Origin: Beroe forskalii
Lineage: Eukaryota > Ctenophora > Nuda > Beroida > Beroidae
Assembly (NCBI GenBank): GCA_011033025.1
Contig: WFMF01000116.1
Coordinates: 395,041-459,040 of the forward strand
Direction of reading: 5' to 3'
Length of the DNA: 64,000 bases
This document shows positions 1 through 64,000 of this stretch, one piece after another (within the stretch, counting starts at the first letter, position 1; the number at the start of each line of letters is the position of its first letter). The notes under the pieces are model-generated. The model was given only the letters and a program-made list of their open reading frames with translations. It was not told the DNA's origin and made no database searches. A program made the translations under genes and the position numbers.

Positions 1-109
1 GCTCTTAACATTGCATTACCTAAAGGGATCATGTTGGTGTTCAAGTACAGAGTTCCAGGAGAAAAGCCTTGCAGATTGATGTCTTGAAGAAAGATTTCTT
101 TTTAACTTA

Positions 110-902
110 AACAAGAATTGCGCCTGCCAGCCCATTTCTTGTCCATTGTTCCTGTATGCAGGCACTTAATTTCCCTCCCCAGCAAGAGGTCTATGATCAC
201 AATTGCAGTTCAGAACTTTCATCGACGAAAATGTACCATCTAATGCGTATTGCAAATGAGTGATTGTAACACTGAGAGCAGTGTGAGTGTTTGTTTCAGA
301 GCTCAGGAGTTCATGATGAGAGTATCAGAAAGCCCCTTATTAACTTTCTCGAAACTGCAACCTGCAGTGCGCGGCGCAAACACTGGGCCCTCCGCTGATT
401 TGCTGAAACTGAATAGTTAGAGAGAAACTATTTTTGTGGAAAACTCTTCAATTTTCATCATCTTTGCTTTGATTCTCAATTAACAACTCTTGGATGCTCT
501 ACAACATTATTTCAACTGAAATCCTAATTCGTGTGGCTTGTTTGACTCAAACAGCGCCATGCACAAACTTACACCAACAATCTCACACCTGCACAAGTGT
601 TTGCACGCATGCGTTGTGCGCACGCAAATGTAAGAGTTGCTAGGAGACTCGACTGCATGGTGAATTTACACCAGTTTTATGACGAATTTATGCCAGTTTT
701 ATGACGAATTTACGCCAGTTTTATGACGAATTTACGCCACTTCCATCTTCCGGGCCCTTTTACAGAAATAACAGTAGTTCTATTGTTAACCTGGACCTGC
801 TATGCACATTATCCTATTTCTCATCTTCCGAACCACGATCTCTGCCAACCCTCTTCAATGCCTTTTTGTAAGACAAAAAGGCGATTGGGGAGGGAAAAAA
901 TA
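110..902 (+). mobile_element. Dispersed non-autonomous element, copy 1 (hairpin-ended)
   Basis: The left ~75 bp and right ~155 bp of this stretch recur at 16695-17646, while the interiors do not look alike. The left end carries a hairpin (GCGCCTGC ... GCAGGCAC) followed by TTAATTTCCCTCCCC. The right end carries a second hairpin (GCCTTTTTG ... CAAAAAGGC) followed by GGGGAGGGAAAAAATA, an inverted copy of the left CCCTCCCC block. Near 662-738 a 22-bp unit (GAATTTACGCCAGTTTTATG-type) is repeated about four times. There is no convincing coding sequence. This looks like a non-autonomous DNA element family with conserved ends and variable middles; superfamily and target-site duplication are not resolved. 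Confidence 0.55.
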
Positions 903-2026
903 TGAATTTATTTTGTTGGCTGCTTGCTTCACTGGCTCGAAGACCAAATCGCATGAGAGTAGGGTCTAAGATAGATTAGCACTGTATGCCCATAAATGGT
1001 TAAGGATCTTATAACTCAAGATAACCCATATGTTTAAATACTTAGTGAATTTTTATTCTCATTTTGAGTCCCATGCACCTATAACACATTTTAACCTTAG
1101 AAGTTCTAACTCACACAATTTGAACTTGTATATTCCATTACTATTGCAATTTTAGCTTCATGCAACTTTCAATATCATAATTTCAGATATATTTGATTCA
1201 AAATCATGATCTTTATTGTATCTCACACATTTGTTTCTTAAGCTGGGTACTCTAGATATATGTACACTTCTGTTGTCATACTTATGCCTAAATATCTTGG
1301 CATAATTCTACACACGTTTAACTCAAACATGTATAATCCTGCACAGCAAATTACACAAGGTCTAAATCCTTCATTCAAAACTTCACTTCACTCACTTTCA
1401 ACATTTTACTGAGGCAATGAAATAGTTATCAACCATTAAAAGTTTGGACATGATTGAATATATTTTTATTTATCTCAAGGATCAATTCAATTCAATTATA
1501 AATTTTTACAGCACAAAATCAACATATTTTTCCTGTATAAATCAACATATTTTTCCTGTACAAAGTATAATCTTCTATGCCTCACTATCTACAGCCCAAA
1601 TAACAGATTTTCAGACCTAAGATTTGCTGATAATTGACATTTCGATTCTATATCAAACTACTTAATCAATCATAATATACACTTACAGCTCTTGGCTTGA
1701 CATTTGCTAATAGATATTATTGCACCAGATGATGCCAAGTAGTAACAAAGTTTGTATTGTTGCATTCGAGGTACAGGCAAATTGTGTAACGTGATGATAC
1801 CAAATGACTGAATTTGCATAAGTAATGAGTAGCCAAGTGCAGTGATTTCTATTAATTCAATATCATCACTATTTGCCATTTCATGTTCTATCTAAAGCTT
1901 ATGAGCTCATTTGAGACATGCAACATTACAACTTATTGCTCATCTTGAAATATTGGAAAACTGGGAAAATTGGCAGATCCATTATCTAATAGGAGGTAGC
2001 AACAGTTATGCTTATGGCCTATTAGC
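903..2026. other. AT-rich non-coding DNA downstream of the transporter gene
   Basis: No coding exon is recognisable on either strand. The small open frame at 1670-1879 (-) has no recognisable domain and no splice context tying it to the transporter, whose stop codon is at 2027. The stretch probably holds the transporter's 3' UTR. Confidence 0.5.
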
Positions 2027-5000
2027 TCATTCTGAGTTTGTGGACTCAAGATTTTCATATGAATAATGCCTATTCAATGGTAGGTCAATGGAGTTTGGAA
2101 ATATCATGTCCATGAGTATAATTAATGTTAAGTTTGATACAAGAGTACATGCTAGGACTATATAAGCATCTTGATATGACAAGAACTGAAGCAAAGTCCC
2201 TCCTGCAATGGGGCCCATGAATGCCCCAAAAAAGTATGCTGCTCTGTAAAGTCCACTCATTTTGCAGGAACTGATTTCTCTTGTGGTATTAGCTTTGTGC
2301 TGGTACTGAACTATCAGAGTTGGTAGAATTGTTATCTGAGGGAGTTGATCAGACTATGTTGACATTTCTATTAAAAAATGATAAAGTTCAAAATATAATA
2401 CAGTTAGACTGAGAGGGTGCTGCTCCAAGTTGCATTTGATCATTTTGCTTTTAATGCTTTTAATAAGTAACATATAGCTCATGATTATAATATATTATAC
2501 TCAATACTGTGTAGCATTAATATTAGTAAAAGTGTCGATCTAAATAGCATGAAACCTGTGTTATTCCACTTCCAAAGTTAATGATGCAAAGCAGAGCTGC
2601 TGAAGATGTTGGACTTGCTTTTAAAATGTAAGGATCAATCCCCAGACAGCCTATTGTCATTGTAATGATTCCACTACAGATAATCATTTTTCTTGAAGTC
2701 TCCTTATCAACTAAATACCCTGGATTGATTTGAATTAACTTACAATTAAAAATGAAACTTCATGGCAGATTATAATTGAATTGAATTGAATCAAATAACT
2801 CTCATATCACATGTTCTTAATAATATGGGCACTCAAGATATGATTTTAAGTAATGCCATAGTTTTCATATAATTTTATGCAAACTTTCAATTCACCATCT
2901 TTTGATTACCTGCGGTGATGGTTCCAATACAGTAAATTAATCCTGATATCGCCAACACAGTTCCCACAAAACTCTCTTGCTTTGAAAATTTCTTGCTACA
3001 AAAATTAGGAAAAAAAGATTCAATTGTATTAACAATCATTGAAGTAAGTGTCTCTGTTACCATGCCCAACAGAATCACTGAAACGATGAAAATTGAACCA
3101 TGTTTTGCAGGGCTGCCCTCAGTTGAACTTTTGTTCAATGTACATTCTTTTGTATGTTTAGGCTCCAGCAGTGTAAGGCGACTCAAAAGAGTCAAACCTG
3201 CCATACTTGTCACAAAATTTATTGCACCTGAAAAATAAGACTTATGAGACATATGCTTGCCAATTTTGTTGTTAAGTTAGAAGTGTGAACTGAAAAGCCC
3301 TGTGACTACTTATGCATGAACAAAAACCTATATTATGACAGTAACTAAATTTCATGGAACAAGGGTCGATGAAATGCGAATTATTTACTTGGAGTTATGA
3401 GGGACACAGTGAATCCAAATGTCTGATAAATGAATCCACCCATTAGAGGTCCAATCATTGAAGATGTGCTTGCTGCCAGTTCAAATGCACCAGTTACAAA
3501 CCCCAGTTTATCTGGATACAAACAAGTCATCACTGTCAGTAGTTGGGGTTCTGAAAGAAGATGCCAGTATATTTTCAAGTCAATTCCCAGGAACATTCAA
3601 TTTCATTTACTGTAAGTTAAAAAGACACATTTAGGTAAATTTGATAGATTAGCAATCCCTTGATTTTAATTAATTTTGCTATAGTAACTTAGGAATAGTC
3701 AGACAAACCGCATATCCCAATAACAAATCCCTGTGCCACTCTGATGAAGAATACCATGAGGGCAAATGGGGTTCTTTGAAACTCCAGGAAGAAAACTGGA
3801 GTAGAAATGGTGAGAACAGTTGTGGTTATTAGGAGAGTATGTTTGGGATGTAGATATTGTGCTGCTTTTGAGGAAAGAGAGGCTCCTGCAGCCAATGAAA
3901 AGGAAAATGCTCCCACAATACTCCCTGTCGTAACTTTGTTATGATTCCACTCCTGTCAAATGAAATTTATTGCAACATGATTACATAATTTTCTCCTCAA
4001 GAAAGGGGGTGGGGCTTTGATTGCGAGGGGGAGGGAGGGGGTTGAAAATTGTCAATAATTGATTATGTAATATGTAAGCAATCCCTTAATCATCATGTAA
4101 AATGTTTGGAGAAATACTTAAATAATGTGTAAATTCAACATTGAAATCTAAGATATGGGAGATATACTATGCTAGACTATTACATATCCTTCAAAATTCT
4201 GAAAAATAGGTATCATATAATACTCACGTTGATAAGTTCATTCACCAAGAATGCAAGTGGCATCGTGAAGAAGAAGTACTGTGTTGTGATAATCAAGAAG
4301 CATAGAGCAAACGTCGTCTTCCTCCTCAGTTCAGATTCACAAACCTTCAGTTCTCCCTGAGGCATTATTTATGTTGTGTTACCACACTCTTTATTATTTA
4401 TTGAATCCACAATTATTATTATTACATTTTAAAAGGGAATCATCATAATATGTTTATTAAGTACCCAAAAGAAGGTTTCCAAATGATGGCATAACAGTGG
4501 AAGGAGGGGGTCAGCATTGCTGACGTCAGTAAAAATAGAAACTTCCACATTTGAATTTACCTCGCAAAAACGCTGTACAGTTTATTTCTATGACCTACCA
4601 TTTTGCTTATAAGTATACTTTCTGATTATTAATCTTAATTACGCTACTATATCTGCTAAAATCATTGTTTACGTGCTTATTTATAAAAACAAAAAAGACC
4701 TACTTTGAATTTAAGAACTGCTTCGATCATGGAACTTGGAAGGCCGATATTTAAAAATTTTGATCATGGAGTCATGGGGCCCCATGTAACGATATAGTGC
4801 ATTTTCATTTTATTTTCATAATGGTAATAATATTATGTGATCACCCTCTAATTTTAATAATAAAGCATTCAAAATCAAAACACCATTCAGCAATTAGCAC
4901 TATGTAAAACGTAGTTGCCGTTGGTGGATACACAGAATATAATACAAACGAATGGAAAACGACACTCAAGTGTGTGATCTGTCCTGGAACAGAACTCAGG

Positions 5001-5298
5001 AATCTTATGACAGCACTGACGAAGAAAGCCCGGTGAGCAGATACTTGTTGCTAAAATGTTATACTCATTGTACTCTAAATTGATCCAGACACGAATGCTT
5101 GTAAATTGAGAGTTCAGACCATACTTTTGAGAGCACTCATCTAAAATATCAAATTTGCCTAGAAAGCTTGGTCCCCCCCTCCCCTGTTACCTCATACCTG
5201 AATTGAATTGTATCAAAATATTAAATGCATATTGAGATTACCTTTTCTGAACTTGCCATTATCTGAGTATTCTCGGTAGTTTCCTCAGTGTCTATCAT
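2027..5298 (-). CDS. SLC18B1: MFS transporter, SLC18B1-like
   Basis: Seven exons in consistent phase: 5298-5242, 4356-4228, 3952-3709, 3550-3389, 3227-2910, 2719-2556, 2335-2027, giving about 460 aa, close to the size of animal SLC18B1. The family is vesicular-amine-transporter-like carriers of the major facilitator superfamily, reported to move polyamines into vesicles. Visible hallmarks are hydrophobic segments throughout, a CLYPDKLGFVTGAFE stretch after TM4, GPLMGGFIYQTFGF in TM5, a G-Y-LVDK loop (the MFS motif A position of the second half) and YFFGAFMGPIAGG in TM11. The start is placed in the 19-codon exon 1 (beginning [11 protein letters not shown]) because its donor (AAG|GTAATC) joins in phase 0 to CTCAG|GGAGAA at 4356. 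A nearer ATG at 4365 lies in the intron and is only a fallback. Exon 1 lies inside intron 1 of the MDC1-like gene on the other strand. Confidence 0.85.
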
Positions 5299-8200
5299 CG
5301 GAAATATCCTGATGAGAACTGTTCTGTGTGCTGTACTTATGTACACCTATATGCGAGAAAAAATAATGAGTAATTATTATCAAACTTGTTAATTTCAGGT
5401 TGGAGTATTCTCGTGTAAGGGGCAGAAGTTACTAATTTACAGGGGTAAGTCAGAAATCAATACTTTTCAAATTGTTAATGTATACTGATTAATGTTGTTG
5501 ATGAGCTTACTGGTCGCAAACTCGCAAAATAAATTTAGGTAGCAAATTGAAGATGTGCCAGACCAGATCAATGTTAGAGTTGACCGATGTCAGTTTGAAC
5601 TGGTTTCAAAGTGAACTGATGTCAGTGTTAACTGGTGTCAGTGTTAACTGGTGTCAGTGTTAACTGGTGTCAGTGTGAACTTATGTCTGCGTAAACTGAT
5701 GTCAGGTAGTCAGAATCAATCAATTATGAAACCTACTCCTTTCTACATGAAGGTTAGCATCAAAGAAAACCCGGAAAACTAAATTTTTTTGTTGGCAGGG
5801 AAAAAGTACATAATTGGTCGTGGAGCTGATGCAGACCTAACAGTGCCTGTCAAGGTACCTATTTCCTTCTTGATTAAGTTATATTTGATATGTTCTTGAT
5901 TACATTGGAAGTTATCTACCTTACAAGATATATTTATGCAGCATGTTTTTTGCAGTTCGGATTGATCAACGTAATTCCTTAACGTATATCATCTCCTGTT
6001 TAGTCGCTCTCTGCTCGGCACATTCAGATTGAAGTGATAGGAAAGAGCCATCTGATCAAGGACCTGGGAAGCAAGAACAAAACTATGCGGGGCGATGTGA
6101 GTATAATCTCATTATGACATTTTAGAGATTCGTAACTTAAACATCATTAATTGCTTAATTGCAATCACAGATTTTCGGTGCAACAAAAGTTACCCAAATT
6201 CATTCAAATATTCACACATATTTAATAATGTACGATTAACAAACGAATGGGAGTGTTATATCGAAAATTATCACACGAGGCGTCAGCCGAGTTTGACAAT
6301 TTTCGATATCACACGATCCATGAGTTTGTTAATTGTATTATTACCCGACAAAACAGTACTTCATACCACTCGGGTCTGACGACCCTCGTCTGAATTCAAC
6401 GTCTTTATAGATTATCGAGTGCTCCTTCATAAAATCAACAATTTATTTAACGATATTCTGCTCTGTTATTCCGCCACTGTTCAGTAGTCCTATAAAGGAG
6501 TGATATATCGATAATTATCACACTGGAGTTTGAGCCACGGGAGGGTAATAATTAGATAATATATTCATTATTCAAGGTGCATCATTGTCACAATATGATA
6601 ATCGAGAGCTTGTCATTTTAAACGTTTCAACGTTCCGAGTTTGAACATTCTCATAATATCATTAAACGTTTCCAAAATACCCTATTCAATTATAATTATT
6701 GATGTGACGCTAATCTTGCAGTTGGTGCTGATACCCCATGTGATGTATGAACTACCGAATAACTCGGATATTTTGCTGGGAGATACGCAAGCGACCTATG
6801 TCTACTTCAAAGGTACGTGTTTCAAAGTTTATTTAATGAGAGAATAAGGTTCAGTGATATGATATTACCTACACTTTAATGCAATACTCAAGTGCCATCA
6901 GTGATTTTGTAATAACTCAAATTAACCCATTAACATCCTGATTTTCCAGCTAAAGAGTCTCAGTCTAGTTGGTTGGATATTACATCTCAGAATGCACCTA
7001 ACTGGTTCGTCATTGACACAAGTAATCGGTATAATGTAATGTATATAATTATGTATTTCCGAATATCGGGTTTTGATTCCGAAGTGTATATCTAAATTCT
7101 CTATGAGTTATAATTGATAGCTTATAATTTATTATCCAATGAAGTAGGTTAGTAAGTTATTACTGTATTAAATTGTTAGCGGTATTATATTAACTTCGGG
7201 GATTTAGAATTTGTGGGGGAAGAGTAGATTTTGCAATGTGTAGTAACATTATTTATTGAGGAACGTTACGGAGCCTGGGGCTAAGCAGTTCTGTGACAGA
7301 TCCACAGCAGTTGTGTGACAAAACCCGCAGAAGTTCTGTGACAGATCCCACAGCAGTTGTGTGACAAAACCCGCAGAAGTTCTGTGACAGATCCCACAGC
7401 AGTTGTGTGACAAAACCCGCAGAAGTTCTGTGACAGATCCCACAGCAGTTCTGTGACAGAACCCGCAGAAGTTCTGTGACAGATCCACAGCAGTTCTGTG
7501 ACAGAACCCGCTGCAGTTTCTGTAACAGAAATCGCAGTAGTTCTGTGGGCTGTGACAGGTCCTTTTTTTATTTCACTTTAAACTTCCGCGTGTGAAGGTG
7601 TGCAATATTACGAATACCATTGCCTTATTTGCACCACTTACTGGAATAAAAATGTCGCATGTTCCTTTGACAGCCAGAATTATGCAAACGTGAAATGTCT
7701 AACACTTATGACTGTATTTCAGATGTCAGACCGTCACACTATTTATCTTATTATCTGAGATAGTGATTATTTTCACGTAATAACTTGTTTAAGTACCGAA
7801 GCCATGCTTTATCTTAGTTGTTTAAACGTTCATCAATTCATTTCACTGTCAAAAGCAAATACATTGATAGATGAGCCTTCACGTCCATCAATAATAATAA
7901 TAAATTCAGCTGCTCATAATTCGAGGTTTTAAACTGTTGATTCGTGGAGAGTGTAGTCTTTGTATGGGAGCATCCGATTCTTTGCTTACTGTCTTTGTAC
8001 TGTTATTGTACGATAATTGTACTCAGTGACAGAAATATACATGGAAACTTGCCAGTTATTCTGGGAAATTCTTTAATCTTCACGGAGTGCGCGAGTTAAT
8101 TTTGCATTAGCTAGAATCAGACATTTTATTGTTAGTTCGTTTGCCGCGAATTTATTCGCGCGCGCAGGCGCGCGCGGTCATACAAGCTACAGATCCCACC

Positions 8201-11200
8201 AACTCTCAGCAGATCGGGGTTGTTGCTTTCAGGCTACGTTGACCACTATATGATAATGGGCTTACTAATAACTCCACTGATTTCAGGAGTTCGACCCCTG
8301 CTAAGACTGTCCGCATACAGGAAGAAGTACAAGCAGTGGAGATAAGCGGGGATGGGAGTAGTGAGCTTGATCTACTACCTCCCTCGCAAGACATACCACA
8401 ACTTGACGAGTAAGTGATGTAATAGAGCAGTAATGGTTACTGTCAGGCATACTCTGCATCCTTATCACGAACTAATCAATGTTACCAATCCTAAGACATA
8501 ACCAAACTCCTCCAAACATCTCTATGGAAATTTTGATAAACCTTAACTGCAGCTTGAAAACAACCTTTGCAGTCCTTCCAGGTCGTTAGTTCTCTACGAA
8601 GATGAGTCGCCTGGCAACACTCCAATAAAGGATCATCCTGATAAGCTGAAGATAACGGAGACACCTGCCAATTCTAAACACAACCCAGTCAGTCAACTTT
8701 CTCAATCCCATTCACAACGTTTTTGAGGACATGAAGTATCAATATCAAGTCTATCAACTTTTTCATGATAGCAGAATGCCCCTTCACTTTTACCTTCTCT
8801 CGTATCAGTTTGACGTTTTAAACTACAAACGGTTGAATTCTAGATCCTCATTTTTTGATCTTCCATCAGGTTGGGCGGTGTGAGACACCTCTCAACATGA
8901 CAGCTGAACTCGCTGCCAAGGACATCAGTCTCCTCAACACTATCAAGGGGCAAACATCAACCATCGTACCAGACTCACAAGTCCCCAACATCACTTTCAA
9001 TGGTTTGGTTTAGGTATCAGCTCTCGAGCCTCTGACATAAATTCAAAAGACTTTCACTTAATGTTTTCCTGGATATCAGTTTCTATGGTGGACACTTACT
9101 CCAACAAACCCCCAGTATTGCTTACAGTTTACGGATAACTATGTCTAGGGGCCGTATGATGCAATTGTAAGTTCGCCCTTAACTGTGCCTAAATCAGTAT
9201 TTGAGAGGCATATGAACCAATCGGCTTTTTTAAGTGTTACCCTTAGTAGCTAAGGGGAAGCCTCGCTAAAAGTAAGTTCGTGTGAAGTGTGAACCAAATC
9301 GAAATATCTAAATTGGATCAAGGCATTTTAACAAATGGGCAAAACTGGAAGTTCGCACTAAACTTGCTTAAGTCTGACTGTCCCTTAAGGTGCCCCTTAA
9401 AAGTCAATTTGCATCATACGGCCCTTAGTTTAATATGTGCGATAACGATTTATCCGAAACTGGCTATTATATTGTTAACTAAATCTAAATCTATTTAGAT
9501 GAGGGTTCCGAATGCGGTTCAGATATCGTTAATTTGAACGATGAAAGTGGGGATATCGACAGCCCTATGAAAGTCCCTGAAACTCAAGCGCCAAAGGTAA
9601 GTTTTCTTGATGATGAAGAATTAAAGTGTCAATAAAACCTTAAAATATGCATAAAGCATATAGCGGATCTATAAAGTATAAGCATAAAAAGCAGCGAAAA
9701 CCTCTTTTAATATTTCAACATATTATCGCTTGTCGTATACAGGAACAAGAGTCAAAAGTGGAAGAAGTGGATAGCACAATGGATGAAATGAACACACAGT
9801 GCTGGGACGCTGCGATATCATCTGGAGAAAGCGATGGAGAGGAAGGAGAAAAAGAGAAAACACTTGAAAAAGAACCAGAGAATACGGACGATACCAAGCA
9901 GGAAGGAAGTGAGAAGGAAACTAAAGACAGGCAAGATATGAACCTGGAAAAGGAGGAGGAGGAGGAGGAACCAGACAACACGGCGCCCGGGGATTGTGAT
10001 ACGAGTGGGGACACGGCTACCGTGAGTGACAGTGAGGCTGGGAATGTGGGTGACATTGTCCCTGAAGATGGGGAAAACGGGGGAAGCAACGCCGCTAATT
10101 CCAGTGATATGGATATAACCTGCCTGTCATCTACCAGGCCGCGAAACCAAGGTTAGGAGCTTTATCTACAGTGTGAATTTTAGACACGATAATTGTCACT
10201 TACGCCAAATTATGTCATTATAAATGTTCTGTTTTTGGGAGAGGGTGTTGCCCGCAATGCATCTAGAGTTAACCCCACCCCTGTAATTATGATAGTTCCT
10301 GGCCCTGGTAAAAGAGCATGATTTCTTTGAATAGCTAGATTCATGATACCACATCAACGATACGTTATCGAAAGGAGACGGTTTAAAATCTTCGGGGTTT
10401 AAACATGCATACGATATAAAAACGAATAATCGGTATAACTTGCGAAGAATGGCCACTTTTGTAGAGTGTTAGTGCATTTTATCGCTTCGGCGTTGGCATG
10501 GTAACATCCCGAACAAACGCTGCAAAACGGCCTGATTTTGACTCGACACTTTTGTATTTATATAACACGTGTGACGCTCAGCCTTCAGGAGGGGGGCTGG
10601 GTGTTATAATGAGCGTAACGTGATAATACCTCATTATTACCCTCCGACAGTAGTAACATGTTGACATGAACTGTGTCAACAATGTCATAAACATGTCGCA
10701 ATTACGAGAGGAGAGTCCGTCACGGTCACTGAACAGCGACCAGCTTCCCCTGGAAGTAAAGTGATAGGTGGTAAATACCTCCCCTCATCCTCCTCCTCCT
10801 CCTGTTTGTTGCTAGGTAACACACCTGCGGAGCTGGGTCACGTGATACGTCACGTGTCACGTGATAGGTAACGTGACGTCACTATTGTGCCAGTCAACGT
10901 CACAACGTGATAATTTGAGCGGACCGTCAAACTCATTGGGACTCAGACAGAATGGGGGTAATGGGTTCCGCAGTTCAGCGATCATGCTCAGCGAGGTCAG
11001 AAAATGTGAAATTGGAAATTAAAAAACTCGTTACACTATTAACCGCCTCGGATGATTCATTGATTCATTAACGCTATTTCCTCGAATGGTGTAGTAAGGT
11101 AATGACGTCGATGATTTTGTTACGCTTAATTCGGATCAGATGATTTAGTAACGCCGTTACGTCCGCGGATGACAGTCAATTCGCCTTGAAAGAAACCATG

Positions 11201-14200
11201 ATTCCGGTAAACGGTAAATTAGAAGCCATGGCATTTGTGACCATTCTGCTCCTTTTATTTTCCACTGTCAGGAATAATTCATTTCGCGTCTTTCTGAACA
11301 CACAATACTCAATACTTAGAAAGAGAAGAAGGAAAATCAATGCTTTTGATCATTCATGCTGACGTGTCAATTTACGCTTCCTATCATAGTATGGAGAATA
11401 TAGTATCTAGAGAATACTATAATGTTGAAATCAGAACGCATGATAAAAGGTTCAGGATATCGTCTTTTTTTCTGACTAAATTGTTAAGGAACAAAAGAAA
11501 TTTTAAAAAGAATATACTATGATCGGAATCCCAATTTTATTTCTTGCCGAATCTTTTGCTTAATAGGTCCAATCTATTTAAGACATAATTTATATCAATA
11601 CTGGTAGCTAGTTGACTTAAATTACTGCCAAGACTGAGTTAGACTTTAAAGGGGGATTGGGAGTCAAGAACATGATGATTAATAAAGCTACAGGATGAGA
11701 ATAGGAATACCTAGGACCTGAGTCAAATGTATTTAAAGGAAATAGAGTGTACTGGGTATCGATCATAAGATGAATATCAAATCTCCCCACTCCCCCAAAT
11801 TTATTTTGTGATGTAAATTCTCAAGAATCTTCTACTTCAAATATAAGGGTTATTTAGAAAGGTTATTTTGGTCAATATTCTGATTGAAAATGGACGCCGT
11901 CGCTTATTATAAACAACAAATTAATTTTGTTTCGAGAGTAATAATGCATCAGTACATCTTCTGCCGATTGAATAAGCTTAATAATAAGGTCTGCTTTTGT
12001 ACGATATCTTTTGCACAAGGTAGTCGGACATTTGTCCGACACGGACATTTGTCCGACACGGACAGTTGTCCGAAACCCAGTACGAAATTTTGCGGACATT
12101 TGTCCGACACGGACATTTGTCCGAAAATCCCACAACAATTTCTTCAAACTTATTGGTAAGTGATTGAGAGGAGCCTTTCACTTGTCCGAATAAGACACTG
12201 AGTTAATGAGGTAATCAATGTTAATAGAATAAAGTACTGTATAATCAGCATGCTTCAAACCCAAGTCCGGCAGAGGCTTCAGCAGCTAGACGTTTGGTGG
12301 GTAGGTCTGTCACCACAGCTCTCTTCTTCAGCTCCTGCTTCCGGATGTAGGCAGTTGAGGCAGTTGAGGCTCTGCAACCAGTTCTGAAGAGGGCACACTT
12401 CCAGTAGCAGTATTCGTTCCTCTTCTTGTCCAGGACGAATCGGTGACCATCAAGGATAGAGTTCCCTGTGTCTTTCTTCTTTCCGGGAACGAAGGTGAGG
12501 TTGGTTGCCATAGTAGTTGGTTGCTGAATGTTGATAGTAGTTGGAACAAACGAAGACGATAATTTAGTCCGGGGTCGACGGGTTTTATACTCCCATGGTG
12601 CTCGTTAAGATGTTTAAGTGGTTTCATGGCCCTGCATGGCGTAGCATACGACATCGTCTCGCATCACATTACATGAGAACATCCCATCTCGTCCAATCTC
12701 GTCAGTATCGGGTCCCATCACCCTATCAGTGATGGGCTGATGTCAAACCTAGGACTTGGGTCGCATCGCATGATTTTGTACCTACATCAATCGGGGAACC
12801 TTGCCGTATAATCATCAAATGTAAACACAGTAGTTCCCCTTTACTTTGGAATAAAATTGTGTCTGACTTTCGGACAAATGTCCGAATTCGGACAGTTGTC
12901 CGACACGGATATTTGTCCGAATAGCTAATTTCAGGTGTCGGACAAATGTCCGTGTCGGACAAATGTCCTAGAATCTTTGCACAATAAAATAATTAAGGTT
13001 GTAATAGCGGTCATTTGTTCAAGTTCTTATCTTAATTTTGTCAATTGTGTCTCAACACACCTCTTTTGAAGTTTCACTCATGTATCAACACGATTTTAGT
13101 TGCTGATCAAACTTATATGATATACTAATTACTCTCTACGTTTGTAGCGTTAAAAACGTTTGACTTCACGTATCACTTAAATTCGGAACCATCAGAACTT
13201 AATTTACTTCCTCGCTCCGTTCATTCGTCGGTAGGGTAAAATAAAACACTCGGATCCATATTTCTATAATTTTCAAAATTCAAATAACACTCGGCTCCAC
13301 CTATCTATTGTTTTCAAATAACGCAGTACGCACGCCGGGGTATCTATTTATTTCTGCTGTTGTTTAATCAATTATAAAGCAGGAAGCCAGCTTCATGATG
13401 TCCACTTTATCCAATCTACTTGGTTTTCTGTGTCTGCCTGGGGTTCTGTCCTTCTTCTCTGCTTCGCCGGTATCATATTCTCACAAAATAATTGGTGCAT
13501 TTCTTGAAAATGTTGACAGCCAAGGTGAATCTACAAAGCCGGATGCTTATATGCCTCACTGTGTTATTAAGTATGGGCCATCGTTTACCGATACCTTGGA
13601 CTCATCATCTATGATACAGATAAAAGTTGATAGTGTGGAGTTGTGTTGGAGTTATTGTATACATGTTTGGGATTGCAAGGCCTTCTCATTCTCTCCTCGA
13701 AGAGGCAACAAAATTTGCTATCTCTTTTACAAAGATATCACCAGATCTAATCATCCCGTATCAGCGGGTTATAGGATGGTGTGCTTGCAGCACATATTAG
13801 GACGTGATATGTCTCTGTTATTTGCAAGAGATAGGCAAGTGTCAAGTGGAGTTTTTATCACGGATCCTGAAAATTGGTCAAAGTGTCTGACGCCCGTAGA
13901 GAACGGTAATACGACAGTTGTTGCTTGGGGAGAGTGTTCGAAGTCTAGTTTATGGTTCCTGACCAGATCGAAAGGCATCACCTTGAGGGGTATCCCTAAT
14001 GCCACTCGCATCTTACCTCTCTCCCGGCCTGGATATGCTTTGCAATATGAAGAAAGTCAGCTACCAGCTTCTCCTTTTTCACTTGTCCCAATCCTTAATA
14101 AGAAGTCTTTCTCAGATCAGGTGAATAAAGTCGGATTTTTCCGGCGCTTGGAGCAACAATCATTCGTTGTCTACAAAATCTACCAAGACCAAGGCTTTTA

Positions 14201-17200
14201 TTTTGCTATTGAGGGAGTACACCGCGAAGCTTCAGAACGGAATTCTCCTGATGGTAAAGGTGAGAATGTCTACTCTTCCTTCACTCTGGATATGTTGAAA
14301 AGAGTTCGAATATGGCGAGCTGAAAACTGGACTGCACCTTGCAGAAACGTGGCTGTAAAAAATGGTGCCGTTGAAAACCTCTATGACTTGCCCTTCTTCT
14401 TGGCAGGCAGCCAGATAAGAATCAGATGCAACTACCGGTACGGAGTGGCATCCCTAAACTACTCGACTCTTCAGATTGTAACATGCTCCGAGAATATGGT
14501 GATTCAACCGTGTCAATGGATGGGTTCCATAATTGATTTGACTAGTCCCGTGATGCTTTCTCAGGCAACCAGCCAACTACCTAACAATGGAATCTGGAAA
14601 CAAAACAAACCGAAAGGCACCGTTGTGATGTTTATGCTTTTATCGTTTTTCCGTTGTGTCCTTCAGTAGATAGGCACCATTACTTCGCAATGGCTGGTTT
14701 TGTTTTCAGGTAACATCGTAACGAATGGGAACGGTTCAAACCCATCGCAAAATGCCCTTCCCAGTGGTCAACCAGTGGCATTGAAACAATTAGACATCTA
14801 ACTCTACGACTTCTTTCTTTATTGTCATGTGTGCTGGATTTTAATGACAATTGAGCATTGAGCAAAACCACTGACCATCCTTTTTCTCTATTTTGCATCG
14901 AGGGCATGCGTCCATATCATATGAAGTTAATGATATGATGTTCATACTTTATTTGTTCTCTAGATGGCATTCTTGAAACTAATGTTGTATTATTGCCTAC
15001 TAGGGATTTGAAAGATAGGTTGAGATCCCGCCATGCTCGGGGTATGCGGGGGTTTACGTTCGGTTTACGTGGCACTCGAGGATGGGTGCGTCGGGTGCTC
15101 TCAATTCTATTCTCTATGCAATAATTTTCCCCAGTAACTGACGTCATAATCGTTAAACTTAATCGTTATTCACATCACTCGGAGTTCGTTAGAACGTAAT
15201 TGAATAGGATTGAAAGCTCAAAAGTAAATCAGAAATAGTAAACTTTTCACTTTTTCAATCAATGATGATTAAACGATGGAAAATATACTGTGTAAACAGA
15301 ACGTAATACACATACTAATAACACGTTAGTATGAGTTGTACTCATGTAACGGATACTTCGGACACATTTGCATAAAAACACTGTCCAAGGATGGTGATAA
15401 TGCTAAACACAGGTACCATTATTGCACTCCACATGGATAGTGTTGTAGCGTATCAGATTTTACTGTTTGTTATCGTAAATCATAACACCGACAAACGCAC
15501 CAAATGCTGTCTATTTTCCCATAAATTCGTGGGAAATTTTTTTGCGTCCATGCAACATGTTTGATAAAGTCTAGAATTTAAAATACACTCAACACAGAAA
15601 TACTGAAGATGTTTTCTAAGAAATTGTTTCGATGTGAATTGTCGTTTAGACATAACGATGTCCTCACTGTCACAGACACTACATTCCTCTCAATTACAGC
15701 TGAATAGTGAATGTAGGAACTTGGTTTATGGTTTAGAGGGTGTGGTCACATGATATTTCAAAACGATTTCTTTGCTTTACTCTTCCTTTAACCTGACTGT
15801 GTTCCTATCAGATCGTCAGGACGAGAGTGTTCTATCTGTGGATCTATCAACGGCACCCTTCTCTCCTACATCCGCTCCCCCTACTCAGGTACTGCTTAGA
15901 TTAACCACCCACTCTTAGATTAACCACCCACTCTTAGATTAGCCACCCACTCTTAGATTAACCACCCACTCTTAGATTAACCACCCACTCTTAGATTAGC
16001 CACCCACTCTTAGATTAGCCACCCACTCTTAGATTAACCACCCACTCTTAGATTAACCTCCCGCTCTTAGATTAACCACCCACTCTTAGATTAACCACCC
16101 ACTCTTAGATAAGCCACCCATTTTCAGATTAGCTACCCACTCTTAGATTAACCACCCACTCTTAGATCAATCACTTACTCTCAAATTAATCACCCACTCT
16201 TAGATTAATCACCCACTCTTAGATTAACCACCCACTCTTAGATTAGCCACCCACTCTTAGATTAATCACCCACTCTTAGATTAGCCTCCCTCACTTTGAT
16301 TAACCACCCACTCTTAGATTAACCACCCACTCTAAGATTAGCCACCCACTCTTAGATAAACCTCCCACTCTTAGATTAATCACCCACTCTTAGATTAACC
16401 ACCCACTCTTAGATTAGCCACCCACTCTTAGATTAATCACCCACTCTTAGATTAGCCTCCCTCACTTTGATTAACCACCCACTCTTAGATTAATCACCCA
16501 CTCTTAGATTAGCCACCCACTCTTAGATTAGCCTCCCTCACTTAGATTAACCACCCACTCTTAGATTAACTTCCCACTCTTTTATTAACCTCCCACTCTC
16601 GCAATATCCTTTTTTTTATTTAGTCCTGTCCCCCCATTCAGGGACTGCCTAACAGCTTAAATTTACCCAGTAATCTTTCACTTAGTCTGATTTTAACAAG
16701 AATTGCGCCTGCAGCGGGCTTGATTCTTCAATTCTTGTTTGTGGGATGTACCCGTATGCAGGCGCTTAATTTCCCTCCCCGGCGGTGCTTGATGGAACCT
16801 TAGCATCATACTACAACAGGCAGGAGTATAAATATTGCGCCAATGCTGCGCGCGACCACCGAGAACATGCATCGGCACGTGCCATTTCTTCTGAAATTCT
16901 TGCGCGCGCGTTCTTACGTACCAAGTTGTTGTAATCAGTTCGTTGTTTCGCGCCATTTCGTTGAATTCGTTTACGTTTCGCATCAGATTGTGTAACCGTT
17001 TGTTCACGCGCTGTATTTTCTTGACTGTTGATGTCACTTTTCATCTGATCTTCAAAATTCAATTTTCATGCTTTCTGTTTCAATGCTGTCTCTCGTTCCG
17101 AAAAGAATCATTCGTCTTTTACAAATCACATCGACCCACAGTATTTTTGAACTTAGTCGAATTCAGTATACAGTCGAATAGTGATACAGATTGGTACTAA

Positions 17201-20200
17201 AACTAATTGAGAACCGAAGCTTATCATCTTATCCCTCAATCCATAGCCCAACTCACTCCTAAGATTTTAAGTCTCGAATTCTTCAACAGCCCTTCAATTT
17301 AGAATTTATCATAATTTTAGAGAATTTCAGCATTTTCCACGGATGGACCAAGTCAGACTTTAGTTTTGACAACCGACAGCCAATGATTATGAAATTCGTG
17401 ATTTTGAAGATTTGTGATGAGGGGACGGACGGAAGGACGGACGGACGGACGGAGGGAGGGACATTTTCGCGACTGATATTATAAAGGAGCAATCCGGGCA
17501 CTTTCCAGAAATTACAGTAGTTGTATTGCAAATCTGGACCTGCTATGCACATATCCTATTTCTCACCTTCCCAAACCACGATCTCTGCCAACCCTCTCAT
17601 TTGCCTTTTTTATTCACAAAAAGGCCAATGGGGAGGGAAAAAATAGTACTGTTTCCCCCTCAGGTGCCGTTTAAATTATAGAAAAGTCTGCCTTAATAGT
17701 TCATCTACTTAAAAGTTTTAATATTCTTAAAACTTTTCTACTCTTGAATTTGAATATACTTTCAAAGTCGAAATCAATGATAATTAAGAATAATCAATGA
17801 TTTGTATTGTATTGTATTGTAGGTTCCCCAAACTCGGAAGTAAGGGGGACAGTACCCTTAAGGGCACTGCCAGCACTGGGGCCACGGGACACCACTTATA
17901 GCGACGGCAAGTTGCCACTGGTACCCACTGGGTGCTCTGGCTTTATTGGGAACAGCATTTCAGTGACATTGGCTTGGTGAACTTCACTGAGCAATGGGGG
18001 TCCGGGTGTTAGGCCAGACAAGCCGCCTTTACTGCTGCACACTACAGTTTGAGTCAACTATATCTCTGTCCAAAGCACAGAAAATAGATTTACTCTCTCT
18101 GTCCACATTGCCATGGGTCGGTCAAAAGTCATAAAGGTAAGTGTAGTTTTGAAGGCGTGAGCTGGGTTGCCTTCGGTAACATAAGTGTATTTAAAAGTGG
18201 TACGGATTTCATTTTGAGTGGTGATTATCGAAATGTCAAGGACCCTCCTGCTCTCCTTCCATTATTTTCTTGAATCAGCTGGTGTATCGTCGTCTTTTAT
18301 TATTATTACCTTGTGTAGGTGTGCTTCTACGTTTGTTAGTTTTGTGAGATAGTGTTCTGTTGGGGGAAAGGCTTCTTTTTGTTATTTGTGGCTTTCTTTC
18401 AAAAATATTGGTGTTGTTGAAAAATTTTATCATTTTGTTGATTAGATGACTACTTTGCAGATCGTCAATGCTATTAAATTGGTATTTGTTGAATATTTCT
18501 TTTCTTTTATTGCTGAAAAAAGAGCATTTACACAGTATATGATGCGCTGTTTCTAGGCAGTTCTCTTCCCAGTTGTAGTCAACGTATTTCATTACTTCTG
18601 TACAGTATTCACAGTGTTCATTATAACTCTGTTTTGTTTTTGTCATGTGATAGTTTAGGTTGTTATGATTGGATAATATTTTAATTAAAGTACTTATTTT
18701 CTCATAGTTTAGTGTTAAGATTTTGTTTGTCATTTTATTTGTCCTGTATTTATAAGCTTTAACTAAACCAGATGTAAGTATCTTAGCCTCACAGCTTATA
18801 TCACTATATATAAATCTGTTTTCTATTGATCTATGGTAGTGTTTGTTAATGATATTAATAAATGTTGTGAATGGTGCTTTATTATATAGCGGATTTGATA
18901 CTTGTTTTAGGGAACCTTTCTTAGCAAGGTAGTCAGCTATTTCATTTCCTTCATGACCTTCGTACAGGTATCCAGTTGAGATTGACTGTGTTATTTCCTC
19001 CCAGCTCATTAAGTGAGTTATGGCACATTTTATTAATTCATTTTTTGTATGTTTGTTCATTAGAGACTTAAGTACTGCTTGTGAATCTGAGTAGAATTCG
19101 ATATTTAAATTACTTAAGTTTTTGTTTCGTATGATTTCGCTAGCTTTCCATATGGCAATTGCTTCTGCTTGGTAAATGCTGGTGTGTGTTGGGAGTGGTT
19201 CTGCTACCTCATTTATTTCTTCTTCACTGAATGTTATACCGACTCCTGTGTTGCCTTTTTCATTTTTGACCCATCTGTGAAGATTAGAAGGTTTGATTCA
19301 CATTCTTTCACTTGTATACTGTCCCTGTTTTCAATGTTGATTTTGTATGTTTTGTTTAAGATTGAGAAAGGACTAATTTTGTCTGAAATTGGGTTTGGGT
19401 CAATTTTTATCACATTTTTAAATTTCCAATCAATTATTTATTGTGTTGATTGTATTTTTTCATTTTTATAGTTATTCGTGTTCCAGTGTCTTTCAGTCTT
19501 GAGAGTTAATGCTCTTTTTAAAGCTGTTTCTTCTAATTTTAACTCAATTGGTGCCATATTAACTTATTAAGGAGTAAATTTAGGAGTACTTTGGGAGTGC
19601 TAGTTTTACACCTTGTTATCATATGTTGTGCCATAGTTTGTATAGGAGTTATTTTAGCTATTTGTGATTTTGTTAGGTTCATTGCCCAAACAATAGATCA
19701 AATTTAAGTTATAATGATTCGTAGAGGATTGTACAGATTCAATTTATTCTATGTTTTTTGAGTAGTGAAATTTAAAATTTTGGCAGAGCTTCCGCAGGGC
19801 AAAGAAGCCCTACTTCAAACTGCTGAACAAAATTCCCCAATATCACTTGAATTTAGTGTGACAGATTGGGACCTCACTGGTAGATCTGGAGGATTTCTCA
19901 TCCGGCTGAAAGCACAAAGAACTATTGACTTTAAGAGAGAAGACTAATGGTTGATACAGCGCTAGTCTGTTAGGTTGCACATTGTTCTTATACTCCAAGA
20001 GCATAAGTTGGCAGCCTACTTGTTGCTTCTTGGTCTTAACGCACCATCGCTGTAGTATTAGCAAGCTAATCTACAGACTACGGCCTCGGGAGCAGCAACG
20101 AAGCTCCGTTCCAGGGAATCTCACCGATGTTCTGATTTAACGGTATGGTGCCCGAATCATCAGAACCTGGATAATCAATGATAATTAAGGAAATATGATC

Positions 20201-23200
20201 AAATTGGTTTGTGTCCAATATAGCCGATGAGAAGAAAGTTTCGCAACTATCGAGAATCATTCACCACGAAGTCTAGTATAGCAATATTTCATATGATATA
20301 ACTGACAAGACAGCAACAGTATAATAACATAAACATGACAGTTCTAATCATTAAACAGTCGTATTATCGATAGAATGAAATGAATCGGTTTGCAACAAAT
20401 TTGTTAATCGCTTTCCGTTACCGGTTACATTATTACAAAAGCATATAAATTGCTCATTGACCGAAATTGTGTGCACACGGTATAAGTCAAATGATGGAAC
20501 TCATTTGTTGACGCTTTGTTACAACTTTGCTTATCAAGGCCGGAATTCAAGGTAATTATCACATTATTATAGTTATAATTATCATTCACTGGTAAATATC
20601 AGTGGTTTGTAGACACAACGCCCTTGATGCATCACGCACATTTACAATGGGATCACAGGAAACATGACGTGTCCCTGACAAAATGAACTCTAGGTTCGGT
20701 AAGTTGACAGCTGTCAAGAATGAGCTGTCTCAAGAGACGCCTGGGAGTGAACAAAACACGATCCCATCAGACGGCCCATCCCTTGACTCAGCCCATCCCT
20801 TGAACTTGCAATATAATTATTGCTCCAGATCCCGGTAGAAGGTGGGGCCGCACCAAAGAATGGTATCAGTTGAGGGAGATACTGTGTGAGATACTGTGTA
20901 AAGTCACAAAGATTATATGCTCATCTAGTGACCAAGGAGTTATGTAATGTTATTGTGCTTGGCGAAAGACTTACAAAGATACGGTTTACCAAAAATCATG
21001 ATATGGAATCTTTTTCGCGAAAATACTGATTGGATATTCTTAGGTGAATAAGATAACTTATTGGAGTGCCAATATCACGACATTTTGTTACGAGACCAAT
21101 AGAGTTCATAATTTTCCTATACATAACACGAATCAATCGCTGTCAAAAAAGGTGACATTCATGCAAACGTTCATGCATCGTCATTCACGGGACTTTTTGG
21201 ACTCTCCAGACCTCAGCTGCCCTGGCCTCATGACATTTCATCCAGTGACTCGGATGCAGCTACAATCTACATTACTGACTGGTATAAACAGTAATGCTGA
21301 ATCATGCTGTTATTTGACAAACAACATGTAAGGCTTATAATACAAGTATTTTTGGCCCAACTTTTGCCTTGTACAGATTTACACCTAAATAATATCATAG
21401 AATGATTATTGATTATTGAGTATTTCACGTGCTACCGCCCATAGTCGTTCCAGAACACGTGACCCAGTCACATGATCTAGGATCTGGATGCAAAACATCA
21501 GAACGGATAAAAATTAGTAAACACATATGAGAAACAGTTCATTTAATATCGTCCTTCCAGAACAATCCATTTTGAATTGAAGATTCAGTCTTCAGTCTCT
21601 GTATAATGTCTACACTTTTACACCCTGGTTTGTCATTTGTACTGCTTTTCTGATTCACGGGTTATATGAGAACTAAGCAGTGTACCCCTCTTCAGTCTTC
21701 GCTGATGATGTCCAGTATTGCAATCAGCCCAGCAAAACTCTCCTGACCAGTAGGGAGGATCTGGTCTGTTGACAGGTCAAAGTCCTCCTCACCCTGGTCA
21801 CGGAGCTCAATCCCATAGGAGTCCACCACTCCAAAGGTCTTGTATACCCAATCTATACTCGAGCCACTCACGTCATACCATTTGCCAGGGTACTTCTGCT
21901 GGTGTATTTCCACTATCCGGTGACTGAGGTAGGTCTTCCCCGTGGTCTGCTTGATGGCCTCCACATAGGCTGCCCCTACCCGGTTGTAGTACTCCAGGTG
22001 CTCCGGTTCCTCTCGTGTGTGCCCCCACGGGTACAGGAAGAGCTGAGCGTAGCTGTGGTAGTCTATGTGGACTTTTAACACACTCGACTGTTGGATGAGG
22101 TAGTCCCTGATTATCTGTACACACTCCTGGTCGAATGCCTGCTCGCCAGGGTAGGAGTAATCACACGGATCAGTGCTGGACCCCAGGATGCCGAAGTGCA
22201 CGTCCCAGTTCCTGTTGGTATCAACTCCATAGCACTCCTCGACTATGCATTCTCCTGCGCAGGACTCCAAGTTGAAGCGACAGCCGGACGGTTTCCTGTT
22301 CTTCCTCCAATACCGGTCAATCCGTGTGTACTCATATCCATCCGGGTTGATAATCGGTGCTATAACGAACTGGAAGGTGTCCCGCAAGGCTGCAACTTCG
22401 GCCCTCCGCTCTGGTTCCAAGTCTCCACTCAGAGCATCAGCTATGTACATGACCGTTGCTGGTGATATCCATTCCCTGCTGTGAGTACCGCCATTCAGCC
22501 ATACCATCGGCTTTTCTCTTGATGTTTCGTTCCGTATGTCATTGGTGATACGGATAGCCTTTATCTTGCGTCCTTGGTACGTGGAGCCATCTAACTCAAA
22601 CACCTCCATGAAGCTAGGATACATCTTAGCTAGGAGGTCTAAGTAGGCATAGATCGAATCGAGCGTGTGGTAGGCTTTGTAGCCAAAAAATTCAGGGTCT
22701 TGATTTTTGGTCCCAGACATCTGTATAACATCTGGATATGATTTTGTTGGTGATTCTGAGCCCAAAGGAATAATTCTTAAAATGTTCATTGTGTTTCCAT
22801 ATTCGGCGACGAAGACGTCACCAACTTCCTCCAAATGTTCCGGAGATATGAGGATATCCACTTTGTAGCCGAGAACAAAGTCCTTGTGACCACTTGTTGA
22901 TAGTATCTCTATCCTTCCCTCTTCGCTCAAAGTCTCAAGAAATGCCAAAGCTTCATCGTGGCGCAACACGTAAACCTGAACGACCTAAGAATAATCAGTT
23001 TCAGTTGCATATTTACCACTGAGTAATTAGTCGTGTGGCGCCCTAACAGCCAAATTAAACTTAATAAATGCTAGGTCTCCGAATGTGAGCATGAGGATGA
23101 ATATTGAATTTATTGATTTGAAGATTATCATAAGTCCGACTGAAATTTGACCGAAAATATTATGTCTTCACTTGAATTGAATGACCGTTAGAGCATCACC

Positions 23201-26200
23201 TCCATGTGAAACGCAGTTGTGTATAGGATGAGATTTTTAGTACTTTTGCCGCATGTAGATAAACATGTAGAAAAACATTTCTGCATGTACCAATTATTCT
23301 TGGACTGTGATATTTTTAGCGCAATATCCAACGATCAATTTCAATGATACCTACGTTATATCCTTCGTAATCACTGATGGATTTACAGTTCCTGGCAGGG
23401 CTTGTCCTAACAGGGCTTGTAGTTGCGAAGGGTACGACGGCAATCAAAAACCAAGCAAAGCAAAACATACCAATTCTTGGCATTCGGAGAAATTCCCGAA
23501 TCCGATGGCGAATGATACGAGAAAAAATTAACAACTGGTGTTGCCAGACCGTGTACTGATACCCGACACGATTTATCGCTACATTCTTGTAAAAATGAAA
23601 CGGGGGAGCTCCGGGCATATTTGTGACAGCAGTTTTCATTTTTGCCCAGCAAGGTTAAACCAGAGCATCGTGTCCCTTTTCTGAACATCCGGGTTCAGCG
23701 GAAAGTGGGAAATAATGTCCCTTGATAAGAATGTCGATGAGTAATTCTCGATGTGCAATTGTCAATGAGAAACTGCCGACGAGGGCAAATAGTAGATTAA
23801 GAGGGAACTAGGAGATCTAATCAACTAATTGGCACATCCGTCAACTGAACAACTCAATATTTTACTTGCTGAGATCATCGTCCTTCCTTCACTTTATTTA
23901 TTAAATTTATTAAGTCCTTCCTACTAGCCTTATTAAATGAATTGAAAACTCATTCGAGTTCAAAGCTGCTCCAAAATTCAAAATTTAAATTTTGCGCCCC
24001 CCCATTTATGAGTTGTAATTTATAAAATCTAATAACAGGAAATAGAACCCTGGGGTATGTCGTAATTCGCCAATGCTGCAACGCGGAATAATTAATATTT
24101 TTAATAATTACGGATAAAAATGTCAAAAGTACCAGAAGTTGCCTTTCCAATATCCGGGTCTGGAACCATTAATCCATTATTGACATGGATTGATCTGATA
24201 ACAGCACTTCTGCAGAAGTATAGAATTCTGTACTGTGGTTTGTAGATAAAAATACGCATATGCAGTGTATATTATGTTGCGGAAATAAATGGAATCGCTC
24301 AGCTGCACACAAAACATGTGACTTATGAGCGGAAGTGTTTATAACGCGCCACGTAAGTATAAGCACGAGTAAGGAACAACGTCTACCTTCCCAGATATAA
24401 CCTATAAACACGAGCAAACAGCAACAGAACTTCCCAGACAACAACTGTTAGTTGGTAACAGAGAAATCAAGTATGTCGAGGCTAACTGAGTTGTGCTGAT
24501 TAATTTGGGATTCCAACCAGCAATACATTGATGATATTGACATGAATCATAATTCCCCATTCATCAAATTCGATTGATTGAAATTATGATGACGTACGCC
24601 TGTGACGCATATCGATGATTATGCGCGTATTTATTTAAAACTTCATTATTTGGATATCAAAATGCCATGCTTCGATGTTGGACCGGTTTAATGAAACAAC
24701 AAAGAACAAATCTGCTGATAAAGTTCGCAATGATATAAGACATTTCTCTAGAATTTGAAAATATCAACCTATTATTCAATGGAATATAAGCATTATCACA
24801 ATAAATCGGTAAAAGTGCACACAGTACACACAGCAAGACGGTTTTTTACTGAGAATTGTCATCATGGAATGCCACAAACCGGAGTTATCCGAGGTAAATA
24901 AGAACAACTGTGAGCTGAGTAGCCTGCGGGTGTCAGCAGGTAACTAGACTCCATTCAGTGTGACCGCGGGAGTGTAATTAAAACAATGCGAGCTATGTGG
25001 CTCCTTCAATTATTCTTTGCTGCTAGATATATCTAGCAGCTTGGAGTGGAACCACAATTTACAAAGAGTATACAATAAAGCAATAATAGCATAATTATAA
25101 CATAATGCTGTGCTCAAATGGGCCATTAAAACAAGACACAATATGCCTCTAGCTGAACGGTTGCATTTCCTTGATTATCAAATTCTCGCGGATTTAAGTA
25201 CAAGAATTATCCATGTCTCAGTGAAAATGAATAAACTATGAAAAATACTGCGATTAAGAATTTTATGGGACGAAATTTGGACCCAATTGTAGGGTAAATT
25301 AATTTGTGGTCAATCGATCTGGCCAAATCTGGATCAAAATCACCAGAAAAATTCTGAAGTTATAGGTTTCAATATACCCAACTGAAATTAATTGGTCTTT
25401 TTGTGCTGTTCAAAGAATGCTGCAGGATGTTTATACTGTTCTGCGAGTAGTCACGTGATTAGCCTACTGCTGGTGCGAGTCACGTGGTTAATTAACGAGG
25501 TATGAAGTGTTGTATTTAGGCAATCTTGTATAGGGCGGGATGATGCAAATCTTGTCTAGAGCAACTACAGTAAATCTTGCATCGAACTGACAGTTAACGA
25601 CATCTTTCATTCCAGGGCAGAACAGAGACAGACTCTACGGGTGGAGCACCTAAGAGCAGATCTACTGAGACTACATGTGCCACAGTAGGTGAGACGACCT
25701 GTGTCTCAGTAAGCAAGGATGAGAATGCCTCCCCTGCTGGAAAGGAAAGAGAATCTCCCCTAACTCCAACCAAGGTCCCTATTCCTGAGGAATCTCCCCT
25801 CACTCCATCCAAGGCCCCTATTCCGGAAGAATCTCCCCTCACTCCAGTCAAGGCCCCTATTCCTGAGGAATCTCCCCTCACTCCAGCCAAGGCCCCTATT
25901 CCTGAGGAAAGTCTCATTGAGTCGCCTGTCATGTCGGAGTCAGAGCTGGAGAACTCTCTGGATCGCAAGGAGAAGTATCACAGGAGTATGGTACAGTCAA
26001 TGGCAGGTAATTTTATCTTCTTTGCCATGAACTTTGTTGTTTTGCATGAAAAAAAAGCCAGTCGTTTTTGCAAAATACCTACCTACTATATGGATTATAG
26101 ATTTATGTCGGCGTAACAATCAACAAAACATGTAATGATGATCCTGGCTCGTTAATAATAGTGATGTATTTGTACTGTAAAATCAGTTGCTATTTTAACA

Positions 26201-29200
26201 TTTCGATTTATGTCGTAGTAGCAACTCATTGGTTTGCATTAATTTCGGATAATAAAGCTATTGTTGAAACTACTGTCTATAGAAAAAAGACAATTATTGT
26301 CATAAAGCTATTGTGATTTCGCCATTCATTCAACAAGGTACTCGAAATGTCAAAAATCATATTCATATTTTCAGAAGATAGCCAGATGTGGGCCAACATA
26401 CTCTCCTTAAAGACTCCATCATCTGATGGCAACAACACCCTTGAGGATGTTGAGAAGACCCCTCCAAAGGAGACATTTGATGACGGCCTGGCGAAAACGC
26501 CACCGCCTAAAAAACTTCTAGATTCCTCTATCGAGAAGACCCCTGTTAAAGAGGCAGAAGAGGTTGAAAAGACTCAGCCACCCTGTGATGATGGTCTGGC
26601 ACGCACCCCACCTCCGAAGAGAGCTTCAGGTATCAAGTCACCAGTGTCTACACCTGTTGGGGTGGAAGGACCTGAGCCCAGTATGGATATGGTCAACGTC
26701 CAAGTTGAAGGTCCTGAGTACACCCAAGAGGTTGAACCCAGCGCTGATATGGTCGACAAAAGTGACGGTAATCTCCAAGTTGAAAATCCAGAGTTTACCC
26801 AAGAGGTTGAGCCCAGTGCAGATATGATTGAAATCAGTGATGGCAATCTTGATATTGTGGAAGACACCGAGTTTACTCAAGAGGTTGTAGAAGGAACTAT
26901 ACGTGGTGTTAGTGATGGAGTAACTGAAGAAGCTGAACATGATGTGGATGTTGCTGAAGCCGCCAAAGCGGTAGAAGCGGGCAATGTTTCTGTTGCGAAG
27001 TTATCCAGTTCACCCAGCTCCGAAGTTGCGGAAACAGACAAAGGAAGCACCGAAAAAGAAAATACCGACAAAGGAAGCCCTGCCATAGAAAGTACTGACA
27101 AAGGAAGCCCTGCCATAGAAAGTACTGACAAAGGAAACGCTGAAGGCACTGAAAATGCTTCTGTGCAGGACGTCGCTGAAGAAACTGCTGAGGTTAACAG
27201 TATTGCTGTTGCTGATATTGGGATGGGAGGGGACAATGTTGATAGTGATACAACTGATATTGAAGATGCCAAGCCGTCTGATAAGGGAGCAGTGCTACAA
27301 TTGTGTCTCGATGAAGAATCAGAAGATGATGATCTGAAGATAACTGAAGTTCATGAGGCATGCTCTCTGGAGATAACACATGTGAAGGATGTCACAGAAA
27401 AGGAAAAAGAGGAGTGTCAGGACTCAAATGAGGACAACTTACAGGTTCGTTCAACTGGTCATATCCAGTTTTATGATGGTTAGAACATCTTTTCAGTTGA
27501 TGTCTTAGTCTTACAACTTATAAACTTGCTTATTTGATCGACTGAGTGGCCACTTGCCTCATCTAAAATTGTGATGCTGGAATAGTCTAATGCACCCCAA
27601 TTAGGAAAATAACTCGTTGTGGCTATGGAAATTTGTATTAGCTTTTGTGAAGTCAAATAACTTAATAACCTGACTTGGAAACAACAGATCATGACCAATG
27701 TTGATCCCTAGATAGTTAATGTAATGGAGAGACACAAAATTATGAAAATTTGCTGACTTCGAATTTAAAACTTCTATCTAAGAAAGAAGTATCGTGTAAA
27801 ACTTCCATCGTTTCCCCGTCCGAATATAACTGAATGATAGATTTCCCTCCTTTGTTTGACCCTAACAACCCCCAGAGTACCCCTTGTACACTTGATCTCG
27901 ATATCAAGTTTGTCTCTGGAACTGATGAGTTCGATGTCAAGGTCAAAGGAGAGCCCTCCTCTCAGGTATGGAATATTCATTGAAATCATTTCAACCGAAC
28001 TTTTGTTTTGACGTCAGTGAGCCGCTCATTCTAATTTCTACCTTTCTATATTGTGATATTGCGATGCAGTTGAAATAAATTCACTAAAATCTCTATTTCA
28101 GGCAGACAAAGCGTTCATGTCCATGTTTGAACCCGAGGAAGGAGATGCTCCTGTCTTAGATTCACAACTCAATACTCTCAACACTCTAGGTAAGATTTGA
28201 CTCCTTTTTAACAATAAGTGAACTTCAGCTATATTATGATGGGACCAAAGGACTACTATTAAAACACACTATACAATGCGGTCACTTTAGAAGTAATAAG
28301 TATCTTTAATAAACAATAGAAATATTCACAACTGTTATGTGTTTTTGAGCTCATAGGTCGAAAGCTACAGGTCAAAACGTAGGTAAAAGGGCTCAGCAGA
28401 GCATATCCGAGGCTTCACCATGCACTATTTAAGTATTTAGTCCCAATCATAAAAAGATATGAGGGAGAGAATATTGGTCCTGGAGAAAATGCTCTCCGAA
28501 CAGGTGTTATAGGAAAATTTTCGTTTCTCTCACCCAATCTTTTGACGTTTTGCTTTCGACCAATGAGCACACATACGTGTCACAATGATATCACAGTGAC
28601 TATGCTACAGCAAAGTCACTATGTAGTGTACTATGTGGGTTCGCTATGTGGGTGTAACGTACAAAAAACAAACTTAGATCTTAACTTGCTTTAACCTACC
28701 CCTAATATATAAATATAAGATCGATCTCTACGAAGCATGTATATTTCAAATAAAATAACAATGCAGCTCAAGCTTGAGATTTTATTCTGTAATATTTGAA
28801 TGGAGCCTGTAAAATGCGTAGCAAATCGAACAGAATGGATTACTTATACTATAAAAGGGCCCGACTTGCTTCGCGTCTACAAACCAGCGTAACTTTTTTA
28901 TTGTTATCAATAAGAAACAAGTCTGATATGAAGCTATATAAGTAAATAGAAAAGAAAACAAAATTGTAGCCATGGAATTCATTCGAGAATTAAGTGCAGG
29001 GTAAATTTTATTTTCTTATTCGGCCAATGGGAGGAGTAAAGTAAGTCTTTTGTTCGGACTTCACCAAATAATTTTTATCAAAATAAAAATAAAAAACCGA
29101 AATTATACCAAAAATATACGAAACATATAAAGCTTTGCCAAATTTGCCTTACCTCTACCACAATGAACTTTTTGTGTCAATCAAAACCTGTACTCGGTTA

Positions 29201-32200
29201 GCTCAAACCTCAGCGCGGTTTAGGTAAGCTAATTTTCGACAATAGTAATGAATGTTGACCGCTGAATCAAGGATACTTCATATATAGGGCTTCAAGCCCT
29301 CAACATGATTAGTTTGCCTACTTGAATAGATGGGCTGCACCTTTGAAAGCAATGCTGAATTGCCTCATACTTTTAATTTTCTTTCAATGAACTGGCGATG
29401 GCTGGTGAAGCAACTGTCTCGTATATGATTGGTAGATTTCCTCATGAATACCATTACCAGGTGTATTGATAATCAGCACAATTATTCATCCGAACAATGA
29501 ATCGTGTTGCGAATTGTGTGGTATCCACTACACCCTGCCGTTGGCCAAGCAAAAATTCACTTCTGTTGCTCTGCACGCTTTCGCTAATTACTGAGAAATT
29601 ATTGTAGTGTTTCACAATGCGTGCTGCCATTCTTGCATTGGAGTTAAAATTGACACAGGAAAATGAAGAAAAAAACATTATAGTCCGTGCACTCAAGAAC
29701 GTAAGAAACAGATTGAATTCAAATTTAGATATTTGGCTTTGGTCATAGGGACTCGGGAATCAGTCAATTTCTCATTACTTCAAATATCAGCTACGTAAAT
29801 GAATGGGCTCAGGATTTAGTGCTCTTGAATGGGGTTAAATGAAGGTCAAACCTACCTTATATCAGCAAACTGGTTGATGTTACCACACTATAATATAACA
29901 AATTGTTTCCGAGAAAAAATAGTCTGTGCAATCTTCAAGTGAAAAATGAAAAAGTAATGGACATAGTTCATGATTAATGACAAGGGTGTTGAAAAAATCA
30001 TTAATATCGGCCCCTTGTAACGCGTTATTCTTCATTTTCAGGTGATGATGCCCTCGTGCAGTTGAAGAGTAAGTGTGAAGTTAATGAAGTAATACATTTC
30101 ACCGGGAGCACGTGATCCTGCACCCTTCAAATGAGATTGTTGCAACATAGATCAAAATATAATGATCAAATTCTTCTTCGTGAAATCTCTTTTCATCTAT
30201 TTCAAAAGCACATGACTTATAATTCATATTTTCTTAGAACAAATATAACTGATTACACCTCAAGCTCAGCTCAGTGGCACTTACTTTACAGGTCCAGAGA
30301 AATGCCCTGTTCCTTCGAAATCTCCTTTGAAGAAAGGTCGGAAGGCGGGTAAGCAGTCAGGAAAGAAACCACCCAAAGCCCGGAGCTCCAGAGCAAAGAA
30401 AGGAGTTAGAGCTGACTCTGACTTAGATTCAGACTATGAGGATGGAGCGATGAGTCCTACTTCCTCCCCCTGTGTGGTATCAAAACGAGGAGGTGCTAAG
30501 AGGAAGGGAACTGGTGCTGTGATGGGTGATGAGGCTGCAGGAGAGTGTCCTAAAGAAGACACCCCTCCCTCCTCACCTCCACCCAGCAAGCCGGCCGTGT
30601 CCCGGGGCACTGTCCTCAAGTTAGATAGTGTTGAGGAGTTGTTGAGGAAACGCAGAGAGGTGAAGGAGAAGCTGGACGCGAAGGAAATAGTGGTGCTGTC
30701 CTCTGGCAAAGGAAGGAAGGTAGGTACTCACGGATCATTGCCTTTTTTCGCTTATTGAAATAGTATTCGTGCACGAAACTACGAAAGCTGAGAATAAGCC
30801 TTGAACCTAGCGCTATTTTGACATGGTACTATTCCAGGGCTTTTTGAATTGATTTTATCCGTATATGTCGAATTCACTCCTATACTGAAATATAGCACCA
30901 TTATTGGTCTCGAAGATTGTAAATAGCAATATTAATTATTTACTGAGCAGTACTGGACCACGCCCACAATTGGAGCAATTCTTGTTTGCTATGGAAATAG
31001 AATGATTCTAAATTTAGAATGTGCACTTTTAATTTTTCTGAGGCATATCTGCTCATTGCCCAAATTTTCTTATCATCAAAATTCTGCGTTAATTTGCTCT
31101 TGCATTTAATTTGATTATCGTACGAATATTATAACTTTATCATAAATTCATGTAAGTTGAAAACTTGAGAAATATGATTTAAACCGAAAATTGAATTGAT
31201 GTTGATGAGAAAAAATTAAGGGCTTTATGTGACTCTAAAGCTTAAATTTATTGAAATTGGTCACAATTAAAAATTCTGAAAGCAACATTTGGATCAAACT
31301 TTAATGGTGTAATTCTTAACTTCAACTCCTGTACCTTTTTTACTCAAACCATTTCGAGTTTTGATTGATATTATGCCACAGTTTTTGGGTTAAAAACGAC
31401 TGTTTTTGACCCAGGAGTATTTCAGGTTTAGGACTTTTGCGGACAAGGGGGCCGGGAGAAGGGGTCTAAAATAACCCTTAATGGAAATGAAACACATTTC
31501 AGGCAAGAAAACAGCCAACAAAAGAGGGAAAGAAGCTTCTCAGGATGACGAAGATGACCTTCCTGAATTTGGTACATTTTTACTACATTTTTCTTTGTTT
31601 TTTTATAAACTAATAAAGGTTTTACAATCAATCGTCCAGAACCTTCCCCTTTTAGCCTTTTGAAATACTTATGAGCATTGAAATTTAAAAACTCGAATTG
31701 CATAAAATGAGAACCATTGTCTGTCATTTTTTTACAGGAACTGTTATATTTCAACTTTCACAGACACAAGAGATGTTTTGTCCTGGTTTCCCTCATAAGG
31801 GTTCTATTTAGACTGCGGCTGTAGAATGTAGGTACACTCCCAACTCCCCAGTGGCAGTGTGGCAGTGTACAATGTAGGTACACTCCCCAGTATATCTAAC
31901 GCATCTCGGTCTCTTCTCAGGGTTGATGGATAGTGAGTGTGAGGAGGAAGAAGATGAGGATGAGGATGAAGTTGTGGAGTTAGATCTCATCACGTCCTCT
32001 CTCAAGCCTAAAGGTAGTGTTTCAGCCAAGCTGGAGTTGAAGACTGAGAAACTAGAAAAGCCAAGAGAACCTCCTATAAGTATGTCACTAAAATTTTCGT
32101 GATTTTTGGTATTTTTATTTATGAGCCAAATTTTATATTTACCTGATTTGTCACCGATAAAAGAATTTAGTGAATAGCTTTTTGAGGGTTTTTCTCCCAG

Positions 32201-35200
32201 TGCTATTCATTGATTTGCAAATTCATCAGTTTTTATGTAAGTTATTCCTACACTTTGTATACTTTTTATTGGGTGTGTCGTTACAGATGTAATTTGACCA
32301 TAATAATTCTAATTTTAAAAACTTCGCCCTTATCAGAGACAGCTGGAAGAAAGCGTAAACCACCGATTGAGAAACCCCCTGTGTCCACGAACAATGACTC
32401 GGATAGCTGTGATTTCCTGCAGCCGTCCCGGGCTAGGAAATCTAAACTTACGATCAACGAATCGGATGAGTCACAGGAGGAAGAGACAAGGGCCCCGGGA
32501 AGTTCCAACAACCAGAATAAGGGACAATCTCTTGAAGCAGATGTTGAGCAAGTCACAAGTATGAGTGCTATTCTCAGCAGCAATTATTTGATTTTGTTAC
32601 TCCATTACAATTTATATTCGGTTTTAGTGAAATGGTTTCAAAAATTCAAAAGACTGATAGATCATAAGTCATTAAAAATTTCACTTCCTTTTCTGAACCT
32701 GTTCCTATTCTGAAATCCTATCCCTATTTGATTTTAATCTACTTTCAATTTAGAACTTGGGGCGAAAAGGAAACCAGCTGCTTCTAAAAGTTCGATGCCA
32801 GCGAAGAAAGATAAGCTTGAGCTTCCCAGCTCCAATCCCAAACGGTCCTCTCGAGCAAGAAAATCCCGAACTGTCATGAGTGATTCTGAGGATTCCGACA
32901 TGGAAGGTCGGGATGATAGCCTTGAATCCCGTGCATCTACCGCCTCTACCCGGTCTACGAGAGGTAGCACTAGCAGGACAGCTAGGAATATTCCTGTTGC
33001 TGCTTCCTCGTCTCTACCATCACCAGCAACTGTTGGGGAGTCTCCCAGACCATCCCGGAGGAGAACTAAGACTCTGTCATCTGAGACACCTGCCCCAGCT
33101 TCTGTGGGGAATAACAAGAACCTTTCATTAGATGCATCGCCTGTACCAACTACGAGAAGAAACAAAGAATTAGATGCATCGCCTGTTCCAAATACTAGAA
33201 GAAACATGGCCTTGGATGCATCGCCTGCTCCAACTTCTAGAAGAAACATGGCCTTGGATGCATCTCCTGTACCCACTACGAGAAGTAGAAAGACTTCAGA
33301 AGCATCTCCTGTGCCCACTGTCTCCAAACGGGGTAGACCCAGGAAAGTGAAGTCTGATGTTAGGGACTTCTTGGATGAAGCTAAGAAGGAATCTCAATCC
33401 CGGACTGCCCGAGGTAGAAGGAACACAGTACCTCCGGTGAAGGAAGAAGTCGTCGAAGAGGCTGTAGAGGTGAAGGTTGGGAGAGGACGGGGAAGAGGCA
33501 AAAGAGGAGGTGTCAAACAGGAGCCAGTGGAGCAGGAACCCGATGTTAAACGAACACCTTCACCAGTCATAACTATCGGCAGAGGCAAACGCAAAAAGGT
33601 GAGTTATCTTAATTTGGGTGACATGACATTCTCCTAAACTGTAAGTGGTACATCCGATGCCCTCTGAGTCTCAGCTTGTTGGACAGGATTTTCGATCCAG
33701 TGTCAATGAAGTTATCATTTAGAAATACAATAATCACCATTACTTTTTTATTTAGACTTTGCCATGTTAAAACTTTTTCAGACAACTGCACCCCACGTTG
33801 AAGAAGAAGAAGCATCACCATTAGCCTCTATAGTTAACAAATCTTACAAATCCTCTCCTGCGACACCGTCTAGACGTGAACCGGTAAAAACTGTTTAGTT
33901 TCATTCAAATGATTACCTTACGAGACATATTTGAAAGGTACGAAATTCGGGGATTTTTCCCATATTTTCGTACCCCTAAAATTTCCATCCCCTAAATCAT
34001 TTCCCCTACATTAATTTATTGGTGATTGGTGATTTGATAAATTTGGCTATCAATGCATGAAATATAGAATTCCCAGACACCTTTCAATCAGTGCAGAAGG
34101 GTTCTAACTGCGGTAATTCAAACTAAAACCTTATACAAACGACTCAATAAAATTTTGGAAATAGATGAATAAAGGGATCTTGGGCACACTAGAGGTTCGC
34201 CGACTTCCCCTAGAAGACCACTATAGAGGAGAACCACTAGAGGACACTAGAGGATTTCTTCATCGCGATTCGCTGCTACAGTCACGTGATCACGAATGAT
34301 ATGTATTTGCTGTAGCATGATCATTTTCATTGGATTTACCAACACGCTGCTGTTTGTCAAATTTAAAAAATTAAATCCCCAGCGCAATAAACTTAGCCTT
34401 TTATTCAACTGACTATTCAACTTTGACCTGTTTTTTTCAGCCCTCCTTTCCTACAATTACTGACCATTCAAATTTGACCTGATCTTTAGCCCTCGGCCTT
34501 GTGTATTTGTCAGTTGATGAACTGTTCTTAAGTTAGAACCAAAAATCAGCTTATCTTTATCTTCAAGTGCTTTAATAATCTGATTAATCCATGTCTTTTA
34601 CTGCTCTTGTCTGGAAAATCTATTATCAATGACCTCAGTGATATTGGCTTTTCTGAAGTTTTGATTTTCCCAAAATTTACCTTTTTCTAGTTTGAAAAAG
34701 AGGGTTTAATCAGAAATAGGACAAGTACTCAAGTAGAGGGGTTTCGAACATCTTCAATTGTAACAATGAAAACGTCGTGTTTTTTTGATATTTAAATGAA
34801 TATATCATTCATCATAGGCATACATTCTGAGAAGTTCATTGGTTAGAATATAATATAAAAAGGGGAAAATCTTTTCTTTAATTTGGGGTATTTTTGAAAA
34901 AAATCTCCTGTTTTCGAACCCCCAAAATTTTGATTCCCGTAATTATTGCCTCATCATCTTATTTTGTCTCGTAAGGTAATGATAAAGAAAAAAAGATTTA
35001 TTTGATTTGAAACCATTTGAGTGACTTAAGTTGAATATTCCCAACAACAATACCCCTCTCCAGTTTCCTCGAGTGAACGATCAGCGAGATATAACATTGT
35101 CTGACATGGGGACCCCATGTCAGACAATGTTATATCTCGCTGATCGTTCACTCGGGGGTTCACTCTCTTTCCTACTCAGGGCATTACCCGACCGGAGATT

Positions 35201-37192
35201 GTGTACACTGGCATCACAGCATCGGATGCTATGAAGCGATCCATCGCTGCCATGGGAGGGGTCATGTCAGAAGATGTCACCACTTGCTCACACCTCGTTA
35301 CAGACAGGGTTTGTTAGAAATAGAAATTTAGCATAGTTTACCATTTCCTTGATATTTCATCACTGTGCACGATAGATATAATATTTTAATCTACAATCTT
35401 ACAACAACCTCCTCAGATCAAGAGGACAGCGAAATTTCTGTGTGCTATAGGTCGTGGAATCCCTATTGTTTCCGAAAATTGGCTGAAAGAAAGCAAAAAG
35501 TCTGAACACTTCCTAGGTATGAATTAGATTGATTTCTAATTGAAATTATCCAGATTATTTATTTTCATTTGAATTAATTAAAAATAACTATTGCTTGGTC
35601 AAACCTTTATTTTCATCTGATCCCTGTTGCTCTGAAGGTATCTATATCATAAAGTGTTGCTCCTAATTGACATAACTAATAGCTGATAGCATCACAGTAT
35701 CATGATACCATGCACCACAATATTCATGAATCATGAACTACTACTCCTAATGCAAGTAGTAACAAGTATAACAGTGCTGAACAATGGTGTTAAGGAGACT
35801 GGTCCGGAATCCGGAGTATTACCTCAGCTATTCAGAGTCACGCGTGTCAGGGTAATTCCGGGCGTCTCAGCCATTAACTGTAGTTGCATTCCTGGCATTA
35901 GTTGATGAATTGGACATATACTATTGTTATTTCCTGAGACTCCTGATTAATGAGGATTCCTCGGGTATTTGAATTGCAATGGCCAATGGGTATTATAGGT
36001 GGGATGAACAAGTAGTAGGCCCCAGGCCCCATGTGGCCAATATAATGCGTTTAAGCATGTGTTCTACCACTACCAGGAAGACTTTCCTAGGAAGGAAGTA
36101 TGATAGGAAAGAAAGTAATAGGCCAAATTCGAGGTTTACTCTGTCATGGCAGGTGCGTGTTAATATGACAAACCCCTCGAAATTCGAATGTCCTTCTCTA
36201 ATATAATCGCTGCTCTATTATTGTTTCAGACACTTCAGAGTTCACTATCAAAGACACGGAGACTGAACGGAAGTACAAGTTCGTCCTGTCCCAGTCCCTG
36301 GACACTGCGACTCAGAGCCCCTTCCTGTCAGGGTGGAGTGTGTACGTCACTAAGTCCTGCCAACCTACTCCCGAACAGTTCCAGTGCATCATCAGTGAGT
36401 ACTGCGTTACAACTCGTGTCGAACACAGGCTAAGTGCGCGGCTTTTTCATGCGCGGTGTAATCGTGCGTTACTCATTGCCTGTCATTATCAGCCAGTGAG
36501 CCGCGCGGCGCGCACTAAAAACCGTGCACGTAGGAGTTCGACAAGCCCCCGATAGGAATGTAGCCCGATGAAAGTTACGCGTTGTTCAGATTGGAGAATT
36601 CTAGAAGTTAACTTCAATATAATTAGAGAATTAGGCCCCTATAATACATTTTATACTTTGTTTAACGAAATTTTTCGCTGAGGCGAATTGATTTACAGCC
36701 TCCATGATGTATTTTCAATTCCTACATTCTTCATTGAGATTAACTGCATTTAAATGGCATCAAATATTTACAACTCAATACTTAAATATGAATTTGAATG
36801 AAACGTGTTACCAATGATAATATATGCAAAGAAGTTCTTATCTTCTTTTTAGCTGAATTTGATTTGTAGATTGTACCTCTGATAATAAAGCAGAGGAATA
36901 AAATTACAAAAAATATCAATTTCTAAACCGTGACTTTTCCTCCACTTTTTCAACTTCCGGCGTAACCATGGTAACCCTTGTTTCAGGTTGTAACGGTGGT
37001 TTCATGTTAAAACGGCTTCCCAAAGCTTCAGATACCAACGTGATAATCGTCGCAACGGATAAGGACAACCTGAAGACACTTTCCAAGAGCGGGCACCCCA
37101 TTTGCTCCACCGAACTGATTCTGACGGGTGCGCTACGACAAGAACTCGCTGTCTCGGAGTTTACTCTCCGGGCTAAATCACCCGAACTTTAG
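4952..37192 (+). CDS. MDC1: MDC1-like DNA-damage mediator (FHA + tandem BRCT), 27 exons
   Basis: Exons: 4952-5032, 5399-5444, 5799-5854, 6004-6096, 6722-6812, 6950-7028(?), 8287-8409, 8573-8687, 8870-9002, 9499-9596, 9743-10151, 15812-15888, 25616-26006, 26375-27444, 27876-27965, 28102-28189, 30042-30068, 30292-30723(?), 31503-31571, 31921-32079, 32337-32558, 32754-33598, 33782-33883, 35180-35308, 35417-35516, 36230-36394, 36987-37192. They sum to 5,496 nt (1,831 aa) with every phase agreeing. FHA (about residues 30-140) shows YIIGRG, SARH and GSKNKT. The middle is acidic, with four 13-aa ESPLTPxKAPIPE repeats, three [YF]TQEV motifs and 14-aa [17 protein letters not shown] repeats. An AT-hook KRGRPRK is near 1507. 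Tandem BRCTs fill the last ~199 residues, with the TG of VYTGI and [17 protein letters not shown], matching the phosphoserine/C-terminus pocket of MDC1. In vertebrates MDC1 binds gamma-H2AX and recruits ATM and RNF8. The two marked junctions have alternatives. Confidence 0.88.
5578..5705. repeat. Short tandem repeat, ~20-bp unit (intronic)
   Basis: Degenerate tandem copies of TGTCAGTGTTAACTGG-type sequence in MDC1-like intron 2. Five to six units are recognisable. Confidence 0.7.
5799..6812 (+). other. FHA domain exons of the MDC1-like gene
   Basis: Exons 3 to 5 encode the forkhead-associated core. Residues at the usual phosphothreonine-binding positions are visible: Gly-Arg in IIGRG, Ser and His in SLSARH, and Asn in LGSKNKT. 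In MDC1 this fold binds phosphorylated TQ sites and supports dimerisation through an N-terminal TQ. A matching TQ lies at residues 5-6 of this protein (MENDTQV). Confidence 0.85.
6236..6332. repeat. Inverted-repeat (hairpin) element in MDC1-like intron 4
   Basis: TTAACAAACGAATGG at the left pairs with CCATGAGTTTGTTAA at the right. An inner pair (TATCGAAAATTATCACAC with GACAATTTTCGATATCACAC) makes a ~97-bp foldback. A partly related TATCGATAATTATCACAC motif recurs near 6505. This looks like a small MITE or its remnant. Confidence 0.55.
7275..7550. repeat. Minisatellite, ~46-bp unit (TCTGTGACAGA-rich)
   Basis: Tandem units of the form GTTCTGTGACAGATCCCACA-GCAGTTGTGTGACAAAACCC run for about 280 bp, each made of two diverged ~23-bp half-units. 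They lie in the 7029-8286 intron of the MDC1-like gene. The open frame they create on the minus strand is a by-product of the periodicity. Confidence 0.85.
9146..9427. mobile_element. MITE-like element with ~40-bp imperfect terminal inverted repeats
   Basis: It begins TAGGGGCCGTATGATGCAA and ends TTGCATCATACGGCCCTTA. The homology between inverted ends continues inward with mismatches (TAAGTTCGCCCTTAACT-type facing AAGGTGCCCCTTAAAAGTC). It lies between exons 9 and 10 of the MDC1-like gene, has no coding capacity, and its target-site duplication is unclear. Confidence 0.65.
10152..12009. other. First part of a 5.7-kb MDC1-like intron, no gene seen
   Basis: Non-coding. It contains several CACGTG/CACGTGAC-rich stretches around 10830-10900 and short AT-rich tracts. 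The small open frames at 10196-10456 (-) and 11340-11522 (+) have no recognisable domain. Nothing here is assigned to a gene. Confidence 0.5.
12019..12975 (-). mobile_element. MULE-like element carrying a FLYWCH ORF, 9-bp target-site duplication
   Basis: Identical 9-bp flanks TTTGCACAA at 12010-12018 and 12976-12984 bound a 957-bp unit. Each end carries about five copies of the palindrome CGGACATTTGTCCG or variants (left 12022-12127, right 12867-12970). The two arrays are in inverted orientation, so they work as long terminal inverted repeats. The interior holds a small FLYWCH zinc-finger frame. A 9-bp duplication plus FLYWCH is typical of Mutator-like elements; no transposase core is present, so the element is non-autonomous. 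Confidence 0.75.
12245..12511 (-). CDS. FLYWCH-type zinc-finger ORF inside the MULE-like element
   Basis: 88 codons. A FLYWCH-like pattern is visible: F near residue 7, [18 protein letters not shown], then TGCRAS, i.e. an aromatic-rich strand, Y-W-x-C, and a second Cys. FLYWCH fingers bind DNA and are common in Mutator-like transposons and in host genes derived from them. The final His of the motif is not obvious in the tail, and the protein is much shorter than a transposase. It could be a captured or relic element protein. Position between the inverted arrays supports an element origin rather than a host gene. Confidence 0.6.
   Translation of the reverse strand: MATNLTFVPGKKKDTGNSILDGHRFVLDKKRNEYCYWKCALFRTGCRASTASTAYIRKQELKKRAVVTDLPTKRLAAEASAGLGFEAC
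13395..14669 (+). CDS. Secreted or GPI-anchored PAN/Apple-domain protein, intronless
   Basis: 424 codons with no intron, nested in the same orientation inside the large MDC1-like intron between exons 11 and 12. Residues 1-22 form a signal peptide ([14 protein letters not shown]). Residues ~55-130 form a PAN/Apple-like module with regularly placed Cys ([34 protein letters not shown]). The central region (~130-300) is unrecognised, with WSKC and WGEC Trp/Cys pairs. A later Cys-rich part ([26 protein letters not shown]) resembles a sushi-like module. The last ~18 residues are hydrophobic ([14 protein letters not shown]) after a small-residue stretch, as in GPI-anchored proteins. PAN modules bind proteins or sugars. 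Lack of introns may mean a retrocopy or simply a single-exon gene. Confidence 0.72.
   Translation: MMSTLSNLLGFLCLPGVLSFFSASPVSYSHKIIGAFLENVDSQGESTKPDAYMPHCVIKYGPSFTDTLDSSSMIQIKVDSVELCWSYCIHVWDCKAFSFSPRRGNKICYLFYKDITRSNHPVSAGYRMVCLQHILGRDMSLLFARDRQVSSGVFITDPENWSKCLTPVENGNTTVVAWGECSKSSLWFLTRSKGITLRGIPNATRILPLSRPGYALQYEESQLPASPFSLVPILNKKSFSDQVNKVGFFRRLEQQSFVVYKIYQDQGFYFAIEGVHREASERNSPDGKGENVYSSFTLDMLKRVRIWRAENWTAPCRNVAVKNGAVENLYDLPFFLAGSQIRIRCNYRYGVASLNYSTLQIVTCSENMVIQPCQWMGSIIDLTSPVMLSQATSQLPNNGIWKQNKPKGTVVMFMLLSFFRCVLQ
14670..15811. other. Intronic DNA downstream of the PAN-domain gene
   Basis: No coding exon seen. The open frames at 14680-14907 and 14917-15147 (-) are short and without a recognisable domain. 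It is likely the 3' UTR of the PAN gene followed by host intron up to the acceptor at 15811. Confidence 0.45.
15893..16600. repeat. Minisatellite, 19-bp unit, starting at an MDC1-like splice donor
   Basis: About 37 tandem copies of CTTAGATTAACCACCCACT with single-base variants (GCC for ACC, AATCACC and so on). The array starts 4-5 bp after the donor of MDC1-like exon 12 (exon ends 15888). Higher-order blocks recur, for example the CCTCCCTCACTTTGATTAA variant three times. Confidence 0.95.
16695..17646 (+). mobile_element. Dispersed non-autonomous element, copy 2
   Basis: Same ends as the copy at 110-902: the AACAAGAATTGCGCCTGC start with its hairpin and CTTAATTTCCCTCCCC, and a right end containing GACCTGCTATGCACAT, ACCACGATCTCTGCCAACCC, a poly-T/poly-A hairpin and GGGGAGGGAAAAAATA. 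The interior differs and is rich in GCGCGC near 16850-16910. It contains a GGAC tetranucleotide run near 17423-17462. An open frame of 114 codons (16693-17037, -) has no recognisable domain. Confidence 0.55.
17806..19715 (-). mobile_element. 5'-truncated RNase H-bearing LINE (I-group-like) remnant
   Basis: The minus strand encodes the 3' part of a non-LTR retrotransposon. In order: a stretch around LPIELxLEE-like [15 protein letters not shown], then FTDGSK (first RNase H acid), [26 protein letters not shown] and [18 protein letters not shown] (last RNase H motif), then a Cys/His C-terminal part (CEYC ... [10 protein letters not shown]). A one-base loss after FTDGSK (near 19260) breaks the frame, so it is dead. 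The 3' end carries a TACAA-type microsatellite tail at ~17806-17822 (seen as ATTGT repeats on the plus strand). RNase H domains occur in I, Tad and LOA-type clades. It lies in an MDC1-like intron, antisense to the host. Confidence 0.8.
18275..19060 (-). pseudogene. RNase H / C-terminal fragment of LINE ORF2
   Basis: Longest intact frame of the LINE remnant (261 codons). It contains the terminal RNase H motif [16 protein letters not shown] and the downstream CEYC...H...C Cys/His cluster found after reverse transcriptase/RNase H in RNase H-bearing LINEs. Coding continues upstream in the same frame to ~19250, then out of frame. Confidence 0.75.
19716..21691. other. Intronic/intergenic DNA before the carboxypeptidase 3' end
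   Basis: No coding exon recognised. Short open frames near 19765-20260 and 21044-21331 have no domain signal. The part adjacent to 21691 is likely the 3' UTR of the carboxypeptidase gene. Confidence 0.45.
21692..23468 (-). CDS. Secreted metallocarboxypeptidase, M14A (carboxypeptidase A-like) zymogen
   Basis: Two exons: 23468-23355 (38 codons) and 22984-21692, joined in phase 0 (GGATATAAC|GTAGGT to CTTAG|GTCGTT), 468 aa. Exon 1 gives a signal peptide ([14 protein letters not shown]) and the start of the activation propeptide (ISDYEGYN), which continues into exon 2. The catalytic domain has all M14 landmarks: zinc ligands His206 and Glu209 in THSREW, with Arg208; substrate-binding Asn295/Arg296 in TNRNW; third zinc ligand His348 in YHSYAQ; Tyr408 in [11 protein letters not shown]; general base Glu431 in IELRD. 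The specificity-pocket residue (Ile415 of SSIDW) is Ile, as in A-type enzymes that cut hydrophobic C-terminal residues, not Asp as in B-type. An alternative start at 23483 adds five residues. The gene is nested antisense in an MDC1-like intron. Confidence 0.93.
23484..25615. other. Carboxypeptidase upstream region and remaining MDC1-like intron
   Basis: No further exon is seen. The first few hundred bases up to about 23700 presumably contain the carboxypeptidase promoter on the minus strand. A perfect 22-bp palindrome, GCTGCTAGATATATCTAGCAGC, lies near 25018-25039. Short frames at 23950-24444 (-) show no domain. Confidence 0.45.
25741..25905 (+). repeat. Coding tandem repeat, four 39-bp units, in MDC1-like exon 13
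   Basis: Four consecutive 13-residue units of the form ESPLTPxKAPIPE. Each has an SP and a TP pair, i.e. proline-directed kinase consensus sites. The unit x position varies (T, S, V, A). Confidence 0.9.
28190..30041. other. MDC1-like intron, no other gene seen
   Basis: 1.85-kb intron between the exon ending NTLNTLG and the 27-bp micro-exon at 30042-30068. It is AT-rich. Open frames at 28782-28982 and 29454-29696 (-) have no recognisable domain. Confidence 0.5.
31400..31475. mobile_element. Partial copy of the 48.4-kb MITE next to the duplication breakpoint
   Basis: GTATTTCAGG-TT and TTGCGGACAAGGGGG with a following G-rich tail match the right internal part of the element at 48375-48716 (GTATTTCAGGTTGGGG ... 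TTTGCGGACAAGGGGG). The remnant ends just before 31479, where homology to the second MDC1-like copy begins. Confidence 0.45.
33126..33330 (+). repeat. Coding tandem repeat, ~42-bp units, in MDC1-like exon 22
   Basis: Five units with the core ASPVPTTR (variants [16 protein letters not shown]), followed by the AT-hook KRGRPRK. The paralogous exon at 55983-56770 has four units, so unit number has changed since duplication. Confidence 0.85.
35070..35154. repeat. Perfect palindrome, 42-bp arms, 1-nt spacer
   Basis: Left arm 35070-35111 and right arm 35113-35154 are exact reverse complements, separated by a single A, with CATGGGG-A-CCCCATG at the centre. It lies in the intron just 5' of the first BRCT exon (starts 35180). 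The paralogous intron at ~62995-63035 has only one, diverged, arm-like segment, so the inverted copy is specific to this locus. Confidence 0.95.
35180..37192 (+). other. Tandem BRCT exons of the MDC1-like gene
   Basis: Four exons encode two BRCT repeats. BRCT1 has VYTGI, a Gly-Gly turn (MGGVMS), THLV-like SHLVTDR, then [21 protein letters not shown] with the conserved Trp. BRCT2 has [27 protein letters not shown] and [15 protein letters not shown]. Thr/Gly of YTG and Lys of RTAK occupy the phosphoserine pocket positions, and the Arg of RTAK the position that reads a free C-terminus in MDC1. Binding to a phosphorylated H2A-type tail is therefore expected. Confidence 0.88.
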
Positions 37193-37260
37193 GTGCCAAG
37201 TCACCCGAACTTTAGGTGTCAAATCACCCGAACTTTAGGTGTCGAGTTGACGCACTTTAG
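37181..37260 (+). repeat. 23-bp tandem repeat spanning the MDC1-like stop codon
   Basis: Three copies of AARTCACCCGAACTTTAGGTGYC, plus a fourth degenerate one. The first copy supplies the last codons and the TAG stop; the others form the start of the 3' UTR. Confidence 0.9.
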
Positions 37261-40200
37261 GTGACAATTTGTCTTTGTTTATGAAGGTAATACGTGCTGT
37301 GGGACTGTTCACAAAATGAAATGTTAGATGATGCCGCAGTAATTTAAAAGCCGCTACCGAACGTAAAACAAAGGACTGTTAAATTCTTATCTCCGCGTTT
37401 GTTTTTACTAATGTACAAAACTTTGACACTGTAATAAGGCTCCGTAAAGTATGCTCAGTCTATGTCGGTATATTGTGATATTCGATCGTTCAAAATAAGT
37501 AAACATTTGGGTATCAGGACATTTGTTTGCCAGCTGTCTCGTATCTTTCCAACTTGTTCTATTTTCGTTAGCTCAGTGTGGTGTGCTGGTCCTGTCTTGA
37601 TGTCTTGATATCAATACGCCCTATGTCTGCATTGCTTGCCCACTGTCTCAATACACTGGTACACTTCAGTAATGCCTCATTGAAAAAACATTTCCGGAAT
37701 CATATTTACGATTCAAAAAGAGACCCCTTAATATGAGCTGAATATAGAATATTCACACCGTCCCGATTATGCGACATTTTTGCATTTTGACACCTAATTT
37801 ATTACTTGTTAGAGACACGTTGACGCTCATTTTTTATCATTCTTGCTTTGCTGATAATACCGGTAAAACCCGTTTAATATTTCCCAGGCTTAGATAATTT
37901 CAAATGGTATTTATTGCTGCACCATTGCCTTGTGACACAGGATTAGCTTCCTGGTATTTCTGGTATGAAGAGCACTGAGTGATGTCATTCATTCCAATAT
38001 CATGCCTTATTCAGATCCTATGCTTGTCTACGAATAATGAGGACCCGTCTAAAACAAAACCTTGCGTTTTGTGAAATACCCGTTTTTATCAGGTGATGCT
38101 TAGAATTATAAGCAGTCAAGGGTTGCACCTGACGTCATCACCATAGTATTGAATGTTAAATTGATGACGAAATATCGCCTTGTTTTCCAGCATGTGAGTT
38201 TAACCTCGTGTTCAGCCGGGCTTACTGATCGTGCGAACGCGTATTCTCAAGAACGTGAGAGCCTGCTTTTCACAGTATTTTTGTAATCTAGCTGAATAAA
38301 TAATATTAGGTAATTTGGGAAAATAAACTGCAAAAAAGTACGGGCATCAGGTTAAAAATAAGCTGCCAAAAATATCAGCAAATAGGATAATCACATTACT
38401 CGACTAATTATGAGTATGTTTTTCATTTCCGATTGTGTCTATGACCTGCAATTCGAGCAATAATTGTATAAAAAGTCCAGCAAAACTGGTTTTATGATAT
38501 TTGGCCTATATCTCCTAATTAATTTTGTAAAATACTATCTCTGATCTCATGTTCGGTACCACTACCATTCCAAGCACACTACGTAAGTACAAGGTAACCT
38601 ACGTAAGTATTATTGACACTCACACTGCACAATTTGAACCCCTCAGTTTCATATCAAATGTCATTTAATCTGGGTGTGAACGCGGTGAAAAGCCACGGTC
38701 TACTTTTGAGACCCGTGTGTCTGCTTAACTTGACGTCATAAAGCTTTATATGTGGGCTAGTTGAACCCTGATTGGGCGCATGTGACCGGCAAGATAAGAG
38801 AGGCAAACAGCTGATAGATGTGTCCTGGACACAGTACATGAGAGCACTCAATACTTCGTTATGTTTCCTATACTGCTTGATGTGTCGCTTGGAACTTGGT
38901 TTTCCGAAGTCCGGACATGAGCTCATCAAGAACGGGGGCTAATAATTACCAAATTTTAAAATGATCTCAAGCCGTATTTTTGGCAAATGATGTGATGAGT
39001 ATCAAAGAAACTTTCTGAAACTGAAAGGCTGGCTTTCATGGATCCCGTGATTTTGATAAGCTTACGTCCCTTGTCCAGGCAGCCATTTTGAAACTCGTTA
39101 CTTTGGATTGACTAACATATTTTTACTTTTAGTTTTTATGCTGTTTATGACGCATTTAATTTTGACAGCATAATTGAGTGTTCAGTTTATTATGTTAATG
39201 TGCTTTTTATTGCTTTACTGAGTAAATATGTTAGCAATAGCACCGTATAGAATCCTTTTGTTGAACTAAAAGCCCGATAGTAAGTTATCATTTATTTGCT
39301 ATTTATTTGGGTTGTGAAATTTATTTTTCGTCGGCTAAGTTTTTTCTGGGAAATTGTTTAAAGAAACCTTTGTAAGTATTGTTGAAGGTGCTTTTAAATT
39401 AGAGTAAAACTTGGATTTTAGTGCACTTCCCCGTCCCATTGTGATGTCTAGTGAATGAGGGGGCTGTTTATCACAGTCTATCTTAATCGAAGTAATGCCT
39501 CAGCAAATTATAGCCGGTAACAGTAATAACTAATAACCAGCGGATAATCACTGCACATATTGCCACAAATACCTGTGTTCTCATCACATGGCTAAGGGAA
39601 CGTGATCCCCCTAATTTATTATTTCACTCTCCTTTCCACCGCCGCCAGTATTAAATATGGTGCATAATTCATGATAATCCTTCGTCAAAGAGTCTTTAAT
39701 TCCACCCTACTATGCAAAATTACCCAAAAACTTAGCTGTTGCAACATCTGAGAATGGTTCTGAAATTTCCACTCGCGCGTCATTTGTACGTACGTGATGC
39801 TAATTGAACTGTGATTATCACGTACATACGTGGTGGCGCGCGGATGGAAATTTTAGGAAGGTTCTCAATTTGTCCTGTAATTTCTACGCGCACCTCATGT
39901 GGTACTAATTGCATGGTTCTCGGCGGCCAGAAAGGCTATACATTTCATAAAATAGAATTATGAACCGTTATATAATGAATTTCAAGGAAGTTACGTGACA
40001 TAATCCTATTGCTACTGTGAGAGCTACTTAGAGCCACTGGTTTTTAATGTACTATATATCCGTAGTTTCATTGCCAGAAATAACATGTGACTTCATGATC
40101 AAGTGATCCTGATTGGATTATACGTCCTGCGGCTATATTATTAGTAATAACGCCCTCTCTGAAACGGTTCCAAGGACAACTGTGAATTATTTCCTGGGCA

Positions 40201-40420
40201 ATTCTGGAACTGTATGGTTTGTTATTAACTAGGTAATTTCAACTGAAGCTTATATTATGCTACGAGTACGTTCTTTAAGTTTATGTTAATTCTATTTTCA
40301 TGATTTTCAATATTGTTAGTAATATGTTATGCACCATTTTACTATTGTATTTGATTATTTCGTGGTCTGATTTTGATACAGTTCACATAGTATATGCGTG
40401 CTCTTGAAATACTGATTAAG
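37193..40420. other. Intergenic DNA after the MDC1-like gene
   Basis: 3.2 kb without a recognisable exon on either strand. It includes the MDC1-like 3' UTR and a foldback element at 39749-39867. The frame at 38654-38929 (-) has no domain signal. Confidence 0.5.
39749..39867. repeat. Foldback element, ~50-bp imperfect arms
   Basis: TGAGAATGGTTCTGAAATTTCC-type left arm, running through CGCGCGT and GTACGTACGTGAT, pairs with ATCACGTACATACGT, GCGCGCGG and GGAAATTTTAGGAAGGTTCTCA on the right. The loop is about 18 bp. Probably a MITE. Confidence 0.65.
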
Positions 40421-40749
40421 GAAAATTGACGGATTGCTGGATTGCATTCATTAGTTCATTCATTTTCCGAAGAGTATAATAATATACTGTATTTTCCGAA
40501 GAGTATAATAATATACTGTATTTTCCGAAGAGTATAATAATATACTGTATATGATCGTACCGGTACACGTGCAATGTCAGTATTTCAATCACGCATCTTT
40601 TCAACGTCCTTCTAAGGATTGCATCGAAGGAAAATTGACGGATTGCTGGATTGCATTCATTAGTTCATTCATTTTCCGAAGAGTATATGATCGTACCGGT
40701 ACACGTGCAATGTCAGTATTTCAATCACGCATCTTTTCAACGTCCTTCT
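40421..40749. repeat. Nested tandem duplication
   Basis: GAAAATTGACGGATTGCTGG and its ~60-bp context occur at 40421 and 40630. A ~34-bp unit with TTTTCCGAAGAGTATAATAA is repeated three times inside the first copy. The ATGATCGTACCGGTACACGT stretch with its ~60-bp continuation occurs at 40550 and 40686. The duplication unit is thus ~200 bp with internal repeat expansion in one copy. Confidence 0.85.
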
Positions 40750-40929
40750 TTTATTGAATAGGCAAGGGGCCGTCCTTCATCGAGGGGAAGTAGTTTAACA
40801 AAAGCGACAGACGTTAGCATAATGATAAGGGGAGGGTATGTTAATTAGGCTAATTGTGTACGGATTAGATTCCGATCACATTTGTTAATTGGGTTCCTGT
40901 CACGTTCGTTGATTAGATCACAAGCACAC

Positions 40930-42776
40930 TCGCAGATAGTGATTGGATTCAAATACGTCCGCTGATTGGATTCCAAACACGTTTACTGATTGAATCCCAA
41001 TACGTTCACTGATTGGATCCAAATCACGTTCACTGATCTTATTCCACTCGCAATCGCTGATTTGATTCCAACCGCGTTCGCTCAAGCGATGATTGGATTC
41101 CAATAGCGTTCGCTGATTGGATCCCAATCACGTTCGCTGATTGGATCCCAATCACGTTCGCTGATTGGATCCCAATCACGTTCGCTGATTGGATCCCAAT
41201 CACGTTCGCTGATTGGATCCCAATCACGTTCGCTGATTGGAATCCATTTCCAATAAGCGATTCAGCGAACGCGACTAGAATCCAATCAGGGAACACGACT
41301 AGAATCCAATCAGAGAACGCGATTGGAATCGAATCAGCGATTGAGCGAACGCGATTGGAATCCAATCAGGGAACACGACTAGAAATAGAATCCAATCAGA
41401 GAACGCGATTGAGCGAACGCAGTTGGAATCAAATCAGCGATCGCGAGTGGAATAGGATCATTGAACGTGATTGGGAATGGGATCCAATCAGTTGCAGTGA
41501 CGTGTTGGGATTCAATCAGTAAACGTGTTAGAAATCCAATCAGTGTATGTGATTGGAATTCAATCAGCGAACGCGATTGGGATCCAATCAGCGAACGTGA
41601 TTGGGATCCAATCAGCGAACGCGATTGGAATCCAATCAGCGAATGCGATTGGAATCCAATCAGCGAACGCGATTGGAATCCAATCAGCGAACGCGATTGG
41701 AATCCAATCAACGAACGCGAGTGGAATCCAGTCCGCGAACGCGATTGGAATCCAGTCCGCGAACGCGATTGGAATCCAGTCTGCGAACGCGATTGGAATC
41801 CAGTCCGCGAACGCGATTGGAATCCAATCAGCAAACGCGATTGGAATCCAATCAGCGAACGCGATTGGAATCCAATCAGCAAACGCGATTGGAATCCAAT
41901 CGGCGATTGTATTTGGAATCCAATCAGCAAACGCGATTGGAATCCAATCAGCGAACGCGATTGGAATCCTATCAGCGAACGCGATTGGAATCCTATCAGC
42001 GAACGCGATTGGAATCCTATCAGCGAACGCGATTGGAATCCTATCAGCGAACGCGATTGGAATCCTATCAGCGAACGCGATTGGAATCCAATCAGCGAAC
42101 ACGATTGGAATCCAATCAGCGAACACGATTGGAATCCAATCAGCGAACGCTATTGGAATCCAATCAGCGAACGCGATTGGAATCCAATCAGCGAACGCGA
42201 TTGGAATCTAATCAGGGAACGCGATTGGAATCCAATCAGCGATTCAGAGAACGCGATTGGAATCAAATTCAAATCATCGATTGAGCGAACGCGATTGGAA
42301 TCCAATCAGCGAACCCGACTGGACTCCACTCAGCAAACGCGATTGGAATCCAATCAGCCAACGCGATTGGGATCCAATCAGCCAACGTGATTGGAATCCA
42401 ATCATCGATTGAGCAAACGCGATCGGAATCCAATCAGGGATTGAGCAAACGTGATCGGAATCCAATCAGCGAACCCAACTGGAATCCACTCAGCAATCGC
42501 GATTGGAATCCAATCAGCCAACACGATTGGGATCCAATCATCGATTGAGCAAACGCGATCGGAATCCAATCAGGGATTGAGCAAACGTGATCGGAATCCA
42601 ATCAGCGAACACGAGTGGAATCCATTCAGGAAAAGCGATTGGGATCCATTCAGGAAAAGCGATTGGGATCCATTCAGGAAAAGCGATTGGGATCCAATCA
42701 GGGAACGCGATTGAATGGAATCCAATCATCGATTGAGCGAACTCGATTGGAATCCAATCAAAGAACAAGATTGGTA
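40930..42776. repeat. 24-bp satellite array with CCAAT boxes, inverted near 41250
   Basis: Roughly 75 units of GATTGGAATCCAATCAGCGAACGC. Two thirds of the unit (GATTGGAATCCAATC) is a near-perfect palindrome with one ATTGG and one CCAAT. From ~40930 to ~41245 the units run in the opposite orientation (CGTTCGCTGATTGGATCC-type); they flip at ~41245-41270 and then run uniformly to 42776. Because 24 is divisible by 3, long open frames appear in several frames on both strands; these are not genes. The array ends 41 bp before the tetraspanin start codon. Confidence 0.95.
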
Positions 42777-42816
42777 TTCAATTTTCATGACCAAGTTTTT
42801 CCTTATTTACAGAAAC

Positions 42817-45800
42817 ATGTATGCAACTGCACGAGAACAGAAAGGGCAACCGATTGTTCCTCCCAACCCAATCAGATCACATCGGAACACAGCACGATTG
42901 ATAACAGCCGTGATACTAGTCTGGACGATCATCACCCTGGCTATTGGATGCTGCTTACTATCAATCGGAATATTTCTGTATTTCAACGAGGACATAGCTT
43001 ACCCCTATCTGGACATGATACTCGAAATAACGTTTGATGTGAGAATATTGATGGCCACTTGCGGGTCATTGGTCGCACTGTCTTCTGTCGTGGGAGCCGT
43101 GGGGTGCTGTACCAAGAAAAAACATCTTTTACAGGTACAGTAGTACCACTAGCAGAAGTAGAGTATGCTTTATGAGAAACACCCCCAAACACAATGTGTA
43201 AACAAAAAATACTCATTCAATTCATCATTGCAACGTTGAATATTTTTCAATGAAATAATTAATAAATGTATGAATCATAACGTACAGTAATTCACAATGC
43301 ACTAAGAAGCAATCAAATTTACTTATTCTTCATCATGTTGCCAATGTGTTACTGCTATGTCAGTAACCTGTGGCCACAGGCCTTGAGCAAAGATCAACAT
43401 ATTGAAAGCCCACATTTCATCTCCTAGACTTAAACCTTAAGTTGAAATCGGTAATATAATCGAATTAATTTGATATAATTAAAATAGAAAATCGGTAATT
43501 ATCCTACTCAATAATTGGTTTTCAAACGTTAATACCTTATTGACCCTTATTTATCTGGCCCTGGAAGAAAAAAGAATTAGAGATTCGTGTCCAAAAAGGC
43601 CGGCTAAATTAAGGCCAATAGGGTAGGTAATAGGTACACAAAGCTGATAACAACGAATATATCAAGATAACATGGAACTGTAGTCTGTAACTACCACTGC
43701 CTGCTTCAGGTATACTGCTACAGCACTATTCTCTCTCTGATAAGCCTGTGTGGGTGGCTCTATTCCTTACTATCGCAATGAGCGGGTACGTGCATGATGG
43801 GTCTAATACTGATCTGTGATTGATATCCTAAGACGAAGAACTAAATATTTTTGTTGATACTTGGTGCCCAAATCAAAGGGCCAATAGTTAACAATTAATG
43901 CCCAACAGTTATAAATTCTAATATGGCCGACATCAATGATGCTCGATGCCCAGTGAAATGGTGTAGGTTGTGTCTCAGATTTTTCGTCTAATCTAAGTCC
44001 TAAGATTAGCACTACCTTAGGTGTATTTATGGAGGTTGTAATTTGGGGATTTTTCAGAAAAATCCCCATTTTTTCAAACACCATGACAGTTCAAAATGAC
44101 GTCATAATCATAAGTTAACTAGAGTAATGACTTGAGAAATATCCCCAAATTGCACCCAAGCAAATTTGTAAACACCAAAATTTTACTCCAAATAAATACA
44201 CCTCCTAAGGTATTTGCAACTCCTACATCCCCCAGGATTCAAGATGTCCTCCTCTACAACTGTCTGACCCGCCTGAAGGAGCCCTCACCCCATTACTCCG
44301 TACTCTTTGGAGACATGGAATCTACAACGGGCTGCTGTGGGTGTCTGGGGTCTGAAGATTACTCCAAACTAAACCTTGGCTCACCACCTGACTCCTGCTA
44401 CACTCAGGGCGGCCTACATGACATGGGGTGCCTCCCCCTACTATACCAAGTGAGTTGGGGGCTGGGAGATACCTGAGTTTCATTGGAAGTGCGATACTGA
44501 TAGCAGATTTACTGTGATCTAATGAACTCATGAAGCACAATACCATCCCATTTCCAGCAATCTGGCACTAAGCCAACCAACGCAATCACTGCTCTCATCT
44601 AATAATCATATCACCCAGTATTTGTTCTGCTCACTTCACGGCAGCAGAAAACAGGCGCCCACATCTACTCGAGTATATTATCACTCAGGAGAGTAAGCAT
44701 GATAAAGCTATTGTTCGAGTACACGTACCACTCTATTAGAACTAGCTAGAGCATACGTACAGTACGTACCCAAGCTCTAGCGGTATTATGCTAATAATGT
44801 CGTGTAATTATTTCTAACGCTTACTCATCATCATCGTGGGCCGTACTCTCTGCAATACCGGGGGTGGTTTAATGACATTCCTACATACCTTTATCAGCCG
44901 GTCACTGCTCAGCCTATAATACACAGATCCCATTGCTTTGCACGTGCTTATCCGCCCTTATTATCAATCACTCTGTTACTTTTGCCTGTGATTATTAATA
45001 CCAGTTATACTATTTGTCCGATGTTTCTCGGGGACTTCCTTTCATTTGTGTACGAGCTGGGTAACAGCTTGAGTCAGGTGCTGGTTATGCTGTATAACTT
45101 TGTCAACGTCATCAAGGAGCTCTTATTCATCTTTAGGTAATTATTTGACAATACTTCCTATACAAATTGATTGTGAGCACGTCAATTCATCGAAAATCAA
45201 CACATTCAATGCATCAGCATGGTCAATGAAAGTCCTCCCTTGATAAAACTTGCGCCCACATTCCCATACAAAGCAGATCATCACATTCTGCAGCACTTCC
45301 CACTCTTTTTGAAGTTTTGAACTCCATTGGCTGTCACTCTCACAGTCACACCCTTCTCCACATCAACAGTACTTCCTACTTCTTTTAAACAGTCACCCCC
45401 ACCCTCAGGTAGCATCAGATAACAAGGAGTTCCTGATCTCAGGGTACGTGACCATCTCCTCTTCTCCTTCTCATTGCCATCCTAACACACTACTTCATCC
45501 TCAAGCTCTCGGACATTGCAAAAGCGTGGGCGCGGCGCGTCACCCCCACCGGGGCAATGCAGCAGAACTGGGTCACCAACAACAACATGAACGTGATCAA
45601 GGAGGAAACGAGCAAGAGAAGGGATGAAACGAGCAAGAGCAACAGCAGCACGGAGAGGAGCAGCAAGAGCAGTGGGTTCTGGAGCATGGGCCGGCGCCTG
45701 AGCAAGGCCAGTCTGGTGAGCAAGAGGAACAGTCTGGCTGAGAGTATCCGGAGCAGAGCCAGCAGTAACGCCAGTACAAGTAGCTCGAGACACTCCACTT

Positions 45801-46141
45801 CCAACAGAGTGGATATGAGCATTGTAAACCAGAGCACTGTGAGGGTGACTGGCCCTAACAGGATCAGTGTGAGTGCTATAAACCAGATTCAGGTGAAGAG
45901 TCAGAGTCTGCCGAGTCAGGGACTGAAGAGGGGTGGGTATCCAGGAGAGAGGAGTGTCAACAGAACCTACGATAACCCTGTGGTTATCAGCAACAGAAGC
46001 AGGAGCCATGACCCACCATCTACTGACAGAGGTAGGAACAGGAACAATGAACCTCCGAGACACATCAACAGGAGCAGCAACCTGCAACCTGGGCCAGGGA
46101 GGCGGCAAGGGAGGGTGGGAACACCCTACGTAGACTTCTGA
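42817..46141 (+). CDS. Tetraspanin with long Ser/Arg-rich cytoplasmic tail (apparent frameshift in TM4)
   Basis: Exons 42817-43134, 43724-43785, 44236-44449 and 45409-46141 join in phase. TM1 (~24-50: LITAVILVWTIITLAIGCC), TM2 (~74-96, GSLVALSSVVGAVGCC) and TM3 (VWVALFLTIAMSG) are followed by a large extracellular loop with the diagnostic CCG, PPDSC and GC, giving the tetraspanin disulphide pattern. Exon 4 starts VASDNKEFLISG and should enter TM4 (PLLLLIAILTHYFIL), but the two are in different frames: one base must be lost or gained near 45450-45456. This is either an assembly error, a pseudogenising change or a mis-set splice site. After TM4 comes KLSDIAKAWARR and a ~190-residue tail rich in Ser, Arg and Asn. 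An alternative exon around 45060-45139 (LGNSLSQVLVMLYN) cannot be excluded. Tetraspanins organise membrane microdomains. Confidence 0.72.
44015..44210. mobile_element. MITE-like inverted-repeat element in tetraspanin intron 2
   Basis: CCTTAGGTGTATTTAT, then AATTTGGGGATTTTTC, at the left are mirrored by GAAATATCCCCAAATT and AAATAAATACACCTCCTAAGG at the right. The right end lies only ~25 bp before the exon that starts at 44236, so element sequence may supply part of the splice-acceptor context. Confidence 0.6.
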
Positions 46142-47388
46142 GGGATCAGTAAACACTACACTTACAGCAGACTTAAGGACTGAATTTAGACCCTCAGATG
46201 AAAGAGGAAAGAGACATATCGGATGCTATGCGACAGAATGCAGCCGATTCACAACTGTATTAATAATATCATTATGTACAGTTAAACTGCTTAGAATACG
46301 AACTTACGAAGTTCAGAGTTTGTACCTTAAATTATCATGATCATTTCATTTGCAACATAATCTTCACTGCAACGATGAAAGAATCAATAACAGGAACTAA
46401 AGCATGAACTAAAATATTCTTAACGTTATAACTAAAAAAACGCTTAATTGATTAAGGACTTATTTCTTGGTCACCTTTTACTCTTATCTACGAACTTACG
46501 AAATGAAATATAAGGAACTATATTTAATTATTAAAACAATTATAAGCAGATATGATAATGAAGTTGTTAGTTAAACCTATACCAATTAAGATAAGAAACA
46601 TTAAGATAAATTTCACATTTCGTATCTAAGCTGTGTTGAACTTGAAGAATGATTTTATTTTCATGCACCACCCAATGCATGTGCATTTAATTTTCTAATG
46701 ATTGATAAATTCAATGCATGTAAATGATTTTTATAATTAGGATATAGACGATATTTGGATTATTAATCACTGTTAGTCTTAGCTTAGAGAATGTTAGGTT
46801 TAGTGTAAATTTTAATCAGATGAAAATGTTTATTACGTGTATTTGCTTCGCATAAGAAACCGAATAGTATCGAATTTTCCATACTACATACATTTTTTCT
46901 TATCGAAAAAATACAATTTTCATGAAGCATAACCGGTTCATACACTTTTAAAAGTCACGAAGCACATGCGTAATTAAAGGGAGACCAGCCAGGGACAGAT
47001 AAGACGGCATACGTAATACGAAACATCGGTGAAGTTTTCATATTATGTCCATTTGCGTATTTCGGCACATGATATTTAATTGAGCTTCAAGAAAGAAAGA
47101 ATTGCTCAGAAGATTCCACCTGTAATTCCGTCTCTATATTAGGAGTACGCCCCTGTGTTCTGGAGGGTTACCATTAGTTCATTTAATGAGTGCGAATGAC
47201 GTTCAAGTATTTAATTGGACCTTCTCATATTTGATAAATTACTAGTCTGCAACCAAATATGATAATTGTCACCAATTAATTCAAGGCTGATTGACGTCAT
47301 TATTTCGTGTCCAATTCGTCCTACAGTAGCAAATACTTGTCCTAAGTTACAGTAGCAATACTGAGACCAATTACCAAGGCATTCTCTC
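46142..47388. other. AT-rich intergenic DNA between convergent genes
   Basis: 1.25 kb separating the tetraspanin stop (plus strand) from the stop of the minus-strand gene at 47389. No exon is recognised. It presumably contains both 3' UTRs. Confidence 0.5.
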
Positions 47389-49270
47389 TTAATACGGGTC
47401 CAGAGACTCCGGAACAACATGGCCCCAGACCCTCCTCAGTCTCCTAGCCACCATCCCCACGCCCCTCAAATGTTCGGGAGTGTCTTCCACATAGACCCGT
47501 GGGGGAGGTCCACTGTGCTCTGGCGTGTCTATCACCTTCCCTCGTCCAGTGTTCTCAGGCGTGTCTATCACCGTCCCTCGCGTCCTACTACCCCGTCCTG
47601 TGCTCTGGGGGTCTCGGGGCGTCCGCGGACTCTCGAACACCACCCTCCGCTTCACACTCTCCACGTTCTCCTTGTCCTGGTCAGGTGGCATGTAGGGTTC
47701 ACTGAAGGAATCAACGTGGGGAGGAGCGACCCTTCGAGCGTGTTTCTTACTCCTCGCTGATTTGCACTGGGAGTACCCAACCCTCTCGAAGCTTTGGTCT
47801 TCATCAGCTGATCTGGGAGCTGGTGATTTAATGTCAGTTTCATCAGGTGTTTTGCATTTTGAGAGTTCAAGGTCATGTGATTTGATATCGGCAGGTGTTA
47901 CATCATGATCTAGAAAGTCAGGTTCACATGCGCTTCCCCCGGTATCGCCGGTTGGTGGAATGTGACTTCCACTCTCCCTAGAGCCCGACAGAAGACTCAG
48001 CTCGTGAGTCTGTGACATGTTGTCACCGGTGGGCACAGGACGCGAGGTGTTATCCCTCATCTCACTGATGTTCCCCCTCATCTCACTCTCACTGATTGAG
48101 ATGAGCAGATCACTGTCGTTGTCACTGATGTCAGCATGGCGAGGTGTTTTCAGGTGACGGTGGTGCGGGTTGAAGCAGTCCGGCTTGCTACACGGTATAA
48201 CGTCACCATCACGCTGAGGTGGTTTCCGGGACAACTTCCTCCGTACTGTCACCTGCCCGAACTCGTCCACTGATATCTGGGTTAGAAAAGAGTGTCAAGA
48301 GATACAAAATTAAGTGTATTTTAATTACATAAAAGCGCGAATTCTCAGCTCAAATTTATTTTAAATTCTGATTTGGGGCTATCCACAAAGGACGTCCGCG
48401 AAGAGGGGGAAGTCTGGCATATGCGAGTATGCGGGCGTTTGCGGAATTTTGGGAGAGGTGCTTGACCAAATACGGACGTCCGCATTTATGAAAATTTTGG
48501 TCGATTTGACTTAGATTTTTGAATTTGAGTCAAATAATAAAGTTGATTTCGTCACCATATACGAGAAAACGGGAATAAAGATGATCCCACAAAAGATTTT
48601 GAATGAAAATGTGGACGTGCAGAGGGGGTATTTCAGGTTGGGGAAGTTTGCGGACAAGGGGGAGGGAGGGTTATAACATAGCCAAAATTTAGCGGACGTC
48701 CTTTATGGATGGCCCCATTGGTTATAGAGCACCAGATACCCAATAAATTATGAGGTATATCTTAAAAAGTTCGTGCCATTCGAGGGATGTCTTGAACTTA
48801 AACTATCCCGACACTGACGGTTAGCCGGTGGTTTTGGGTTCCCTCAAGCCATCAAATGCTGTGTTGGCACAAGCCATATTGCTTACCCATGACTTATCAA
48901 GATCCAGAACACTGACAGATGGTGCTCCGATAGGATTTAGTGCAGCACAAGGTCGGTCAGGACTGTTAAAGGAGGCGTCCATGGGACTCTCGGAGAATGG
49001 CAATGGAGCCATCTTCCGCTTCCTCTTTCTAGGTACTGAAAATGCATTCCATGATTGGTTGGCATAGAAATAATATTAATAGGAATGCTTTCGTAGAAAA
49101 AGGCATTTTAAGATTTAAACGATGCGCTGAGGTGGTATTCATAGAAATCAGCATTGAAATTTGAAAATGATATGAAAAGCATTTTGAAAGTATGTAAAAA
49201 GTTCAATAAGACTACCTTTCCTTGGTTCTGTGAAGTCTGACAAAGAAACATCGCTTACTGAGGTATCCAT
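47389..49270 (-). CDS. Uncharacterised 363-aa protein with PP1-docking-like motif and DTPE repeats
   Basis: Three exons: 49270-49216, 49035-48887, 48276-47389, all junctions in phase. Not recognised as a known family. Visible features: a short acidic/Ser-rich N-terminus (MDTSVSDVSLSDF), a basic cluster PRKRKRKM (likely nuclear signal), a conserved-looking segment VLDLDKSW-ISVDEFGQVTVRRKL, a possible metal-binding patch CSKPDCFNPHHRH (~residues 100-113), and a long polar region with SP/TP sites. Towards the C-terminus are DKENVESVKRRVVFESP, where RVVF fits the RVxF docking motif for protein phosphatase 1, and three D-T-P-E repeats (IDTPEN, IDTPEH, EDTPEH). The end is basic/hydrophobic (ARRLRRVWGHVV). 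A nuclear, cell-cycle or chromatin role is a guess from composition only. Confidence 0.72.
48375..48716. mobile_element. MITE with 25-bp terminal inverted repeats (in intron 2 of the 363-aa gene)
   Basis: Left end GGGGCTATCCACAAAGGACG-TCCGC and right end GCGGACGTCC-TTTATGGATGGCCCC match at 23 of 25 positions as inverted repeats. It is 342 bp with no coding sequence. A partial copy is near 31400-31475. Confidence 0.8.
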
Positions 49271-50839
49271 CCTAGGAAATAGAAAATGTTAAAACATGAA
49301 TTAAAGCTTCTTTGTCGCTACTCTAAAAACCAATGCAGTTGCCATTTGAACGAAAACTTTCTGCAAGATAGGTACGTCATTTTATTTTGAAAACTTCAAT
49401 TTCCAAACATATTATGGCGATGAAATACTAGAACGCAATTAATGTTTAATTGTACAAGATGCTAGGGGACGATTTCCGAACAAAGAATGTTTACCCTTTA
49501 CTAGAGCTTTCATGCCTACTCGCAAAAAGCCTAAAACACGAATTCACAGGACGGTGAGACAGACGAAAGCAAAGATGATGAGATTCAAATGATTGACTGT
49601 CATGTTCGGTCTGGCCAGGAATTTAAATAAATGCCGCGCGCGTGACGCGCACAAACAAGAAATCGGGGTTGAGATATTGCTACTGTCTTCGCGCCCGCTC
49701 GCAAGCACTATGGAATCCACCATTTTGTGACCGATGGCACATTTTCAATATAGCCCTTAGCTGCCGGTTACTGGTTCACCGTCCATTAATTGAATATTTG
49801 CAACAAACCGACAATCTGTTATGTATTCTCTTTCAAACAGTGAATTGAAAAATGAACAGTGCGATGGTGTCAAAAGGATGGAAGATAATCGTCCAATTTT
49901 AAACGTGATAGGATCTGCAAAGTATGTATAATGCAAAAATTACACGTTGGATTCTATACATCAAACATAAATTATCAAAATTAACATCACCACTGAGGAA
50001 AATAATTCGAGATTATCGAAAACAGCAAGATATATTACTCACACGATTTAAAATAACATGCTAAACTTTTGATTACTATTTCCAAAAAGATTTTAAATAT
50101 CGGCCCTCATAAGAAAATTCATGCAAATTCAACACAACGATATATTTTAAACGATGATTTAAACCATAGTTCAGGACAAAAGTTTTTCCTCTGCAGAGCA
50201 TTGCTCACTGTTCACACAGATTAACGTTAAACAAAATTGATAATAATATAGAAATAAAAACAGTCTTGACGAGTTAATGATTAGCTTTCTGGAATCTTGA
50301 GAAGATAATCAATCTAAATCCAAAACACTTAAACACAGAAATGAAGAGCTATCAAAAGTGATTAAAACAGGTCATTCACTCTGGTACACTGTTATAATAT
50401 AAATTCCTGTGACATACTTGTGAGTGAAAGTCTGAGCTAAAAGCTTAAAAAAGCATCACATCATGATGAAATGCTAACAGAATATACTTCAAACAAAAAA
50501 TCATGTTCCATCCCTCTCCTAGGAAGCGTCTTTCAGGTTGGGACTCCGGTCGCACATCACCCTAAATACTAGCTGGTATCTAGTACAATTCATTTCAGGG
50601 TTCAAGTATGATCCATATTCCAGACGGCATTTGAGTCAGCTTCCCTCAATATTATTGTAGGATCATGTCTTACGGACAAACTGTCTTAGAGTTAGCACAT
50701 GTCAGAGCAGTATCTGCTCACTGCTGTAATGATTGTAATCAAGGAACCTTTCACTGCTACAGTGATCATTGGACAGAGTGGTATCACTGCTGCAGTGATC
50801 GTTGAAGCAGCACCTCACTGCACCTGTCCCAAAGTACTG
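49271..50839. other. Intergenic region upstream of the 363-aa gene
   Basis: No exon recognised. GC-rich patches near 49633-49700 (GCCGCGCGCGTGACGCGC) could belong to a promoter for the minus-strand gene. The end toward 50839 is the 3' UTR side of the RUFY-like gene. Confidence 0.45.
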
Positions 50840-50882
50840 TCACTGCTGCAGTGATCGTTGAAGCAGCACCTCACTGCACCCA
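50780..50882. repeat. ~43-bp tandem duplication over the RUFY-like stop codon
   Basis: TCACTGCTGCAGTGATCGTT with the following GAAGCAGCACCTCACTGCACC occurs twice, at ~50789-50822 and ~50840-50881, separated by a short spacer. The second copy encodes the last residues of the RUFY-like protein; the first is in its 3' UTR. A further diverged copy lies near 50752-50772. Confidence 0.8.
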
Positions 50883-51994
50883 TCACAAACCCTGAGTGGG
50901 CGGGAGGAGGAGGGGAGGGGCATCGTGTTATCTGAACACTGGTGACAGAAGATACCACCACAGTTCCTACAGTGGTGCTGAGGGAGAGAGTGGGGTTATT
51001 ACAAGGGTATAGAGAGGGGCGGGGTTATTTTATGTTTAGAAGTTACATTGCAAGAAAAGAGAAGATTCGAGAGATGAACGAGGAGGACGGAAAGGGCTAA
51101 GTGCGAGAATCTCCACAACATGATATCATCAGGCACAAAGTACTATTGGAACTTCGTTAATAAAACGCCATGTGTATCGACTGAGCTACTCATCTTGCGA
51201 CTTACCCTTCGCCGTGAGACACTGAAGTTCTTCTTGCAATTCTGACAGCTAGCAGTCTCCTTGTCTGACATCCACTTGTTCTCCTTAGTCAGGTCCACGT
51301 TGTACTGAAGCTCCTCAGCCTTCACCTTAGACCGGCTCAGGTGGTCGCCCAGCTCAACCAGCGCCTGAATCAGACAGGAATTATACTTGTGGGTGTTGTG
51401 GTTTGGCGGTTTGCTTTTAAAATTAGGATTTTTCAAAATTAAACTTAAGTTTATCAATTTTTAGACAAAAGCCCCAAGCTTGCGCTGAAATTTGAACCAC
51501 CGTGTGTAAATTAGGTACATGATGATAACATAGAAAACTGAAACCAGACACCGCTAAGGATACTCTATGAATGTAACCTATCTACTTATCTATGAAAGCT
51601 AGGTGTGTCCACTATGTACATATCGCTGCAATTCCTGTAAGGCTAGGTCCTGAAGTCCCCCAAGATTATACTGCGCATGTGAACTGTATGTACTTAATAA
51701 AACTATACAGTGTACATATTTGTAGGAAACGTGTGTGAGGGTATACATCTACAAGAGTACATAGATACATAATATACATGCACCATACATGTTTACTCGT
51801 CTGATCACCTTTTCTTGCTCGGAGCAGCTGCGTCTCAGATCGTCATTCTCCCTCTGACACTGTTTGAGCGTGCTCCTCAGCTCCACAACGTGGGTAACCT
51901 CAGCTCGCAGCCTCGCTATTTCCTCCCTGTTCGATACGCCCTGCTTCTGTAGGTTCTCTCGCCACTCCCGCTCCACACTGCAACCAGTCTGTGC
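50840..51994 (-). CDS. RUFY: RUFY-like protein, C-terminal coiled coil and FYVE finger (partial)
   Basis: Three exons, all phase 0: 51994-51809, 51364-51206, 50977-50840, encoding the last ~166 residues. First comes coiled coil ([20 protein letters not shown] ... QRENDDLRR), then the RUFY-type segment [20 protein letters not shown], then a FYVE zinc finger. The finger has the leading W (KWMSDKE), paired Cys ([11 protein letters not shown]), the PI3P-binding RRRHHCRNCG, CHQC, and RVCDGC. The protein ends [10 protein letters not shown], like RUFY1/RUFY2 tails. These proteins bind PI3P on early endosomes and Rab/Arl GTPases through an N-terminal RUN domain. The RUN domain and upstream coiled-coil exons are not found between 51994 and the next gene. 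The gene is therefore either truncated or has distant 5' exons beyond a long repeat-filled intron. Confidence 0.85.
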
Positions 51995-53240
51995 CTGTTC
52001 TCTGTGGGAAGAAAGTGGGATGAGAGGAGGGGGGTGTTAGGGGGAATGTGGGGGAAGTGTAAAACGGGGAGTGGGAATTTAATCCGACAATCTGTTCCTG
52101 CTCCACACTGCACCTGGTCTGTGCCTGTTCTCTGTGGGAAGAAAGTGGGATGAGAGGAGGGGGGTGTTAGGGGGAATGTGGGGGAAGTGTAAAACGGGGA
52201 GTGGGAATTTAATCCGACAATCTGTTCCTGCTCCACACTGTTCCAGGTCTGTGCCTGTTCTCTGTGGGAAGAAAGTGGGATGAGAGGAGGGGGTGTTAGG
52301 GGAATGTGGGGAAGTGTAAAACGGGAGTGGAATTTAATCCGACAATCTGTTCCTGCTCCACACTGCACCTGGTCTGTGCCTGTTCTCTGTGGGAAGAAAG
52401 TGGGATGAGAGGAGGGGGGTGTTAGGGGAATGTGGGGAAGTGTAAAACGGGGAGTGGGAATTTAATCCGACAATCTGTTCCTGCTCCACACTGTTCCAGG
52501 TCTGTGCCTGTTCTCTGTGGGAAGAAAGTGGGATGAGAGGAGGGGGGTGTTAGGGGGAATGTGGGGGAAGTGTGAAACGGGGAGTGGGAATTTAATCCGA
52601 CAATCTGTTCCTGCTCCACACTGTTCCAGGTCTGTGCCTGTTCCTTCAAGACAATGGGGTGGGGGAGTAAGGTAAGGGGAAGGGGTTGTGGGGTGAGCTG
52701 AGGTCAGGGGAATGTAAGGGAAGGGGAAGTTTAAAACGGGGAGTGGAAATCTAATCCGTTCCCGCTCCACACTGCAACCAGTCTGTGCCTGTTCCCTGGA
52801 GACCAAGGAGTGAGGGGAGGGGGAGTAAGGTTAGGGGGAGTGGTAGGGAAGGGGAGGAGTGGGAAGGAAGTGGAGGTGTAAAAAGGTGAGTGGGGATTTA
52901 ATCATATCCCGCTCCTCACTGCAACCAGCCTGTGCCTGTTCTCTGAGAGAAGACAGGGGTGAGAGGAGGGGGAGTAAGGTAAGGTGGAATGGTAGGGAAG
53001 GGGAGGACTGGGAAGGAAGTAGACTGTGGAGATGTTAAAAGGTGAGTGGGGATTTAATCTTATCCCGCTCCTCACTGCACCTGGTCTGTGCCTGTTCTCT
53101 GAGGGAAGACAGGGGTGAGAGGTGCAGGTTTTGGGGTAAAGGGGGTAGGAGGGTGGAAAAGGAGTGGGAAGGGGGCTGTGGGGCAAGGGGGAATGGTAGG
53201 GAAGTGGACCAGGTCTTGCTCTCTGAGAAAAGATAGGGGT
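51991..53240. repeat. ~130-bp minisatellite built on the RUFY-like splice acceptor
   Basis: About ten units, with the marker GTGCCTGTTCTCTG at 51991, 52121, 52251, ~52376 and then every ~130-150 bp to ~53210. Read on the minus strand, each unit contains the acceptor CAGAGAACAG and the first ~25 nt of the RUFY-like exon (GCACAGAC...CAGTGTGGAGC). Then follow TTAAATTCCCACTCCCC and a C-rich tract. Units beyond 52650 are more diverged. Only the first unit continues into the full exon. Confidence 0.9.
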
Positions 53241-54062
53241 GAGAGGAGGGGTTGTTAGGGTTAGGGGGAGTGGTTACTGGTTATATCCACTCAGGGAGCT
53301 GAGTGTCGCTATAGCTGGTGTTTGAGTTTTATGTTTTCATGCCCACTTCAATTGGATCCAAGATTGCTATGGCTGTTCAATAAGCTTTTCGTCTACTCGG
53401 GATCTAATCATTGCTATGGGTGTCAAATAAATGAACTTATAAACCGGTCTGTTTTTCGTTTGGAGGTGCCATCCCATTAAGGGCTGATTGGCTGAATTTT
53501 CATTAAGGGGTTGCCGATAAAGGCCGAATTCTCATAATAAAGGGTTTGTGCCGCTTAGGGCTGAATTCCGCAGAGGGTTAGTCCCGCTACCCGAGAGATA
53601 AAGGGCCGGTTAAAATGGTTCAAAAGTAATAGGATTTTCGTTCAAAATGAAGCCGGTTCAAAGGCCGGTAAAAAAGCAGATATAAAGCATACGTGATACG
53701 AGCTACAGATTTCTTGATGATACCTAAAGACCTAAATTCTACAATAGATCAATAGCATGTATAGCATAGATCAATAGCTAGACCAATGAATAGCTGGCTT
53801 CGCATATCCCAAGATCGGTGTTAATGACATTCAATACAATTCATTCTCACACGGTTTACTCTCAAAGCATCGTACTAATGATCGTGATCATCTGATCGGC
53901 ACCCCAATAAAAGAATGAAGAGAGAATATACGATGATTATCATTTTCTTTTCTACTCATTTTCTTGATGCTTCCTCTCACTATTTTTGATAAAATCTTCT
54001 GGACTATTATATCGTAATTTCCTCGTTGAGAATCGTGAATCATTTCGAAGATCCGTTATATC
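53241..54062. other. Non-coding DNA upstream of the galectin-MDC1 chimera
   Basis: No exon recognised on either strand. Short degenerate repeats of AAGGGCTGA, AAAGGCCG and GGTTCAAA type occur at 53475-53670. It presumably contains the promoter of the plus-strand gene starting at 54063. Confidence 0.45.
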
Positions 54063-57000
54063 ATGAGAGGACTTATTTTGGTATTCTTCACATTGATGAT
54101 ACACCAAGGTACGAACTTATTCGCAGTTATTCCAGCAATTTGGGAGATATTTACAGATTTCAGTGTTAGCTGAGAAGTGCCTTTATACCATTAAAGGTGG
54201 TCTCATCGTTCCGCGTCGATCGAATGGACTGATCAAAAACGCGCACAGTAAATTTTTACGATGACGTCTGCGCAAAACAGTAGCTCGAGCAAATGTGTGC
54301 GTTTTTCATTTGATCAGTTTATTTGATCGATGCGGAACGATGCAGGTGCCTAATATTGTGATCTTTCCAACCGTTGGTATAATCGTACTAACTCAGGCTC
54401 TCAAGAACGGTTTGATGAATCAGTAACAGCAAACGAAGAAAAAATGGTCCCCGAAACGGTCATAACAACAGGAACTGTTTTCAACTTGGGATTACGTTTT
54501 ACTGGCATCTATGATCCTTTCTGTAAAATGTCGTTCAATTTGTATCATTCAGATTTGAGTTTCTCATACCGATGCCAATTTCGATTTAAGTACAAAAAAT
54601 TGGTAAAGAATGTGGTGGTGCACAGATCTCAAATAAACGGTACATGGCAAAGTGGTAACGTGGTGATTGGTGACATGCCTGCTCTTACTACGGGCATTAA
54701 CCGGGTGGTTATTCAGATAACAGAACTCAACTATGTTGTGAGTATGAATGGTGTAATGAAAATGAAACACATTTCAGGCAAGAAAACAACCACCAAAAGA
54801 GCCAAAGAAACTGCTCAAGATGATGACGAAGACCTTCCTGAATTTGGTAAATTTTTTACTAAATTTTTCTTTGGTTTTTAATAAACTAATATAGGTTTTA
54901 CAATCAATCGTCCAGAACCTTCCCCCGTAAGCCTTTTGAAATACTCATGAGCATTGAAATAGATCAAAACTCGAATTTTATAAAATGAGAGCCATTTTCC
55001 GTCATTTTTATAGATACTGCTATATTTGAACTTTGACAAGATAAGTTTTGTCCAGGTTTCCATCATAAGAGTTCTATTTAGACTGCGGCTGTACAATGTA
55101 GGTACACTCTTCAGTATATCTAACACATCTCGGTCTTTTCTCAGGGTTGATGGATAGTGAGTGTGAGGAGGAAGAAGATGAGGATGAGGATGAAGTTGTG
55201 GAGTTAGATCTCATCACGTCCTCTCTCAAGCCTAAAGGTAGTGTTTCAGCCAAGGTGGAGCTGAAGACTGAGAAACCAGAAAAGCCAAGAGAACCTCCTA
55301 TAAGTATGTCACTTAAATTTTCATGATTTTAAGTATTCGTTTAACTTATATATTTGCCTGATGTGTCACCAATTAAAGAATTCAAGAAATAGCTTTTCGA
55401 GGGGTTTTTCTCCCAGTGCTATTCATTGATTCGCAAATTCATCAGTTTTTATGAAAGTTATTCCTACACTTTGTATACTTTTTATTGGGTGTGTCGTTAC
55501 AGATGTAATTTGACCATTATAATTCTAATTTTAAAAACTAATTTTAAAAACTTCGCCCTTATCAGAGACAGCTGGAAGGAAGCGTAAACCACCGATTGAG
55601 AAACCCCCTGTGTCCACGAACAATGACTCGGATAGCTGTGATTTCCTGAAGCCGTCCCGGGCTAGGAAATCCAAACTTACTATTTACGAATCGGATGAAT
55701 CACAGGAGGAAGAGACAAGAGCCTCGGCAAGTTCCAACAACCAGAATAAGGGACAATGTCTTGAGGCAGATGTTGATCAAGTCACAAGTATGGGTGATAT
55801 TATCAGCAGAAATTTTTTGATTTAGTTACTCAATAACAATTTATATTCGGTTTTAGTGTAATGTTTTCAAAAATTCTAAAGACTGATAGATCATAAGTCA
55901 TTGAAAATTTCACTTACTTTTCTGAACCAGTTCCTATTCTGAAATCGTATCCCTATTTGATTTTAATCTACTTTTAATTTAGAACTCGGGACGAAGAGGA
56001 AACCAGCTGCTACTAAAAGTTCGATGCCAGCGAAGAAAGATAAGCTTGAGCTTCCCAGCTCCAATCCCAAACGGTCCTCTCGAGCAAGAAAATCCCGAAC
56101 TGTCATGAGTGATTCTGAGGATTCCGACGTGGAAGGTCGGGATGATAGCCTTGAATCCCGTGCATCTACCGCCTCTACCCGGTCTACGAGAGGTAGCAAG
56201 GCAGCTAGAAATACTCCTGCTGCTCCTTCTCCTCCACCACCAACAGCAGTTGTTGATGAGTCTCCCAGAGCATCCCGGAGAAGAAACAAGACTCTATCAT
56301 CTGAGACACCTGCTCCACTTTCTGTGGGGAATAACAAGAACCTTTCATTAGATGCATCGCCTGTTCCAACTACGAGAAGAAATAAGGTATTGGAAGCATC
56401 TCCTGTACCCACTACGAGAAGTAGAAAGACTTCAGAAGCATCTCCCGTTCCAACTTCGAGAAGTAGAAAGACTTCAGAAGCATCACCTGTGCCCACTGTC
56501 TCAAAACGGGGTAGACCAAGGAAAGTGAAGTCTGATGTTAGGGATTTCCTGGACGAAGCTAAGAAGGAATCTCAATCCCGTACTGCCCGAGGTAGAAGGA
56601 ACACAGTTCCTCCAGTAAAGGAAGAAGTGGTGGAAGAGGCTGTTGAGGTGAAGGTTGGGAGAGGACGGGGTAGAGGCAAAAGGGGAGGTGTCAAACAGGA
56701 GCCAGTGGAGGAGGAGATTAAACGTACTCCTTCACCTGTCATAACCATCGGCAGAGGAAAACGCAAAAAGGTGAGTAATCTTAATTTGGGTGACATGAAT
56801 TTCTCCTAAACTGTAAGCGAACGGTACATATGATGCCCTCTGAGTCTTAGCTAGTTGGATAGGCTTTGTGATCTAATCTCAATGAAGTTATCATTTGGAA
56901 ATAACATAATCACGAATCACGATAACTTTTTTATTTAGATTTTGCCATGATGGAATTTTTTCAGACAACTGCACCCCAAGTTGAGGAAGAGGCAGCATCA

Positions 57001-60000
57001 CCATTAGTTAACAAATCCTACAAATCCTCTCCTGCAACACCGTCTAGACGTGAACCGGTAAAAAGCTGTTTAGTTACATTCAAATGATTACCTTACGAGA
57101 CATATTTGAAATTCGGGGATCTTTTCCCATATTTTCGTGCCCCTAAATTAACTTTTTGGTGATTACGTTACGTTTTGGTACGTTTTGGTGAGTTTGACTG
57201 GGCGTGCTCAGGACATCTGCGTCGTGCGCGTCTCCTTCCAGCTCAGCAAGGAGTTGTTGTTCACAGCTGTGTACCCCGGAACAGGAGGTGTATCCGGGAA
57301 CTGCTCAAGGAACATGCCCAAACCGATCTTGAAGCTTTCAAGAAGATTCAGTTGGGAGACATCAGGTGGCAAGATATTCCAAAGCTGAGCTGCTCACACA
57401 CCAAACGAACTGTCGTAGTCACTACGCACAGATAGCTGGGCTTTGGTGTTAATCTGTGGGATGAGTGCCTTGATCCCAAGCCGAGGATGGTGCTTAAACT
57501 GCATCTCGACATCATTTGGAGCATGGTTGTGGATTATCTTCCAAACTTGTATGATGCAGTATCTTTCCTCCGGCGTTGAAGTGACATAAGTTTCAGCTTC
57601 TTGAGGCGGTCCCAGTAACTCAAATCTTTGAGTCCAGTTACCTTTCGGACAAAAAGCAGCGTTGGACGTTCTCTAATTTCTGGATGTCAGCTATCTTGGA
57701 AGGGTTCCAAACAGGGCAGCAGTATTCAAGCCTGGAGCGGACCATTGACTTGTAGAGAGTGAGCATGACGAGGGAGATCGGTCACAGAAAGCGCTAAGAA
57801 CCCAAGAGGACATTTTCCTAGCTCCTTGAACAGTTTGTTCAATATGGGGCGACCATGATCTATCGCTTGAGACGAGGACCCCAAATCTTTAGCAGTGTCT
57901 GTAACTTCAATAACATGTCCTTTGGGAGTTTTTGTACTCTACATTCTCCGGATAGAGAGGTAGTTGCCGTAGAAGGTAGGAACTGTTAAGAGGATAGCTC
58001 AGCAGTTGAAATTTGTCTTCATGGAGCTCCATGTTATTCATGGTTGACCATTGTATTACCCTACACAGGTCTTCCTGTATTTTTTGCCGTACATTCTAAA
58101 CCAAGCACCCTTGATATCAACTTGGTGTCGTCTGCAAAAGCATAGCCCCTTGCAGTTTTTTGAGTGTTGGAAGAAGGTCATTTATGTATAGAAGGAACAG
58201 TATGGGTCCTAGTACTGTACCTTGTGGGACTCCACTTACCACAGGGTTGGGCTGGTGACAAAAACCCTTCCACCTGACAGTTTGGGCTCGGTTTGTGAGG
58301 AACTCTTGAATCCAGGACAAGAGATATTTCCACCGATACCATACCGCTTGAGCTTTTCCAACAGTACTTGATGGTCCACTTTGTCAAATGCCTTCGAATA
58401 GTCAAGATAAATCACATCTACTTCATCATTGCTATTAAGGCAGCGGTATATGAATTCGATGTGGCTAAGCAGCTGGGTCAAGCAACTGCGTTTTTCCTGA
58501 ACCCATGCTGGTTGTTACTGATGAAATTTGATTCCTCGAGATATTCAACAAGCCTGTCTCTCATAACCCGCTCAAAGGTCTTGATGATGTGAGATGTCAG
58601 GGATACTGGCCTGTAATTGGCAGGATCAGTACGGTCATCCTTCTTGTAGACAGGAGTTATGAACTGAGCCTTAAGGACAGGAGGAATGAATCCATTGGCG
58701 AGGGAATCCGACCAAATAATATGTAAAGGGACTGCCAACTCGTCTTTGCATGATGTGAGAATTCTGGCTGGGACGTCGTCATCAGGACAAGCTGAATAGG
58801 GGTCAAGTTCTTTGAGGCTGATATGATGTCTTCTTTGGAAAAGCTGAAGTCTAGAAAGGAGGTGCTCATCCCTTGAGGAAGACCATCCGACTGGAGGCAT
58901 GCACTGATGTCAGCCTTAGCAGGGTCGCTGAATACTTTTGGTATTGCTTTTGGAGAATTTCTGCCTTACTTTTTTAGGTCACTGGTCAATTCATTACATG
59001 CATTACGAAGAACGGGAATCGTAGATTTCGTCTTTTGAAACCGTTTTGCGTATGAAAAGAAGTATTTAGGGTTACTTCTGATAGTTTCGACTGCCTTTTC
59101 TTCCCTACGACTTAGAGTGTTCATAATTTCAGCCTGGATGTTGTAGACAAGGAGATTAACTTCTTCAGTTAGTTTTGGGACTGTGCGGGACTGAGGGTTC
59201 TTTTCTTTCAAGGCACGTATCCGAGCATTGAGTTTTTTCCTTTTTCTTTTCATGGCTGTTACAACGTTGTTTTTTCTGGGCTGCAAGTGGTCAGATGGTG
59301 CCTTGCAGCGAGGGGAGTCGAGGAGCGTTATCTGCAGGACAGTGAGCTTTAGTAACTCGAGGAACTGGTCAGAATCTTTGTCGCAGAGTACCCACAGATC
59401 TTCCCAATTAATTCTACTGAATGCTTCGTTCATGGCACCAAAGTCAGCATTGTGGTAGTCTGCAGCTCGGAAGGAGTGAGGACTGCGATTCTCTGATTGG
59501 GGAGCCGAGATAATACCAAGCATGTCGAATCCAAGCAGTGTTTTAACTAGACAATGGTCCGAGAGGGTGGTTGGTCTGACGTCAACTTCTGCAACATAAC
59601 GTGGTACATTAGTGAGGACAAGGTCAAGGGTGTTTTCACCCCTTGTCGGCTTTGTGACAACTTGAGACAAATGGTTTCTGTCCATGAAGTCAATGAGGTC
59701 TGCGGCAGAGGTTGAGAGAGAGGGACAAGGGCATCTTCCAATCTATATCGGGTAAATTGAAGTCCCCAAGAATATACAGGTCAGGCATCCTGTGGTTGTC
59801 TGAAATGCGGTCGATTGTGTCTTGAAGGTTGGATAGCAAGGAGGAGAATCCTGAGGGGCTGGAGTCTGGGGGTCTGTAGAGTGACGCAATGATGGTATGG
59901 CTCGACTCAATATAGCAACAAACCATATTGTTTTCTTGGTCTTTGAAGCGGGTTACTTCTTTGACAAGTAAGTGGTCATGGAGATAGAGAAGAGAGCCTC

Positions 60001-63000
60001 CGCCGACTCGTTTATCTCTGTCTGAACGATAAACTCTATATCCCTTGATCGAAACTTGTGCGTCTGTTATGTAGTCCTTGAGCCAAGTTTCAGTGACAGC
60101 AATTACAGCAGGAGGGGGGCTACTGCCACTAACAATGGTCTCCTGGATGAAGGGGATTTTCCATCTACAATTGCTGTTGGCAGCAGGTGACACACTCTGC
60201 CCATTGATTAGCACAATGGAGGAAACTGTTGGTTGTACCACTGTGGGATCTGTGGCTGGTACATCATAGAGGTTGCTGGTCCTTGCTGGGACATTGAGGC
60301 TGGATGAAAGGCTTGCTGGGGAGGAGGAGGAGCAGAGGGCTTGGTCTGTAGAGCCTCTTTGATCAGGTCTTTCAGAAGTCGTGGGATCTCTTTCTGGACC
60401 AGGTCTGTGATCTGCTCGTTGAATCCCTGCTTCATGTTCTCCATCTTGTGCAATAAAAAAGCAGAATCGTCGTTCCTGATCAGAGACTCTGGCTTGCTCC
60501 GCTGCTGCACAGTAGGAGGGTAGGGGGTGTCTGAAATGCTGAACCTTGGAATGGTTCGGGTGATGGAAGTAGGAGGTGGTCTGATACTATCATTTCTTGC
60601 AGCAGGGGGAGGTCTAGCAGTTCCCCTGGCCGCTTGACCCTGGTTTTGGTTTTCGTGGTCCACAGAAGGCCTGGATCTAACTGTGCCTTTGAGGTGGAAA
60701 AATGCATTCTTCTCTTGAGCACGTTTGACTTCGCACCGACTCATTGCAGAGCCTTGGATGCCAATATTGGCAATTGGCGCCCTTGTTGCACCCCTTTGGG
60801 GTTGCGTGACCCAAAACGAGTGAACTTGAAACATCGTGGAGGATGAGCTTTGTCGCACTGTCTGCCATTCACGAGCGTCTTGCCCAGTCTACCGTGCGGA
60901 CAGTTTCTTCGTTTGTAGAGCTCACATATTTCTGATGTAGCAACTCTATTAGGGGGGTCAGGTTGACCCCTGGGCTGTTCAGGTTCACGCCCTCTTCTTG
61001 GACTCTCTCGTTCCCCATTTTCATCATCTTCCTCCTCTTCTTCTCCGAGAGCTTCATCCTCTGGAATGGTTTGGAGGTTATCAGAAGCTGCTTCTGACAC
61101 AGCAGAGTAGGTCCGAGTTCTCTTCTGCTGTTTTGGAGGGGGATTGAGAGCCAGGTTATTTTTGGTGAGACACCCAAAGCACAACCATGATGTCCCAGCA
61201 GGTTTGGTGTCACCCATAGCTTCAGACTTGGCACGAATCTGTTCGCAATCATGACTGCCTTGCATACACAGAACGCATGTAAGTAGGGGCGTGTCATCTA
61301 ACTTGTTCTGGTATTTCAGGCTGCAATCACTACACTGAGTCTCGAACAGGGATTCGATCTTGAGGATCAGTCTATCGGCTAAAATGTCTTGATTTCTGTA
61401 GAGCTTCTCATTCGCCTGACTGCGGACAGTGAAGCCAAGGAAGGTAGCACATGCTTCGAGCTGAGCAGCATTGCACCTTTTCAACGATGCCTTGTTGTCT
61501 TCGTACTTCACAGAGGGGTCATAGCTTGACAAAACCCGCTTTGCATTGACATCTGCTTGATTGAGCAGACCACCTATCACAGCGATTTGCTTCTGATGTG
61601 CTTCAGACATGTTCCCAGAGCAGCACCCAGACAGATGATAGGACTGTCGTCAACGATCTGAAAAACGACAGCAGCAGCGAAAGAGGATTGGTGTGAGCGT
61701 CCCAGGGGTAAACGGACAAACACTCAACAAGACAATCCCCTGGTTTGCGACAACAGACGCAAACAAAACTGATAATAGTACTCCAATACTCTGGGATAAC
61801 GGTTAGTTCAAATTCAGAAGTGCAGCTGTAACGTTGTCTTCGTAGCTGCCTCTGAGACCGTTAGTAATGTAATTGACAATCAGATATGTTCTAAGACACT
61901 GAAAATCAACACTGAAAATCAACACTGAAAATCAACACTGATTGGGGTTTGGTTGAGTGATTGTGTAACAAGGTGTATCATGCACAATCAGTCACGCCGT
62001 ACGTACACTTATAGCACGAACAACGCAGGGTTAGCTAATCAATGTGTGTCCCCGCAGCATAACACACACCTCAAATTTGATTGTATAAAGTAGTGTTGTA
62101 AAGTTTAAAACGAATTAAAATTGGTGATTTGATAAATTTGGCTATTAATGCATGAAGTATAGAATTCCCAGACACATTTCAATCAGTGCAGAAAGGTTCA
62201 AAATATCTAAAATGCGGTAACTCAAACACGAATCCATAAAATTTTGAAAATTAATGAATAAAGGGATCCTGGGCACACTGGAGGTTCGCCGACTTCCCCT
62301 AGAGGACCACTATAGCCGCGCCGTATACGAATTAGCTGTAGAATAACCATTTTAAATGGATTTACCAACACGCGTGCTGTTGTTTAGCTATGTAAAATTT
62401 AAAGAAATAAATCACCAGTCTCTGCCAAAGCTGATTTCTCCTTCACGTACACACGAAGCACAATAAACTTAGCCCTTTATTCAACTGACCATTCAATTTT
62501 GACCTGTCTTTTTAACTCAAGCCCTCTTTTTCTACAATTACTGACCATTCAATTTTGACCTGTCTGTTTTTCTCCAGCCCTTCTTTTCTACAACCGTGCC
62601 ATTGATGAACTGTTCTTAAATTAGAACTCAAATCAGCTTATTTTTATCCACAAACGACCTAAATAATGGCTATGATCTTGTACTGGAAATTCTTCTATAT
62701 CAATGACCTCAGTGATATTGGCTTTTCTGAAGTTTTGAACATGCAAAAAGAGGAAAACCCCCTTGTTTAATTTGGGGTACGAAATTTGGAGATGATTGAA
62801 AAAAAATCCCCATACTTTCTAACCCCCAAAATTTCGATCCCCGGAATTATTGCCCCATGTTATTTTGTCTCGTAAGGTTTATGATAAAGAAAAAAAATTA
62901 TTTGATTTGAAAAAATTTGAGTGACTTGACTGGAAAATGATCACCCGAAGTCCTTATCCCACCAACAATGCCCCTCTCCAGTCTCCCCATGTCAATGTTG

Positions 63001-64000
63001 TATCTCGCTGATCGTTCACTCTCTATCCCAATTAGGGCATTCCTATCTCACTGAGTGTTCACTTTCTATCCCATTCAGGGCATAACCCGACCGGAGATTG
63101 TGTACACTGGCATCACAGCATCTGATGCGATGAAGCGATCCATCGCTGCCATGGGAGGGGTCATGTCAGAGGATGTCACCACTTGCTCACATCTCGTCAC
63201 GGACAGGGTTTGTTAGAAATAGACTTAGCAAAATAGTATTCTTCAAAACTCCCTATTTTGGACATAGTGAGTTTTGAAAAGTTATATTTATCACTGTTCA
63301 TGATAGATATTATAGCATTTATCTAAAATCTTACAATAAACAATAACCTTCTCAGATCAAGAGGACAGCAAAGTTCTTGTGTGCTATAGGTCGTGGAATC
63401 CCGATTGTTTCAGAAAATTGGCTGAAAGAAAGCAAAAAGTCTAAACACTTCCTAGGTAGGAATGCGATTGATAATCATCCAGATTATTTATATTCATTTG
63501 AATTAATCATAAATTACCATTGCTTAGCCCAACCTTTATGTTTATCTGATCCCTGGTGATCCTCATTGACATAAAAGCTGATAGCATCACAGTATCATGA
63601 TACCAAGCACCACGATATTCATGAACTACTACTCCTAATGCAAGTAGTAACGAGTAACAGTACTGAACAATAGTGTTAACGAGACTGGTCCGGAATCCGG
63701 AGTATTACCTCAGCTCTTCAGAGTCACGCGTGTCAGGGGAATTCCGGGCGTCTCAGCCATTAACTGTAGTTGCATTCCTGGCATTAGTTGATGAATTGGA
63801 CATATACTATTGTTATTTCCCGAGACTCCTGATTAATGAGGATCCTCTGGTATTTGAGTTGCAATGGGTATTATAGGTGGGATGAACAAGTAGTAGGCCC
63901 CAGGCCCTATGTGGCCAATATAATGCTTTTAATAAGCATGTGTTCTACCACTACCAGGAAGACTTTCCTAGGAAGTTAAAAACGGGAAAAAAAGTAATAG
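54063..64000 (+). CDS. Chimeric gene: secreted galectin-like domain fused to MDC1-like 3' half (partial)
   Basis: Exons: 54063-54108, 54397-54846, 55145-55303, 55566-55787, 55983-56770, 56965-57057, 63079-63207, 63356-63455; it continues past the window. All phases agree and no exon has a stop (about 662 codons seen). Exon 1 is a signal peptide ([16 protein letters not shown]). Exon 2 begins with a galectin-like strand series: [37 protein letters not shown] (conserved Trp), [16 protein letters not shown]. It then runs, without a stop, into [23 protein letters not shown], the paralogue of MDC1-like exon 19. The last galectin strands are missing. Downstream exons give the acidic [13 protein letters not shown] block, ASPVPT repeats, AT-hook KRGRPRK and the first BRCT. 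The donor of exon 1 is also phase-compatible with the old MDC1 acceptor at 54777, so the galectin part could be skipped. Whether it is expressed is unknown. Confidence 0.75.
54397..54753 (+). other. Galectin-like domain, truncated at its C-terminal end
   Basis: About 119 residues with galectin-like spacing: SFNLYHS, then a [14 protein letters not shown] strand pair where typical galectins have HxNPR ... VxN, then NGTW with the sugar-stacking Trp position, then a YVVSMNG hairpin where galectins have (F/Y)xVxVNG. The classical His and Arg ligands are not in their usual places and the final ~25-30 residues are replaced by MDC1-derived sequence, so sugar binding is doubtful. Confidence 0.6.
57200..60241 (-). 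pseudogene. LINE ORF2: APE endonuclease and reverse transcriptase, frameshifted
   Basis: Endonuclease motifs: [41 protein letters not shown], then after a frameshift LDLVLTN and LSDHCLV. The linker has the Lys-rich [17 protein letters not shown]. The reverse transcriptase shows [67 protein letters not shown] and the catalytic AFADDTKL (near 58105-58145, in a shifted frame). The C-terminus has [16 protein letters not shown]. At least five frame breaks exist between 60241 and 57200. FADDTKL and the C-terminal [10 protein letters not shown] block are typical of the CR1/Rex/L2 group. Confidence 0.88.
60208..61610 (-). pseudogene. LINE ORF1 with PHD-like and CCCH zinc motifs, frameshifted
   Basis: The frame 61610-60741 starts [14 protein letters not shown]. 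It carries a PHD-like finger (CSDC ... CVLC ... H-C ... WLCFGC), an acidic [11 protein letters not shown] stretch, and a CCCH-like region ([12 protein letters not shown] ... CDKAHPPRC). It continues, after a frameshift near 60780, with [16 protein letters not shown] and a Pro-rich tail ending YNQQFPPL at 60208. PHD-type ORF1 proteins are known from several CR1-clade elements. It overlaps or abuts the ORF2 start. Confidence 0.75.

Follow-up and report, generated by a model that had tools for sequence, protein, structure and literature searches.

The MDC1-like gene and its partial duplicate

The window, by which we mean the whole 64-kb stretch of DNA analysed, probably from an animal genome, contains an MDC1-like gene whose 3' half (31479-36121) begins again, directly and on the same strand of the same contig, at position 54754, within a coding exon of a galectin-like gene. 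All features described here lie on the forward strand unless stated otherwise. The parental gene spans 31503-37192 in exons E1 (31503-31571), E2 (31921-32079), E3 (32337-32558), E4 (32754-33598), E5 (33782-33883), E6 (35180-35308), E7 (35417-35516), E8 (36230-36394) and E9 (36987-37192). Its two C-terminal BRCT units match the MDC1 structures 2azm, 2etx, 2ado and 3k05 with E-values of 2.9e-41 to 2e-40, and match the PTIP structure (3sqd) more poorly, at 2.8e-20. Nine FHA matches were found genome-wide, none of them on the contig of the parental gene, a count from which an FHA domain split by introns among unmodelled 5' exons could escape. The parent resembles MDC1 in its tandem BRCT, whereas the duplicate departs from it in lacking the 5' half and in showing only the exons of the first BRCT within the contig.

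From 31479/54754 to 33980/57147 the two copies align with 85.8% identity over 2532 columns. Beyond this, parental positions 34025-36121 align piecewise with 62120-64000, and a LINE-type insertion with endonuclease and reverse transcriptase fragments occupies 57148-62119 on the reverse strand, in an intron of the duplicate. The copy of E1 (54778-54846), which is the most changed exon, carries seven non-synonymous differences in 23 codons. It is followed by the acidic E2 copy (55145-55303; 98.1% identical to the parent, splice sites retained), the E3 copy (55566-55787), the E4 copy (55983-56770), which contains the AT-hook-like motifs KRGRPRK and GRGRGR, and the E5 copy (56965-57057). The two parts of BRCT1 are encoded by the copies of E6 (63079-63207; no non-synonymous and seven synonymous differences) and E7 (63356-63455; one and six). 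The duplicate then runs to 64000, the end of the contig, 9.2 kb from the joint, leaving E8 and E9 unreached and the 3' end of the chimera off the contig. All seven duplicated exons on the contig keep their splice sites and their frame, the latter as the initial annotation had maintained. No Rfam family matched the window at gathering thresholds.

The joint and the galectin-like half

A single exon, 54397-54846, spans the joint and is made up of the 5' part of the galectin-like exon, a short run of formerly intronic bases and the copy of E1. When the parent, the focal copy and the galectin paralogues are set side by side, galectin homology stops and MDC1 homology starts within about 10 bp, placing the breakpoint at 54750-54760; a microhomology of about 5 bp (TAATG) is possible there, the lost galectin bases not being at hand. 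Positions 54754-54777 correspond to parental MDC1 intron, retain the old acceptor TTTCAG and are read through in the galectin frame, with in-frame ATGs at 54756 and 54762. The initial annotation, which had placed the start of the duplicate inside the galectin-like exon with an open frame and with intronic bases turned coding, was exact to the base. Of the three possible frames, one reads through the joint without a stop. An open in-frame joint is weak evidence when taken alone, because about one joint in three would do equally well.

Upstream lies a signal-peptide-like exon at 54063-54108 (46 bp, phase 1). The previously proposed order of signal exon, shortened galectin-like domain and MDC1 acidic, AT-hook and BRCT exons, all in phase, is borne out by the sequence; so is the phase compatibility of the old MDC1 acceptor with the signal exon, a path that would skip the lectin. 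The signal exon is a genuine exon, judging from similar exons at two of the five paralogue loci scanned. In paralogue C769 the matching exon is likewise 46 bp long and of phase 1 (MKRILLICFTLIIHQ followed by GTACAA), and one C333 copy has a similar signal exon.

How much of a galectin remains? The residues that we take to be the canonical sugar contacts of galectins are mostly absent from the focal copy. Searching with a profile built from 14 paralogues brings up galectin-3 (best 8.3e-5) and galectin-1 chains. Against Pfam PF00337 the focal exon scores 12.4 bits, below the curated cut-off of 22.1, over profile positions 30-102 of 132; we therefore call it only galectin-like, and it does not hold a complete galectin domain. 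Four paralogues were tested against the same profile, of which two match at 15.7 and 18.7 bits and two do not match. The family differs from PF00337 galectins in its signal-type first exon (at those two of five loci) and in two invariant cysteines; a rotifer survey treats galectins as unconventionally secreted (PMC8878817). The focal lectin half lacks its last ~40 residues, MDC1 sequence starting where the paralogues continue, and the lost part includes a cysteine invariant in all 14 aligned paralogues. To the left of the joint, six of seven invariant or nearly invariant positions are kept. The truncated lectin fold is probably broken.

Constraint on the MDC1 exons

The dN/dS comparison of parent and duplicate suggested in the initial annotation yields 0.20 (dN 0.044, dS 0.216; 95% bootstrap interval 0.14-0.30), which points to coding constraint of long standing on the MDC1 half. 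The five coding indels (6, 3, 42, 6 and 9 bp) are all multiples of three, compared with 12 of 44 intronic indels, and E6 and E7 together show one non-synonymous against 13 synonymous differences. In neutral simulations, none of 5000 runs under either of two rate sets kept the MDC1 coding part intact. This outcome and the dN/dS ratio indicate that the duplicate has been constrained for most of its history, and the MDC1 half of the chimera looks conserved by purifying selection. The divergence data rule out a chance frame for the MDC1 half; for the joint itself, chance stays at about one in three. The integrity of the galectin exon is only weakly informative, since it stays open in 2% or 10% of the neutral simulations. 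Exon E1, the one closest to the joint, has changed to an unusual degree, with 7 of 55 non-synonymous sites differing as opposed to 43 of 1118 (P 0.007). Divergence between the introns of the two copies is patchy (0.07 to 0.29), with introns 1-5 at about half the dS value, which leaves substitution rates and gene conversion uncertain. The two copies stand on the same contig at a dS of 0.22, which speaks against an allelic copy.

Origin of the chimeric gene

The initial annotation saw here what looked like a new gene, arisen through duplication and the capture of exons. This is plausible and, put more precisely, becomes the proposal that the joint is the junction left by a direct tandem duplication. 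A segment of ~23.3 kb (31479-54753), reaching from an MDC1 intron to the middle of the galectin-like exon, would have been duplicated once in tandem, in what we infer to be a single event. Copy 1 would then end in the galectin exon and copy 2 begin in the MDC1 intron. Because these ends meet at the junction, the galectin start region, the signal exon and the 5' half of the lectin would be set in frame ahead of the 3' half of MDC1. The observed junction joins segment end 54753 to a copy of segment start 31479 in direct orientation, and two parental gene fragments are joined in frame, the galectin fragment being identified through its family. In the likeliest mode of working, the galectin start region would drive the transcript and the useful product would be the acidic/AT-hook/BRCT part; the lectin half, without its closing strands and conserved cysteine, would serve as a leader or be bypassed through the in-frame ATGs of the joint. 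We give about an even chance to this full reading, in which a chimeric gene arose from one direct tandem duplication, has kept its MDC1 part since and works by capture of a 5' end.

A tandem duplication predicts further second copies. Searches of the assembly found none of 36130-37199, of 37200-40800, of the protein encoded at 47389-48294, or of the focal galectin exon or an intact sister galectin. For 42900-50800, 40 of 1838 candidates were scored, nearly all of them repeats, and the outcome carries no weight either way. Copy 2 is cut off by the contig end, and the predicted second copies may lie beyond it or have been lost.

The parental edge of the duplicated segment abuts a dispersed repeat. 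A truncated copy of an inverted-repeat element lies in the parental intron at 31414-31476 and ends beside the duplication boundary; its end may be 31476 or a few bases beyond, where a short 3' match was equalled in 17 out of 300 shuffles. In the parental copy no left end could be located. Of 72 candidates, 40 were scored, and 37 of the other 39 scored matches fall in the last ~60 bp of the element. Both inverted repeats are present in 19 of 29 copies examined (17 of 350-395 bp, the others of 311 and 132 bp). A TTAA-type element whose second end would lie near 31216 was considered and rejected. The three bases on either side are identical in 15 of the 19, being TTA or TAA in seven (by eye), and the element is likely to make a 3-bp target-site duplication. 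Its membership of PIF/Harbinger is our guess.

Could the fusion be younger than the duplication? MDC1 may have been copied whole or at greater length, persisting as a normal paralogue until a recent deletion took out its 5' half along with the 3' half of the galectin gene, so that selection would never have acted on the fusion as such, which may now be decaying. The constraint seen in the MDC1 half could predate such a fusion, a repeat edge at the break would fit a deletion equally, and the conserved positions surviving left of the joint agree with recent truncation even though the shortened fold is probably broken. No orphan galectin 3' half was found either, as all six matches, from the close family only, adjoin a matching N-terminal part. 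This history requires two events where one suffices, however; the MDC1 5' half leaves no trace before the joint, and a search for another copy of 29900-31478, in which 40 of 72 candidates were scored, showed none. We consider it unlikely, if worth keeping in view.

An assembly or library artefact, in which the last 9.2 kb (54754-64000) were wrongly attached to the galectin gene, would suit the closeness of the joint to the contig end and the failure to find the remainders of the duplicate and of the focal galectin in the assembly. However, a repeat-driven misjoin is not expected where the sequence shared across the joint is ~5 bp at most. The two partners are also found in direct orientation on a single contig, less than 23 kb apart; a different continuation of either side was seen on no other contig, and the window is free of N runs. 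Such an error is improbable. That a real joint yields no product, the duplicate being unexpressed or pseudogenic, could be read from the truncated lectin, the 3' end beyond the contig and the altered E1, but is a poor prospect given frames and splice sites intact at dS 0.22 and the absence of neutral retention, although intact frames would be blind to a very recent loss of function.

Returning to the tandem-duplication reading, why are the BRCT exons conserved although a signal peptide precedes them, an arrangement difficult to square with a nuclear role? Perhaps a 5' end was captured and translation starts internally; alternatively, the nuclear module may truly have been re-routed. The bolder version, in which the protein is translated and under selection and the MDC1 acidic/AT-hook/BRCT module travels with a secretory signal and a lectin fragment, strikes us as distinctly unlikely. 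If true, it would put a phosphopeptide-reading DNA-damage module in the secretory pathway, or route it dually through the joint ATGs, and such a protein would have been retained ever since two unrelated genes became fused through a tandem duplication.

Scoring 7993 candidates from a collection of 5.8 billion proteins, perhaps poor in animals, gave no instance of the same fusion at E 0.001, and the galectin-like family alignment matched none of 791 in that collection; with few animals perhaps included, these negatives carry little weight. A literature search for an MDC1-galectin fusion gene in genome assemblies returned no match. If real and expressed, the locus would be a clean, datable chimera, its breakpoint and its two donors all legible in the sequence and its parental edge marked by a dispersed repeat.

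Chimeras of tandem duplications are an already known kind of new gene. Chimeric and partial duplicates as described in a review (PMC3449122) likewise combine part of one gene with another genic source and turn intronic bases into coding sequence; certain classing calls, by the account given there, for an outgroup. In Drosophila yakuba, a survey of such junctions counts 76 chimeras at tandem duplications, of which 24 are upregulated (PMC5460883); there, as proposed here, the 5' part of one gene meets the 3' part of another where a direct tandem duplication has cut across gene boundaries. Compared with the chimeras so described, ours is an old copy (dS 0.22) and would pair a secreted lectin-like family with a nuclear DNA-damage mediator, and this predicted pairing of a secreted galectin with MDC1 is unusual.

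Layout of the duplication and its MDC1-like parent

The chimera lies within the terminal 64 kb of its contig, which is 459,040 bases long and stops exactly where the window does, in an assembly of 216 Mb and 1134 contigs. By self-comparison of the window, 54754-57147 is a direct duplicate of 31479-33980 (85.8%), and 62120-64000 duplicates 34025-36121 in pieces. Separating the two blocks, inside the duplicate's intron, is LINE-type sequence of ~5 kb on the minus strand (57148-62119) with several endonuclease and reverse-transcriptase reading-frame fragments. Among the best 40 of 310 candidates in a genome search with 31479-33980, parent and duplicate were the only long matches, and the remaining 38 correspond to a short dispersed repeat at the query's 3' end.

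The parental exons E1-E9 (31503-37192) read in phase through to a stop. For the encoded protein's last 198 residues, tandem-BRCT structures of MDC1 are the strongest match (E 2.9e-41), with PTIP weaker (2.8e-20). We call the parent MDC1-like because contig C155, which carries it, gave no FHA match and its 5' exons lie outside the gene model. A long-armed inverted repeat was seen by eye at 35070-35154, in the parental intron preceding E6.

Constraint on the duplicated MDC1 exons

The initial annotation described the duplicated exons as open and in phase, and this holds for the seven that fit on the contig, each of which keeps acceptor, donor, and frame. Coding indels between the copies measure 6, 3, 42, 6, and 9 bp; 12 of the 44 intronic indels are multiples of three. 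The comparison of copies that it proposed, made pairwise by the Nei-Gojobori method over 519 codons, gave dN 0.044 and dS 0.216, a ratio of 0.20 (bootstrap 0.14-0.30). The BRCT1 exons E6 and E7 carry 13 synonymous differences and one non-synonymous. Neutral duplicates were simulated with two sets of rates, one combining dS with every intron and the other using introns 1-5 only, and under either set 0 of 5000 retained the coding part without stops and frameshifts. Given this ratio, the BRCT1 differences, and the simulations, coding constraint acted on the duplicate's MDC1 part during most of its existence. The reading is complicated by E1, which adjoins the joint and is unusually changed (P 0.007), by patchy intron divergence between the copies (0.07-0.29; 31503-36121 versus 54778-64000), and by a dS roughly double the divergence seen in introns 1-5. 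Patchwise gene conversion between the copies, or odd rate variation, is possible.

The joint and the galectin-like half

At the joint (54753/54754) the focal copy reads AATGGTG followed by TAATGAAAATGAAACACATTTCAG, the parent AACCCT followed by TAATGGAAATGAAACACATTTCAG, and the paralogue on contig C1 AATGGTGAAGTGATAAG. About five bases (TAATG) may derive from either the galectin or the MDC1 side. As first proposed, the frame is open across the joint, where one of three frames is open. In-frame ATGs (54756 and 54762) and the old MDC1 acceptor sit here, so predicted transcripts could use an internal start or skip the lectin exon (54397-54846); on the skip path the putative signal exon (54063-54108) remains first.

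The focal galectin-like sequence has 35 genome matches at E 10, itself included, 16 of them at E <=0.001. A profile from 14 paralogues matches galectin-3 chains (best 8.3e-5), galectin-1, and, spanning both domains, a two-domain galectin-1 construct (8.3e-9). "Galectin-like" is the proper name, since PF00337 cut-offs are reached neither by the focal exon nor by any of four paralogues tested. Five paralogue loci were scanned for signal exons: the one on contig C769 has a matching 46-bp phase-1 signal-type exon (MKRILLICFTLIIHQ followed by GTACAA), one copy on contig C333 has a putative signal exon similar to the focal one, and the other three have less similar candidates only.

What has the lectin domain lost? 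The paralogues read extend ~40 residues past the point where the focal copy joins MDC1. Two cysteines, 42 and 147 by the numbering of the C769 sequence, occur in every one of the 14 aligned paralogues, and the chimera retains the first without the second. With cysteine 147 and the last ~40 residues absent, the predicted protein would be without the closing strands and the presumed disulphide. Left of the joint, six of seven invariant or nearly invariant positions are kept. The intact remainder of the galectin exon is weak evidence, as 2% or 10% of neutral simulations, depending on rate set, keep it open. Acidic Asp-rich tails follow the lectin domain in paralogue loci L009 (DDTGHDDTG...), L010 (ADGDE...), and L008 (DADDDGAGGDGAG).

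Origin of the chimera and its surroundings

How did the chimera arise? One direct tandem duplication of 31479-54753 would leave exactly the observed junction, an intact MDC1-like gene, and a chimeric gene with galectin 5' sequence ahead of MDC1 3' sequence. It would also place second copies of 36122-54753, then an intact galectin, beyond the contig end. Second copies of the focal galectin exon, 36130-37199, 37200-40800, and the 47389-48294 protein were not seen in the assembly, and these unfound copies are the chief weakness of a tandem-duplication origin; with 42900-50800, repeats filled the scored matches (best 40 of 1838 candidates). Because parental E8-E9 also have no second copy in the assembly, the sequence following the contig end is either missing from it or lost. 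The absence of predicted copies among the pieces tested leaves room for a two-step origin, which we consider unlikely though deserving of some weight. The same absence would suit an artefactual galectin/MDC1 joint, a distinctly more doubtful proposition.

The most economical working proposal is that an MDC1 C-terminal cassette captured a galectin 5' end, with constraint residing in the cassette's acidic and BRCT exons. PMC5460883 describes tandem-duplication chimeras in Drosophila yakuba, PMC6776367 genes born by rearrangement, and a review (PMC3449122) treats chimeric duplicates. Judged by its sequence, the chimera would be of this known kind, with an unusual donor pair, galectin-like and MDC1-like.

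On the parental side, homology starts beside 31476, the end of a truncated, degraded copy (31414-31476) of a dispersed inverted-repeat element (GGGGCCATCCAT...) with many genome copies. The element adjoins the duplication boundary and is absent from the duplicate, which suggests, without proving, that the break occurred at its edge. Its last ~60 bp are the target of 37 of the 39 other scored genome matches. Both inverted repeats (GGGGCCATCCATAAAGG...) are present in 19 of 29 fetched copies; of these 19, 17 measure 350-395 bp. Three flanking bases are repeated in 15 of the 19 (TTA/TAA in seven), and the element likely makes 3-bp target-site duplications.

Self-comparison also revealed repeat arrays at 15895-16600, 40863-42782, and 51966-53170, the last immediately upstream of the chimeric gene. 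On the minus strand lie a long open reading frame for an M14 zinc carboxypeptidase (21692-22984; PF00246, E 3.3e-77) and a retroelement fragment whose reading frame matches RNase H / RVT_3 (18275-19297; E 2e-7).
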